Made by a program: the position numbers and the translations under genes | The notes under the pieces: model-generated | Databases searched by the model: none | Seen by the model: only the letters and a program-made list of their open reading frames with translations | Told to the model about the DNA's origin: nothing | Assembly: GCF_002161285.1 (NCBI RefSeq) | Contig: NZ_NFHH01000028.1 | Coordinates: 1-47,259, forward strand | Direction: 5' to 3' | DNA: 47,259 bases | Source: Blautia sp. An81 | GTDB taxonomy: Bacteria > Bacillota > Clostridia > Lachnospirales > Lachnospiraceae | In this document: in pieces, positions 1 through 47,259 of the stretch | How positions within the stretch are numbered: the stretch's first letter is position 1 | Layout of the letters: every line of letters starts with the position of its first letter

Positions 1-12
1 AACAAATTCGCA

Positions 13-111
13 TACCCCGCTTTCGCGCTTGCGGGAGCAAGAGCGAAAGGCAAGTGCTGTGAGCGGCGACGTAGGAGCCGAGCACAGTGCTTGAGTGCTT
101 GCACCGGGGTA
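13..111. repeat. GC-rich palindromic element abutting a truncated acyltransferase gene
   Basis: This stretch is much richer in G+C than the coding sequence after it and is built of nested inverted repeats. The ends TACCCCG (13-19) and CGGGGTA (105-111) are perfect complements. Inside, 20-32 pairs with 37-49 at 12 of 13 positions around a GGGA loop. A third imperfect stem joins 51-64 with 80-93 (10 of 14). No protein family is recognisable in any frame here. The following MBOAT reading frame starts immediately after a TAG at 110-112 and lacks the family's N-terminus, so this looks like an inserted small palindromic (MITE-like or REP-like) element. Its left limit may lie outside the window. Confidence 0.6.
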
Positions 112-112
112 G

Positions 113-1270
113 TTGATTCTGGGCGTCTTATTCTATTATAAATATTTAAATCTGATCATCACTACTTATAATGATATTTTGCACAGAGATTTCTTTCTCT
201 GGGAGATCATAGCACCTTTAGGAATCTCTTTCATTATCTTCCAGTGTATTTCTTATCTTATGGATTTATATCAGGGCAAGGCTCAGACCAGCAGAAATTT
301 TCTGGATTTCGCCCTTTATATTTCTTTTTTTCCAAAACTTTCTCAGGGACCTATTGTGAAATACAAGGATATGGAGACACAGCTGAAATACCGTACTATA
401 ACTTTTGACAAGTTTCTCAGAGGGCTGGAAAGATTTATTATGGGCCTTTCCAAAAAAGTATTGATCGCAGATATTTTAGGCCAGACATCCAGCAGCATTT
501 TTTATAGTATGGGGATGGGGATGGATGCAGGAACTGCCTGGATTGCTCTTATCAGCTATTCTTTCAGCCTTTATATGGACTTCTCCGGATACTCAGATAT
601 GGCCATCGGCATGGCTGCTATGATGGGATTTGAATTTAAGGAGAATTTTAATTTCCCCTATCTCAGCACTTCAATAACCGAATTCTGGAGGAGATGGCAT
701 ATGTCTCTGGGAGCATGGTTCCGGGAGTATCTTTATTTTCCTTTGGGCGGCAGCAGAAAAGGAAATGTATACCTGAATCTGTTTGTGGTATTTCTGGCAA
801 CTGGAATCTGGCACGGTGCAGCCTGGGTTTATCTCTTTTGGGGAGCCATGCACGGTGTCTGTGTAGTTGTGGAACGATACATTATGAAAAAAAGCTGGTA
901 TGAAAAAATACCGGTATTCCTCCGATGGGCTGCAACCTTCTTTATTGTGAATATTGGCTGGATAACCTTTAATGTGACAAAATTTGATGAATTTACAGAG
1001 TTTTTAGGATACCTGTTCGGTATGGGAACGCCTATTTCCTTTACAGGGCTGTTTTACCTGACACCTAGATTAGTGACTTTATGGGCAGTTGTAATATTAG
1101 GGACTCTGATTTTCAGCAGGAAAAAGGTCCAGGTACAGCTGATAAAGTGGAATGAAGAGTCCCAGGTGTTTAATGGGATTAAATATGTATTCCTTCTGGG
1201 ATGCCTGTTCCTTTGCTTTGTTACTTCCGTTTCTGAGGGCTATCAACCCTTTTTATACTTTCAGTTTTAG
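113..1270 (+). CDS. MBOAT family O-acyltransferase (AlgI/DltB-like), 5'-truncated
   Basis: Membrane-bound O-acyltransferase that would pass an acyl (usually acetyl) group across the membrane for O-acetylation of an exported polysaccharide. The 385 residues contain the catalytic core: FWRRWHMSLG at 191-200 and GIWHG at 231-235 with the family's conserved histidine at 234, in a strongly hydrophobic multi-spanning protein. Relatives are usually about 470-500 residues. The residues here begin at what should be roughly residue 80-100, and the only in-frame start is a TTG directly after a TAG. The upstream 112 bases are a palindromic GC-rich element, so the gene is probably broken, with its N-terminal part left of the window. 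It is followed closely (11 bases) by an AlgX-like partner gene, the usual pairing. Family assignment is firm; activity of this copy is doubtful. Confidence 0.85.
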   Translation: MILGVLFYYKYLNLIITTYNDILHRDFFLWEIIAPLGISFIIFQCISYLMDLYQGKAQTSRNFLDFALYISFFPKLSQGPIVKYKDMETQLKYRTITFDKFLRGLERFIMGLSKKVLIADILGQTSSSIFYSMGMGMDAGTAWIALISYSFSLYMDFSGYSDMAIGMAAMMGFEFKENFNFPYLSTSITEFWRRWHMSLGAWFREYLYFPLGGSRKGNVYLNLFVVFLATGIWHGAAWVYLFWGAMHGVCVVVERYIMKKSWYEKIPVFLRWAATFFIVNIGWITFNVTKFDEFTEFLGYLFGMGTPISFTGLFYLTPRLVTLWAVVILGTLIFSRKKVQVQLIKWNEESQVFNGIKYVFLLGCLFLCFVTSVSEGYQPFLYFQF

Positions 1271-1281
1271 GAGGCCGGTGA

Positions 1282-2652
1282 ATGAAAAAAATAAAAATAT
1301 TGTTTTTGGGGATTTTATGCGTGGCTCTGGTGCTGCCTCTTATATTTTTCAATTTTGAGAAGAATTATGCATCACCTATTGATAACCGAATGCTTACAGA
1401 GTGGGACCCTGCTGGTAGAGATGTAACTGAAATGGTGGAGTCCTATATCAATGACCGGATTGGATTCCGGACAGAGGCTATTGATGCATATACAGAACTG
1501 AATGATAAGGTGTTTGGCATGATGGTCCACCCTACTTACACTTATGGAAAAGACGGATATGTATTTTTTCAGATGTCTTACGAAAATCCGGACCCTGTAT
1601 TTGTAGAACTTTTCTGCGCGTATCTGAGACAGGTTCAGGACTATTGCGAAGAGCGGGGTGTTCCCTTCATCTATTGTCTGAACCCCTCCAAGATCACCAT
1701 ATATCAGCAATATCTCCCCGATGGATATATTTATCAGGACAAGCTGAACCAGATGATGTATGAAAAGCTGGAAGAGTATGGGGTAAATTATATTACAAAC
1801 GAATACCTGCTCAAAGAAAAAAGTGAAACAGAACAGGTATATAATGTCAAATACGATGCAGGCCATTGGAACGATTTAGGAGCCTTTTATGGCACAAATC
1901 ATATTCTGGAAAAGGTTTCGGAATATTTTCCAAATGTACAGCCCAGAGATTTGACAGAATTTGAAATAGGAACAGTTCACGAGGACAGTCTTTCAGTTTC
2001 TCATTTTGCCATTGATGAAGACGTGCCGGCCTTCTGGGATAAAAATCAGGGAAATATCCAGGACCTTACAGAAAATTACAGAAGTATGAAACTGGACCAG
2101 AATTATAATGCATTGTTCTGTCTTGCCAATCACAAAGAAGGGGCAGAGGAACTTCCCAGAGCCCTTGTTTTCCAGGGCAGCTATTATAACGAGAGAACCC
2201 AGTACATGCAGTCTGCTTTCCAGGAATATGACGCAGTGCATAACTATGAGAACTTTTTAGACTTTGACTATTATTTTAATATTTTCCAGCCGGATTGCGT
2301 GATCCTGGAGACGGCAGAATATGCGACCAATGGAGCTTACTTTTCTTATGAAACTCTGGAGAATAAGGAACTGAATCCAAAACTTGATACAGAGGCTTTT
2401 GGAGATGAGTTTATCTCTCTTCAGGATGCAGACTATACAGTGACAGAAGAAGGCAGTCTGGTGACAGTTTCCCTGAATCTGGACGAGGCAGCAGAGAGAG
2501 GATACCTGATCATAGGAGACCGTCAGTTTGACTTTTCCATAGATCAGGAAGGCAATACTTCAGAATGTACCCTTGACGTCAGATATTTCCAGGAAGACCT
2601 GGCCCAGATATTTTTTCATTATACCTTGCTTTTACAGGAAAACAAGGTATAA
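1282..2652 (+). CDS. AlgX/AlgJ-like SGNH-hydrolase-fold O-acetyltransferase partner protein
   Basis: Predicted membrane-anchored, extracytoplasmic protein that works with the MBOAT protein to acetylate polysaccharide hydroxyls. One N-terminal hydrophobic segment (residues 4-23) anchors it. Typical AlgX/AlgJ and DHHW-family features follow: SPIDNRML (31-38), a DRIGFR motif (58-63), GKDGYVFF (89-96), the NPSK segment (134-137) and DAGHWND (192-198), where the Asp and His would complete the catalytic set. The last 120 residues are beta-rich and less conserved. An AGGAGG at 1269-1274 overlaps the MBOAT stop and fixes the ATG at 1282. The 456-residue length is normal. The acetyl-transfer role comes from the family and neighbour; the acceptor sugar is unknown. 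Confidence 0.8.
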   Translation: MKKIKILFLGILCVALVLPLIFFNFEKNYASPIDNRMLTEWDPAGRDVTEMVESYINDRIGFRTEAIDAYTELNDKVFGMMVHPTYTYGKDGYVFFQMSYENPDPVFVELFCAYLRQVQDYCEERGVPFIYCLNPSKITIYQQYLPDGYIYQDKLNQMMYEKLEEYGVNYITNEYLLKEKSETEQVYNVKYDAGHWNDLGAFYGTNHILEKVSEYFPNVQPRDLTEFEIGTVHEDSLSVSHFAIDEDVPAFWDKNQGNIQDLTENYRSMKLDQNYNALFCLANHKEGAEELPRALVFQGSYYNERTQYMQSAFQEYDAVHNYENFLDFDYYFNIFQPDCVILETAEYATNGAYFSYETLENKELNPKLDTEAFGDEFISLQDADYTVTEEGSLVTVSLNLDEAAERGYLIIGDRQFDFSIDQEGNTSECTLDVRYFQEDLAQIFFHYTLLLQENKV

Positions 2653-2653
2653 T
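2621..2653 (+). promoter_or_regulatory. Candidate internal promoter overlapping an intercistronic hairpin
   Basis: TTGCTT (2626-2631), a 16-base spacer and TATAAT (2648-2653) form a good sigma-A-type match overlapping the end of the AlgX-like gene. The same bases form an inverted repeat: ATACCTTG (2621-2628) with CAAGGTAT (2643-2650), with TTTT/AAAA continuing the stem inward. Either a promoter for the aminotransferase and downstream genes, an RNA hairpin, or both. Confidence 0.4.
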
Positions 2654-2692
2654 ATATTTAAGTATGCGAAAAATTTCAGGAGATATTGAATC

Positions 2693-3895
2693 ATGAAGAT
2701 ACCATTTTCACCACCGGATATCACGGACGAAGAAATAAATGAGGTTATAGATACATTAAGAAGCGGCTGGATCACTACAGGACCAAAAACAAAAAAGTTT
2801 GAAGAAGAGATAGCCGGATTCTGCCATACAGAAAGAGCCGTATGTCTGAATTCCGCCACAGCCTCTCTGGAGCTGTGCCTCCGGATACTGGGAATCGGTC
2901 CGGGAGATGAGGTGATCACAACTGCATATACCTATACTGCAAGCTGCAGCGTGATCTGCCATGTAGGCGCAACTCCGGTTCTGGTAGACACGATCCCAGG
3001 TTCCTATGATATGGACCCGGAGAAAGTCCGGGAAGCAGTTACAGAAAGGACTAAAGGGGTAATCTGCGTAGATCTTGCCGGAATCGTATATCCTTATTAT
3101 GAAGAAATCTACAAGATCGCAGAGGAAAAGAAGAGTCTTTTTACGCCTTCCGGAGAAATACAGGAGGCTTTGGGCAGAATGGCTGTCTTGGCAGACGGAG
3201 CCCATGCCTTTGGGGCCAGCTATGATGGAAAAATGTGCGGAGAGATTGCAGATTTTACCAGTTTTTCCTTCCATGCAGTAAAGAATCTCACAACGGCTGA
3301 GGGAGGCGCTGCAGTATGGAAGAAAATTCCGGGAATCTCCAGTGATGATCTTTATAAAAGATTTATGGACTACTCTCTTCACGGACAGACCAAAGACGCC
3401 CTGGCAAAGACAAAGCCGGGAAGCTGGGAGTACGACATTGTAGCCCCCTATTATAAATACAATATGACGGATATCATGGCTTCTCTGGGGCTGGCTCAGT
3501 TTCGGAGATATCCGGCTCTGCTGAAGAGACGCAGGGAGATCATAGAAAGGTACAATGCAGGATTTAAAGATCTGGATATCCAGGTACTTGAGCACTATGG
3601 AGAAAAACATACTTCCAGCGGACATCTGTACCTGACCAGACTGCCTGGAAAGAGCAGAGAGCAGTGTAATATGGTCATTGAAAAAATGGCTGATGCAGGC
3701 ATTGCCACCAATGTACACTATAAACCGCTGCCAATGATGACTGCTTATAAAAATCTGGGCTTTGATATAAAAGACTATCCAAATGCCTACCATATGTTTG
3801 AAAATGAGATTACTCTGCCCCTTCATACTTGCCTGACCGACGAACAGGTAGAGTATATCATAGAAAACTATAGAAAAATTATCGAGGAGCTGTAA
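2693..3895 (+). CDS. DegT/DnrJ/EryC1/StrS-family PLP-dependent sugar aminotransferase
   Basis: Converts a nucleotide-linked keto-sugar to an amino-sugar using glutamate as donor. The fold signature is clear: an N-terminal SPPDITDEE segment, the cofactor-phosphate region near GPKTKKFEE (30-38) and NSATASLEL (53-61), VLADGAHAFGA with the ring-nitrogen Asp at 168, and FSFHAVKNLTTAEGG with the Schiff-base Lys at 197. This last form (HAVKNLTTAEGGA) is typical of the PglE/UDP-4-amino-sugar branch. It is followed after three bases by a PglC-type transferase, suggesting that the amino sugar made here is the first sugar loaded on undecaprenyl phosphate. AGGAG precedes the ATG. The matching 4,6-dehydratase is not in the window, so the exact substrate is inferred only by class. 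Confidence 0.88.
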   Translation: MKIPFSPPDITDEEINEVIDTLRSGWITTGPKTKKFEEEIAGFCHTERAVCLNSATASLELCLRILGIGPGDEVITTAYTYTASCSVICHVGATPVLVDTIPGSYDMDPEKVREAVTERTKGVICVDLAGIVYPYYEEIYKIAEEKKSLFTPSGEIQEALGRMAVLADGAHAFGASYDGKMCGEIADFTSFSFHAVKNLTTAEGGAAVWKKIPGISSDDLYKRFMDYSLHGQTKDALAKTKPGSWEYDIVAPYYKYNMTDIMASLGLAQFRRYPALLKRRREIIERYNAGFKDLDIQVLEHYGEKHTSSGHLYLTRLPGKSREQCNMVIEKMADAGIATNVHYKPLPMMTAYKNLGFDIKDYPNAYHMFENEITLPLHTCLTDEQVEYIIENYRKIIEEL

Positions 3896-3898
3896 GCC

Positions 3899-4597
3899 AT
3901 GTTGAAGGATTGGAACAGCCTTCCTGAATCAATGAAGAAGGAAGAGGTAAAAAAATATTATAGAGAACTTTCCAGGAAACGCCCGGCACTTGCTGCCAAG
4001 CGTTTTCTGGACGTGGTTATGGCACTTATCTTAACGGTTCTTTTGTCGCCCGTAATGCTTATACTTGCAATATGTATCAAGCTGGACAGCAAGGGGCCGG
4101 TTTTTTATCGCCAGGAGAGGATTACCCAGTATGGCAGGCCCTATCGGATCTTTAAGTTCCGTACAATGGTGGCTGACGCAGATAAAAAAGGTCCTTTGGT
4201 CACCAGAGGGGGAGACTCCCGGATCACCAGAATGGGAAGAAAACTGCGGAGCTGCCGTCTGGATGAGATTCCTCAGCTTTTCAATGTGCTGAAAGGGGAA
4301 ATGAGTTTTGTGGGAACCAGGCCTGAGGTCCAGAAATATGTGGACAGCTATACGCCGGAAATGATGGCCACTCTTCTCCTTCCAGCAGGGATTACTTCCA
4401 GGACCAGCATTGCCTATAAAGATGAAGAGGCAGAAATTGACCGTTATAAAAAAGAAACGGGGAAAGAAACAGAAGAAATCTATATTCATTATATTCTGCC
4501 GGAAAAAATGAAGTATAATCTGGAATATATCCGTTCTTTCAGCGTGCTGGGAGATCTGAAGATCATGATAGACACAGCCCTGGCGGTAATAAGATAG
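3899..4597 (+). CDS. Undecaprenyl-phosphate sugar phosphotransferase (PglC-type initiating enzyme)
   Basis: Monotopic phosphoglycosyltransferase that transfers a sugar-1-phosphate from a UDP-sugar to undecaprenyl phosphate, starting repeat-unit assembly on the inner membrane face. Domain order: a 30-residue charged N-terminal helix, KRFLDVV (34-40), one re-entrant hydrophobic segment (38-61), GPVFYRQER (66-74), FKFRTM (85-90), RITRMGRKLRSCRLDEIPQL (108-127), and LKGEMSFVGTRPE (131-143). These are the hallmarks of the bacterial sugar transferase family; 232 residues fits the short PglC form without the CoA-binding extension of WbaP. It is the only initiating transferase in the window. It starts three bases after the aminotransferase, with GAGGAG before the ATG. 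Confidence 0.92.
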   Translation: MLKDWNSLPESMKKEEVKKYYRELSRKRPALAAKRFLDVVMALILTVLLSPVMLILAICIKLDSKGPVFYRQERITQYGRPYRIFKFRTMVADADKKGPLVTRGGDSRITRMGRKLRSCRLDEIPQLFNVLKGEMSFVGTRPEVQKYVDSYTPEMMATLLLPAGITSRTSIAYKDEEAEIDRYKKETGKETEEIYIHYILPEKMKYNLEYIRSFSVLGDLKIMIDTALAVIR

Positions 4598-4610
4598 ACA
4601 GGAGATAGTT

Positions 4611-5828
4611 ATGAAGAAAAAAATAGCAGTAATTTCCATGGGAGTAAAGCTAAACGGTGAGAAAGGATACAGCCGTTTCCGCTATATCGGAGATTTTCTT
4701 TCAGATGCAGGATATCAGGTAGATCTGATCACCACCACATTTCAGCACTGGGAGAAAGCTCAGCGGGATATAGATGCCATTAAGAAAGAAGACTACAAAT
4801 TTCAGCTGAAATTTATCTATGAACCGGGATATAGGAAAAACATAGATTTAAGGAGAATACGCAGTCACAGCATTGCGGCAAAAAATCTTACAAAACTTCT
4901 GGAAAAAGAAGGAGACTATGACCTGATCTATTGTGAGATACCGCCTAATGATGTTGCCCTGGCAGCGGCAGAATATGCAAAAAAGAAGGGAATACCCTTT
5001 GTACCTGATGTAAACGATCTGTGGCCGGAAGCCATGAGGATGGTCCTGGATATTCCTGTGGTCAGCGATATCCTGTTTTATCCTCTCCAGAGAGATGCAG
5101 AAAAGGTATATTCTCTGGTGTCCGGCATTATTGGAACTTCCGATGAATACAGGGACAGACCTTTAAAAAATCAGAAGCTGGATGTTCCCAGAAAAACTGT
5201 TTATGTGGGAAATGAAATTGCAGAGTTTGACAGAGGCGTGGAAAAATACGGACCGGAAATCCAGAAACCAGAAGGAGAGTTCTGGGTCTCCTATGCAGGA
5301 ACCATCGGTACCAGCTATGATATCCGTACTATGGTGCTGGCAGGCAAGGAGCTTCTGGACCGGGGAATGTCTCAGATCAAATTCAAGATTCTGGGAGGGG
5401 GCCCCTTGAAAGATGAACTGGAAAATCTGGCAAAAGAACAGGGCTGTGTCAATGTGGAGTTTGTGGGATACGCTCCTTATCCTAAAATGGCAGCCTATCT
5501 TGCCAAGTCCGACATTCTGGTGAACTCCTTTGTAAAAAAGGCGCCTCAGAGTATTGTAACAAAAATCGGCGACTATCTGGCAGCAGGAAAGCCAATGATC
5601 AATACCTGTATGAGTCCGGAATTCCGCCAAAAGGTGGAAAATGACGGGTTCGGCATCAATATTCTGCCGGAGGATGTGAAAATCCTGGCAGATGCCATTG
5701 CAGAACTCTATGAAGACAGAGACGGCTGCAGGATTATGGGAGAGAAGGCCAGAAAGATTGCAGAAGAACAGTTTGACAGACCGGAATCCTATAAGAAGAT
5801 AATTGAGTTGATCGAGGAGCTGACTTGA
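4611..5828 (+). CDS. Glycosyltransferase family 4 (GT-B fold)
   Basis: Cytoplasmic glycosyltransferase likely adding the second or a later sugar to the lipid-linked unit. The N-terminal half has the Rossmann start MKKKIAVISMG with a glycine-containing acceptor loop (LNGEKGYSRFRY). The nucleotide-sugar half contains ILGGGPLKDELENLAKE, FVGYAPYPKMAAYLAKSD and a GDYLAAGKPMINT segment in the donor-site position. At 405 residues it is a normal GT4 size. AGGAG stands before the ATG, 13 bases after the previous stop. The protein resembles the WbuB type of GT4 in gene context; sugar and linkage cannot be told from sequence. Confidence 0.85.
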   Translation: MKKKIAVISMGVKLNGEKGYSRFRYIGDFLSDAGYQVDLITTTFQHWEKAQRDIDAIKKEDYKFQLKFIYEPGYRKNIDLRRIRSHSIAAKNLTKLLEKEGDYDLIYCEIPPNDVALAAAEYAKKKGIPFVPDVNDLWPEAMRMVLDIPVVSDILFYPLQRDAEKVYSLVSGIIGTSDEYRDRPLKNQKLDVPRKTVYVGNEIAEFDRGVEKYGPEIQKPEGEFWVSYAGTIGTSYDIRTMVLAGKELLDRGMSQIKFKILGGGPLKDELENLAKEQGCVNVEFVGYAPYPKMAAYLAKSDILVNSFVKKAPQSIVTKIGDYLAAGKPMINTCMSPEFRQKVENDGFGINILPEDVKILADAIAELYEDRDGCRIMGEKARKIAEEQFDRPESYKKIIELIEELT

Positions 5829-5829
5829 T

Positions 5830-6900
5830 ATGGACAGACCATTTTTTACAGTTGTTATGCCGGCCTATGGAGTGGAAAAATATCTGAAAAAAGCAGTGGA
5901 CAGCATCCGGAGCCAGACTTTTGGAGACTGGGAGCTGATCATTGTGGAAGATGGATCTCCAGACCGGACAGGGGAGCTGGCAGACCGTCTGGCAGGGAAG
6001 GATTCCCGGATACGAGTAGTTCATCATGAGAAGAACAAAGGTCTCAGTGAAGCCAGAAATACCGGAATCTGCCAGGCAAGAGGAAAATACATTTGGTTTA
6101 TGGATCCGGACGATTCTGTAGAAGAAAGCCTTCTTCAGGAGGTCCAGGGGGCTCTGGAGGAAAATCCGGCTCGTTTGACAGTGTTTGGACATGTGGAAGA
6201 GTATTATGAAAAAGACGGCAGCTTTTCCTACGCCCATCCGGTAAAACCCAGGAGACGGCTCTGCAGAAATCAGGCGGAAGTCCGGAAAGAAATCCTTCCT
6301 CTGGAGCAGGAGACCCTTTATGGATATGCCTGGAATAAAATTTACGATTTAGACTATATCCGTGAAAAAAAGCTGAGCTATGAAACTGTTCGGCTGATCG
6401 AGGATATTGTATTTAATATTCAATACTGTATGGATATTGACACTATGAATCTGTTGGACATTACCCCCTATCACTATGCAAAAAGGATGGAGGGAAGTCT
6501 GACTACGAAATTTGTGCCTGATTATTATCCCCTTCACAGGAGAAGAATCGCCATGCTCTATGAGCAGCAGAAATACTGGGGACTGGATAACCGGGAAAGC
6601 TGCTCTGTGCTGGGCAGTCTGTATGGGAGATATATTCTTTCCGCTTTGGAGAGGAACTGTGATAAACGGGCAGAAATGAATCATGGAGACAGGAAAAAGT
6701 TTTGCCGGGAGATCTTTGCAGATCCTCTTTTTAAAAGGCTGATACCGGCAGCGGAGGCCAGAGACAGCAGAGCCTTAAAACTGGCACTCACCTGTATGAA
6801 GGCAAAATCTGTATTTTTGTGTCTTGCCTTTGGAAGGGCAGTCCATCTGGTAAGAGGAAGCCTTCCGATGTTGTATTCAAAAGTAAAGTCTCAGAGATGA
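5830..6900 (+). CDS. Glycosyltransferase family 2 (GT-A fold)
   Basis: Inverting GT-A glycosyltransferase acting in the cytoplasm on the growing repeat unit. The opening MDRPFFTVVMPAYGVEKYL, the uridine-contacting VEDGSPD (39-45) and the metal-binding DPDD (92-95) are all intact. The C-terminal 200 residues are variable and carry acceptor specificity. A single base separates its ATG from the previous stop, with the AGGAG inside the previous gene. Length 356 is typical of the EpsH/WcaA-type GT2 found in capsule loci. Donor is unknown. Confidence 0.88.
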   Translation: MDRPFFTVVMPAYGVEKYLKKAVDSIRSQTFGDWELIIVEDGSPDRTGELADRLAGKDSRIRVVHHEKNKGLSEARNTGICQARGKYIWFMDPDDSVEESLLQEVQGALEENPARLTVFGHVEEYYEKDGSFSYAHPVKPRRRLCRNQAEVRKEILPLEQETLYGYAWNKIYDLDYIREKKLSYETVRLIEDIVFNIQYCMDIDTMNLLDITPYHYAKRMEGSLTTKFVPDYYPLHRRRIAMLYEQQKYWGLDNRESCSVLGSLYGRYILSALERNCDKRAEMNHGDRKKFCREIFADPLFKRLIPAAEARDSRALKLALTCMKAKSVFLCLAFGRAVHLVRGSLPMLYSKVKSQR

Positions 6901-6911
6901 TAAGATTCTTA

Positions 6912-6932
6912 TGCCGGCAGAAAAAACCGGCA
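6912..6932 (+). promoter_or_regulatory. Short intercistronic hairpin
   Basis: TGCCGG (6912-6917) and CCGGCA (6927-6932) are perfect complements around a nine-base A-rich loop. There is no T-run after it, so it is not a standard terminator; an RNA-stabilising or processing hairpin is more likely. It lies between the GT2 gene and the UDP-galactopyranose mutase gene and argues that the mutase starts at 6974, after it. Confidence 0.4.
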
Positions 6933-6973
6933 GGACAATAGAAAAATCAAGTAAGAAAGCGCAGGTAAACGAG

Positions 6974-8071
6974 ATGAAAAAATATGATTATGTATTAGTT
7001 GGAAGCGGTCTGTTTTCAGGGGTCTTTGCCTATCATGCGGTAAAGGCAGGAAAAAAATGTCTGGTGATCGAAAAAAGAGATACTGTAGGCGGAAACCTGT
7101 ACTGCGAAGACATCGAAGGCATTCATGTGCATAAATATGGAGCTCATATTTTTCATACCAGCAATCGGAAAGTATGGCAGTTTGTGAACTCTCTGGTGGA
7201 ATTTAACCGTTATACCAATTCTCCGGTGGCAAATTTCCATGGAGAAATGTACAATATGCCTTTTAATATGAATACTTTCAGCAAAATGTGGAATATCAGC
7301 ACTCCGGCAGAAGCAAAGGCCATTATAGAGAAACAGAAAGCCAGCATCCAGGGGGAACCTAAAAATCTGGAAGAGCAGGCCATCAGTCTGGTAGGAGAAG
7401 ATATTTACAAAAAACTGGTGAAAGGCTATACAGAAAAACAGTGGGGAAGAGACTGTAAAGATCTGCCGGCATTCATTATCAAGAGACTGCCTGTGAGATT
7501 TACCTATGACAACAATTATTTTAATGACCTGTATCAGGGAATCCCTATCGGAGGTTATAATGTGCTTATCGAGAAACTTTTTGAAGGCTGCGATATAGAG
7601 ACTGGCGTGGATTTCAACGAAAACAGGGAAAAATATAAGAAACTGGGAGAAAAAATCCTTTATACAGGAACCATTGATTCTTTCTACGATTACTGTTTTG
7701 GCAAACTGGAATACAGAAGCCTGAAATTCGAGACAGAAGTGCTGGATGAGGAAAATCATCAGGGTGTAGCAGTAGTAAACTACACAGACAGAGAAACTCC
7801 TTATACAAGAATCATTGAGCACAAACATTTTGAATTTGGAACTCAGCCGAAAACGGTCATCACCAGAGAATATCCGGCAGACTGGCAGGAGGGTATGGAG
7901 CCTTACTATCCAATCAATGACGAAAGAAATCAGAACCTGTACCAGCAGTATAAGGAATTGGCAGATAAAGAAGAAAATGTCCTCTTCGGCGGAAGGCTGG
8001 CAGAGTATAAATATTATGACATGGATAAAGTAATTGAATCCGCCTTTAAGCTGGTAGAAAAGGAATTATAA
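6974..8071 (+). CDS. glf: UDP-galactopyranose mutase
   Basis: Flavoenzyme that interconverts UDP-galactopyranose and UDP-galactofuranose, so the locus polymer probably contains galactofuranose. The FAD-binding start MKKYDYVLVGSGLFSGVFA, the following VIEKRDTVGGNLY and HKYGAHIFHTSN are hallmarks. EKQWGRD and LPVRFTYDNNYFND are conserved active-site segments, and FGGRLAEYKYYDMD near the end is the C-terminal signature. I chose 6974 over an in-frame ATG at 6911 because it puts the FAD motif at the N-terminus, gives 365 residues as usual for the family, and lies after an intercistronic hairpin; neither start has a strong ribosome site. The mutase is soluble and cytoplasmic. Confidence 0.95.
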   Translation: MKKYDYVLVGSGLFSGVFAYHAVKAGKKCLVIEKRDTVGGNLYCEDIEGIHVHKYGAHIFHTSNRKVWQFVNSLVEFNRYTNSPVANFHGEMYNMPFNMNTFSKMWNISTPAEAKAIIEKQKASIQGEPKNLEEQAISLVGEDIYKKLVKGYTEKQWGRDCKDLPAFIIKRLPVRFTYDNNYFNDLYQGIPIGGYNVLIEKLFEGCDIETGVDFNENREKYKKLGEKILYTGTIDSFYDYCFGKLEYRSLKFETEVLDEENHQGVAVVNYTDRETPYTRIIEHKHFEFGTQPKTVITREYPADWQEGMEPYYPINDERNQNLYQQYKELADKEENVLFGGRLAEYKYYDMDKVIESAFKLVEKEL

Positions 8072-8085
8072 GGAGAAGGGGAGCA

Positions 8086-9081
8086 ATGGGAAAACTCTTG
8101 TCAATAGCTGTACCATGTTATAATGTAGAGAAATACCTGCGAAAAGGGTTAGAGTCTTACTTTGATGAACGGCTGAAAGATAATTTAGAGGTCCTGATCG
8201 TTAATGATGGGTCATCTGACTCTACAGAAAAAATAGCAAGAGAATATGTAGAAAAATGCCCGGAAATTTTCCGGCTGATAAATAAGGAAAATGGGGGCCA
8301 TGGATCTGCTGTAAATGCTGGTATTGAAAATGCTGTTGGAAAATATTTTAGAGTAATTGATGGAGATGACTGGGTCCATACAGAAAATTTAGTTATATTT
8401 CTGGAAAAATTAAGGGAAATTGACACAGACATGGTGATCGATGAAAAGAGAGAGGTTCATATGGTCACCGGGAAAACAAAACTTTTTCCAATCCCATCTT
8501 ATGTTCCAGTGGATCAGAGCTGTTCTTTTGAGGAGATATGTACTAGAGAGGATATTGGATCTTATATCATGATACATACTCTGTCAGTTAAAACGGAACT
8601 TCTGAAGAATAACAAGATAAAACTTCAGGAACATGTTTTCTATGTAGACTATGAATTTATCGTAAAAGCCACCTGTCTATGTCAGACTGCTATTTTTTTT
8701 GCTCTGGAAATCTATCAATATTTAGTAGGCAATGTAAATCAAAGTGTATCCAGTCAGAATTATGTAAAAAGATATGGTCATCATGATATTGTTACAAAAG
8801 AACTGCTGCGTTATGAAAAAGAACAGGGCTTTACCGGAAAAAGAGGAGAATATCTGGAGCGGAAAGTAAACCTGATCATTCATACCCAGTATAATATTTC
8901 CTTGATCTTTAATAAAGATAGGAGAGCGGGGAGAAAGCAGGCAGAGGAATTTCGGAAATTTTTGAAAGAAAATTATCCGGATCATGAGAGAAAAACACGG
9001 AAGAGATATTATGAAGCTCTTATCCTGCATTTTCTGGGAGTGGATTCAGAAAAGCTGGATAAAATCATGGGGAGAGGATAA
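8086..9081 (+). CDS. Glycosyltransferase family 2
   Basis: Cytoplasmic GT-A enzyme. MGKLLSIAVPCYNVEKYLRK opens the fold, LIVNDGSSDST (37-47) holds the nucleotide-binding Asp, KENGGHGSAVNAGI is the typical acceptor-side turn, and DGDD (92-95) binds metal. The remaining 235 residues are variable. It sits directly after the galactofuranose-precursor enzyme, so a galactofuranosyltransferase is possible, but nothing in the sequence shows the donor. A strong AGGAGAAGGGGAG run precedes the ATG. Confidence 0.87.
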   Translation: MGKLLSIAVPCYNVEKYLRKGLESYFDERLKDNLEVLIVNDGSSDSTEKIAREYVEKCPEIFRLINKENGGHGSAVNAGIENAVGKYFRVIDGDDWVHTENLVIFLEKLREIDTDMVIDEKREVHMVTGKTKLFPIPSYVPVDQSCSFEEICTREDIGSYIMIHTLSVKTELLKNNKIKLQEHVFYVDYEFIVKATCLCQTAIFFALEIYQYLVGNVNQSVSSQNYVKRYGHHDIVTKELLRYEKEQGFTGKRGEYLERKVNLIIHTQYNISLIFNKDRRAGRKQAEEFRKFLKENYPDHERKTRKRYYEALILHFLGVDSEKLDKIMGRG

Positions 9082-9083
9082 AA

Positions 9084-10547
9084 ATGAGACAAGAACAGGG
9101 AGTCTACTACTTTACCATTGCCTACAAAGTAGCTTTTATAATTTTGATGATGCTTAGCGCAGTACCTTTTATTCATGAGATCATATCTCCTTATATCCGG
9201 ATCATACTTGTGCCAGGGGTGCTGTTAGTTTTGTATGATCTGGTTCTTGGCGGAAGAAAATTGTGGAAGGCCCAAGGTGTGGTTACCCTTGTTTTATTTG
9301 CAGTTTCCTATGGGATCACGATTCTTATAAACAGGGAGCTTCATTTCGTTGAAAATGCAAAGGCTTTGCTTTATATGGGGATTATTTTCCTTACACTTTA
9401 TGGCTTTGATCCCCAAATGCCGAAAGAAAGAAAAACACTGGAACTGCGAGTTGTTTTGAGCAGTGTTATGATTGCTACTTTTATACTTTCCAGTATCTGC
9501 CTTTTTACCTATCTTTTTTCATATAACCTGACTTATATGGACGGGGAAACACCCATGCATATCGGTATGTATGATAATCGGCTATGGGGATTGTACAATC
9601 CGAATACAGGAGCTACACTGAATGTAATGTCGATTATGATCTCGCTGATACTTTGGGAGAGCTGTAAGACCAGAAAAATATTGGTGAGGATCCTTCTTGG
9701 AATCAATATGGCAGTACAGATTCTGTGTCTGATCCTTACCCATTCACGGGCACCGATCCTGATAGGAATAGGCGGGATAGCAGTGTATGTTTTCTTTGCT
9801 TTTGCAAGATTTAAGGGCTGGAAGAAAAAAGGACGGAGGTATGGAAAAGCAGTATTAGTCGGGATTTTAACTTTTTCATTGCTGATGATTTCTGAAAATG
9901 TCCTCCGGAGCGGATTAAGCTATCTTCCTCCGATTATTGCAGAAACAGTAGTAGGTAAAACGGAACAGGGACAGGGATCCCAAGAGACAAAACAGAAAGC
10001 GGCAGATACAGGAAAAGATAAAAATGTAAAAGCTTCACCAAAGAAAGTGGACCTGTCACGGAAAGAAACCGAAGAGGAACGGGCCGGGGGACTGCTGACA
10101 GGTCGGGTGGATCTGTGGCAGGCAGGTGTTCAGGGATTTTTAAAAGCCCCCATCTTTGGAGTGTCAAGAGAAAATATTTATGACAGTTGCCAACAGTATC
10201 TGAATGATAAGACCTGGCAGTCGAGTCTTGATGTAGGGGGGCTTCATAATATTTATCTGACCGTTTTGGTTTCTTCTGGAACTGTTGGATTTACGATTCT
10301 GGCCATTTTTATAATTTTAACATTGAAAAAATTTTTTCGGTATGGATTTCGAAAAAGAGGGCTGGAAGAAAATGTATACTTTAGAGGTGTGGTGCTTCTT
10401 TTGGCACAGTTTGCAGGAATGGAAATGATGGAGGCTAGGATACTTTACCGGGTGGGGATTTTTTATGTTTTCTTCTTTTTAATCTACGGATATGCAATGT
10501 ATTTTGCCCAGAAGGATGAAGAAGAAAACAAAATGGAGAGTATATGA
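9084..10547 (+). CDS. O-antigen ligase/Wzy-like polysaccharide polymerase
   Basis: Multi-spanning membrane protein predicted to join flipped lipid-linked repeat units on the outer face of the membrane. About ten hydrophobic segments are visible. The Wzy_C/O-antigen-ligase signature is present: LTHSRAPIL around residues 218-226 with the conserved Arg, then a long outer loop with LTGRVDLWQAGVQGF (338-352), GGLHNIYL (385-392) with its histidine, and a following helix. Between about 290 and 335 the loop has a Lys/Glu/Gln-rich low-complexity stretch not needed by the family. It is the only polymerase I recognise in the window. It starts two bases after the previous stop, with a GGGGAGAGG ribosome site. 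Confidence 0.85.
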   Translation: MRQEQGVYYFTIAYKVAFIILMMLSAVPFIHEIISPYIRIILVPGVLLVLYDLVLGGRKLWKAQGVVTLVLFAVSYGITILINRELHFVENAKALLYMGIIFLTLYGFDPQMPKERKTLELRVVLSSVMIATFILSSICLFTYLFSYNLTYMDGETPMHIGMYDNRLWGLYNPNTGATLNVMSIMISLILWESCKTRKILVRILLGINMAVQILCLILTHSRAPILIGIGGIAVYVFFAFARFKGWKKKGRRYGKAVLVGILTFSLLMISENVLRSGLSYLPPIIAETVVGKTEQGQGSQETKQKAADTGKDKNVKASPKKVDLSRKETEEERAGGLLTGRVDLWQAGVQGFLKAPIFGVSRENIYDSCQQYLNDKTWQSSLDVGGLHNIYLTVLVSSGTVGFTILAIFIILTLKKFFRYGFRKRGLEENVYFRGVVLLLAQFAGMEMMEARILYRVGIFYVFFFLIYGYAMYFAQKDEEENKMESI

Positions 10548-10548
10548 T

Positions 10549-11604
10549 ATGGCAGAGATTACAGTGATCGTTCCGGTATATAACTGTGAAAAATATATAG
10601 GAGAATGTATCCAGTCAGTTATAGAACAAACTTATACAGACTGGAATCTGATTTTGGTAAACGACGGATCAACGGATAAAAGCGGTCTTATTTGCAGGGA
10701 ATATGCAGAAAAAGATCACAGGATCCGAGTGATAGATAAGGAAAACGGAGGAGGCGGCGGTGAAGCGAGAAATACAGGAGTAAAATATACGGATACTCCA
10801 TTCCTGACTTTTCTGGATTCAGATGACTGTTATCTTCCAGAAATGCTGGAATGCCTTATCCAGGAACAAAAACAAGAAGATTACGATGTAGTGATCGCCG
10901 GATATGAGGAACTGCTGGAGGAGACGCAGACCATAGGAGAACGGGTGTGCTATCCTCGCCGGCAGTTAAGAGGAAAAGAGCAGGTCAGAGATTTTTTTGT
11001 CCGGCATTATCCGGAAGGATTGCTGGGTTTTCCCTGGAATAAGCTGTATAAAACAAGTATCATAAAAGAAAATAAAATTTCTTTTCCTAAAATGCGACGT
11101 TTGGAAGATGGTATTTTTAATGTGCTTTATTTCCAGTACTGCAATTCTTGCAGTATTTTGGATCAAATACTTCACCGATACAGAGAAAGTCGGCAGGTCG
11201 AGCTGAGAAAACTGCCTTATGATTTTTATGACATTATGGAAATATTTGTATTACAGTATTTTGAGACCATGAAACAATGGGGATATAAAAGAGCGGACAG
11301 TGAGAAAAGCATGATCGATTATTTCCAGAACGATTTTGTGTGCTGTCTGGAAAATATTTGTCTGCCAGTCTGGAAAAAGAGCTGGAAAGAGCAGAATGAA
11401 TATTTTCAGAAACTTCAGAAAAAGAAATTAGTATCCTACATGTTGAAAAAAGATAGAAAGGCTACAGGACGGTATACCCAGTTGGTGCTGAGATTGTATG
11501 AAAAACAGCGGTATGTTCAGATGCGATCCTGCATTTGGGTAAAAAGAATATTGAAGACAAAATATGCCGGCCTTTTTCACATATTAAAAGGAAGATTGAA
11601 TTAG
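10549..11604 (+). CDS. Glycosyltransferase family 2
   Basis: GT-A glycosyltransferase with MAEITVIVPVYNCEKYIGEC at the start, LVNDGSTDKS (36-45), a glycine-rich turn KENGGGGGEARNTG and the metal-binding DSDD (90-93). The C-terminal half is Lys/Tyr-rich and variable. A longer reading frame opens at 10492, but ATG 10549 lies one base after the polymerase stop, has GGAGAG at the right distance and begins exactly at the fold start, so it is preferred. It is likely the last sugar-adding enzyme of this unit before the flippase. Donor unknown. Confidence 0.88.
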   Translation: MAEITVIVPVYNCEKYIGECIQSVIEQTYTDWNLILVNDGSTDKSGLICREYAEKDHRIRVIDKENGGGGGEARNTGVKYTDTPFLTFLDSDDCYLPEMLECLIQEQKQEDYDVVIAGYEELLEETQTIGERVCYPRRQLRGKEQVRDFFVRHYPEGLLGFPWNKLYKTSIIKENKISFPKMRRLEDGIFNVLYFQYCNSCSILDQILHRYRESRQVELRKLPYDFYDIMEIFVLQYFETMKQWGYKRADSEKSMIDYFQNDFVCCLENICLPVWKKSWKEQNEYFQKLQKKKLVSYMLKKDRKATGRYTQLVLRLYEKQRYVQMRSCIWVKRILKTKYAGLFHILKGRLN

Positions 11605-11605
11605 C

Positions 11606-12907
11606 ATGAACAGAATAAAAGATAAAATTATGGAGAATCCTTTTGCTGCAAAGTTTTTATCAAATACAGGATGGCTTGTTTTTGATAAGATTTTTCATAT
11701 GGCGCTCTCTTTGTGGGTTACCAGGGAGATGGCCCGGTATCTGGGTGTTGAAAACTATGGGATTTTAAATTATGGCCTGGCTTTCGTGGAGATATTTACT
11801 ATAGTCTGTAAACTTGGGATTGATGGCATTCTGGTAAATGAGATCATCCGGAAAAAAGACCAGGCAGGAGAACTGTTGGGGACAACTACTGTATTGCGTC
11901 TGCTTTCTAGTCTGCTTTCATTAGTGATCACTGGAATTTTTGTCTGGATATTGAATCCGGGGAAGATGCTGATATTAGCGGTTACCTTGATCCAGTCAGT
12001 TTCTCTGCTGTTTGTGGCCTTTGATACGCTAGATTTTTATTTTCAGTCTCGTCTGCAGTCAAAATATACGGCAATAGCCAGGAGTATATCCTATCCGCTG
12101 GTGTGTCTTTTGCGGCTTGTATTTATTTATGCAAAAAGGAATGTAACCTGGTTTGGGTGGGCAACAGTTTTAGATGCCCTGACTATTGCAATTGTCCTAT
12201 TTTATTTTTATCGAAAAGAAAACTGTCCCAAGATATCTTTTTCTTGGGAGACAGCCAAATATCTGTTAAAACACAGCTATCACTTTATTCTGGTAAATCT
12301 TTTAGTGACGATTTATACACAAATGGATAAACTGATGGTAGGTGGTCTGGGAAATCAGTGGGAAGTTGGTATCTACACTTCTGGTATGACTATCGCTAAT
12401 TTGTGGATCTTTGTGCCAAATGCGATCATTGATTCTGGACGGCCGTTGATCATGAGCAGAAAAGCGGCTGGAGATGAAAAAGAGTATCAAAGCAGATTGG
12501 GACTTTTGTGTATCGGAATCATTTGGATCAGTATCTTGGCAGGGATCTTCTTCAGTATTGCCGGTAAATTTGTTATCTGGATCATATACGGAGAAGAATA
12601 TATGGCCTCTGTTCCAGTTCTGCTTCTTTTAATATGGTCCCGATTATTTTCACTTATTGGATTAGTACGAAGCATGTGGATGCTCTGTGAAGGATATGAA
12701 AAATATATTAAATATTTTATCGGATTAGGCGCTCTGATCAATCTGATATTAAATACACTGCTGATCCCTCAATATGGTGCTGTAGGAGCAGCAGTGGCTA
12801 CTTTGGCAACAGAAGTGATCTCTTCCTTCCTGGCAACAGGATGTTATAAGAAAACAAGACCATTTTTCTGGATGCTGCTCAGGGCTGCGGTATTTCGGAG
12901 AAAATAG
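11606..12907 (+). CDS. Wzx-type oligosaccharide flippase
   Basis: MOP-superfamily membrane transporter that flips undecaprenyl-linked repeat units to the outer face. The start is typical: FLSNTGWLVFDKIFHMALSL followed by VTREMARYLGVENYGILNYG, the family motif for the second helix. Twelve or so hydrophobic segments run to the end, with QMDKLMVGGLGN near residue 239 and LLIPQYGAVGAAVATLATE in the last third. Its 433 residues are slightly short of the usual 470-480. It is the last gene of the first unit, one base after the GT2 gene, and a hairpin cluster follows. It is independent of the second flippase at 31079. Confidence 0.88.
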   Translation: MNRIKDKIMENPFAAKFLSNTGWLVFDKIFHMALSLWVTREMARYLGVENYGILNYGLAFVEIFTIVCKLGIDGILVNEIIRKKDQAGELLGTTTVLRLLSSLLSLVITGIFVWILNPGKMLILAVTLIQSVSLLFVAFDTLDFYFQSRLQSKYTAIARSISYPLVCLLRLVFIYAKRNVTWFGWATVLDALTIAIVLFYFYRKENCPKISFSWETAKYLLKHSYHFILVNLLVTIYTQMDKLMVGGLGNQWEVGIYTSGMTIANLWIFVPNAIIDSGRPLIMSRKAAGDEKEYQSRLGLLCIGIIWISILAGIFFSIAGKFVIWIIYGEEYMASVPVLLLLIWSRLFSLIGLVRSMWMLCEGYEKYIKYFIGLGALINLILNTLLIPQYGAVGAAVATLATEVISSFLATGCYKKTRPFFWMLLRAAVFRRK

Positions 12908-12927
12908 AGAAGGCTAAAAACATTATT

Positions 12928-13014
12928 TTGCCACTTTAAAATTTTCTTAAAATTATAGATGTGAAAATCTACAATTTTAAGAAATTTTTTGGCAAAAAAG
13001 AGATTTTTTTTTGC
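12928..13014 (+). terminator. Hairpin cluster closing the first polysaccharide operon
   Basis: The main stem pairs 12944-12960 with 12967-12983 at 16 of 17 positions around a six-base loop. An outer clamp TTGCCA (12928-12933) pairs with TGGCAA downstream, and a T-run follows the main stem. A second A/T hairpin, GCAAAAAA (12992-12999) with the T-run ending in GC (13014), lies immediately after. Together they are a convincing stop for transcription from the flippase gene. Confidence 0.6.
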
Positions 13015-13102
13015 TATTTTTAAGAAGTTTAAGAAAGGGATTATTTTCTGCAGTTTTTGGCATTAAAAAAATATGGAAATTGTAGAAATACAATATAATA
13101 TA

Positions 13103-13111
13103 TGCTAAAAT
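13103..13111 (+). promoter_or_regulatory. Candidate extended -10 promoter for ugd
   Basis: TGCTAAAAT is an extended -10 element 70 bases upstream of the ugd start, in a 273-base intergenic gap after the terminator hairpins. An overlapping TATAAT lies just upstream (within 13090-13100). No strong -35 is paired at ideal distance, so the exact start is uncertain. Confidence 0.35.
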
Positions 13112-13180
13112 GTTATAAGGTCATTAAGAATTTATTGCCTATCTATATGCGTTATAAATTGTTAAAAGGAGTTTGTAAAG

Positions 13181-14494
13181 ATGAAGATTGCAGTGGCTGG
13201 TACCGGTTATGTTGGGCTGGTGACGGGAGTATGTCTGGCCAGTAAGGGCTATCGGGTAACATGCGTGGACGTAGATGAGGAAAAAGTAAAGATTATGCAG
13301 GAAGGGGTGTCTCCGATCTACGAACCGGGACTTTCTGAATTGATGATGGAAAGTATGGAAAATCTTACTTTTACCACAGACTATGCTGAAGCCTATAAAG
13401 ATGCAGAGGTTATTTTTGTGGGAGTAGGGACTCCAGAGAAATCAGACGGTTCTGCTAATTTAACCTATGTATACCAGGTGGCTAAACAGATCGCGCAGTC
13501 AGCTGACAGGGACTGTGTGGTGGTGATAAAGTCCACAGTTCCTATTGGAACCAATGATAAATTGGAATCCTATATCCATGACAAACAAAAAAATAAAGAT
13601 ATAAAGATATACATTGCCTCCAATCCAGAATTCCTGGCACAGGGCACGGCTGTGAGAGATACTCTTCACGCATCCCGGATCGTGATCGGAACAGAGGAGG
13701 AGTATCCCAAACAGGTACTTTTAAAGGTGTATGAGAAATTTGAGGCACCCAAGCTGACTGTGGGAAGACGGAGCGCTGAGATGGTAAAATATGCCTCAAA
13801 TGATTTTCTGGCGCTGAAGATCAGTTATGTAAATGAGATCGCAAATCTGTGCGAGACTGTAGGGGCTGATGTGGAAGAGGTAACAAAGGGAATGGGTCTG
13901 GATCCGAGAATAGGAAATCGGTTTCTCAATGCAGGAATCGGATATGGAGGCTCCTGTTTCCCTAAGGATACAAAAGCATTGAGCTGGCTGGCCAGATTTA
14001 ACGATAAGGAAATCCGAACAGTCCGGGCAGCAATTGAGGTGAATGAAAGCCAGAAATTCAAGCTGGTAAAGAAAGCTAAAAAATATTATGATGATTTTCT
14101 ATTCCTGAATATTGCTATTCTGGGCTGTACCTTTAAGCCAGGAACAGATGACCTGAGGGAAGCTCCTTCGCTGGTAAATGTTCCTCTTCTGTTGGAGGAC
14201 GGCGCTCATCTGCGGATCTGGGATCCGGTGGGAATGGAAAACTTTAGAAAGAGGATAGGAGAAAAGAATATCTGCTACTGCAATACTATAGAGGAAGCAT
14301 TAGAGGATGCAGATCTCTGTCTGATTTTTACAGAGTGGGATGAAGTGAAGAAACTGGATGTGAGAAAGTATAAAGAACTGATGAAGCGGCCGATTGTGTT
14401 AGACGGACGTAATTGTTATCCTTTGGAGAGGTTTGAAAATACCGGGATCACCTACGGATCTGTAGGAAGAAGAACTGTAAACGATATTAATTAA
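13181..14494 (+). CDS. ugd: UDP-glucose 6-dehydrogenase
   Basis: Oxidises UDP-glucose twice with NAD to UDP-glucuronate, supplying an acidic sugar for surface polymer. The N-terminal NAD-binding motif is AVAGTGYVGLVTG (4-16), with the conserved YEPGL (47-51) and GTPEKSDG (83-90). Catalytic residues are in place: the STVPIGT segment (118-124), Lys203 in MVKYASND, and the nucleophile Cys259 in GYGGSCFPKDTKAL. The C-terminal UDP-binding domain has CTFKPGTDDLREAPS. Length 437 is standard. AAGGAG precedes the ATG after its own promoter-bearing gap, so it probably opens a new transcription unit with the next GT2 gene. UDP-mannose dehydrogenase is the main alternative; the form of the Cys motif favours UDP-glucose. 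Confidence 0.92.
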   Translation: MKIAVAGTGYVGLVTGVCLASKGYRVTCVDVDEEKVKIMQEGVSPIYEPGLSELMMESMENLTFTTDYAEAYKDAEVIFVGVGTPEKSDGSANLTYVYQVAKQIAQSADRDCVVVIKSTVPIGTNDKLESYIHDKQKNKDIKIYIASNPEFLAQGTAVRDTLHASRIVIGTEEEYPKQVLLKVYEKFEAPKLTVGRRSAEMVKYASNDFLALKISYVNEIANLCETVGADVEEVTKGMGLDPRIGNRFLNAGIGYGGSCFPKDTKALSWLARFNDKEIRTVRAAIEVNESQKFKLVKKAKKYYDDFLFLNIAILGCTFKPGTDDLREAPSLVNVPLLLEDGAHLRIWDPVGMENFRKRIGEKNICYCNTIEEALEDADLCLIFTEWDEVKKLDVRKYKELMKRPIVLDGRNCYPLERFENTGITYGSVGRRTVNDIN

Positions 14495-14509
14495 GAATGG
14501 AGAAACGGA

Positions 14510-15547
14510 ATGAAGCTGATCATACAGATACCATGTTACAATGAAGCAGAAACCCTGGAGGTGGCTTTAAATGCCCTGCCAAAACATATCGATGGCATTG
14601 ATGTGATCGAATATCTGATCATTAATGACGGAAGCACAGATAAAACAGTAGAAGTGGCAAAAAAATGGGGCGTAAACTATGTAGTAAACTTCAGAAACAA
14701 TAAAGGCCTTGCCAGGGGATTCATGGCCGGCCTGGACGCCTGTCTGCGAAATGGTGCGGATATTATTGTGAATACAGATGCAGATAATCAGTATTGCGGG
14801 GCAGATATTGAAAAGCTGGTGCAGCCGATCCTGAGGGGAGAAGCAGGAATGGTAGTGGGCGAGCGGCCTATTGACCAGACAGAGCATTTTTCTCCATTGA
14901 AGAAAAAACTGCAGCATTTTGGAAGCTGGGTAGTGCGGAAAGCTTCCAGAACGGATATCCCAGATGCTCCCAGCGGATTTCGAGCCTACAGCAGAAATAC
15001 AGCTATGCGTATGAATGTGATCAATGAATATACATATACCCTGGAGACGATTGTCCAGGCAGGAAGAAATAAAATGGCAGTGACTTCTGTACCGATCCGA
15101 ACTAACGAGGAACTGCGTCCTTCCAGACTTTTCAGCAGTATGTTTGGTTATGTGAAAAAATCAATGCTGACGATCATTCGGGCCTTTATGATGTATAAGC
15201 CACTGGCATTCTTTACAGCTATCGCAGCAGTATTCAGCGTGGGCGGAATTGCACTGGGAATACGATATATCGTTTACATGGCTATGGGACAAGGGGGAGG
15301 ACATATCCCTTCGCTGATCCTGGCAAGTATGTTGATCATTATCGGCGTCTTGGCGGGAGTGATCGCATGTCTGGGAGACGTGATTGCGGCAAATCGTAAA
15401 CTGCTTCAAGAAATCCAGTTTGAACTGAGAAGAATGGATTATGGAAAAGGACATGAAGCGATGAAGCAGGAAGCCGAAGTGAAGGACAAGGATACAAATA
15501 CAAACAAAGATGTGGTCTATTATGAAGAGCATAGTGAGATTGCATAA
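14510..15547 (+). CDS. GT2 glycosyltransferase with C-terminal membrane segments (DPM1-like)
   Basis: DPM1-type glycosyltransferase, likely making a polyprenyl-phosphate sugar. MKLIIQIPCYNEAETL begins the fold, LIINDGSTDKT (36-46) binds nucleotide, RNNKGLARGFMAGLDA is the typical helix, and NTDADNQY (88-95) holds the metal-binding DxD. DAPSGFRAYSR is the usual DPM1-like late motif. Two hydrophobic helices near residues 228-252 and 262-287 anchor it, followed by a charged tail. It sits 15 bases after ugd with a GGAG site. It is the last gene in host-like base composition before the A+T-rich cassette. Confidence 0.85.
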   Translation: MKLIIQIPCYNEAETLEVALNALPKHIDGIDVIEYLIINDGSTDKTVEVAKKWGVNYVVNFRNNKGLARGFMAGLDACLRNGADIIVNTDADNQYCGADIEKLVQPILRGEAGMVVGERPIDQTEHFSPLKKKLQHFGSWVVRKASRTDIPDAPSGFRAYSRNTAMRMNVINEYTYTLETIVQAGRNKMAVTSVPIRTNEELRPSRLFSSMFGYVKKSMLTIIRAFMMYKPLAFFTAIAAVFSVGGIALGIRYIVYMAMGQGGGHIPSLILASMLIIIGVLAGVIACLGDVIAANRKLLQEIQFELRRMDYGKGHEAMKQEAEVKDKDTNTNKDVVYYEEHSEIA

Positions 15548-15574
15548 AATACAAGGAAAGAGTGCAAGGAAAAG

Positions 15575-16735
15575 ATGAAGAAAAAATTACTGGTAACAGC
15601 CTCCACATTCCCGAGGTGGGAAGGAGATACGGAACCTAGATTTATCCTAGACTTATGTAAAGCATTAAATGAATATTTTGATATTACAGTTTTGGTACCT
15701 GCATGCCCCGGAGCAAAAGAAGAAGAAATTTTAGAGGGTGTTAAAGTAATGCGATATCATTATTTCCCTATTCATAAGTGGGAAACATTATGCTATCCAG
15801 GTGCTATTGTTCCGAGAATAAAAGAAAAGAAAATTAGAGTCTTGTTAGTGCCATTTGTGTTTTTGGGGCTATGGATGAGACTACATCGTATTATTAATGA
15901 CTTTGATGTGGTTCATGCACATTGGATTATTCCACAGGGAATTGTACAGTCTTTCTTTAAAAAACCATATATAATTACGGGTCACGGAGGAGATGTTACT
16001 TCTTTAAATTTCGGAATAATAAAACATTTGAAAATAAGGTGCTTAAGCAGAGCGCAAAAAGTTACTGTGGTATCTAATGCATTGAAAAGGACCATAAATG
16101 AAATGGTGCCTAACGTTAGTGTGTTAGTACAGTCTATGGGATGCGATTTGAAAAAATTTAGTCAACAAAATAAAGTGAATAATTTCTTTTCTCAAAATGA
16201 TAAAAAAGTTGCTTTATTTGTGGGCAGATTTGCAGAAAAAAAGGGTGTTAAATATTTAATAGAGGCCGTTAAAAAAATTGATATCCTTTTGGTTATAGTA
16301 GGTTCAGGTCCATTAGAAACTGAACTTAGAAATCAAGCTAAAAAATATCGAGATAAAATTATTTTTTTAGGGCCAAAAAGTCATAATGAATTACCAATAA
16401 TTTATGCTTCGGCAGATCTGTTTGTAGCACCGTCTATTACAGCTGCTGATGGAGATAAAGAAGGGGTACCGACAACGATTATAGAGGCAATGGCATCTGG
16501 TTTACCTGTAGTAGCCAGTAATTCCAGCGGGATACCAGAAATAGTACAGGATGGATATAATGGGTTTTTAACAGAGGAAAAAGATGTTGAAGCTATTGGA
16601 CACTGTATAAGGAACATTATAGAAAATTCTGAATTATCATCCAGACTTTCAAAAAATGCGATAAAAACTGCTGAAAAATATAGTTATGATAAAGTGGGAA
16701 AAATGTACACAAATATTATTAATGGAGATATCTAG
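15575..16735 (+). CDS. Glycosyltransferase family 4
   Basis: GT-B retaining glycosyltransferase. The N-terminal domain starts MKKKLLVTASTFPRWEGDTE, with VVHAHWIIPQG and TGHGGDVTSL as acceptor-side motifs of the GT4 group. The C-terminal domain has ALFVGRFAEKKGVKYLI, VGSGPLETELRNQAK and the donor-site EX7E-like segment EGVPTTIIEAMASGLPVVAS. All parts are intact in 386 residues. The first 70 or so bases have host-like composition; after that the gene becomes A+T-rich, so the cassette boundary may fall inside its 5' end. The ribosome site is AAGGAAAAG. Confidence 0.88.
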   Translation: MKKKLLVTASTFPRWEGDTEPRFILDLCKALNEYFDITVLVPACPGAKEEEILEGVKVMRYHYFPIHKWETLCYPGAIVPRIKEKKIRVLLVPFVFLGLWMRLHRIINDFDVVHAHWIIPQGIVQSFFKKPYIITGHGGDVTSLNFGIIKHLKIRCLSRAQKVTVVSNALKRTINEMVPNVSVLVQSMGCDLKKFSQQNKVNNFFSQNDKKVALFVGRFAEKKGVKYLIEAVKKIDILLVIVGSGPLETELRNQAKKYRDKIIFLGPKSHNELPIIYASADLFVAPSITAADGDKEGVPTTIIEAMASGLPVVASNSSGIPEIVQDGYNGFLTEEKDVEAIGHCIRNIIENSELSSRLSKNAIKTAEKYSYDKVGKMYTNIINGDI

Positions 16736-17746
16736 ATGGAGGAAAAATTAGTAAGTATAATAGTTCCTATATACAATTCAGAAGATAGTTTGAAAATAAT
16801 GTTAGAATCTTTACTAAGACAAACTTATAGAAATATAGAAATAATTCTTGTAAATGATGGGTCGGAGGATCATTCAGGGGAAATCTGTGAATTTTATAAA
16901 AGTAAAAATTCACAGATTAAGTATATTCATATTAAAAATAGCGGAGTTGCTAAAGCAAGAAATTTGGGTATTAAATATGCAAAAGGAGAATATATCGCAT
17001 TTGTTGATGCAGATGATGTTATTGATGAAGACTATATAAAAATTTTAATGTATTACTTACAAAAATATAATTTAGATATAGCGATTTGTGGTTATAGAAA
17101 AATATATTCATATGAGGATATCACAAAAGAAAGAAAAAGAAAAAGAAAATTAGCAGAGAAAAAAATAAGGATAATGGCAGGAGATGAAGCTCTGGAATTA
17201 ATGTTATATCGTAAAATTTTAACTTCAGGCCCATGTGCAAAAATTGTAAAAAAGTCTATAGTTGTTAGTGGACTATTTCCGGAGGGAAAATTATATGAGG
17301 ATTTAGGAGCAGTATATAAATGGTATGGCAGAGCAGAAAAGGTTGGTTATATTACGTATGAAGGCTACTACTATTTGCAACGCAAAGGAAGTTATCAACA
17401 TTCAAAATATAATATAAAAAAATGGGATTTAATTGAGATTTCAAATGAAATCGTAAATTATGTGAGCGATAATAAAAAGGAGCTTATTAAAGCGGCTCAT
17501 AATAGAATATTTATTAGTGCTATCCAAATATTTAGACTTATACCATTTGGAGTAAGTAAAAATCAGGTCGAGGAGTTAAAAGAAATTATAAAACTCTACA
17601 GAAAAGAAATGTTATATAATAAAAATGCAAAAAATAGTAGTCGATTATTAGCTTTAATTTCGTATATTAATATTGATAGTATTAGAATTATGGGAAAGGT
17701 ATATGATTTCCTGCTAGAAAAATTAAAAATAAGAATGAATTACTAA
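16736..17746 (+). CDS. Glycosyltransferase family 2
   Basis: GT-A enzyme in the A+T-rich cassette. MEEKLVSIIVPIYNSEDSL opens the domain, ILVNDGSEDHSG (37-48) and DADD (91-94) bind nucleotide and metal, and NSGVAKARNLGI is the usual acceptor-side turn. The C-terminal 130 residues are Lys/Ile-rich. Its ATG directly follows the stop of the preceding GT4 gene, with GGAG inside that gene, so the two are co-translated. Donor unknown. Confidence 0.87.
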   Translation: MEEKLVSIIVPIYNSEDSLKIMLESLLRQTYRNIEIILVNDGSEDHSGEICEFYKSKNSQIKYIHIKNSGVAKARNLGIKYAKGEYIAFVDADDVIDEDYIKILMYYLQKYNLDIAICGYRKIYSYEDITKERKRKRKLAEKKIRIMAGDEALELMLYRKILTSGPCAKIVKKSIVVSGLFPEGKLYEDLGAVYKWYGRAEKVGYITYEGYYYLQRKGSYQHSKYNIKKWDLIEISNEIVNYVSDNKKELIKAAHNRIFISAIQIFRLIPFGVSKNQVEELKEIIKLYRKEMLYNKNAKNSSRLLALISYINIDSIRIMGKVYDFLLEKLKIRMNY

Positions 17747-17754
17747 GGAGAATG

Positions 17755-18834
17755 ATGAAATATATATTAATTATTACACCAAATGGTATGCTTGGAGGAA
17801 CAGAGAGATTTATTGAAAATTTTTATAAAGTTATGGATAAAAATAAATATAGAATCGATTTTTTACTATATAGAAAATGGGATTCGAAGTTTTTAAAAAA
17901 ATTTCAGTCAGACGGATGCAGATTCTATTTTATGCCATATTATATAAAAAAACCGTTTGAATTCATTGGTGAAATGTACAAATTTTATAAAATTCATAAG
18001 GAATATGAATATATATATTGTCATGCAAATCATGCTTTATGTATGTTGTATACATTTCCAATATGGTGTTCAAAGGATAAAAAAATCTTTTTTCATAGTC
18101 ATAATTCTACAGGAAACCATAAATTGTTGCAGAGGATATTATCTAATATTATAAAAGTTCGTTGTAATCGCTTGTTTGCTTGCTCTTTGGAAGCTGGAAA
18201 ATATATGTATGGAAAAAATACTGATTTTGTTGTAATAAAAAATAAGATAGATATAGGAAGATATGCTTATAATCCAGTAATAAGAAGCGCATTAAGAAGA
18301 AAATATGGTATAACAGATGAATTAGTTATAGGACATATAGGTGGATTTCGAGAACAAAAAAATCAGCAATTTATTTTGAGAATATTAGAAGCTTTGCTGA
18401 ATTTGAAGAATAATATAAATATAAAAGTGATACTTATTGGAGATGGTATTATGAGAAATAAGATCCAACAAGAAGTATCTGAAAAAAAAATGGATTCAAA
18501 AGTGATTTTTGTAGATGGAGTGGAGAATGTAGAAGAGTATTATCAAATGTTTGACCTTTTTGTTCTTCCATCAATATATGAGGGATTACCTTTCGTGGGG
18601 ATAGAATCGCAAGCATCGGGTACCTATTCAATGTTTTCAGATGTGATTGATCCAAAACTAGCGATTACACCTTTAGCAAATTTTTTTAGTTTAGATAGTC
18701 CAGAGGTTTGGGCAAAATATATTATTTTACATATGGATGAGTTTAAAAATAAAAAAGATTATTCTGATTTACTTATAAAAGCAGGGTATGGACTAGATGG
18801 ATTAGAAAAAGAGTACGGAAATGCTTGGGATTAA
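17755..18834 (+). CDS. Glycosyltransferase family 4 (EpsF-like)
   Basis: GT-B glycosyltransferase. MKYILIITPNGMLGGTERFI contains the glycine loop GGTER of the EpsF/GT4 group. HSHNSTGNHKLLQ and CSLEAGKYMYG mark the end of the N-terminal domain. IGHIGGFREQKNQQFIL, LIGDGIMRNKIQQE and PSIYEGLPFVGIESQASG form the donor domain, with the paired glutamates of the EX7E motif. Two ATGs are adjacent (17752 and 17755); AAGGAG ends at 17750, so the second has the workable spacing. It is the last gene before the IS110 relic. Confidence 0.86.
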   Translation: MKYILIITPNGMLGGTERFIENFYKVMDKNKYRIDFLLYRKWDSKFLKKFQSDGCRFYFMPYYIKKPFEFIGEMYKFYKIHKEYEYIYCHANHALCMLYTFPIWCSKDKKIFFHSHNSTGNHKLLQRILSNIIKVRCNRLFACSLEAGKYMYGKNTDFVVIKNKIDIGRYAYNPVIRSALRRKYGITDELVIGHIGGFREQKNQQFILRILEALLNLKNNINIKVILIGDGIMRNKIQQEVSEKKMDSKVIFVDGVENVEEYYQMFDLFVLPSIYEGLPFVGIESQASGTYSMFSDVIDPKLAITPLANFFSLDSPEVWAKYIILHMDEFKNKKDYSDLLIKAGYGLDGLEKEYGNAWD

Positions 18835-18982
18835 AAAAATATACTAGGCGGCCAGCTACGAAAAGCCAAGTATAAATTAGCAAAATATTTCTTTTAGGTA
18901 TCGATGGTAAAAAAGGGTAACTTTAATAGAGCTCCTTTAGGGTGCTTAAAAAAATCTATCGATATTGAGGTATACAGATCTC

Positions 18983-20148
18983 TTAATCGAGGTTAAATTC
19001 TACTTTGTCAGTCAGCATTTTCTAGATAACTCTGACAAGTTTGCCGACACAATACCCAAGGGCATTGTAGTGAGTCTGGATCTCTGCCATCTTCTTATCA
19101 TAGTAAGCTTTAAAGGTGGCATTGTTTTTTACTACATTGTGAGCTGTGTTGATCAGAGCATATTTGAGAACATAGGAGCCACGTTTCGACATCTGTATCC
19201 GCATGGTCAGAAAACTTCCGGATTGGTATACAGATGGATCCAGACCATCAAACGCCGGCGGCTTACTGGGGTTGGAAAACCGGTGAATATCACCGATTTC
19301 ACTAAGGATGGTCCTACAGTTGATATAACCGATATTCGGATCGTCATGATGACAGAGTCATGGAACTTCATGATCTCAGTTATTTCGGTTTTAACCTTCT
19401 TTAATTAGCTATTCAGTAACTTAATCTGGGCAATGGCTTGAGTGATCTGAATAGATAAAGCACTGTCGTCAGCACTGACAGACTTCCGTGTGAGAACTCT
19501 TAATTTGTTTGCCTGCTCCTTTTTGAAGTGACCATGTGAGGCGGCCGTAAGGAGATGGCTTAGATGAGTCATGTACATGGAAGCAATGTCCTGAGGCGAA
19601 GGTGCCTCTTTCAAAAGAGCATAGACAGATTTTTGGTGCAGGTCTGATCTGAAGAAATAATGCAGTTCAGGGAATACCTGATTCACATAAGAAGTTAGCT
19701 GGATCTTCAAACGTGTCCGCTGCGTAATGGCTTTTTGCCGGAAGCGGCCAGGTTGTTTGAAATCCGTCAGGTCAAGGTCATAAAAAGTGACAAACCTGTA
19801 GGAATCCTGCATCATAAGAGTTTTAGCAATGATGTAAGTGTCGAACTTATCCGTCTTCGTTTTGCGTATATTGTTTTTACGCATGGAAGACGTCTTGGTC
19901 GGGTTAAGTACACATACATTAAAGGAACTGGCAACAAGGTATCGTATAAGGTTGTCGCCATAGTGTGCCGTAGATCCAAGACCAGTGATGGTGTTGTCAG
20001 ATTCGAGTAAATCGAGTCTGGATACCAATATATGGAGAACTTTAGCGTCATTAGAGGATTCAAACGGTTCCATGAGTATTTTGCCATCAGAAGAAATAGT
20101 TGACGCAAAATGGTTGAGTTTGGCAATGTCAATACCAACGTAAATCAT
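18983..20148 (-). pseudogene. IS110-family DEDD transposase, inactivated
   Basis: The N-terminal RuvC-like part reads [10 protein letters not shown] (catalytic Asp6) and later [17 protein letters not shown] (Asp100, Asp103). The second acidic position looks lost: [11 protein letters not shown] has Gly where relatives have ESTAHYG. The frame hits TAA at 19405-19407 and continues in the same frame (LKKVKTEITEIM). It then needs a frameshift near 19335-19345 to reach the C-terminal Transposase_20 domain (SEIGDIHRFSNP, FDGLDPSVYQSG, MSKRGSYVLKYAL), and crosses another stop near 19022 before its natural end at 18983. The original protein would have been about 389 residues. At least three lesions make it non-functional. 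Confidence 0.85.
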
Positions 20149-20366
20149 GAGGCAGTACCTCCCTTTCTAAAGTCTGATACTGTGATATCCACCAGCGATT
20201 ATCATCGTAGACTTGATTGAAATATGTACTCAATAGAAATACTTCCGATAACATCCGGCACATAAACAATTCAGATAAAGGTAGCGCCAATAAACTCCTA
20301 TAGAGTAGTCAAGGCTACAGGATCAAATTAAAAGTCCACAGAATCTGAATGTATTGGTGGACCACG
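20149..20366 (-). ncRNA. Candidate bridge RNA region of the IS110 relic
   Basis: IS110-family elements of the IS621 type encode their guide (bridge) RNA in the non-coding end upstream of the transposase gene. Here about 220 bases lie between the transposase start and the inferred element end, with no gene in them. I have not drawn a confident secondary structure, and the element is dead, so this is a position-based suggestion only. Confidence 0.3.
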
Positions 20367-20390
20367 ATACTAGATTAAAAGAAAGGAAAT

Positions 20391-21656
20391 ATGGTGTTTA
20401 AGTTTCTATATACATCATACAAGTTAACTATGAAGAATAAGCTGATAGTTTGCGGAACATCATATGATTTTGTTATGGGAGGAGTTCCTACCTATTTTAT
20501 GAGAATATTTCAATGGGCAGCTTCACAAGGATTTGATAAAGCTTTGCTAATTCCTAAAAACAGGGAAATATATACGATTTGGAAAAAACAAGTGGACGAT
20601 TTAAGATTAAATATTATAAGATATGATATACCTGTAAAACAGTTAGAAAATGTAGAAATAGAAAAGTATGATGAGGTGATTTGTATAGCAGCAGATCTCC
20701 ACTGTTACTTTAGAATGTTTTATTACAAAAATTTAAATAAATATAATAATATGAAAGTCTTTTTCTATTGTTTGCATCCCCATGCAACAGTTGTAGAAAA
20801 GCATAAATTTTTTAATTTGCCATATAGAAAATTAATTCGAGATAACCTGAATAATATACTGTTTATGGATAGAGAAACAGAAAAATTTTGTGAAGAATAT
20901 TATTCACTTCAAGTTAAAAATTCAAAATATTATAGAGTAGGAAGTTTTTTCCCCAATTTAGATGAGGAAAGAATAAAAATCAGGATCAAAAACAGAAAAA
21001 ATAATTTTATTATATTAACTATTGCAAGATTTGATTTTCCCTTTAAAGGATATATTTTAGGATTGATAAATACGATGGGGATATTGGGAAAAGAATATCC
21101 GAATTTAAATTTGGTGATAGTAGGAGATGGGCCTAATAATGATTTAGTAAAAGAGGCATTAAACAAATTACCATTAGACATTAGAAAGAAAATTTCTTTA
21201 ACTGGAGAAGTGGCATATAACGAGTTACAACAATATTATGACAATGCTAGTTTATATATAGGAATGGGAACAACATTGATAGAGGCCTCAAAGAGTGGTC
21301 TTCCTAGTATAGTTGCAACAGCTTTTCAAAATGGAGATTCCACGGTTGGATTTTTTGATAAAGAATATGACAATGTTGGAGGTAATATTCAGTTGTCAGC
21401 ACATGATTGTATGACATTTGAAGAATGTATACGACAGGAGTTAGAAAAAAGTGATTGGCAATATAGAGAACACTGCTATAAATCGTATTATACTTGCAAG
21501 AAATATTATCAAATAGATAATATTATGGAAGAAATTTTAAAGAAAAAACAGGGAAAAATAGAGAGTGCAGCAAAATATGCATTTTTAAACGTATATGATT
21601 GTGCTTTGATGAACTTGAAAATTAGAGTACAAAACAGAAGAAAACAAAGGAGATAA
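20391..21656 (+). CDS. Glycosyltransferase family 4
   Basis: GT-B glycosyltransferase of the A+T-rich cassette. After a short leader the fold starts at MKNKLIVCGTSYDFVMGGV (residue 14 on), with the glycine-containing acceptor loop. The donor half has ILTIARFDFPFKGYILGL, VIVGDGPNNDLVKEAL, LTGEVAYNELQQYYDNASLY and GTTLIEASKSGLPSIVAT. The C-terminal 70 residues are Lys/Arg-rich. GAAAGGAAAT before the ATG at 20391 supports this start over the internal Met14, which has no good site. It lies just downstream of the IS110 relic, which probably split what was one run of glycosyltransferase genes. Confidence 0.83.
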   Translation: MVFKFLYTSYKLTMKNKLIVCGTSYDFVMGGVPTYFMRIFQWAASQGFDKALLIPKNREIYTIWKKQVDDLRLNIIRYDIPVKQLENVEIEKYDEVICIAADLHCYFRMFYYKNLNKYNNMKVFFYCLHPHATVVEKHKFFNLPYRKLIRDNLNNILFMDRETEKFCEEYYSLQVKNSKYYRVGSFFPNLDEERIKIRIKNRKNNFIILTIARFDFPFKGYILGLINTMGILGKEYPNLNLVIVGDGPNNDLVKEALNKLPLDIRKKISLTGEVAYNELQQYYDNASLYIGMGTTLIEASKSGLPSIVATAFQNGDSTVGFFDKEYDNVGGNIQLSAHDCMTFEECIRQELEKSDWQYREHCYKSYYTCKKYYQIDNIMEEILKKKQGKIESAAKYAFLNVYDCALMNLKIRVQNRRKQRR

Positions 21657-21657
21657 G

Positions 21658-23406
21658 ATGGATTCATTAAAAAATATAAAAGAAGGTATTACTATAGAAA
21701 TAAAATATTTAGTATTTGGATTTTTATGTATTTTAATGTTATCTATATTTTTTGCTATTAATATTCATTTTATAGGTGTTACAACCGATGAATTAGGATA
21801 TTTATCTTTTCCGGCAAAAATATGTGGCTGGTCAGAAGGTGGGATTTCTGGAAATTTTCCATATTATGGGATTGGGATAGGGATTTTATGGATTCCTTTA
21901 TTTTATTTTATAAATGATTTTATTATTATATATCGTTTGATAATTATTCTAAATGGAATTTTGTTATGTATTAGTTTTTTATTGTCGTATGTTTTTTTAA
22001 AAAAGCATTTTGAAACAAATAATTATAAAAAACTTTTTTTAATCGCTTCAGTGCTGATTTTATATCCGAGTAATATTTATTTTATGCAGGATGCTTTAGC
22101 TGAAACATTATTATATACATTGTTTTGGAGTCTTTTGTTTTGTATAAATAAAATTTTAGAGAATGACAAGTGGTACTATTTTATTATACTAGGTATAATT
22201 CTAGTTTATATGTTATTAGTTCATTTGAGAACATTGGTTATTGTAATGGCAACAGTTTTATTTTTATTTATAAGAACCATTAAAGATAAGAAAAAATGGT
22301 ATAATCTTTTTTTGATCTTTATTTTTATAGGAATAGGATTAATATTGCTTGAATATGCAAAACAGTGGCATTATAATTTGTTTGGAACAGAGACTGCTAT
22401 TAATAGTATTAATACTAATTTAGATATAGCAGGTAGAATTATGGATATATTTAAAAAGTTTTTGCCATTCTTCAAAGGTCTTATTGGCCAGTTATATTAT
22501 TTTTTTGTTGCCGGAAATATAGCTTTTTTTGTAGGAAGCATAGTATGCATATATGAAGGGGTTAAGGCTTGTATCTGTTTTCATGAGACAAAAGATGGAA
22601 TAAAGAAGAGAGTATATCTATTTTTAGGCATTGTATTATTGATAAATATAGTAGCGTTTGCGACAAATAAAACAACTATGGTTAGAACGGAGACCATAGT
22701 CTATGGACGTTATATGGAGAATATAATTGGACCAATATTAGCGATAGGATTGTATTGGTTATCTGAGCAATATAAGTATAACTATAGATGGAAAAATTTA
22801 AATTATGTTTTTATGTTTTTTGTAATGTTTGCTACTCCGATAATTCTAGAAAGAATGGAGTCTGCGGAGAGCAATATGTTCGGAACTAGTAGCGCGGTCG
22901 CAATGGGAGGATTTTTCGAGTTTTATATTCAAAATGTAGATTTGAGTTTTTCATTGCTGAAAGTTGTAATTGTTACGTGTGGATTTTTATGCGCCTTAGA
23001 AATTATAATTTCTTTATTTAAATATAAAAAATTGAAGCCTTATACATATTTATGTATTATGGGGATGTTTATGGTGTACTGGATTTATTTAGGAATTGAT
23101 CCAATTGCAGAACAACTTTCTATGAAAGAGGAGAATTATCAGAAATATCATGAGGTGGAAAAAGTTATAGAACAATATGATCAAGTAGATCTCTATTATT
23201 TAAATGATGATGAGGCTAATGAAATGAATATACCGATAAAATATTTACAATTGTTACTAGAACATAAAAATATTATAGCAATAGATTCCGAAGATGATGT
23301 CAATGGAAGTGCGCTTATATTAGTTGATCCAGGCACTAATATTTCCAATAACTCAATCCGAGAGATAGAAAGTACATTAGTGTTTGATATATATTATAAA
23401 GACTGA
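21658..23406 (+). CDS. GT-C-like multi-spanning membrane protein
   Basis: A 582-residue protein with about ten hydrophobic helices, no named family recognised with certainty. After the first helix comes GVTTDELGYLS (40-50), an Asp-Glu pair in the first outer loop as in GT-C lipid-sugar-dependent glycosyltransferases. The stretch through YYGIGIG, PLFYF and IIYRLII matches the protein at 32754 position by position, and both end in a soluble 100-residue tail, so the two are homologous. Probable role: transfer of a polyprenyl-phosphate sugar, or other late modification, outside the membrane. The start has AAGGAG one base after the previous stop. The gene is very A+T-rich (13 G or C in the 60 bases from 22021). 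Confidence 0.6.
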   Translation: MDSLKNIKEGITIEIKYLVFGFLCILMLSIFFAINIHFIGVTTDELGYLSFPAKICGWSEGGISGNFPYYGIGIGILWIPLFYFINDFIIIYRLIIILNGILLCISFLLSYVFLKKHFETNNYKKLFLIASVLILYPSNIYFMQDALAETLLYTLFWSLLFCINKILENDKWYYFIILGIILVYMLLVHLRTLVIVMATVLFLFIRTIKDKKKWYNLFLIFIFIGIGLILLEYAKQWHYNLFGTETAINSINTNLDIAGRIMDIFKKFLPFFKGLIGQLYYFFVAGNIAFFVGSIVCIYEGVKACICFHETKDGIKKRVYLFLGIVLLINIVAFATNKTTMVRTETIVYGRYMENIIGPILAIGLYWLSEQYKYNYRWKNLNYVFMFFVMFATPIILERMESAESNMFGTSSAVAMGGFFEFYIQNVDLSFSLLKVVIVTCGFLCALEIIISLFKYKKLKPYTYLCIMGMFMVYWIYLGIDPIAEQLSMKEENYQKYHEVEKVIEQYDQVDLYYLNDDEANEMNIPIKYLQLLLEHKNIIAIDSEDDVNGSALILVDPGTNISNNSIREIESTLVFDIYYKD

Positions 23407-23417
23407 TAAAGAGGTAA

Positions 23418-23837
23418 ATGGTTATGAAAAGAAAAGAAGCTAAAATGATTGATTTTATAGAGAAAGGAGACGAAAGAGGAAAATTAGTTGTAGTTGAAGC
23501 TTTAAAGGATATTCCATTTGAAATTAAGAGAATATTTTATATGTACGGATCGGAGAAAAATGTTATTCGTGGACAACATGCTAATAAAAAATCGCAGTTT
23601 GTTCTTATAAATGTAAGTGGTTCATCAAAAATAAGAGTTGATAACGGAGATAAATCAGAAGTTATAGTCTTAGACCGTCCTAATAAAGGAATATATATAC
23701 CATCCATGATATGGAAAGATATGTTTGATTTCTCTGAGGATTCTGTCTTATTAGTATTATCTGATCAATATTATGATTCAGAAGAATATATTCGAGATTA
23801 TGAGCAGTATTGTAAAATGATAAAAGTGAGGTTATAA
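23418..23837 (+). CDS. dTDP-4-oxo-6-deoxyglucose 3,4-ketoisomerase (FdtA/QdtA, WxcM-like cupin)
   Basis: Small cupin that moves the keto group of dTDP-4-keto-6-deoxyglucose from C4 to C3. The 139 residues show the family pattern: GDERGKLVVVE (17-27), the active-site RGQHANKKSQFVL (51-63) with the catalytic His54, IYIPSMIWKDMFDFS (92-106) and VLSDQYYDSEEYIRDY (113-128). It sits four bases before an FdtB-type aminotransferase, the standard pair for dTDP-Fuc3N or dTDP-Qui3N. FdtA and QdtA products differ only at C4, which I cannot tell by eye. An in-frame ATG at 23424 is an alternative start. Confidence 0.85.
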   Translation: MVMKRKEAKMIDFIEKGDERGKLVVVEALKDIPFEIKRIFYMYGSEKNVIRGQHANKKSQFVLINVSGSSKIRVDNGDKSEVIVLDRPNKGIYIPSMIWKDMFDFSEDSVLLVLSDQYYDSEEYIRDYEQYCKMIKVRL

Positions 23838-23840
23838 ATA

Positions 23841-24935
23841 ATGGAAATTAAAGTTAATAGGTTGGATCGAGGATATAGCAAGTATAAAAATGAATATGAA
23901 AGTAAAGCTTTAGAAATATTACGCTCAGGTTGGTATGTGTTGGGTCCGGAAGTTAATAATTTTGAAAATGAATTTGCAGATTTCATCGGGGCAAAATATT
24001 GTGTCGGATTGGCTAGTGGTCTGGATTCTTTATGGCTAGCTTTTAAGATCCTAGGTATAAAAGAAGGGGATGAAGTGATTGTTCAGGGTAATACATATAT
24101 AGCCAGTGTCATGGGGATTACAATTAATGGGGCTACACCTATTTTCGTAGAACCAGATCAATATAATAATATTGATACCGAAAAAATTGAATGTAAAATC
24201 AGCGATAGGACAAAAGCAATTTTGGTTGTACATTTATATGGTCAGGCTTCAAATATGGATAAAATATTACAACTCTGTAAAAAATACAATTTGAAATTAG
24301 TAGAAGATTGTGCTCAAGCCCATGGTGCAAAATATAAAGGGAAAATGGTAGGATCATTTGGAGATATTGGATGCTTTTCTTTTTATCCATCGAAAAATTT
24401 AGGAGCATTTGGCGATGGGGGAGCCATAGTAACAAATGATGAAGAAATAAATCGTTTAATGAGAATTTATCGGAACTATGGTAGTGAGAAAAGATATTAC
24501 AATATGGTTGTGGGGGCAAATTCTAGACTGGATGAGCTACAAGCTGGTTTACTACGTGTGAAACTGACACACCTTAATGATATAAATCAAGAAAGAAGTT
24601 ATATAGCTAATCGATATTTAGAAGAGATAAAAAATGAGAATATTTTATTACCGAAAATATTAGAAGAGGCTACAACAGTATGGCATCAATTTGTGATTCA
24701 TACACATAGGCGTAAAGAATTGATTGAATATTTAGAAAGTAATAATATTAATACACTTATCCATTATCCAATACCTCCACATTTGTCTGAAGCATATAAA
24801 TATTTAGGATACAAAAAAGGAGATTTGCCAATTACTGAAAAATATGCAAATGAAGTGCTTTCTTTACCAATGTATAATGGAATGACTGATAAGGAAATTA
24901 GTTATGTTGTTAGTAATGTAAACAATTTTAAGTAG
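23841..24935 (+). CDS. dTDP-3-keto-6-deoxyhexose aminotransferase (FdtB/QdtB type)
   Basis: PLP-dependent DegT-family enzyme making dTDP-3-amino-3,6-dideoxyhexose. Key parts: [14 protein letters not shown] (33-46), [12 protein letters not shown] (58-69), [14 protein letters not shown] with Asp156 on the cofactor ring, and [15 protein letters not shown] with the Schiff-base Lys185. The [14 protein letters not shown] form is typical of 3-aminotransferases (FdtB, QdtB, TylB, DesV) and differs from the HAVKNLTTAEGG of the enzyme at 2693. It follows the ketoisomerase by four bases, so the pathway is clear. dTDP-glucose synthesis genes (rmlA, rmlB) are not in the window and must come from elsewhere. 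Confidence 0.88.
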
Positions 24936-25257
24936 ATTATAAAATATAGGATGGGAATAAAAGGCATGTAATTTGATAAAAATGTTAGAATATATTTAGT
25001 GAAGAGAGAAGATTGTTGAATTTAGACCGTGGAACTACGTTTTGATATAAAAAGTTGTATCTAATGTTTAAGAGGATGAATAATAAAAATGTGAAAAATT
25101 ATTTATATAATTAGCGTTAAAATATCAAATGTTTATCTATAGTTGTTTGCATATCGTTGGTCATTTGAAACAAAAATTTTATATTCATAATTTACCATAA
25201 AAATATTTACTCTGGTAATTATATGGTAGATTTAATACATTATAGGAAAGGTAGACT
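24936..25257. other. Gene-free A+T-rich gap
   Basis: Between the aminotransferase and acyltransferase genes lie 322 bases with short frames full of stops in all directions. I see no RNA gene or clear repeat. The last 40 bases hold TTTACT and TAGATTTAAT, which could be a weak promoter, and the ribosome site AGGAAAGG of the next gene. Confidence 0.5.
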
Positions 25258-26325
25258 ATGGAAAAAAATAAACGGGATACAATTAAATGGATTAATATAG
25301 CAAAATTTATAGCAATCGTGGCAGTAATCATTGATCATGTAAATGGTATTTTGTATGATAATCCTATTTTTGCGTGGCTGTCTTACTTTGCAGTGACAGT
25401 TTTTATTTTTTTGTCTGGTGTTACCTCATTTTATTCTAATCAGCGCCATTATAAAGACAATTTTTTAAAAGACTTAATAAGAAGAATTAAGGGGATTGCT
25501 ATTCCATATATTGTAGCAACAGCGATATATCAATTTGCTACATATCGTTTTTGGGATTTAAAAACATTTATATATCATTTACTGCATTTTAACATTAGTG
25601 GCCATTTTTATTATATTTTGGTTTACTTGCAACTAATTATAATAAGTCCACTCCTCTATAGAATGATAATGATATGTATGAATAAAAAAAGGAAACTTTT
25701 GTATGTTGTTGCTTTAGGATGTATTATTTTGGGGATTTGTGTTCTGAGTGTTAATTATACATATATTATAAATATATATGGAGGAGGAAAATATCTATTC
25801 GGTGGTAGTTATTTAATAATATTTTATTTTGGAATGCTTTTTGCCAGTTATGGAAGAATATCAATTACATTTAGGAAAAAAATAGGATTGGCAATTTTTT
25901 CATTGTTGTATACTATCTGTTGTTTTATGTTTTTGTATCATGATCAGTTGAAAATAGAAAGATTTTTTTGGTTCGGAGATGGTTTAAATCCCCCGGGAGT
26001 TTCGCTCATTCTTTATTCTATGGGGGTTGTAATATTTTTATTTTCCTTTTTTTCGGCCATATGTGAAATTCAGAATAAATATATAGAGAGCATAATTAAC
26101 GTTTTATCATGGTTGGGAGAATTTTCATTATATATTTATTTGTATCATATGCTTATTTTAAGAATTTTAGAATGTGTAAACAATAATATTTTGTTGATTC
26201 CGTATATTCTGAAAATTCCGGTTTATTTAGTACTTATGATAGGTATGCCAATTCTAGGAAATCTCTTTGGAAAAAAGTTTCTTTCCTATATGAAATATAA
26301 GTTGATGGTTATTGAAATATTATAG
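25258..26325 (+). CDS. Acyltransferase family 3 membrane protein
   Basis: Integral membrane acyltransferase (OafA/WecH/Wzt-associated group) with about ten helices, predicted to O-acetylate or otherwise acylate surface glycan. It begins INIAKFIAIVAVIIDHVNG, where the Asp-His in the first helix is the family's conserved acid-histidine position. SYFAVTVFIFLSGVTSFY is the second signature, with the basic loop RRIKGIAIPYIVATAIY after it. GHFYYILVYLQLIIISPLLY and GEFSLYIYLYHMLILRILE are also characteristic. Length 355 is usual for the form without a SGNH domain. The stop codon TAG at 26323 forms part of the target duplication made when an insertion sequence landed just downstream. Confidence 0.85.
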   Translation: MEKNKRDTIKWINIAKFIAIVAVIIDHVNGILYDNPIFAWLSYFAVTVFIFLSGVTSFYSNQRHYKDNFLKDLIRRIKGIAIPYIVATAIYQFATYRFWDLKTFIYHLLHFNISGHFYYILVYLQLIIISPLLYRMIMICMNKKRKLLYVVALGCIILGICVLSVNYTYIINIYGGGKYLFGGSYLIIFYFGMLFASYGRISITFRKKIGLAIFSLLYTICCFMFLYHDQLKIERFFWFGDGLNPPGVSLILYSMGVVIFLFSFFSAICEIQNKYIESIINVLSWLGEFSLYIYLYHMLILRILECVNNNILLIPYILKIPVYLVLMIGMPILGNLFGKKFLSYMKYKLMVIEIL

Positions 26326-26331
26326 ATTTAT
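26323..26331. repeat. Left 9-bp target-site duplication
   Basis: TAGATTTAT here is identical to 28098-28106 and directly abuts the left inverted repeat of the insertion sequence. Its first three bases are the stop codon of the acyltransferase gene. Confidence 0.85.
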
Positions 26332-28097
26332 TTAGGTAATTGCGAAACTCATTAAGTACATTCGTAATTCTGAACCAAAACAAGGGTGATTTTATGCAGA
26401 GTACAAATTATACGAGCAAATGTGAATAACCGGCCATTTTAGGCACACTTTAATAAGCTTTAGGCTTTATGGAGTTGGTAAGTCCTATACTATAAGGGCT
26501 TTAAGCTTCTTAAGAATTTATGATGATCGATCTTATCTGCAAGGACAACCGTAATGAATTGTGTGATGTCGGCAAGGATTAGATTAGCATATAAAGTCTT
26601 CTCAATTTGATTCCGGCGCCCTGCAAGGCATAGATGATCCTTGATGTGATTGAGGTCTCTTTCGACAGCAGTCCTAGTTTTATAAGTGCCATCCTATCCT
26701 TTGGCCCCGCAGATCCTTCTTGGATACGCACGCAGGTTTTTGGGGGACAGATATAGATCATCTGTCCACATCGGGAAGAGGTACAGGGATTTTCACAAAT
26801 GCAGTGCTTGTGAGACTTTTGAGTGGTTTTATCGTAGATTCATTTCATTTTTAGACAGGCGAATTTAAAAGTAGGTATGCCGCTTCGTAAGTTCGATCTG
26901 TTGCCCTACTGCTTCATGGGAAGCGAAGGATCATGGGGACAACAGGGGCCCTCATCCTCATTGGTGGTGTAGTCCTGGTTTTTAAGTCCGGATCCTGCAT
27001 TTAGAGGAATATAAAATTTCAGGAAATGCCGGTTATTCCTAAAAGCGTTGCCGGTAAGAATACTTTTATAAAGTTCTACGGTATCAAAAGTCGCGTCACC
27101 GAGAAATGTTTTCGGATCGATCAGTGGCTGTTTTGAAAAGAAACCTTTCAGTGTTGGTATCAAAAGCTTTGAATCATGGATGGATTTATCTTCGTCAGGG
27201 GAATCCGATCTCTTTTCAACAACAATGTCGGGATGGGACAGTATAAAGTACTTGTTATAGAAAGCGATATGACGGATGAGATACCGAGACCGGTGGTGAC
27301 AATGCCAAACTTGAAGACACAGCAAAAATGGCCACTGATATACAGTTGTTTGATCTCCGGATTTGCAGATGCATGGGGCATGGAAACATAAGCGGCTTTA
27401 TAAGAATCATAAGATCGATCAAAGCCAGGAGCTTTTGCAAAAGCCATTAATTTTTTGATGATCTTATTTGCATACTTCGGATTATTCTCGGTAATGAATA
27501 CTTCAATACCTGAAGAATCAAAGGTAGTCATCTCCGTGTTTGCAGGATCAATAGTCTGACAGATGGGTTCGGTAAGATCAACGAGTTTATCGAATACGAG
27601 ATGTAGATCATCAAGGAAGTCTTGTTTGAAACGGGTGATCTTAGAAGCATGGGGACCTTGGTGAAGCCATAGAACTCACGAAGCGGGTTGGAGTAAGCGA
27701 GAAAAGTTGAGAGATGCAGGTCTGTGGGGATAGAAAAAATACGTTGGATGATCAAGGCCCACAGAAAAGCTTGCAAAGGATATTTACGGGTTCTGCCTGT
27801 AGAAGCATAGAAATGATTTCGAAAGGAGATCGGAATTATTTCATCAAGGTCGATATGGGATTCTAATAGAGGAAGAAAAGCAGGTTTGTCCTATTCAAAT
27901 TTTGGGGCAATCTGAAAAAATATCTGCCAAAGAAAGTTGTTTATATGGTATCATAGGCATCAGAATAACTCCTTTCTTGGGTATGTATTTTGGCTTTTAG
28001 TCAATTCTATTATACCATATCCAGTGAGGAGTTATTTGTTTTTAGGTAGCAGGAAATGCCGTATTTATGCGGCTTGTGATGTTTCACAAACGCCTAA
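26332..28097 (-). mobile_element. IS1182-like insertion sequence with intact ends, dead transposase
   Basis: The element is 1766 bases. Its ends 26332-26348 and 28081-28097 are inverted repeats matching at 13 of 17 positions (TTAGG..., ...GAAAC). Identical 9-base copies of TAGATTTAT flank it exactly. One minus-strand transposase pseudogene (26490-27960) fills it. A TATAAT on the minus strand at 28009-28014 with an extended TGG, and AAAGGAG before ATG, are the remains of its promoter and ribosome site. The intact ends and duplication show that it arrived by transposition in this place and decayed in situ. Confidence 0.88.
26490..27960 (-). pseudogene. IS1182-like DDE transposase, inactivated
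   Basis: Fragments in several minus-strand frames read in order as one transposase of about 490 codons. The start is MPMIPYKQLSLADIFSDCPK. Next come YPLQAFLWALIIQRIFSIPT-like residues, MTTFDSSGIEVFITENNPKY with the first catalytic Asp, VEKRSDSPDEDKSIHDSK, PKTFLGDATFDTVELYK with the second Asp, CCPHDPSLPMK, and the end IKDHLCLAGRRNQIEKTLYA then a stop at 26490. Stops and frameshifts are frequent (for example a TGA in the first 25 codons), so it is dead. I assign it to the IS1182 type by these motifs from memory; the broader IS4-like DDE group is the alternative. Confidence 0.8.
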
Positions 28098-28106
28098 TAG
28101 ATTTAT
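28098..28106. repeat. Right 9-bp target-site duplication
   Basis: TAGATTTAT, identical to 26323-26331 and abutting the right inverted repeat. The next 19 bases lead to the lysozyme start. Confidence 0.85.
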
Positions 28107-28125
28107 TAGTTGAAAGGAATATGAA

Positions 28126-30060
28126 ATGAAAAAAAGTTTTGATAGCCTTTTAGTGATGCTTTTAGTTATAATACAATTTATGATTTCTATAAATCCAATA
28201 TATGCTTCAGCAAATCAAAATGATAAAAATTCAGATGATATATTTGAACAGATAAATATAGAAAGTGAAGAAGTAGCCGAGGATAGAAGTAATAGCGATG
28301 AAATTGAAAATAATAAAGAAGAGAATATAGCAGAAGAAGTAATAGAAGATAATAGTAAAAGTGAAGAGCTTGAAATTAAACATGAAAAAGAAGAATTGAC
28401 AGAAGACGAAAAAGAAGATAATGGCAATAATGAGGAGTTTGACATTAAACAGGAAGAAGAGAATTTAGAAGACAAAAAAGAAGACAATGGTAATAATGAG
28501 GAGTTTGACATTAAACAGGAAGAAGAGAACTTAGAAGACAAAACAGAAGATAATAGTAATTCTGAAGAATCTGAAATTAAACAAGAAGAAAGTATGGAAG
28601 AAGAAGTAACCGAAAATCAAAGTAATAATGAAGAAGATGGTAAAGGGAATAATATAGAAGGTCCGGCAAATAGTTGGAGATATTTTAATGGGGAAAAAAT
28701 GATATTAGACAAGCCGGGTGAAGAACGGACCATTAGTAGTAAAAATGCATGGACTAAAGTGGATGGCTTTTATATTAATTCTAGAGGTGAAATAATTGAA
28801 GGAGCACTTTCCAAAGGAATAGATGTTAGCGAATGGCAGGGGATAATCGACTGGGATACGGTAAAAAAAACAGATGTAGAATATGCAATAATTAGATGTG
28901 GATATGGGATGAATCAAGAGAATCAAGATGATAAATATTGGGAGAGAAATGCGTCTGAATGTACGAGATTGGGAATTCCATTTGGAGCATATTTGTATTC
29001 ATATGCGGATAGTGTCGAAAAAGCAGAAAGTGAAGCAAGACATGTTTTAAGATTAATAAAAAACTATAAGTTAGAATATCCAATTTATTATGATTTAGAA
29101 GAAAATTCTGTTAGACAAAAATTGTCAACTAGTGAAATCGCAAAAATAGCAAAAACATTTTGCGATATAATATCGGAAGCAGGATATAATGTAGCAATAT
29201 ATGCAAATACAGATTGGTTTAGTAATTATTTGATAGATCCTTTTTTTGATACTGTAGAAAAATGGGTGGCCCAATATAATAGTACATGTACATATACAGG
29301 TAATTATACTATGTGGCAATGTACAGACATAGGAAATGTTAAAGGAATTAGTGAAAATGTAGATATTAATATGGATTTTGGAACAATAAAAAAATATAGG
29401 GTATTGCTTCAAGGAGGAAAATATTACGGTTATTTTGGAGGTGATAAGCTATACGGAGAACAAAAAGTTGATGGTGCGTGGTATTATTTTGATATGAATT
29501 GTAAAGGCGCAGCAACAATTGGTTGGAGAGAAGCTGGAAAGAATAAATATTATTATGGAATAGATGGAAAATTAGCATTAGGAGAGACTAAGATAGGAAG
29601 TTCATGGTACTATTTCAGAGGGAATGGAACTATGTTTACAGGTTGGAGAGAAGTTGGAAAGAATAAATATTATTATGGAACAGATGGAAAATTAGCATTA
29701 GGAGAGACTAAGATAGGAAGTTCATGGTACTATTTCAGAGGGAATGGAACTATGTTTACAGGTTGGAGAGAAGTTGAAAAGAATAAATATTATTATGGAA
29801 CGGATGGAAAATTAGCATTAGGAGAGACTAAGATAGGAAGTTCATGGTACTATTTCAGAGAAAATGGAACTATGCTTACAGGTTGGAGAGAAGTTGGAAG
29901 GAATAAATATTATTATAATGAGGATGGAACATTGACATTTGGAACAAAAAAAATAAATGGGAACTGGTATGCTTTTAGTAAAAGAAATGGACAAATGGTT
30001 GTTAATTCTTGGTATGAAGGAAAATATTATGGGAAAGACGGAATTAGAGTTGAGAGTTAA
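28126..30060 (+). CDS. Secreted GH25 lysozyme with acidic repeat region and C-terminal wall-binding repeats
   Basis: Secreted muramidase that would cut the MurNAc-GlcNAc bond of peptidoglycan. Residues 1-28 are a signal peptide. Residues 30-175 are extremely acidic (Glu/Asp/Asn), with two 22-residue near-identical units at 96-117 and 118-139. A short wall-binding-like stretch (183-226) leads into the GH25 domain (229-420), with GIDVSEWQG (Asp233) and YYDLEEN (Asp323, Glu325) as catalytic residues. Residues 426-644 are aromatic-Gly repeats of the CW-binding type (GWREVGKNKYYYG, WYYFRGNGTM), including three near-identical 40-residue units at 466-585. GAAAGGA supports ATG 28126. It is the only enzyme of peptidoglycan in the window. 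Before the IS insertion it lay about 25 bases after the acyltransferase stop, so it belonged to that operon. Confidence 0.9.
   Translation: MKKSFDSLLVMLLVIIQFMISINPIYASANQNDKNSDDIFEQINIESEEVAEDRSNSDEIENNKEENIAEEVIEDNSKSEELEIKHEKEELTEDEKEDNGNNEEFDIKQEEENLEDKKEDNGNNEEFDIKQEEENLEDKTEDNSNSEESEIKQEESMEEEVTENQSNNEEDGKGNNIEGPANSWRYFNGEKMILDKPGEERTISSKNAWTKVDGFYINSRGEIIEGALSKGIDVSEWQGIIDWDTVKKTDVEYAIIRCGYGMNQENQDDKYWERNASECTRLGIPFGAYLYSYADSVEKAESEARHVLRLIKNYKLEYPIYYDLEENSVRQKLSTSEIAKIAKTFCDIISEAGYNVAIYANTDWFSNYLIDPFFDTVEKWVAQYNSTCTYTGNYTMWQCTDIGNVKGISENVDINMDFGTIKKYRVLLQGGKYYGYFGGDKLYGEQKVDGAWYYFDMNCKGAATIGWREAGKNKYYYGIDGKLALGETKIGSSWYYFRGNGTMFTGWREVGKNKYYYGTDGKLALGETKIGSSWYYFRGNGTMFTGWREVEKNKYYYGTDGKLALGETKIGSSWYYFRENGTMLTGWREVGRNKYYYNEDGTLTFGTKKINGNWYAFSKRNGQMVVNSWYEGKYYGKDGIRVES
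28411..28542 (+). repeat. Two 66-bp tandem units in the acidic region
   Basis: 28411-28476 and 28477-28542 are 66-base copies encoding KEDNGNNEEFDIKQEEENLE plus DK, differing only at silent third positions (for example GATAATGGC/GACAATGGT). Weaker, older copies of the same acidic pattern lie on both sides. Confidence 0.85.
29521..29880 (+). repeat. Three near-identical 120-bp tandem units (wall-binding repeats)
   Basis: Copies at 29521-29640, 29641-29760 and 29761-29880 differ at only a few bases over 120, each encoding a 40-residue double wall-binding unit. A diverged fourth copy starts at 29881. Such identity suggests recent duplication or homogenisation. Confidence 0.9.
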
Positions 30061-30075
30061 AGAGGATGATTATAT

Positions 30076-30541
30076 ATGTTAAATGGATATTTGTGCAATG
30101 GTTTTAGATATTACAGTATAAAGTATAACTTTAATGGTAGGCTTTCTTATATTCTTACTTTTTGTTTAAATGTAGTATTATTCTGTTGCTTCTTATGATG
30201 TATATTAATGCATATAGTGAAATATTAGATTTTTTGAATTTACTATATAGTTCAGGCGATGTATTTCTAAAAACGCTGGAATTTTATTGAAATATTGGTT
30301 AAATGAAAATATAATTGATACTTCAGCTTTTTTTAGAACTGATATTTCGGAGCAAAACTTTAACATATCAAAACATATATGCGAATTGTACTGAATTATC
30401 CTAATTTGAATAGAGTTGGGGGAAACTTAATTTCGACTACATTATTATTCGATAAATATATAAGGCAAAGATTAATATGTTTGTAGTATCTGAATTTTTC
30501 AGGTTATGAAACAAAATTAAGAGAAAGGGAAAATGGTGTTT
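30076..30541 (+). pseudogene. Decayed gene of unknown family in a 510-bp gap
   Basis: The gap 30061-30570 has no intact gene but reads as one decayed coding region when frames are switched. A good start after AGAGGATG gives MLNGYLCNGFRYYSIKYNFN and a hydrophobic run ending at 30198. The next frame continues MYINAYSEILDFLNLLYSSG, then WLNENIIDTSAFFRTD, then VLNYPNLNRVGGNLISTTLL. Each piece stops within 20-40 codons. The mix of a hydrophobic helix and soluble parts suggests a membrane protein. I do not recognise the family; a polymerase or other repeat-unit enzyme lost from the cassette is possible. Confidence 0.4.
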
Positions 30542-30570
30542 GGTATTATGCAGGCATCATAGAGAATAGT

Positions 30571-31074
30571 ATGTTAAGAAGATTACATTTAAAAGATGCG
30601 GAATTTATGTTAGAATGGATGCATGATTCACATATAAATAGTATGTTTAATGTAAACTTTGAGTCTTTTTTAATAGAAGATGCAAGAAATTTTATATTAA
30701 ATAGTTTTGATGAAAAAAATCATCACTTTGCAGTTGTGGATGAAAACGATGAGTATTTAGGTACAATCAGTTTAAAAAATATTTCTTTAAAAGATCGTAA
30801 TGCTGAATATGCAGTAGTCCTTCGAAAAAAGGCTCATGGAACTGGAGTTTCCAATCTAGCAACGAGAGAAATTTTAGACTATGCATTTAATACTTTGAAA
30901 TTAGAACGTGTTTATTTAAACGTTTTAGAAGAAAATATGAGAGCAAGAGCATTCTATGAAAAAATGGGGTTTACACAAGAAGGGGTTTTTAAAAAACATA
31001 AATATATAAGAGGCAGCTTCCAAGATTTATTTTGGTTTGGAATTTTAAAAGAATCATATGAAGATGGGAATTAA
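30571..31074 (+). CDS. GNAT-family N-acetyltransferase (RimJ/RimL-like)
   Basis: Acetyl-CoA-dependent acyltransferase of 167 residues. The fold order is clear: MLRRLHLKDAEFMLEWMHD, a beta strand with HHFAVVDENDEYLGTISLKN, the acetyl-CoA-binding loop region VVLRKKAHGTGVSNLATREI (motif close to R/Q-x-x-G-x-G), LERVYLNVLEENMRARAFYE and KMGFTQEGVFKKHKYIRGSF. RimJ-type enzymes acetylate proteins or amino sugars. In this cassette the nearest candidate substrate is the dTDP-3-amino sugar made by the FdtA/FdtB pair, which lacks its usual acetyltransferase. The ribosome site (AGAG) is weak. Confidence 0.85.
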   Translation: MLRRLHLKDAEFMLEWMHDSHINSMFNVNFESFLIEDARNFILNSFDEKNHHFAVVDENDEYLGTISLKNISLKDRNAEYAVVLRKKAHGTGVSNLATREILDYAFNTLKLERVYLNVLEENMRARAFYEKMGFTQEGVFKKHKYIRGSFQDLFWFGILKESYEDGN

Positions 31075-31078
31075 GTAA

Positions 31079-32488
31079 ATGGGTCGTTTTAAGCTTTTTT
31101 TGGAAAATATTTTAGTATATGGACTTGGTGGAGTAATTAGTAAGGCTGTTCCGTTAATAATGTTACCTATAATTACTCGATTAATGCCGGACACATTCTA
31201 TTTTGGGCTAAATGATATTTCGACCACTATAGTGTCTTTTGGTTCAGCTATTGCTGTTTTAGGAATGTATGATGCTATGTTTCGATTATTCTTTGACAAA
31301 GATAATGAAGAGTATAGAAAGACTATCTGTTCTACAACTTTGGCGTTTACAAGTGGTTTGTCTATTCTTGTGTTTTGTGTGTTAATTCTATTTAGAAATT
31401 TTTGGACTGAAATTTTTTTCTCAGATAGGCGTTTCGTTAATTTGCTGATTTTATCGGCAATGAGTATTTTAATTGGTGCTACTAACTCAATTGTTTCGGC
31501 ACCAACGAGAATGAGAAATCAAAGAAAAATTTTTCTTGTAACTAATACCCTTAGTCCGATTATATCATATGCTATTTCAATACCGCTTTTGGTTAAGGGA
31601 ATGTATGTTGTTGCACTTCCTTTAGCTGCGGTTATTTCGGCCTTGACAATAGAGGTTATTTTTGCAATATTAAATCGTAATTGGTTTTCAATTAGACGTA
31701 TTAATTTTTCTTGTTTGAAACCCTTATTAGTAATAGCAATCCCATTATTCCCTAATTTTTTAGTATATTGGGTTTTTAATTCATGTGATCGATTAATGAT
31801 AGCTCAAATGCTTGGTATGGATTATAATGGTATTTATGCCATTGGAGGAAAAGTTGGACAAGTTAGCCAGTTGATTTATACAGCCTTTGCTGGGGGATGG
31901 CAGTTTTTTGCTTTTTCTACTATGAAGGATAAAGATCAGGTTGATATGACCTCTCATATTTTTGAATATTTAACTGCAATTGCATTTGGTGCAGGGATAT
32001 TGATGGCTGCATGTAGTAAAACTATTTTTAAAATACTGTTTACCGGGGATTATGTACAAGGCTATGTAGTTGCCCCGTATTTATTTTTGGCACCGCTCAT
32101 GCTTATGCTTTTCCAAGTAATAGTGAATCAATTTATAGTAATAAAAAAAACGTGGTATAATTTATTGGCATTAGTTATTGGCGCGTTCGTTAATGTAATA
32201 ATCAATTATATCTTAATTCCGCTTATTGGTATCGAAGGAGCTGCAATAGGAACATTAGTAGGCTATATAATAGCGATTTTGATTACTGCGGTAATTTTAG
32301 TAAAAATACGATTATTAAAAATAGGTTGCAAGATCTATATTATGGCAGGTAGTCTCTTAGGGTATTTTTTGGCTTGGAGATTTTTGATGAGAGATTTGTT
32401 ATTGATTCCTTTATGCATAGCAGTTATTATAATAGCAGGATATTGTATGTTATTTAGAGAGGATATAAAGAATTTAATAAGAAAATAA
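31079..32488 (+). CDS. Wzx-type oligosaccharide flippase (second)
   Basis: MOP-superfamily polysaccharide transporter of 469 residues with 12-14 hydrophobic helices. The start ENILVYGLGGVISKAVPLIM and LPIITRLMPDTFYFGLNDIS is the typical first two-helix region. NSCDRLMIAQMLGMDYNGIY (near 235-254) is the seventh-helix signature. YILIPLIGIEGAAIGTLVGY is the usual late motif. It closes the A+T-rich cassette and is not a close copy of the flippase at 11606, so the cassette exports its own unit. Start four bases after the acetyltransferase stop. Confidence 0.88.
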   Translation: MGRFKLFLENILVYGLGGVISKAVPLIMLPIITRLMPDTFYFGLNDISTTIVSFGSAIAVLGMYDAMFRLFFDKDNEEYRKTICSTTLAFTSGLSILVFCVLILFRNFWTEIFFSDRRFVNLLILSAMSILIGATNSIVSAPTRMRNQRKIFLVTNTLSPIISYAISIPLLVKGMYVVALPLAAVISALTIEVIFAILNRNWFSIRRINFSCLKPLLVIAIPLFPNFLVYWVFNSCDRLMIAQMLGMDYNGIYAIGGKVGQVSQLIYTAFAGGWQFFAFSTMKDKDQVDMTSHIFEYLTAIAFGAGILMAACSKTIFKILFTGDYVQGYVVAPYLFLAPLMLMLFQVIVNQFIVIKKTWYNLLALVIGAFVNVIINYILIPLIGIEGAAIGTLVGYIIAILITAVILVKIRLLKIGCKIYIMAGSLLGYFLAWRFLMRDLLLIPLCIAVIIIAGYCMLFREDIKNLIRK

Positions 32489-32568
32489 AGTACAATTTAT
32501 TTTTTGTTCTTGCGGTAAATGCTTTTTCATCTCTTTAGAAAGAGTATATTAACAAGGTGCAGTTGTAA

Positions 32569-32597
32569 TTGATTAAAATACTCAAAATAAATATAAA
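32569..32597 (+). promoter_or_regulatory. Candidate promoter for the membrane glycosylation module
   Basis: TTGATT (32569-32574), a 17-base spacer and TATAAA (32592-32597) fit a sigma-A promoter. It lies in the 265-base gap where base composition changes from the A+T-rich cassette to host-like sequence, upstream of a hairpin and the next gene. Confidence 0.5.
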
Positions 32598-32658
32598 AGT
32601 ATAATTTTAATATGCAGGATTTTATTGCGTCATAATTACGTGCTGCGTATGAACTGAC

Positions 32659-32712
32659 AAGGCTTTTGAGAGACAGGGAGATAAAAAAGACTGTCTGTCG
32701 AAAGCTTTTTCT
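32659..32712 (+). terminator. Terminator-like leader hairpin (possible attenuator)
   Basis: 32659-32676 (AAGGCTTTTGAGAGACAG) pairs with 32691-32708 at about 15 of 18 positions around a 14-base loop, and the right arm runs into CTTTTT. It lies about 60 bases after the candidate promoter and 45 bases before the next gene, the layout of a leader attenuator. It could equally be the delayed terminator of the flippase operon. Confidence 0.5.
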
Positions 32713-32753
32713 GTATGATATGATTTCTAATTATAGAAGGATAATAAAAAGAT

Positions 32754-34622
32754 ATGAAAAAAATACAAACAAATACTAAAAAAAAGAATCTTTGTATTCC
32801 AATCATGATTTTTTTGCTCGCAACTCTTCCAAGAGTTATATTTTGCTTCTTCATGATCCCAGTAGGAGTGCTTTCCGATGAAACTGCAACGATTTCTGGG
32901 GGAGCATATTTGGCAGGATATGACTGGTCCCAGGTAATACAGCATGCAGGATATTATGGCACAGGTTTCACAGCGCTTATGGCTCCGCTGTTTATGGCTA
33001 CCGATGATCCTGTGATCATCTACAGAGGGATAGGAATGGTCTGTGCAGTGCTTCAGGGGGCTTCCTCCCTGATCGCCTATAGAATTTTTACAAAATATTT
33101 TTCTATAGAGAAAATACTCTTTGTGGCAGTAGCCGCAGTTGCTTCTTCTTATTTAGTAACGGATTGTTCTATCATTATTTTTAATGAACATCCTCTTATG
33201 CTGTGTTCATGGATCATAGCTTGGATTTTATTGTATCTCCAGAAAAATCTGGATAATAAGAAGAAAAAGATAAGAGCCACTTTGCTTTTAATCTTAGTAT
33301 TAGGATATAGCCTGACTCTCCATACAAGGGCTATTGCTTTCTGGCTGGCTGTGGGAATTGCAGTGGTGTTTTATGCCTGGCTCTATCACAGATGTTTGAT
33401 TTCCATTCCGGCTGCGGTTATCAGCGGAGGCGTATTTGCGGCGGCAGGTACATGGTATGTGCAGTATATACAGGGAAAACTTTGGATAGCAGACAGTGCT
33501 TCCAGTATGAGAAATGCTGAAATTCATCTTTCTGGGGGGCCGCTTCAGCTTTTGGATCCACAAAATTGGCAGGCATGGGCCAATATTGTGATCGGTCAGA
33601 TACATACGGCAGGAGTATTTACCGGCGGCATTTTTATTCTATTTTTTGTGATATTTACACATTTACTTTGGAAAGCGCTTTGGAGAAGAAAAGAATTACA
33701 GGGACAGGATCTTTCTGCAGTGGAGAGGGGGACCTTTCCGGTTATCGTATTTTGTATGGCAGGAATTGCTATGACTATGCTGGGTCAGTCCTTTTCCTGG
33801 CTGCCAGGATCCAGAGAAGTGATTGCCGCAGGATTTGAAAATGATCTTTATGCGACAAAAGCTTATGGGTATCTCCGGTATTTTGGACCTTTCTGCGGCC
33901 CACTGTTTTGTATATGCTGCGTCTGGATGTATAAACGTAGAGAGCAGATCCTTAAATATTTTAGACCGGCTTTGGCTGCTCTGATGGTATGCGAAGCTTA
34001 TTGGATGATCTGCATTGTTCCATATATCTATCATTGTGGACAGATTGGTGTTTTTAATTTTTATTTTCCGTTTTCTTTGTGGACGCTGGATAAAGAAACA
34101 AGGCTGCTGGCTCTGCTGCCGGCGTCAGTAATCCTTTTCCTGTCCTTTATTTTGTGCTGGGTCATGGTGAAAAAGAAACAGCAATGGGCGTCGGTTTTAT
34201 TTGTCTGCGGGATATTTGTAGAAGTGTACTTTTTTATTGGTATTGCATGGGACAGAGAATTTATGAAAGACAACTGGGAAATTGCAGATGAAAGCTATGG
34301 ACTTATCAAGTCTTTGGAGGAGAAAATAGATATACCAGATACAATTTATGTACAGGACGCCAGGGACTGGATGACAGACCAATTTACCTACTATGAGTAT
34401 CAATTTCTTCTGAACCGGTATACGATCATACCGGAAGTTCCGGAAGATACGGTGGAAGAAGCTGTTTTCTTTACGAATATGGTGTACACGGATAACGATT
34501 ATTATGAGTGGACATCTAAAGGGTATGCATATCTGGTCTTAGATGAGGATGAATTGCTGCTGGTAAAAGGCGAAAAGCTGCAGTCCGAATTTAGAGAAGC
34601 TGGTGTAGCACTGAAAGAATAA
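32754..34622 (+). CDS. GT-C-like multi-spanning membrane protein
   Basis: A 622-residue protein with about eleven hydrophobic helices and a soluble C-terminal tail. The outer loop after helix one has GVLSDETATIS (38-48), with the Asp-Glu pair typical of lipid-phosphate-sugar-dependent GT-C enzymes. GYYGTGF, PLFMATDDPVIIYRGIGM and LTLHTRAIAFWLAVGIAV align with the cassette protein at 21658, so the two are homologues. It opens a run of membrane enzymes and I infer that it glycosylates a surface polymer or lipid outside the membrane. The ribosome site (AGAAGG) is rather far (13 bases) from the ATG. Confidence 0.62.
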   Translation: MKKIQTNTKKKNLCIPIMIFLLATLPRVIFCFFMIPVGVLSDETATISGGAYLAGYDWSQVIQHAGYYGTGFTALMAPLFMATDDPVIIYRGIGMVCAVLQGASSLIAYRIFTKYFSIEKILFVAVAAVASSYLVTDCSIIIFNEHPLMLCSWIIAWILLYLQKNLDNKKKKIRATLLLILVLGYSLTLHTRAIAFWLAVGIAVVFYAWLYHRCLISIPAAVISGGVFAAAGTWYVQYIQGKLWIADSASSMRNAEIHLSGGPLQLLDPQNWQAWANIVIGQIHTAGVFTGGIFILFFVIFTHLLWKALWRRKELQGQDLSAVERGTFPVIVFCMAGIAMTMLGQSFSWLPGSREVIAAGFENDLYATKAYGYLRYFGPFCGPLFCICCVWMYKRREQILKYFRPALAALMVCEAYWMICIVPYIYHCGQIGVFNFYFPFSLWTLDKETRLLALLPASVILFLSFILCWVMVKKKQQWASVLFVCGIFVEVYFFIGIAWDREFMKDNWEIADESYGLIKSLEEKIDIPDTIYVQDARDWMTDQFTYYEYQFLLNRYTIIPEVPEDTVEEAVFFTNMVYTDNDYYEWTSKGYAYLVLDEDELLLVKGEKLQSEFREAGVALKE

Positions 34623-34645
34623 ATCTATGATAAGGAGCAAAAAGT

Positions 34646-35680
34646 GTGGAGAAAAAAGAACCAAAGCGGATCTTATATATTGATCTGTTAAATATTGCTG
34701 CATGTTTTGGTGTGGTGGTCCTCCACTGCAGCAATACGGTATTTGATTACCGATTAAATCATACATGGATATTTTCATTGCTTATGCAGGTGGCCTTTTA
34801 CTGGACCGTCCCGATCTTTGTAATGCTTTCCGGCGCAACGTTGATGAATTACAGAGAAAAGTATTCCACTAAAATTTATTTTAAGAGAAGATTTATCCAT
34901 GTAATAGGGCCATTTTTAATTTGGAGTACTGTTTTTCTAATCTGGAAATTGTGTACCGGAGAATTAGTTTGGGAAAGCTGGAAGACTACTGTCAGCTGGT
35001 ATCTTGGAAATGGAATAGAGAGTATTTATTGGTTTTTTTATCCTTTATTTGGAATGTATTTGTTGATACCGGTGTTTTCCATGCTGACAGGAGCCGGGGG
35101 AAAAAAGATCCTTTATTATATATTGATGATCGCTGGGGGATACAGCTGTGTCTTGGCGTATCTTCCAGATCATTTTCAAATTTATTATAATGCAGCGCTT
35201 TTTTCACCATTAGCTAATGGCTTTGTAGGATATATTGTGCTGGGATGGCTGTTAAGCAAAGAAAATCTAGGTAAAAAAATGCGGTGTCTTATTTATGGGA
35301 TTGGTGTATTATGTTTTGCTTTAATGTTTGTATATACATTATTGCAGTCAGGCAGAGATGGGACATTTTCTTATACTTTTTTTGATTCTAGCGGGCTTAC
35401 TGCTTATGGCATGGCTGCGGCAGTCTTCGTATGGTTCAGATATCACGACTGGAGTTTTTTAGAAAAAGAAAAAATCCGCAGGACGATCAAAACGATGTCA
35501 GGCGCCAGTTTTGGTATTTATTTGATCCAAATGCGGATTATAGCTCCGCTGATATGGGAGAACCCGGAGCATAACGGTATCCGGTGGATGACGGTAGGAG
35601 CAGTAGGGATCTATCTGATCTGTATGGCAATCGTTTTTATTGTTAAAAAAATCCCGATATTAAGACGAGTGTTTCCTTAG
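34646..35680 (+). CDS. Acyltransferase family 3 membrane protein
   Basis: Integral membrane O-acyltransferase with ten helices. RILYIDLLNIAACFGVVVLH has the conserved helix-one pattern ending in the key His, and WTVPIFVMLSGATLMNYREK is the second family motif, followed by the basic loop KRRFIHVIGPFLIWSTVFL. YWFFYPLFGMYLLIPVFSML and MSGASFGIYLIQMRIIAPLI are also typical. Start is GTG at 34646 with AAGGAG six bases upstream; no ATG fits. It probably adds acetyl or succinyl groups to the glycan built by its neighbours. It is not a close copy of the cassette acyltransferase at 25258. Confidence 0.85.
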   Translation: MEKKEPKRILYIDLLNIAACFGVVVLHCSNTVFDYRLNHTWIFSLLMQVAFYWTVPIFVMLSGATLMNYREKYSTKIYFKRRFIHVIGPFLIWSTVFLIWKLCTGELVWESWKTTVSWYLGNGIESIYWFFYPLFGMYLLIPVFSMLTGAGGKKILYYILMIAGGYSCVLAYLPDHFQIYYNAALFSPLANGFVGYIVLGWLLSKENLGKKMRCLIYGIGVLCFALMFVYTLLQSGRDGTFSYTFFDSSGLTAYGMAAAVFVWFRYHDWSFLEKEKIRRTIKTMSGASFGIYLIQMRIIAPLIWENPEHNGIRWMTVGAVGIYLICMAIVFIVKKIPILRRVFP

Positions 35681-35694
35681 GAGGAGGTTATAAG

Positions 35695-38217
35695 ATGAAA
35701 GATTGGATCAGAAAAAAAGGCCTTTTTTATCTTCTGATTTTTATGGTCCCTATTGTTATTCTATCATTGATCACAGCTGCAAATAACTTGTATCCTTTTG
35801 GAGAAAAAACATGGCTTTTGTGGGATCAGGATGTACAGTACGCAGATTATTTTCAGTATCTGAAAAATGTATTGACGGGAGAAGCCCATATAGGATATTC
35901 TTTTTCGAAGTCCTTGGGGGGCTCTCTTGTGGGGGTGTTTGCCTATTATCTGGTTTCGCCTCTGAATCTTCTGGTGGTATTTTTTCAAGATACGCAGATA
36001 CCATTATTTATTTATATAATAACTGCGATCAAGGTTGGATTATGCGGAGTAACAGCGGCATTTTTTTTCCTGCACCATGGAAAGCTGGAAAAGAGCAGAG
36101 TATTTTTGCTTTCTATGGGATATGCTCTGATGCAGTATATTTTTTCACAGATGTCGAATATTATGTGGCTGGATGGGGTCCTGCTCCTTCCGGTGATTTT
36201 GTGGGCGGTTGATCAGTTTTTAAAAAAAGGCAGGATTCTTGCAACCGTGTTTTTTACAGCTTTCTGCATTGTCCTGAACTGGTATACCGCGTATATGAAT
36301 TGTCTTTTTATTGTGCTTTATTACCTGGCACAGTATATTGGACGGTACTATAAAAAAGGAACATTAAAAAAGGCAGTTGGTAAGTTCTTTCTATTTTTGT
36401 GGGCAGAATTTTTGGGAGTGATGTGCAGCGGCTTTTTGTTTCTTCCAGCTGTTATTAGTTTGTCTAATGGAAAATCTGTGTTCGACAGCAGGATTTTTAA
36501 TTTATCAGTAAATAATTCCCCATGGGCGTTCCTAGAGGGATTTCTTGTGGGATCAAATCCTGGTGTGCGTCAGATCCCATCTTTTTTCTGCGGCATGCTG
36601 GCAGTGATCTTTGCTTTATATTTTTTCGTTTCAGGAAAGATCAGCAGGAGACGAAAGGCTACCATGGGGATTTTCCTGATAGGGATGATTCTGACCTGCC
36701 ATTTTAATTTACTTGAAAATATTTTTAATGGTCTCAGATTTGTGTATTCTTATCCATATCGCTTCAGTTATTTGATCATCTTTACCTTTCTTTTGACAGC
36801 CTCAGAAGGGGTGGAGGTATTTGAACCTCGTGATAAGAAGAAAGTGTTATTTTTATTGATCGTCTTCTATGTGCTTATAGGAGCTTTGACTATATGGATG
36901 CCTTTGGAGCATCCAAAGTATCTGTGGATTTCCGGTGGGATAGCTCTGGTAACAGGAGTTTTGATTTTCTGGAACCGTCATTATCAAAGGTATGCATTGT
37001 GTATTCTTGTATGTATAGAGCTGGGATTGAACGGATTTTTGGTACTTCGTATGATAACAGAATATTCAGGATCTGCGCAGGCCTATCAGGAGTATGTCAG
37101 CGAGGCAAATAAGACACAGGAGGCCTTGGAGAAATATGATGATACACCCTTCTACCGGATGGAACAGACCTCTGCCAGAGGAAGTGATGCAAATGGAGAC
37201 AGGATCCATGCACATTATTCTGAAAATATGGCTTATGGCTATTATGGGATATCTCAATATTCTTCTTCATATGATTATCCTGTATCTGAATTTATTTCTA
37301 AACTGGGATACTCAGATTCCATAGATCTGACTATATATGATGAGCCGATTCTTGCATCAGACGCATTTCTTGGGATTAAGTATGTACTGTCTGACTTTGC
37401 AATCCCTTTTTATGCTGAGATAGAAAGTATTCCAGAATATAATGGGAAAAGCGTATATGAAAATCCATATGTACTGCCCCTGGCTATGCCTGCTTCTGAA
37501 AAAGTACTGCAGATAGTCGAAGATACGGATAATCCTTTTGTGTATCAAAATCAGTTTTTTTCCCTTATATTGGGCGAAGAGACACAATTGTATAAGGAAA
37601 TCCCATGTGATGAAGAGAATACAGCAGATGGGGTCAGATATATCCTAGACACAGAGAAGCTGGAGGGAGAAAATCCTATTTATGGATATGCGCGTCCCGA
37701 ACAGCAGGATCTGATCCTTAAAATAGACGGGGAAAAAAGATGTGTGTATAATACCTGGCTTAGTTATCTTGTTTTTAATATCGGGTCGTCAAGCCAGGAA
37801 CATTCTGTTGAGTTTTGTAAAGATCAGGGGGATTTTTCAGTTGGCGCACATTTTTGGTATTTGGATATGGATGTGTGGAAAAACGTTGTAGATCGGTTAA
37901 ATACAGGAAATACAGAAGTGACACAGTTTGAAGACGGAAAAGTAAAATTTTCCTGTGAATCTGACAAAGATGGCTATATTATCACAAGTATACCTTATGA
38001 TGAAAATTGGGAGATCAGTGTGGACGGAAAAGAGGCAGAGGCCCAGTCTGCAAATGGAAGCCTTTTGGCTGTTTCGACCGATGGCGCAGCAAGACATGAG
38101 ATTGTTATGGAGTATCATGTGCCGGGCGTCCTGCCGGGAATAATTATAACGGCGGTGGGCGCAGGGGCCGCTCTGCTAACGAATAAAAGAATACGCAGGA
38201 AAGGAGCTGCTTTATGA
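35695..38217 (+). CDS. YfhO family membrane glycosyltransferase-like protein
   Basis: Large (840 residues) membrane protein of the YfhO group; the Bacillus subtilis member is linked to glycosylation of lipoteichoic acid. About twelve helices occupy residues 10-460, then a 350-residue outer beta-rich domain and a final helix (about 810-830). The first outer loop has LLWDQDVQYADYF with the Asp44-x-Asp46 pair and Gln48-Tyr49 that define the family. SFSKSLGGSLVGVFAYYLVS and SPLNLLVVFF follow as usual. GLRFVYSYPYRFSYLIIF is another conserved stretch. A strong AGGAGGAGG site precedes the ATG. Its stop overlaps the next ATG (ATGA), so the two are translationally coupled. Confidence 0.9.
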   Translation: MKDWIRKKGLFYLLIFMVPIVILSLITAANNLYPFGEKTWLLWDQDVQYADYFQYLKNVLTGEAHIGYSFSKSLGGSLVGVFAYYLVSPLNLLVVFFQDTQIPLFIYIITAIKVGLCGVTAAFFFLHHGKLEKSRVFLLSMGYALMQYIFSQMSNIMWLDGVLLLPVILWAVDQFLKKGRILATVFFTAFCIVLNWYTAYMNCLFIVLYYLAQYIGRYYKKGTLKKAVGKFFLFLWAEFLGVMCSGFLFLPAVISLSNGKSVFDSRIFNLSVNNSPWAFLEGFLVGSNPGVRQIPSFFCGMLAVIFALYFFVSGKISRRRKATMGIFLIGMILTCHFNLLENIFNGLRFVYSYPYRFSYLIIFTFLLTASEGVEVFEPRDKKKVLFLLIVFYVLIGALTIWMPLEHPKYLWISGGIALVTGVLIFWNRHYQRYALCILVCIELGLNGFLVLRMITEYSGSAQAYQEYVSEANKTQEALEKYDDTPFYRMEQTSARGSDANGDRIHAHYSENMAYGYYGISQYSSSYDYPVSEFISKLGYSDSIDLTIYDEPILASDAFLGIKYVLSDFAIPFYAEIESIPEYNGKSVYENPYVLPLAMPASEKVLQIVEDTDNPFVYQNQFFSLILGEETQLYKEIPCDEENTADGVRYILDTEKLEGENPIYGYARPEQQDLILKIDGEKRCVYNTWLSYLVFNIGSSSQEHSVEFCKDQGDFSVGAHFWYLDMDVWKNVVDRLNTGNTEVTQFEDGKVKFSCESDKDGYIITSIPYDENWEISVDGKEAEAQSANGSLLAVSTDGAARHEIVMEYHVPGVLPGIIITAVGAGAALLTNKRIRRKGAAL

Positions 38218-39998
38218 AAAAGACAGTAAGAGTTTTGATATTGATGGTTCTGTCATGGATCTGTGTCGTGGCAATACCATATGCGATCCGTCTGGGAGGA
38301 GATCCCCTTCCGATCAGAAACAGTGTGGTATCCATTCTTTTATTTGCAGTGATTTTTTTTGTGTATAAAAAGAATTGGCGGAGTATTCTCAATAGAAATG
38401 CTGTTATATTATGGATTTTAGGATTTATTTTTTCCGCTGCACTGATAATCGGATCCAACTATTATTTGTATGATGAAATAGGAGGAACTTATGGCTTTTT
38501 GATGATAGCGGCAGTTACTCCCTTCATGGCGATTATAGTAGGAGCGCTTTATAAAGCATGGCCTGTGTGGATGTGCAAATTAGAAAGCAGTGCAGCTGAG
38601 CGGTGGCTTGTGAAAAAACAGTGCAGCGCTGGTAAAACTTTTCTGATCGGCTGGGCAATAATTTTTGTCTGCTGGCTGCCTGGAATTGCCGCGGCTTATC
38701 CCGGGGTTTATGTGATCGACACAGTTTTTCAGTCCAAATGGTACTTTACCGGCGAGATGCTGGCCCATCATCCCGTGCTCCATACATATTTGATCGGCTG
38801 GTTTTTATCTTTAGGAAAAGCAGTGTTTCACTCTTATGAAACAGGTGTATTTTTATATTCTCTGTTTCAGATGCTGTTTATGTCGGCGGTTTTTTCTTAT
38901 ACATTGTTGAAACTTAAGAAAAAGTTGCCATTAGTTTTGTGTGCAGTCTTTCTTCTTTTATATGGAATTTTGCCTTATCATGCAGTCTTCTCTTTTACAG
39001 CGACTAAGGATGTGATCTTCTCTGGCTTCTTTTTGCTGGTTGTATTTCAGACTGCAGAAATGGCGGATGATAAGAATATTTTTTGGAAGAATTGGAAAAA
39101 GATTGTTTTATATGGGGGTCTTTGGCTGCTGGCCTGTGCATTTCGTAATACAGGCATCTATATTTTTGCCTGTATGATACCTGTATTATTGATTTTCGGA
39201 AGAGAATATTGGAAAAGGATTCTGCTGATGTCCATAGCAGTGCTCGGAATATGGATGATCTATACGGGACCTGTATATAAAGCACTGGATGTGGAGAAAG
39301 GAAGCCCGGCAGAGATTTTAAGCGTTCCCATGCAGCAGATTTCAAGAGCTATGTTATACGGAGAGGAGGATGAGACAGAAGAGTTTCAGGAACAGGTCAG
39401 GACTTATATCCCGGATTATGAAAAGTATACACCTAGAGTTGCTGATAATGTAAAGGCTAGCTTTAATAAAAGTGCCTTTGAAGAAAACCCGGCGGGCTTT
39501 ATTAGACTTTGGGCAGAACTGGGGATCAAGTACCCTGGCTGTTATGTAGACGCATTTTTGTCTATGAATCTTGGCTTCTGGTATCCTGATATGGTATATC
39601 CGGATCCTGGAGCTTATATGTCTCATATAGATTATGAAAATGCCCCGGAAGAAGGAAAAGACCAATATTCACAAGAGGGTATTTTCATTGAGAGAAACAG
39701 CCTGCTGCCTGGCCTGGAAAAGTTCTACAGGGATTGGACGGAAGGCGGGGTTTATCAGAAATATCCGGTAATATCCATGCTGTTTAGTCCTGGATCAGCT
39801 TTCTGGTGTCTTTGTCTGGCAGTTGGGTATCTTATCTTTATTAAAAGATCTGGGAAATTACTGTCATTTGTGCTTTTGGGAATTTTGTGGCTGACATTAA
39901 TGGTTTCACCGGTGGTGCTCCTGCGATATGCGTATCCTCTGATGGTAAGTATTCCTGTGATAGCTGGGGTTTGCTGTGAAAAGATAAAGGAGAACTAA
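38214..39998 (+). CDS. DUF6020-like multi-spanning membrane protein
   Basis: A 594-residue membrane protein of the DUF6020 type as I recall it, with about eleven helices and no assigned function. The informative stretch is WLPGIAAAYPGVYVIDTVFQ (154-173) with Asp169, followed by HHPVLHTYLIGWFLSLGKAV. A proline-bounded outer loop carrying an acid and a His-His-Pro resembles GT-C transferase active-site loops. A conserved TATKDVIFSGFFLLVVFQ helix pair comes mid-protein, and a 140-residue outer segment (about 365-510) precedes the last helices. The start overlaps the YfhO stop by four bases. Role as a polyprenyl-phosphate-sugar glycosyltransferase is inferred from shape and neighbours only. Confidence 0.7.
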   Translation: MKKTVRVLILMVLSWICVVAIPYAIRLGGDPLPIRNSVVSILLFAVIFFVYKKNWRSILNRNAVILWILGFIFSAALIIGSNYYLYDEIGGTYGFLMIAAVTPFMAIIVGALYKAWPVWMCKLESSAAERWLVKKQCSAGKTFLIGWAIIFVCWLPGIAAAYPGVYVIDTVFQSKWYFTGEMLAHHPVLHTYLIGWFLSLGKAVFHSYETGVFLYSLFQMLFMSAVFSYTLLKLKKKLPLVLCAVFLLLYGILPYHAVFSFTATKDVIFSGFFLLVVFQTAEMADDKNIFWKNWKKIVLYGGLWLLACAFRNTGIYIFACMIPVLLIFGREYWKRILLMSIAVLGIWMIYTGPVYKALDVEKGSPAEILSVPMQQISRAMLYGEEDETEEFQEQVRTYIPDYEKYTPRVADNVKASFNKSAFEENPAGFIRLWAELGIKYPGCYVDAFLSMNLGFWYPDMVYPDPGAYMSHIDYENAPEEGKDQYSQEGIFIERNSLLPGLEKFYRDWTEGGVYQKYPVISMLFSPGSAFWCLCLAVGYLIFIKRSGKLLSFVLLGILWLTLMVSPVVLLRYAYPLMVSIPVIAGVCCEKIKEN

Positions 39999-40005
39999 GT
40001 GGAAG

Positions 40006-42219
40006 ATGGAAAGGAAAAGATTAGCTAAGAAATCGTTTTTATTCTTGATAATATTGCTCATCCTTGCCGGAGTTTTTCTCATGAAAGAGTTAGGATATGG
40101 ATATTGGGATGGCGGAAGCAGCCCTGACGTCTATTGGGAGGAAAATGAAAAGGGGGAGAAGGGATGGCCTTGTTTGATCCTGGCCCTTAATAAAGGAGAA
40201 TATGAATTAGAACTGTCTTATTCCGCTGGTCAGGAAGGCATATGGAAAATAGAGGACAGGAATCAAAATGACGGGAATAATTATAGAGGAAAAGTTCTTC
40301 AGGAAGGAAGCTATCCCGCGGGAGAAGGGGAAAAAATCCAGATAGATTTTTCCATAGAAAAAAATACTGATAGTTTGTATTTTACATTTTATTCTGACTC
40401 AGAGGATGTTTCTGTGCAAAATTGGAACATTTCCCTGATAAAGGATGAGTATACGGATAGTTTATTCCTGTTTTTGGCGGCGGCAGGAGTTATTTTTGCA
40501 TTATTTATGGTCTGGGACTGGGAAAAGCAACGCAATTATGTGATTATGTCAGCATCGGGAATTTTCCTGACAATGCCATTTTTTGGAGATTATCTCCAAA
40601 GCGGGCATGATCTTCTCTTCCATTTGGCAAGAATAGAAGGGATTGCGGAGGGGCTTAGTCAGGGACAGTTTCCGGTGCGCATGGATACCGTGATGAATCA
40701 AGGGCTTGGTTTTCTGGATCCGATCTATTATCCGAACTTATTCCTGTATCCTGCCGCAATACTTTGTTTACTGGGCTGTTCACTGCTGAATGCCTACAAG
40801 ATCCTTATCTTTTTCATAAATATTTTCTCGGCGATTTTAGCATATTTAGGATTTCGCGGATTGCTGAAATCGGAACGATTAGGACTATATTGTGCTTTGC
40901 TTTATGTGTTGAATCCATATCACTTGACGAACCTCTATTTGAGGGCTGCATTAGGAGAACTTTTGGCGTCCATGTTTTTACCGCTCCTTTTATATGGGAT
41001 TTATGAACTGTTTTGTGGCGACTATAAAAAATGGTGGATTACAGCAATCGCAGCTACGGGGATCGTGCAGAGCCATATTTTGACAGTTGAGTTGTCTGTG
41101 CTTTTTGTGACGGCTTTTGCTATACCTGTCATAATCTGGCAGATACGAAAAAAGAAAGTATGTATATATAGGATCATAGCTTTGGGAAAAACGGCGGGAG
41201 CCTGTATATTAGCTAATGCCTGGTTTTTGTTTCCTCTTTTCATGCAAATGGGAAGAAAGACAGCTATTGCCGGCGCAGACGATGTGCTGTCGAGAAGTAC
41301 TGTTTATTGGCAGCAGATGTTCCAGACAAGCTTTAAAATGCAGGGAGGGAACGTTTTTTATGGCGCGGAAGGTGAAATGCCAGAAACTATTGGACTGGTA
41401 TTGCTTATTGGTCTGATCATTTATCTGGGATATCGTTTTTTTACAGATAAGTTAGGAAAACATGTTTACAGGATCGCAGATGTATGTGCTTTGCTTGGCA
41501 TACTTTCCTGCTATGCGGCCAGCACATGGTTTCCGTGGGACTGGATTCAGAGTTTTTCAGTGGCGGATAGTCTTCTATGTGTGATACAGTATCCCTGGAG
41601 AATGCTGGGATTTGCCAGTTTATTTTTGGCTGTTGTATCAGGGATTGCCATACAGGAACTCCTAAAGGATAAAAAAGTACTGATCGCGGGAGCTATGACA
41701 GGATTGTCGCTGTGGATGGCAGTAATGAGTATGGACAGTTACCAAACAGATGGTACGACTTTTTTAAAGAGCAGGACACAGGCATATACTTCTGCTTACT
41801 ATGCTGACTATTACGATACAGGGATAGGGTATGACTGGATGTGGCAAGAAAGAAATAAAATTGATACAAAAGCAGATGTGAAAATTTCTTCCTTTAGAAG
41901 AAAGGGAACAGATCTATCCTTTTCATTTGAATTTGAGAATCCGGAAGACAAGGATAAAGATATGCATCTACCTTTATATGACTATAATGAATATGAAATA
42001 TTCATTAACGGCGAAAAAATCTCTTATGGACAGGATGATAAAAATCGTATTCTGATCTGTATTCCTGAGGAAATGACTGAAGGCGTGGTTCAAGTAATAT
42101 ACAAGGAAAATAAGCTATATCGCATAGGGGATATCCTTACCGGAGGATTCATAGTATATCTTGCAGTCTATTCTATAAAGAGAATAAATCGTAAAAAATG
42201 TCTTGCAGGAAGAATGTGA
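40006..42219 (+). CDS. PTPS-related large membrane protein (6-pyruvoyl-tetrahydropterin-synthase-related domain)
   Basis: A 737-residue membrane protein resembling the PTPS_related family, a misnomer for GT-C-shaped proteins of unknown function. An N-terminal outer beta domain (about 32-150) lies between helices one and two. The conserved core follows: SGHDLLFHLARIEGIAEGL (199-217) with His201-Asp202 and His206, GQFPVRMDTVMNQGLGFLDP, YYPNLFLYP, LYVLNPYHLTNLYLRAALGE and IQYPWRMLGFASLFL. A second beta domain ends the protein. AAGGAG is 13 bases before the ATG. It completes four consecutive putative GT-C-like proteins, with the acyltransferase among them. Confidence 0.75.
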   Translation: MERKRLAKKSFLFLIILLILAGVFLMKELGYGYWDGGSSPDVYWEENEKGEKGWPCLILALNKGEYELELSYSAGQEGIWKIEDRNQNDGNNYRGKVLQEGSYPAGEGEKIQIDFSIEKNTDSLYFTFYSDSEDVSVQNWNISLIKDEYTDSLFLFLAAAGVIFALFMVWDWEKQRNYVIMSASGIFLTMPFFGDYLQSGHDLLFHLARIEGIAEGLSQGQFPVRMDTVMNQGLGFLDPIYYPNLFLYPAAILCLLGCSLLNAYKILIFFINIFSAILAYLGFRGLLKSERLGLYCALLYVLNPYHLTNLYLRAALGELLASMFLPLLLYGIYELFCGDYKKWWITAIAATGIVQSHILTVELSVLFVTAFAIPVIIWQIRKKKVCIYRIIALGKTAGACILANAWFLFPLFMQMGRKTAIAGADDVLSRSTVYWQQMFQTSFKMQGGNVFYGAEGEMPETIGLVLLIGLIIYLGYRFFTDKLGKHVYRIADVCALLGILSCYAASTWFPWDWIQSFSVADSLLCVIQYPWRMLGFASLFLAVVSGIAIQELLKDKKVLIAGAMTGLSLWMAVMSMDSYQTDGTTFLKSRTQAYTSAYYADYYDTGIGYDWMWQERNKIDTKADVKISSFRRKGTDLSFSFEFENPEDKDKDMHLPLYDYNEYEIFINGEKISYGQDDKNRILICIPEEMTEGVVQVIYKENKLYRIGDILTGGFIVYLAVYSIKRINRKKCLAGRM

Positions 42220-42278
42220 ATGGATGAAGTTTATACTGGTAAAAGACTTTTATTTTTTTCTGATCTGTAGTAAAATAA

Positions 42279-42446
42279 CCTAGTGTGCTGTATCATTCAC
42301 TTTCAGCATAATGACGACGAATGAATTTTTCACTCTACAAGGCGGAGGAATGAGGCGTAGCGGTGGCTACGCTGATTGACGACAACGCCGCAGATGGAAG
42401 TTCAGGCAAGTCATTATGAAAAATGTGAGTGATACAGTACACTAGG
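42279..42446. repeat. 168-bp nested palindromic element (MITE-like)
   Basis: The outer arms 42279-42300 and 42425-42446 are 22-base inverted repeats with two mismatches, starting CCTAGTGT and ending ACACTAGG. A second perfect stem, CATAATGAC (42307-42315) with GTCATTATG (42410-42418), lies inside. The tip is GCGTAGC (42355-42361) with GCTACGC (42366-42372) around GGTG. No coding sequence is present. It fills most of the 251-base gap between the PTPS-related and GT2 genes. The whole would fold as one long stem-loop. Confidence 0.8.
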
Positions 42447-42473
42447 TATGAAAAATAGTGAGAGGAACTAATG

Positions 42474-43409
42474 ATGGATAAAATAGCAGTGTTGATTCCT
42501 TGTTATAATGAAAGTCAGACAATAGAGAAGGTAGTACGTGATTGGAAAGTAGAGTTACCGGAAGCGGCAATTTACGTGTATGATAATAATTCTACAGACC
42601 ATACTGATGAAATTGCCAGAGCTGCAGGAGCCATAGTTCGATATGAATATCAGCAGGGCAAAGGCAATGTGATCAGAAGGATGTTTCGCGAAATTGACGC
42701 TTTTTGTTATATCTTGATCGATGGAGATGATACCTATCCAGCAGAAGTTGGACGGGAGATGGTAGAGAGGATAATGACTCGAAATGTTGATATGGTTGTA
42801 GGTGACCGGCTTTCCTCTACATATTTTGAAGAAAATAAAAGACCATTTCATAATTTTGGAAATAGTCTTGTAAGAGCAGCTATTAATAAGTTATTCCATA
42901 GTAATATCCGGGATATTATGACAGGATATCGAGCCTTTAGCTATGAATTTGTTAAGAGTTTTCCTGTGTTGTCAAAGGGATTTGAAATTGAGACAGAGAT
43001 GAGTATTCATGCAGTAGACAAGAATATGAATGTTGAAAATATCATCATTGAGTACAGGGATCGACCGGAGGGAAGCGAGTCGAAATTGAATACTTACTCA
43101 GATGGACTGAAAGTATTAAAAACGATAGGGCGGCTTTACCGAAATTACAAGCCGATGCAGTTTTTTGGAATTGCAGCACTTGTATTACTGCTGATTTCTG
43201 CGGCGATGTTTATCCCTGTATTGGCTGTCTATATCAGAACAGGTCTGGTCCCTAATTTCCCCACTTTAATTGTCAGTGGGTTTATTACCCTTGCGGCCTT
43301 AGAATCTTTGTTCTCTGGTCTGATCCTATCTACTTTAGCCGAAAAGGAACGCCAGGAATTTGAATTCCGGCTTCAATTAGTGAGAAAAATGAAAAAGGAT
43401 GAGATATGA
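42474..43409 (+). CDS. DPM1-like GT2 with C-terminal membrane helices
   Basis: Predicted polyprenyl-phosphate sugar synthase: transfers a sugar from a nucleotide donor to undecaprenyl phosphate on the inner face. MDKIAVLIPCYNESQTIEKV opens the domain, YVYDNNSTDHT is the nucleotide site, QQGKGNVIRRMF the helix, and LIDGDDTYPAE the metal-binding DxD. DIMTGYRAFSYEFVKSFPV and EYRDRPEGSESKLNTYSDG are typical of this DPM1/GtrB group. Two helices near 232-255 and 264-288 close it. Two ATGs are adjacent; the second (42474) is better spaced from AGGA at 42463-42466. It overlaps the GtrA gene by four bases. Confidence 0.88.
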   Translation: MDKIAVLIPCYNESQTIEKVVRDWKVELPEAAIYVYDNNSTDHTDEIARAAGAIVRYEYQQGKGNVIRRMFREIDAFCYILIDGDDTYPAEVGREMVERIMTRNVDMVVGDRLSSTYFEENKRPFHNFGNSLVRAAINKLFHSNIRDIMTGYRAFSYEFVKSFPVLSKGFEIETEMSIHAVDKNMNVENIIIEYRDRPEGSESKLNTYSDGLKVLKTIGRLYRNYKPMQFFGIAALVLLLISAAMFIPVLAVYIRTGLVPNFPTLIVSGFITLAALESLFSGLILSTLAEKERQEFEFRLQLVRKMKKDEI

Positions 43410-43846
43410 TAGAGCTAATAAAAAAATTATATGAAAAATACGAAGAACTGGTTATGTATGTGATCGTAGGAGTCTGTACTATGATCGTATCGCTGGTGTC
43501 TTACTATATCCTTGCAAATCCGTTGGGATTATACTATCAGACTGCAAATATTATAAGTTGGATATTGGCGGTAGCATTTGCTTATGTGACGAATAAAAAG
43601 TTTGTGTTTAAATCCCGCTATTCTGGAATGCATAATACGGTAAAAGAAATGTCCAGCTTTATATCCAGCAGGGTTGCTTCTCTTTTGGTAGAAATCCTCA
43701 GTATGTATTTTTTTGTCCAGATATGTCAGATAGATGATAATATTGTAAAATTGATGAATCAGGTTTTGGTAACAGTGTTAAATTATATTTTTAGTAAATT
43801 TTGGGTATTTAGAAAATCAAGCAAAACCCAGGAAAATAAAAACTAG
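43406..43846 (+). CDS. GtrA family membrane protein
   Basis: Small four-helix membrane protein of the GtrA/PST family, thought to help move polyprenyl-phosphate-linked sugars across the membrane. The 146 residues show VMYVIVGVCTMIVSLVSYYI, WILAVAFAYVTNKKFVFKSR, the mid-loop SSFISSRVASLLVEIL and the ending YIFSKFWVFRKSSK; the paired NKKFVF and KFWVF ends are the family marks. The ATG overlaps the previous stop (ATGA) and a second DPM1-like gene follows, so both neighbours are glycosyltransferases that make its likely cargo. Confidence 0.92.
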   Translation: MIELIKKLYEKYEELVMYVIVGVCTMIVSLVSYYILANPLGLYYQTANIISWILAVAFAYVTNKKFVFKSRYSGMHNTVKEMSSFISSRVASLLVEILSMYFFVQICQIDDNIVKLMNQVLVTVLNYIFSKFWVFRKSSKTQENKN

Positions 43847-43868
43847 GGTTATTGGGGAGGAATTGAAT

Positions 43869-44813
43869 ATGGAAAAGCTGACACTGATCGTGCCCTGTTA
43901 TAATGAAGAAGAAGTCCTTCCTTTTTTTTACGAAGAATTTCAGAAAGTTGCATCAAAACTGAAAAATTATAACACAGAAGTTATTTTTGTGGATGATGGC
44001 TCTAAAGATAAAACGTTGTCTATTATTAAGGAAATGGCTGCCAGAGATGATAGAGTAAAATATCTTTCTTTTTCCAGAAATTTTGGAAAAGAGGCCGCTA
44101 TTTATGCTGGATTTCAGCATGCAGATGGGGATTATATCGCTATGCTGGATGCAGACCTTCAGGATCCGCCTTCTTTACTTCCGGAAATGATGAAGGGAAT
44201 TGTAGAGGAGGGATATGATTCTGTGGCCACTAGGCGAGTGAGCAGAAAGGGAGAGCCTCCTGTTAGATCCTTTTTTGCCAGGTGCTTTTACAAATTAATG
44301 AAAAGGATTTCTACAGCCGAGATTATGGATGGAGCACGGGATTTTCGGTTAATGACCAGGCAGTTTAAAGATGCTATACTGGAAATGGGTGAATACAATC
44401 GGTTTTCAAAAGGAATTTTTGGCTGGGTAGGTTTTAAAACGAAATGGATAGAATATGAAAATATAGAAAGAAAGGCAGGAGAGACAAAGTGGTCTTTTTG
44501 GAAATTATTTAAATACAGTCTAGAGGGAATCATTGGTTTTTCTACAGCGCCTCTTGCCCTGGTATCTGCTTTAGGAATTCTGGTTTGCTTGGTGGCATTT
44601 TTATTTTTAGTGATTATTCTTTTGAAGACATTGTGCTTTGGTGATCCGGTAGCCGGATGGCCTTCAATGACTTGTATTATTCTTATGCTTGGGGGAATTC
44701 AGCTTCTCTGTATGGGAATCCTGGGTATGTATCTTTCAAAGACGTATTTAGAAACCAAGAAGAGACCTATCTATATATGTGGAGAAACAAATCTGAATGA
44801 AACAAAAGGATGA
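43869..44813 (+). CDS. GtrB-like bactoprenol-phosphate glycosyltransferase (GT2)
   Basis: Membrane GT2 that loads a sugar (glucose in GtrB) on undecaprenyl phosphate. MEKLTLIVPCYNEEEVLPFF, VIFVDDGSKDKT, LSFSRNFGKEAAIYAGFQHA, MLDADLQDPPSLLPEM and DGARDFRLMTRQF are exactly the GtrB/DPM1 motif series. ERKAGETKWSFWKLFKYSLE and two C-terminal helices (about 228-255 and 262-288) are also standard. An in-frame TTG at 43863 is only two bases from GGAGG, so the ATG at 43869, eight bases away, is the likely start. It probably works with the GtrA protein just upstream and with the GT-C-like proteins that use its product. Confidence 0.92.
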   Translation: MEKLTLIVPCYNEEEVLPFFYEEFQKVASKLKNYNTEVIFVDDGSKDKTLSIIKEMAARDDRVKYLSFSRNFGKEAAIYAGFQHADGDYIAMLDADLQDPPSLLPEMMKGIVEEGYDSVATRRVSRKGEPPVRSFFARCFYKLMKRISTAEIMDGARDFRLMTRQFKDAILEMGEYNRFSKGIFGWVGFKTKWIEYENIERKAGETKWSFWKLFKYSLEGIIGFSTAPLALVSALGILVCLVAFLFLVIILLKTLCFGDPVAGWPSMTCIILMLGGIQLLCMGILGMYLSKTYLETKKRPIYICGETNLNETKG

Positions 44814-45384
44814 ATTTGTACGGTATCATTTATGCTTATGTAAAGTCCAGCTAATAAATGCCAATAGATAAATGAAAATATTTTTCATCAGAAAAAAGGG
44901 TAGACTTTCCCCTTGGTGATAATATCATTTTTAAAAAGATATTGATTCGTTGGATTTGCAGTATTTTATGCAGCTATGTCGTATTTATCAGCATTATATT
45001 GTTTGATATGTTCTCGAGGAGTAATGATTTCAAAAGGCTTGTTATTGAATATTACAGTGCGGACAGGTGGCTCAAAGAGCCCCGGAATAATCAACCTGCT
45101 TCCATGGTCAGATCAGTTACCAGAGATCTGCCGGAGCGAGTCAAAAACAACCAAGCTGTAAACCAGGCCGTCGGAAACGGCGGTCAAAAAATGGGCCAGT
45201 ACTCATGGTTTATCGTATACTACCGTATACGTTTTATCTGGTGTCTATCAGGAACCGTCAGACATGATAATTTTAGGATAACATCTGATGAAGGAAGAAC
45301 ACCTTCTTCTGTTATCTAATCATAGAAACTTATTAACCGAGTAGTCTTATTGACTACACCATTATTATACTAGGGGGAATATAA
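44814..45384. other. Gene-poor 571-bp gap
   Basis: No gene I can support. Two overlapping frames from about 44942-45319 are open for 60-125 codons but match no family I know. One of them ends in ETAVKKWASTHGLSYTTVY, which looks like a helix-turn-helix remnant, so a decayed small gene is possible. Several short palindromes occur (GTATAC repeated near 45216-45231). The last 20 bases carry the GGGGG ribosome site of the next gene. Confidence 0.4.
45341..45357 (+). promoter_or_regulatory. Short inverted repeat upstream of the DUF3048 lipoprotein gene
   Basis: GTAGTC (45341-45346) and GACTAC (45352-45357) are perfect complements around TTATT, 28 bases before the ATG and overlapping a TTGACT sequence. 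TATACT follows nearby but too close to pair with TTGACT as a normal promoter. Could be an operator or a leader hairpin; weak evidence. Confidence 0.3.
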
Positions 45385-46515
45385 ATGAAATTCAAAAAAG
45401 TTATGCTGATCACTGCAGCTTTTGTTCTTGCAGGTTCCATGGCAGCCTGCAGCCATAAGGACGATACACAACAGAGCCAGAATGAGACTGCTCAGACCGA
45501 AAAATCCTCACAGGGAGAGACGGAAGATGATCAGGGGGCAGTACAGGGTTCTGCAGTAGAGCCTCAGGAAGAGATTCCTGCTAATCAGAACCTTCTTACA
45601 GGAGTGCCGGACCTGACAGACGGGGCCATTGGAAAACGGCCAGTAGCTGTTATGGTCAATAATGTTTCTTACGCAATGCCTCAGTATGGCGTAGGACAGG
45701 CAGATATTATTTTTGAAATTCCTGTTGAGGGAGATGCTACCAGATTTATGGCTCTTTACGGCGATTATACCCAGGTGCCTCAAATTTGCCCCATCCGCAG
45801 CTGCCGTTATTATTTCCCGGCTCTTTCCCAGGGATTTGATGCATTCTATGTAAACTGGGGAATTGATGATACTATGGCGGACTATCTGGAAGCTTTGAAT
45901 ATGGACCAGATTGAAGGGATTACCAATACCGGCGGACTTTTCGGCAGGGACCAGGACAGGCTGAATCAGGGATATTCTCTGGAACATACAGGATATTTTG
46001 ACGGAACAAAGCTGGTTTCTTATATTGAGTCTCAGGGCCTGAGGACAGACCTGAATGAGGACAAGAAGGGGCCTGCTTTCCAGTTCAACGGCCTGGAGGA
46101 ACAGCTCAAGCCAGAGGGCAGTGACTGTACCAGCGTACAGATTAACTTCGGCGCGCAGTCTTCACAGTTTACTTATGATGCAGAGAATAAGGTTTATTTG
46201 AAGCAGATCAATGGCGATGCCCAGGTAGATGGAAAAACCGGAGAACAGCTGGCCTTTACTAATGTATTTGTATTGGAAACAGATATTTCTGTGAGAGACA
46301 GTGTGGGACATAAAGAGATTGACTGGGATGGAGGAACAGATTCTGTAGGATATTATGTATCCAATGGAGGCGTTCAGAAAATTACTTGGTCTAAGGACTA
46401 CAATAATGAAAGTTCCTACCTGAGATTTTACGATGAGTCCGGTCAGGAGATTTCCATTAACAGAGGAAAAAGCTATATTGCGTTAAATTACAAAAATCAG
46501 GCTGTTTTTCAGTAA
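45385..46515 (+). CDS. DUF3048 domain lipoprotein (YerB-like)
   Basis: Exported lipoprotein of unknown function. The signal peptide MKFKKVMLITAAFVLAGSMAAC ends in a lipobox-type Cys at residue 22, followed by a Gln/Glu/Ser-rich linker to about residue 65. The DUF3048 domain follows: LLTGVPDLTDGAIGKRPVAV, MVNNVSYAMPQYGVGQADII, FEIPVEGDATRFMALYGDYT, IGPIRSCRYYF-like PICPIRSCRYYFPALSQGFD and the C-terminal beta half. Length 376 is usual. YerB of Bacillus is its best-known relative, without firm role. A GGGGGAAT site precedes the ATG; a strong terminator follows, so it is a single-gene unit. Confidence 0.9.
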   Translation: MKFKKVMLITAAFVLAGSMAACSHKDDTQQSQNETAQTEKSSQGETEDDQGAVQGSAVEPQEEIPANQNLLTGVPDLTDGAIGKRPVAVMVNNVSYAMPQYGVGQADIIFEIPVEGDATRFMALYGDYTQVPQICPIRSCRYYFPALSQGFDAFYVNWGIDDTMADYLEALNMDQIEGITNTGGLFGRDQDRLNQGYSLEHTGYFDGTKLVSYIESQGLRTDLNEDKKGPAFQFNGLEEQLKPEGSDCTSVQINFGAQSSQFTYDAENKVYLKQINGDAQVDGKTGEQLAFTNVFVLETDISVRDSVGHKEIDWDGGTDSVGYYVSNGGVQKITWSKDYNNESSYLRFYDESGQEISINRGKSYIALNYKNQAVFQ

Positions 46516-46522
46516 GTGAGAG

Positions 46523-46562
46523 AACAGGGGCTGACGCATCAAGTGCGCCAGCCCCTGTTTAA
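46523..46562 (+). terminator. Rho-independent terminator after the DUF3048 gene
   Basis: 46523-46538 pairs with 46544-46559 at 15 of 16 positions around a five-base loop (stem AACAGGGGCTG...CAGCCCCTGTT). It starts seven bases after the stop. The T-run on the + strand is short (TTT), but the stem is very strong. Confidence 0.8.
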
Positions 46563-46606
46563 AAAAATGCTCATATGGAAATATCTTTCTTGCTCGATAA
46601 AGATGT

Positions 46607-46945
46607 TCAAGTATTGCTGCTTTTTCTTAAGCTGGATTTTAGGCTTTTCATGGTTTCCAGAATAATCTGTTTCTCCTGAGGGGTACAGTCATCCAGGAGT
46701 TCTTTAATTTCCTGGTCCAGAATAACAGAGGAAGCAGTATTATATCCACATACCAGTTCATCTACGGATACATGGAGCGCATTAGCAATATCAAGAAGAC
46801 ATTGTACGCTGAGCTTGGTCTTTCCTGTTTCAATATGACTGATATGCTGGACAGAATAGTCTGTTTCTTCCCCTAACATCTGCTGCGTCATTTTCTGTTT
46901 TTCACGATATTCTTTGATTCTTGAGCCAATCCTTGAGTAGTCCAT
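46607..46945 (-). CDS. XRE-family HTH transcriptional regulator
   Basis: Small DNA-binding regulator of 112 residues. The helix-turn-helix domain takes residues 3-65: RIGSRIKEYREKQKMTQQML, GEETDYSVQHISHIETGKTK (recognition helix SVQHISHIE) and LSVQCLLDIANALHVSVDEL. The C-terminal 45 residues are charged and helical, perhaps for dimerisation. TCAGGAGC eight bases before the ATG is a good ribosome site. A TATAAT on the minus strand (46973-46978) may be its -10. It converges with the DUF3048 gene. The target is unknown; there is no evidence that it controls the polysaccharide genes. Confidence 0.9.
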   Translation of the reverse strand: MDYSRIGSRIKEYREKQKMTQQMLGEETDYSVQHISHIETGKTKLSVQCLLDIANALHVSVDELVCGYNTASSVILDQEIKELLDDCTPQEKQIILETMKSLKSSLRKSSNT

Positions 46946-47114
46946 ACTATACGCTCCTGAAAAATTTTATATATTATATGCATAAATTCTGTGAATAATA
47001 AATGGAGTAAACAGATAAATTATGCAAGGAGTTTAAAAAACTATAAATATTATGAATTTTTTATATATCCATTTAAGAGAGAAATAGATTCTTCTGTAAT
47101 CTTGTTTATGGAAG

Positions 47115-47123
47115 TGGTATAAT
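47115..47123 (+). promoter_or_regulatory. Candidate extended -10 promoter reading into the IS-like end
   Basis: TGGTATAAT is a perfect extended -10 element. It points right, 18 bases before the apparent start of an insertion-sequence end at 47141. TTGTTT upstream is too close to be its -35. Confidence 0.4.
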
Positions 47124-47140
47124 GGACTCATCAATTGCGA

Positions 47141-47259
47141 TGTTAGCGTCGGGCGATTTTCACCATTCAGAGTCGGATTAAAAACGCCAATCTCAGTCAA
47201 TTTAAAATCGCCAATGCATCATGTATGTTATTAACAGTTACGCATTTTTATACTCCGTA
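47141..47259. mobile_element. Possible end of an IS21-like element (runs off window)
   Basis: From TGTTAGCGTC (47141) the sequence shows GGCGATTTTCACC, then AAAACGCCAATC and AAAATCGCCAATG, short related units in opposite and direct orientation. Repeated sequences of this kind, built on GCGATTTT, are found at IS21-family ends upstream of istA. No transposase is seen before the window stops, so this is a recognition from memory and short repeats. Confidence 0.4.

Follow-up and report, generated by a model that had tools for sequence, protein, structure and literature searches.

We analysed a window of 47,259 nt, the whole stretch at positions 1-47,259 of contig NZ_NFHH01000028.1 (+ strand) from Blautia sp. 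An81 (GCF_002161285.1). In this gut bacterium, a surface-polysaccharide gene cluster ends with the cassette studied here (32754..44813). By its Pfam family matches the upstream cluster (113..32488, + strand) is of the Wzx/Wzy type, encoding MBOAT, AlgX-like and Bac_transf proteins, glycosyltransferases, UDP-galactopyranose mutase, Wzy_C, flippases, UDP-glucose dehydrogenase, DegT and FdtA. All eight open reading frames ascribed to the cassette in the initial annotation are present where it placed them, all on the + strand, where neighbours overlap slightly or are separated by short gaps. The first encodes a GT-C-like protein of an unnamed family (32754-34622, 622 residues), followed by a membrane acyltransferase of the Acyl_transf_3 family (34646-35680, 344 residues; PF01757, 4.7e-29), a YfhO/PgfM-like GT-C protein (35695-38217, 840 residues; PF09586, 2.9e-140), a DUF6020 GT-C protein (38214-39998, 594 residues; PF19484, 1.3e-34) and a PTPS-related, AftD-like GT-C protein (40006-42219, 737 residues; AftD at 0.015, below the Pfam cut-off). 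The four membrane proteins are large, as had been described, and multi-pass, but they are not strictly consecutive, as the acyltransferase gene lies between the first and the second. Downstream are an AglJ/DPM1-like GT2 with C-terminal hydrophobic segments (42471-43409, 312 residues), a GtrA-type flippase (43406-43846, 146 residues; PF04138, 2e-26) whose gene start overlaps the end of the 42471 gene, and a PgfS/CsbB/GtrB-like GT2 (43863-44813, 316 residues), for which the start is listed as TTG with an ATG two codons later. Between the GT-C block and this donor-synthase block, the 251-bp gap that separates 40006 from 42471 contains a MITE-like palindromic repeat with 38-nt arms (42278..42447), an element that is multicopy in Blautia genomes, so the cassette may be transcribed as two units.

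The 42471 and 43863 proteins both match Pfam Glycos_transf_2 and are predicted to be the two polyprenyl-phosphate-sugar synthases of the cassette. The 42471 protein matched archaeal AglJ (TIGR04182) at 1.7e-59 and 201.7 bits, under the equivalog cut-off of 325, while the 43863 protein matched PgfS (NF047588) at 6.9e-101 and 337.5 bits, under the cut-off of 500. Sequence searches of the PDB related the former to dolichol-phosphate mannose synthase (5mlz, 3.1e-9) and the latter to GtrB (5ekp, 3.9e-75). Judged from sequence only, both would serve as the GT-A polyprenyl-phosphate-sugar synthase of a multi-component transmembrane glycosylation system, for which the PF04138 protein would provide the GtrA- or Wzx-type flippase. 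Homology thus bears out two synthase types together with GtrA.

The assignment of the four large membrane proteins to the GT-C superfamily was examined by family. The 35695 protein is placed by PF09586 and also matched PgfM1 (4.3e-65, 220.3 bits) and PgfM2 (4e-59, 200.6 bits), below their equivalog cut-offs of 1400 and 1500. The 32754 protein has zero matches in Pfam and NCBIfam, and none of the 11 members of its family matched a GT-C Pfam family. We compared family profiles with hhalign, using reversed alignments and five sets of unrelated membrane proteins as controls. All four families aligned to the GT-C family PMT_2, at 97.7% for 32754, 96.6% for DUF6020, 95.9% for 40006 and 91.5% for YfhO, compared with at most 13% for the reversed alignments against PMT_2 and at most 2.7% for the unrelated sets. 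The 32754 family also aligned to the 40006 family (94.6%) and to YfhO (91.8%). DUF6020 reached 7.8% with YfhO and 23.9% with 32754, both within control noise, and 88.3% against its own reversed alignment. One DUF6020 member (L020; DUF6020 at 2.9e-53) additionally matched PMT_2 at 28.3 bits, above the cut-off of 26.1, and 3 of 16 relatives of 40006 matched PTPS_related (PF10131; best 3.6e-6), a family in the Pfam GT-C clan listing (PMC7801869), in keeping with the PTPS relation first proposed. Family alignments located the outer-loop acids expected of GT-C transferases after an N-terminal hydrophobic segment: D42/E43 in 32754 (conserved, with the E invariant; n=11), D169 in DUF6020 (invariant, n=20) and D202 with H206/R209 in 40006 (invariant, n=16). 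No GT-C structure was among the matches of the PDB profile search. Collectively, the profiles and conserved acids suggest that DUF6020 and the 32754 and 40006 families belong to GT-C.

While the GT-C families and the two synthase types with GtrA stood up to analysis, the co-conservation of the gene set, a check named beforehand, did not. Among 116 genomes, 7 had a 32754-like gene, 14 a DUF6020-like gene, 8 a 40006-like gene and 56 YfhO, and all four membrane families occurred together in only one, the window's own; these and the other counts and p-values given here overstate independence, because the genomes and loci are related. The AglJ-like gene was found in 20 of the 116 genomes with a single match each (E up to 1e-30). 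What recurs is a core of AglJ-like, GtrA, PgfS-like, YfhO and DUF6020 genes, which occupied one locus in 3 of 20 Blautia genomes (G000, Ca. Blautia pullistercoris G002 and B. hansenii G011). These are all the AglJ-positive genomes among the 20 of the genus, and gene order and copy number vary between the three loci. The cassette is strain-variable and not one conserved system. Both 32754 and 40006 look accessory: a PgfS-like GT2 lay alongside 2 of 18 40006-like loci (G034 and G067), and 32754 homologues sit among polysaccharide glycosyltransferases in G011, G004 and G033, so that 32754 may be part of the polysaccharide cluster, not of the cassette. An Acyl_transf_3 homologue (225 bits) was found near YfhO-PgfS-GtrA in G004, which has no AglJ-like gene. 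Such variability gives some weight to a mosaic of independent modules (YfhO-PgfS-GtrA, AglJ-DUF6020, and 32754 and 40006 from the polysaccharide cluster) acting on different polymers. The rarity of the full set, the distance of ~10 kb by which the B. hansenii 32754 homologue precedes the AglJ-like gene, the repeat element dividing the cassette into two blocks and the L. lactis precedent, where one flippase serves three pairs acting on three polymers (PMC8035078), are all consistent with a mosaic. The five-gene core, however, is kept together in the three AglJ-positive Blautia genomes despite changes in order and copy number, and we regard the mosaic as a real, if tentative, possibility.

Gene neighbourhoods bear on which transferase uses which donor. 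DUF6020 lay within four genes of AglJ on the same strand at 24 of 76 mapped AglJ loci, adjacent in 18, and 21 of the 22 such neighbours tested matched PF19484. Large multi-pass proteins were found at 54 of the 146 positions adjacent to AglJ and at 78 of the 938 others. Across the 116 genomes, AglJ was present in 10 of 14 DUF6020-positive and 10 of 102 DUF6020-negative genomes (odds ratio 23), a far stronger co-occurrence than the one between YfhO and DUF6020 (odds ratio 3.0, p 0.09). In [R.] torques a bare DUF6020-AglJ-GtrA unit lies without PgfS or YfhO inside a wall-glycopolymer cluster, with Bac_transf, TagA/WecG, ABC-2 and LCP genes nearby, and Mediterraneibacter loci likewise carry such units without YfhO or PgfS. 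We propose from these patterns that DUF6020 is the GT-C partner of the AglJ-like synthase. YfhO, with a PgfS-like gene within 1.5 kb at 13 of the 30 loci examined, would be the partner of the PgfS-like synthase. Viewed from the DUF6020 side the pairing is weak, with AglJ within 1.5 kb at 2 of 23 loci and YfhO at 5 of 23. Each of the three Blautia core loci has DUF6020 directly next to YfhO and never directly next to AglJ, one G002 copy directly follows PgfS, and in G007 YfhO adjoins DUF6020 at a contig end in a genome with no AglJ match (E up to 1e-30). Blautia DUF6020 might accordingly share the PgfS-made donor with YfhO, leaving the AglJ-like product to 40006, 32754 or an enzyme encoded elsewhere; the units that lack YfhO and PgfS and the genome co-occurrence with AglJ argue against this, and we think it unlikely.

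With moderate confidence we favour a strain-variable multi-component transmembrane glycosylation cassette at a Wzx/Wzy-type locus, combining two GT2 donors, GtrA, GT-C pairs and acylation, a reading built on the gene identities, outer-loop acids, GT-C profile similarity, recurrent neighbourhoods and co-occurrence. Its donor sugars, donor-transferase pairing, flipping, acceptor and acylation are predictions. Each GT2 would place a sugar on polyprenyl phosphate at the cytoplasmic side; since the two are from different subfamilies, they probably load different sugars or anomers. The single GtrA would flip both lipid-linked sugars, after which YfhO would transfer the PgfS-made donor, and DUF6020 the AglJ-like-made donor, to an acceptor outside the cell. 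The 40006 and 32754 proteins could act as optional GT-C enzymes adding further sugars from those two donors, and the Acyl_transf_3 protein would acylate the glycosylated product. The acceptor is most likely a co-encoded surface or wall polysaccharide, with the 113..32488 cluster as its most likely source.

Decoration of lipoteichoic or wall teichoic acid, as by CsbB-GtcA-YfhO, seems to us distinctly unlikely for this cassette. The window's genome has four LCP matches and two matches to the sulfatase family, which includes LtaS, and the DUF6020 unit of [R.] torques lies near TagA/WecG and LCP genes. YfhO and CsbB-type genes do act on these polymers in Bacillus, Staphylococcus and Listeria (PMC8035078). 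However, another contig (C1) of the same genome encodes a second pair of PgfS and YfhO, of a type found in 7 of 20 Blautia genomes, which is a possible candidate for the teichoic role, and the polysaccharide locus that houses the window cassette varies between strains. Very improbable is O-glycosylation of surface proteins by a system like S. mutans Pgf (PgfS, PgfM1, PgfE, PgfM2), whose genes are required to modify WapA and the adhesin Cnm (PMC5856776): the top NCBIfam matches are PgfS for 43863 and PgfM1/PgfM2 for 35695, but all fall under the equivalog cut-offs, no epimerase was found among the 33 window ORFs scanned against Pfam, and the set adjoins polysaccharide genes and includes GtrA together with additional GT-C genes.

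The favoured transmembrane cassette can be extended to a more speculative proposal. GH25 and L,D-transpeptidase proteins are encoded beside the cassette, and their binding repeats vary by locus (Choline_bind_3 in the window, Choline_bind_4 in Ca. B. pullistercoris and ChW in a further member of the genus). Up to four GT-Cs acting in sequence might add monosaccharides singly from polyprenyl phosphate, with two donors and one flippase, to assemble outside the cell a multi-sugar acylated side chain on a polymer that is the receptor of the adjacent wall enzymes. We give this little credence; if true, glycan and binding module would be swapped jointly between loci.

For DUF6020, a Pfam family of unknown function that the literature searched does not mention by name, the analysis suggests a testable role, to act with an AglJ-like synthase as its GT-C partner. 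A second outcome is a predicted two-donor decoration module for gut Blautia and relatives, a group whose surface-polysaccharide structures are discussed only from Ruminococcus gnavus in the available part of one review (PMC12413058). If true, this would let annotators of many commensal polysaccharide loci anticipate variable side chains that are added extracytoplasmically.

The initial annotation held that only YfhO has a known link, to lipoteichoic acid; that link exists, but YfhO-type proteins are also linked to wall teichoic acid in Listeria (PMC8035078) and PgfM proteins to surface proteins in S. mutans (PMC5856776). CsbB-GtcA-YfhO and its relatives (PMC8035078) share with the window the GT-A synthase, the GtrA flippase and a GT-C transferase of the YfhO family, and L. 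lactis CflA is a GtrA serving several pairs. In contrast, the window has two synthases of different GT2 subfamilies with one GtrA, and the same stretch carries an acyltransferase and as many as four GT-C genes, each from a separate family; the available tables and text of that paper name neither DUF6020 nor PTPS_related. The S. mutans Pgf system (PMC5856776) shares the PgfS-like GT2 and PgfM/YfhO-like GT-C, whereas the window has sub-cut-off matches, no PgfE-type epimerase in its scanned ORFs, and GtrA and DUF6020 in addition. In L. johnsonii, GtrA and GtrB-like proteins are needed for a glucan exopolysaccharide, but its authors could identify no further glycosyltransferases adjoining the pair (PMC7117936). 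The GT136 three-component pentofuranose system (PMC11127046) similarly uses a lipid-linked donor, a flippase and a GT-C and adds its side chain after polymerisation, as proposed here, but with a polyprenyl phosphoribose synthase and a MATE-family flippase in place of GT2 synthases and GtrA. By description, S. mutans SCC (SccN/SccM and SccP/SccQ; PMC11754754) also has two GT-A and two GT-C proteins in one cluster and side chains with different sugar linkages added outside the cell, differing in that its flippase is not assigned in the available text and its modification is glycerol phosphate where an acyl group is predicted for the window. The system first called possibly undescribed is probably of a kind already described, while its particular combination of enzymes, most of them unstudied, appears to be new.

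The window is an entire contig of 47,259 bp in a genome of 4.3 Mb. The eight open reading frames (ORFs) that the initial annotation assigned to a cassette at 32754..44813 were recovered by ORF calls at those coordinates, all on the + strand. Pfam assignments are clear for YfhO (ORF 35695; PF09586, 2.9e-140), DUF6020 (38214; PF19484, 1.3e-34), the Acyl_transf_3 acyltransferase (34646) and GtrA (43406). The membrane protein 40006 matched AftD at 0.015 only, and 32754 matched no Pfam or NCBIfam family. Judged by sequence, the glycosyltransferase 42471 is AglJ/DPM1-like and 43863 is PgfS/GtrB-like. None of the AglJ, PgfS or PgfM matches of window proteins reached a curated NCBIfam equivalog cut-off, and on these scores we rejected the assignment of window proteins as PgfS/PgfM equivalents.

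Upstream of the cassette, positions 113-32488 hold a surface-polysaccharide cluster with MBOAT, AlgX-like, initiating Bac_transf, GT2, GT4, UDP-galactopyranose mutase, Wzy_C, UDP-glucose dehydrogenase, DegT and FdtA genes, two flippases and a second acyltransferase. The FdtA gene (PF05523) adjoins the DegT aminotransferase gene at 23418-24935, a pair that we take to suggest that the repeat unit contains a 3-amino-3,6-dideoxyhexose. Among these polysaccharide genes is a paralogue of 32754 (21658-23406, 582 aa, no Pfam match); both 32754 types are also present, ~10 kb or less apart, in B. hansenii (G011) and in another compared genome, G004. The G+C content is ~28-32% across much of 16-32 kb versus ~37-42% over the cassette (about 32000-44000), consistent with a mosaic locus. 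A 170-bp MITE-like palindrome (42278-42447; 38-nt arms, 84% complementary; RNA fold z-score -12) separates the GT-C block from the AglJ-like gene and has relatives in 9 of the 21 genomes searched, with four matches in the window's genome, 10 in Ca. B. pullistercoris (G002) and 12 in G012. Within the window, no match to an RNA family attained that family's gathering score, and a promoter/terminator scan (75 vs 56.2 expected, sd 6.6; 15 vs 11.3, sd 3.3) was set aside as evidence. The secreted wall enzymes near the cassette differ from locus to locus in their wall-binding repeats: GH25 carries Choline_bind_3 in the window (28126-30060), Choline_bind_4 is found on both GH25 and YkuD in Ca. B. pullistercoris (L137, 1621-4915), and ChW on both in G004 (L088, 836-4760). 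Repeat or YkuD-like proteins occur in 10 of 128 sequences of at least 8 kb, a count that is not deduplicated (L086 and L137 are one locus).

We examined the conservation of the gene set among 116 genomes, including the window's own. Matches were found to 32754 in 7, to DUF6020 in 14, to 40006 in 8 and to YfhO in 56 genomes, with the AglJ-like GT2 in 20 (E up to 1e-30) and the PgfS-like GT2 in 86 (E up to 1e-40). All four membrane families occur together only in the window's genome; the cassette is thus not the single conserved set that had been proposed, and the four GT-C genes were rejected as one conserved unit. A search for loci related to 32754 found no relative. A smaller core of five genes does recur, in the order YfhO-DUF6020-40006-AglJ-GtrA-PgfS in the window, AglJ-GtrA-PgfS-YfhO-DUF6020 in B. 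hansenii and AglJ-GtrA-PgfS-DUF6020-YfhO-DUF6020 in Ca. B. pullistercoris. These three are the only AglJ-positive genomes among 20 of the genus, and each carries the core. G004 has YfhO-PgfS with a weak GtrA match (19 bits) and a 34646-like acyltransferase nearby, and no AglJ-like gene at E up to 1e-30. In B. hansenii, the 32754 homologue lies inside the polysaccharide genes, and the AglJ-like gene follows ~10 kb downstream. Of 18 loci of the 40006 family, 2 (G034 and G067) have it beside a PgfS-like GT2, and G041 and G060 carry tandem copies of it.

Pairing of PgfS with YfhO was expected because the CsbB-YfhO pair is known. For 30 YfhO loci, drawn from the 56 genomes with YfhO matches, a PgfS-like gene lies within 1.5 kb in 13, and GtrA is likewise found in 13. 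The window's genome has a second PgfS-YfhO pair on another contig, C1 (L136, 6985-10567), between histidine-kinase and dihydrouridine synthase genes, which is a possible candidate for acting on teichoic acids. PgfS-like and YfhO matches within ~4 kb of each other also occur in G002, G006, G008, G012, G014 and G019, so that 7 of the 20 genus genomes, the window's own included, hold a pair of this second type.

The pairing of AglJ with DUF6020 was probed in the best 80 of 449 AglJ-like loci, confirmed in named genomes that are mostly Lachnospiraceae by title; 76 were mapped, and four without an AglJ ORF call (L160, L207, L211 and L212) were dropped. In 24 of these 76 loci a DUF6020 gene is encoded on the AglJ strand no more than four genes away, and in 18 it directly adjoins AglJ, one of the 18 being a short L152 fragment; GtrA is present in 19. 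Pfam confirmed 21 of the 22 DUF6020 neighbours tested; the other five of the 27 ORFs so labelled are L137 and L138, identical in sequence to G002 and G011, and three short L152 fragments. In these loci the profile labels for AglJ and PgfS are broad and catch other GT2s, and the PgfS count was not used. Across the 116 genomes, AglJ accompanies DUF6020 in 10 of 14 genomes and is present in 10 of the 102 that lack DUF6020 (odds ratio 23, p 1.6e-6, kinship ignored); the corresponding association of DUF6020 with YfhO has an odds ratio of 3.0 (p 0.09, kinship ignored). A simple hydropathy scan of both strands, DUF6020 included, placed large multi-pass proteins at 54 of 146 AglJ-adjacent positions and at 78 of the 938 remaining positions of these loci (odds ratio 6.5, p 1.2e-17, kinship ignored). 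Of ten large proteins next to AglJ in other genomes, eight have no Pfam family at E up to 0.01, one matches DUF6056 and one matches PMT_2 below the cut-off. At L143, from [Ruminococcus] torques ATCC 27756, DUF6020-AglJ-GtrA forms a bare three-gene unit surrounded by ABC-2 transporter, Bac_transf, WecG/TagA and LCP genes. At L144 and L145, AglJ-GtrA is preceded, three genes upstream, by a second GT2 that the broad profile labels AglJ-like and that has a small multi-pass protein after it; the donor synthase may have been duplicated there. Several observations, however, count against the AglJ-DUF6020 pairing. In each of the three Blautia core loci DUF6020 directly adjoins YfhO and not AglJ; in G007, where AglJ has no match (E up to 1e-30), YfhO-DUF6020 sits at the end of a contig; and of 23 loci searched starting from DUF6020, only 2 have AglJ no more than 1.5 kb away. 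DUF6020 is therefore a broader family, one part of which travels with AglJ.

In GT-C enzymes the first outer loop is expected to carry an acid. The outer-loop acids claimed at first reading are indeed conserved at this place in family alignments: D42/E43 for 32754 (11 sequences), D169 for DUF6020 (20 sequences), and D202 together with H206 and R209 for 40006 (16 sequences). Profile-profile comparison by hhalign against 27 PMT_2 proteins from related genomes gave 97.7% for 32754, 96.6% for DUF6020, 95.9% for 40006 and 91.5% for YfhO, the last barely over the worst control value. These sequence-profile matches support the suggested GT-C relation of the four families. Reversed alignments reached at most 13% against PMT_2, and five small sets of unrelated membrane proteins, weak controls of 4, 5, 15, 7 and 4 sequences of which two are flippase sets, at most 2.7%. 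Compared with its own reversed alignment, a family reached up to 46.1% (32754), 88.3% (DUF6020), 79.8% (40006), 48.9% (YfhO) or 6.2% (PMT_2), and a reversed alignment of a different family up to 52.2%. Because reversed families reach 88% against themselves, values below ~90% were taken as uninformative, a range that includes DUF6020 against 32754 (23.9%), 40006 (57.6%) and YfhO (7.8%). The 96% match between 40006 and YfhO covers a C-terminal part outside the membrane core. The confident stretch of 32754 with PMT_2 begins at residue 93 once the two are realigned, and D42/E43 align with PMT_2 in the unrealigned version only. Independently of hhalign, the DUF6020 protein L020 also exceeds the PMT_2 cut-off, and PTPS_related, a family placed in the Pfam GT-C clan in the available text of PMC7801869, is matched by 3 of the 16 relatives of 40006. 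PDB profile searches with the three weakly annotated families found no GT-C chain: 32754 (profile A1) had no matches, DUF6020 (A2) had 25 listed (best 3.5e-4, adrenergic receptors), and 40006 (A3) had one. These membrane-receptor and other matches are likely due to chance and were not counted. L027 and L036, whose matches contain an in-frame stop, were excluded from A2 and A3.

Reading each step from the protein families, we propose that 42471 and 43863 would each load one sugar onto polyprenyl phosphate and that GtrA would flip both lipid-linked sugars. Outside the cell, YfhO and DUF6020 would transfer them, 40006 and perhaps also 32754 may add further sugars, and 34646 would acylate the product. 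The locus context in the window and at L143 favours as acceptor either a wall glycopolymer or the polysaccharide encoded alongside, the L143 neighbourhood pointing to a wall-attached polysaccharide. In R. gnavus, of the same family, a rhamnose-rich polysaccharide is apparently anchored to peptidoglycan, according to the accessible portion of PMC12413058. Teichoic acids are a possible acceptor, as the window's genome has four LCP and two sulfatase-family matches, and the YfhO-type systems covered in the available part of PMC8035078 act on LTA or WTA. A further rival is Pgf-like protein glycosylation, as treated in the accessible sections of PMC5856776.

Literature searches, from which most subscription papers were out of reach, did not find DUF6020 by name or, in mostly non-subscription sources, a relevant report of YfhO in Blautia; those on GT-C with PTPS_related, or on GT-C, GtrA, YfhO and exopolysaccharide, returned no recognised description of this gene set. 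The general kind of system is already known, and what appears to be new is this combination of genes and the role proposed for DUF6020. In L. lactis, as given in the available part of PMC8035078, a single GtrA, CflA, serves several GT-A/GT-C pairs on three polymers. The two donor synthases and two transferases proposed here for decoration of a co-encoded polysaccharide or wall glycopolymer resemble those of the S. mutans SCC, a single wall polysaccharide on which two pairs act, one per Glc-P-Und anomer, in the accessible text of PMC11754754.
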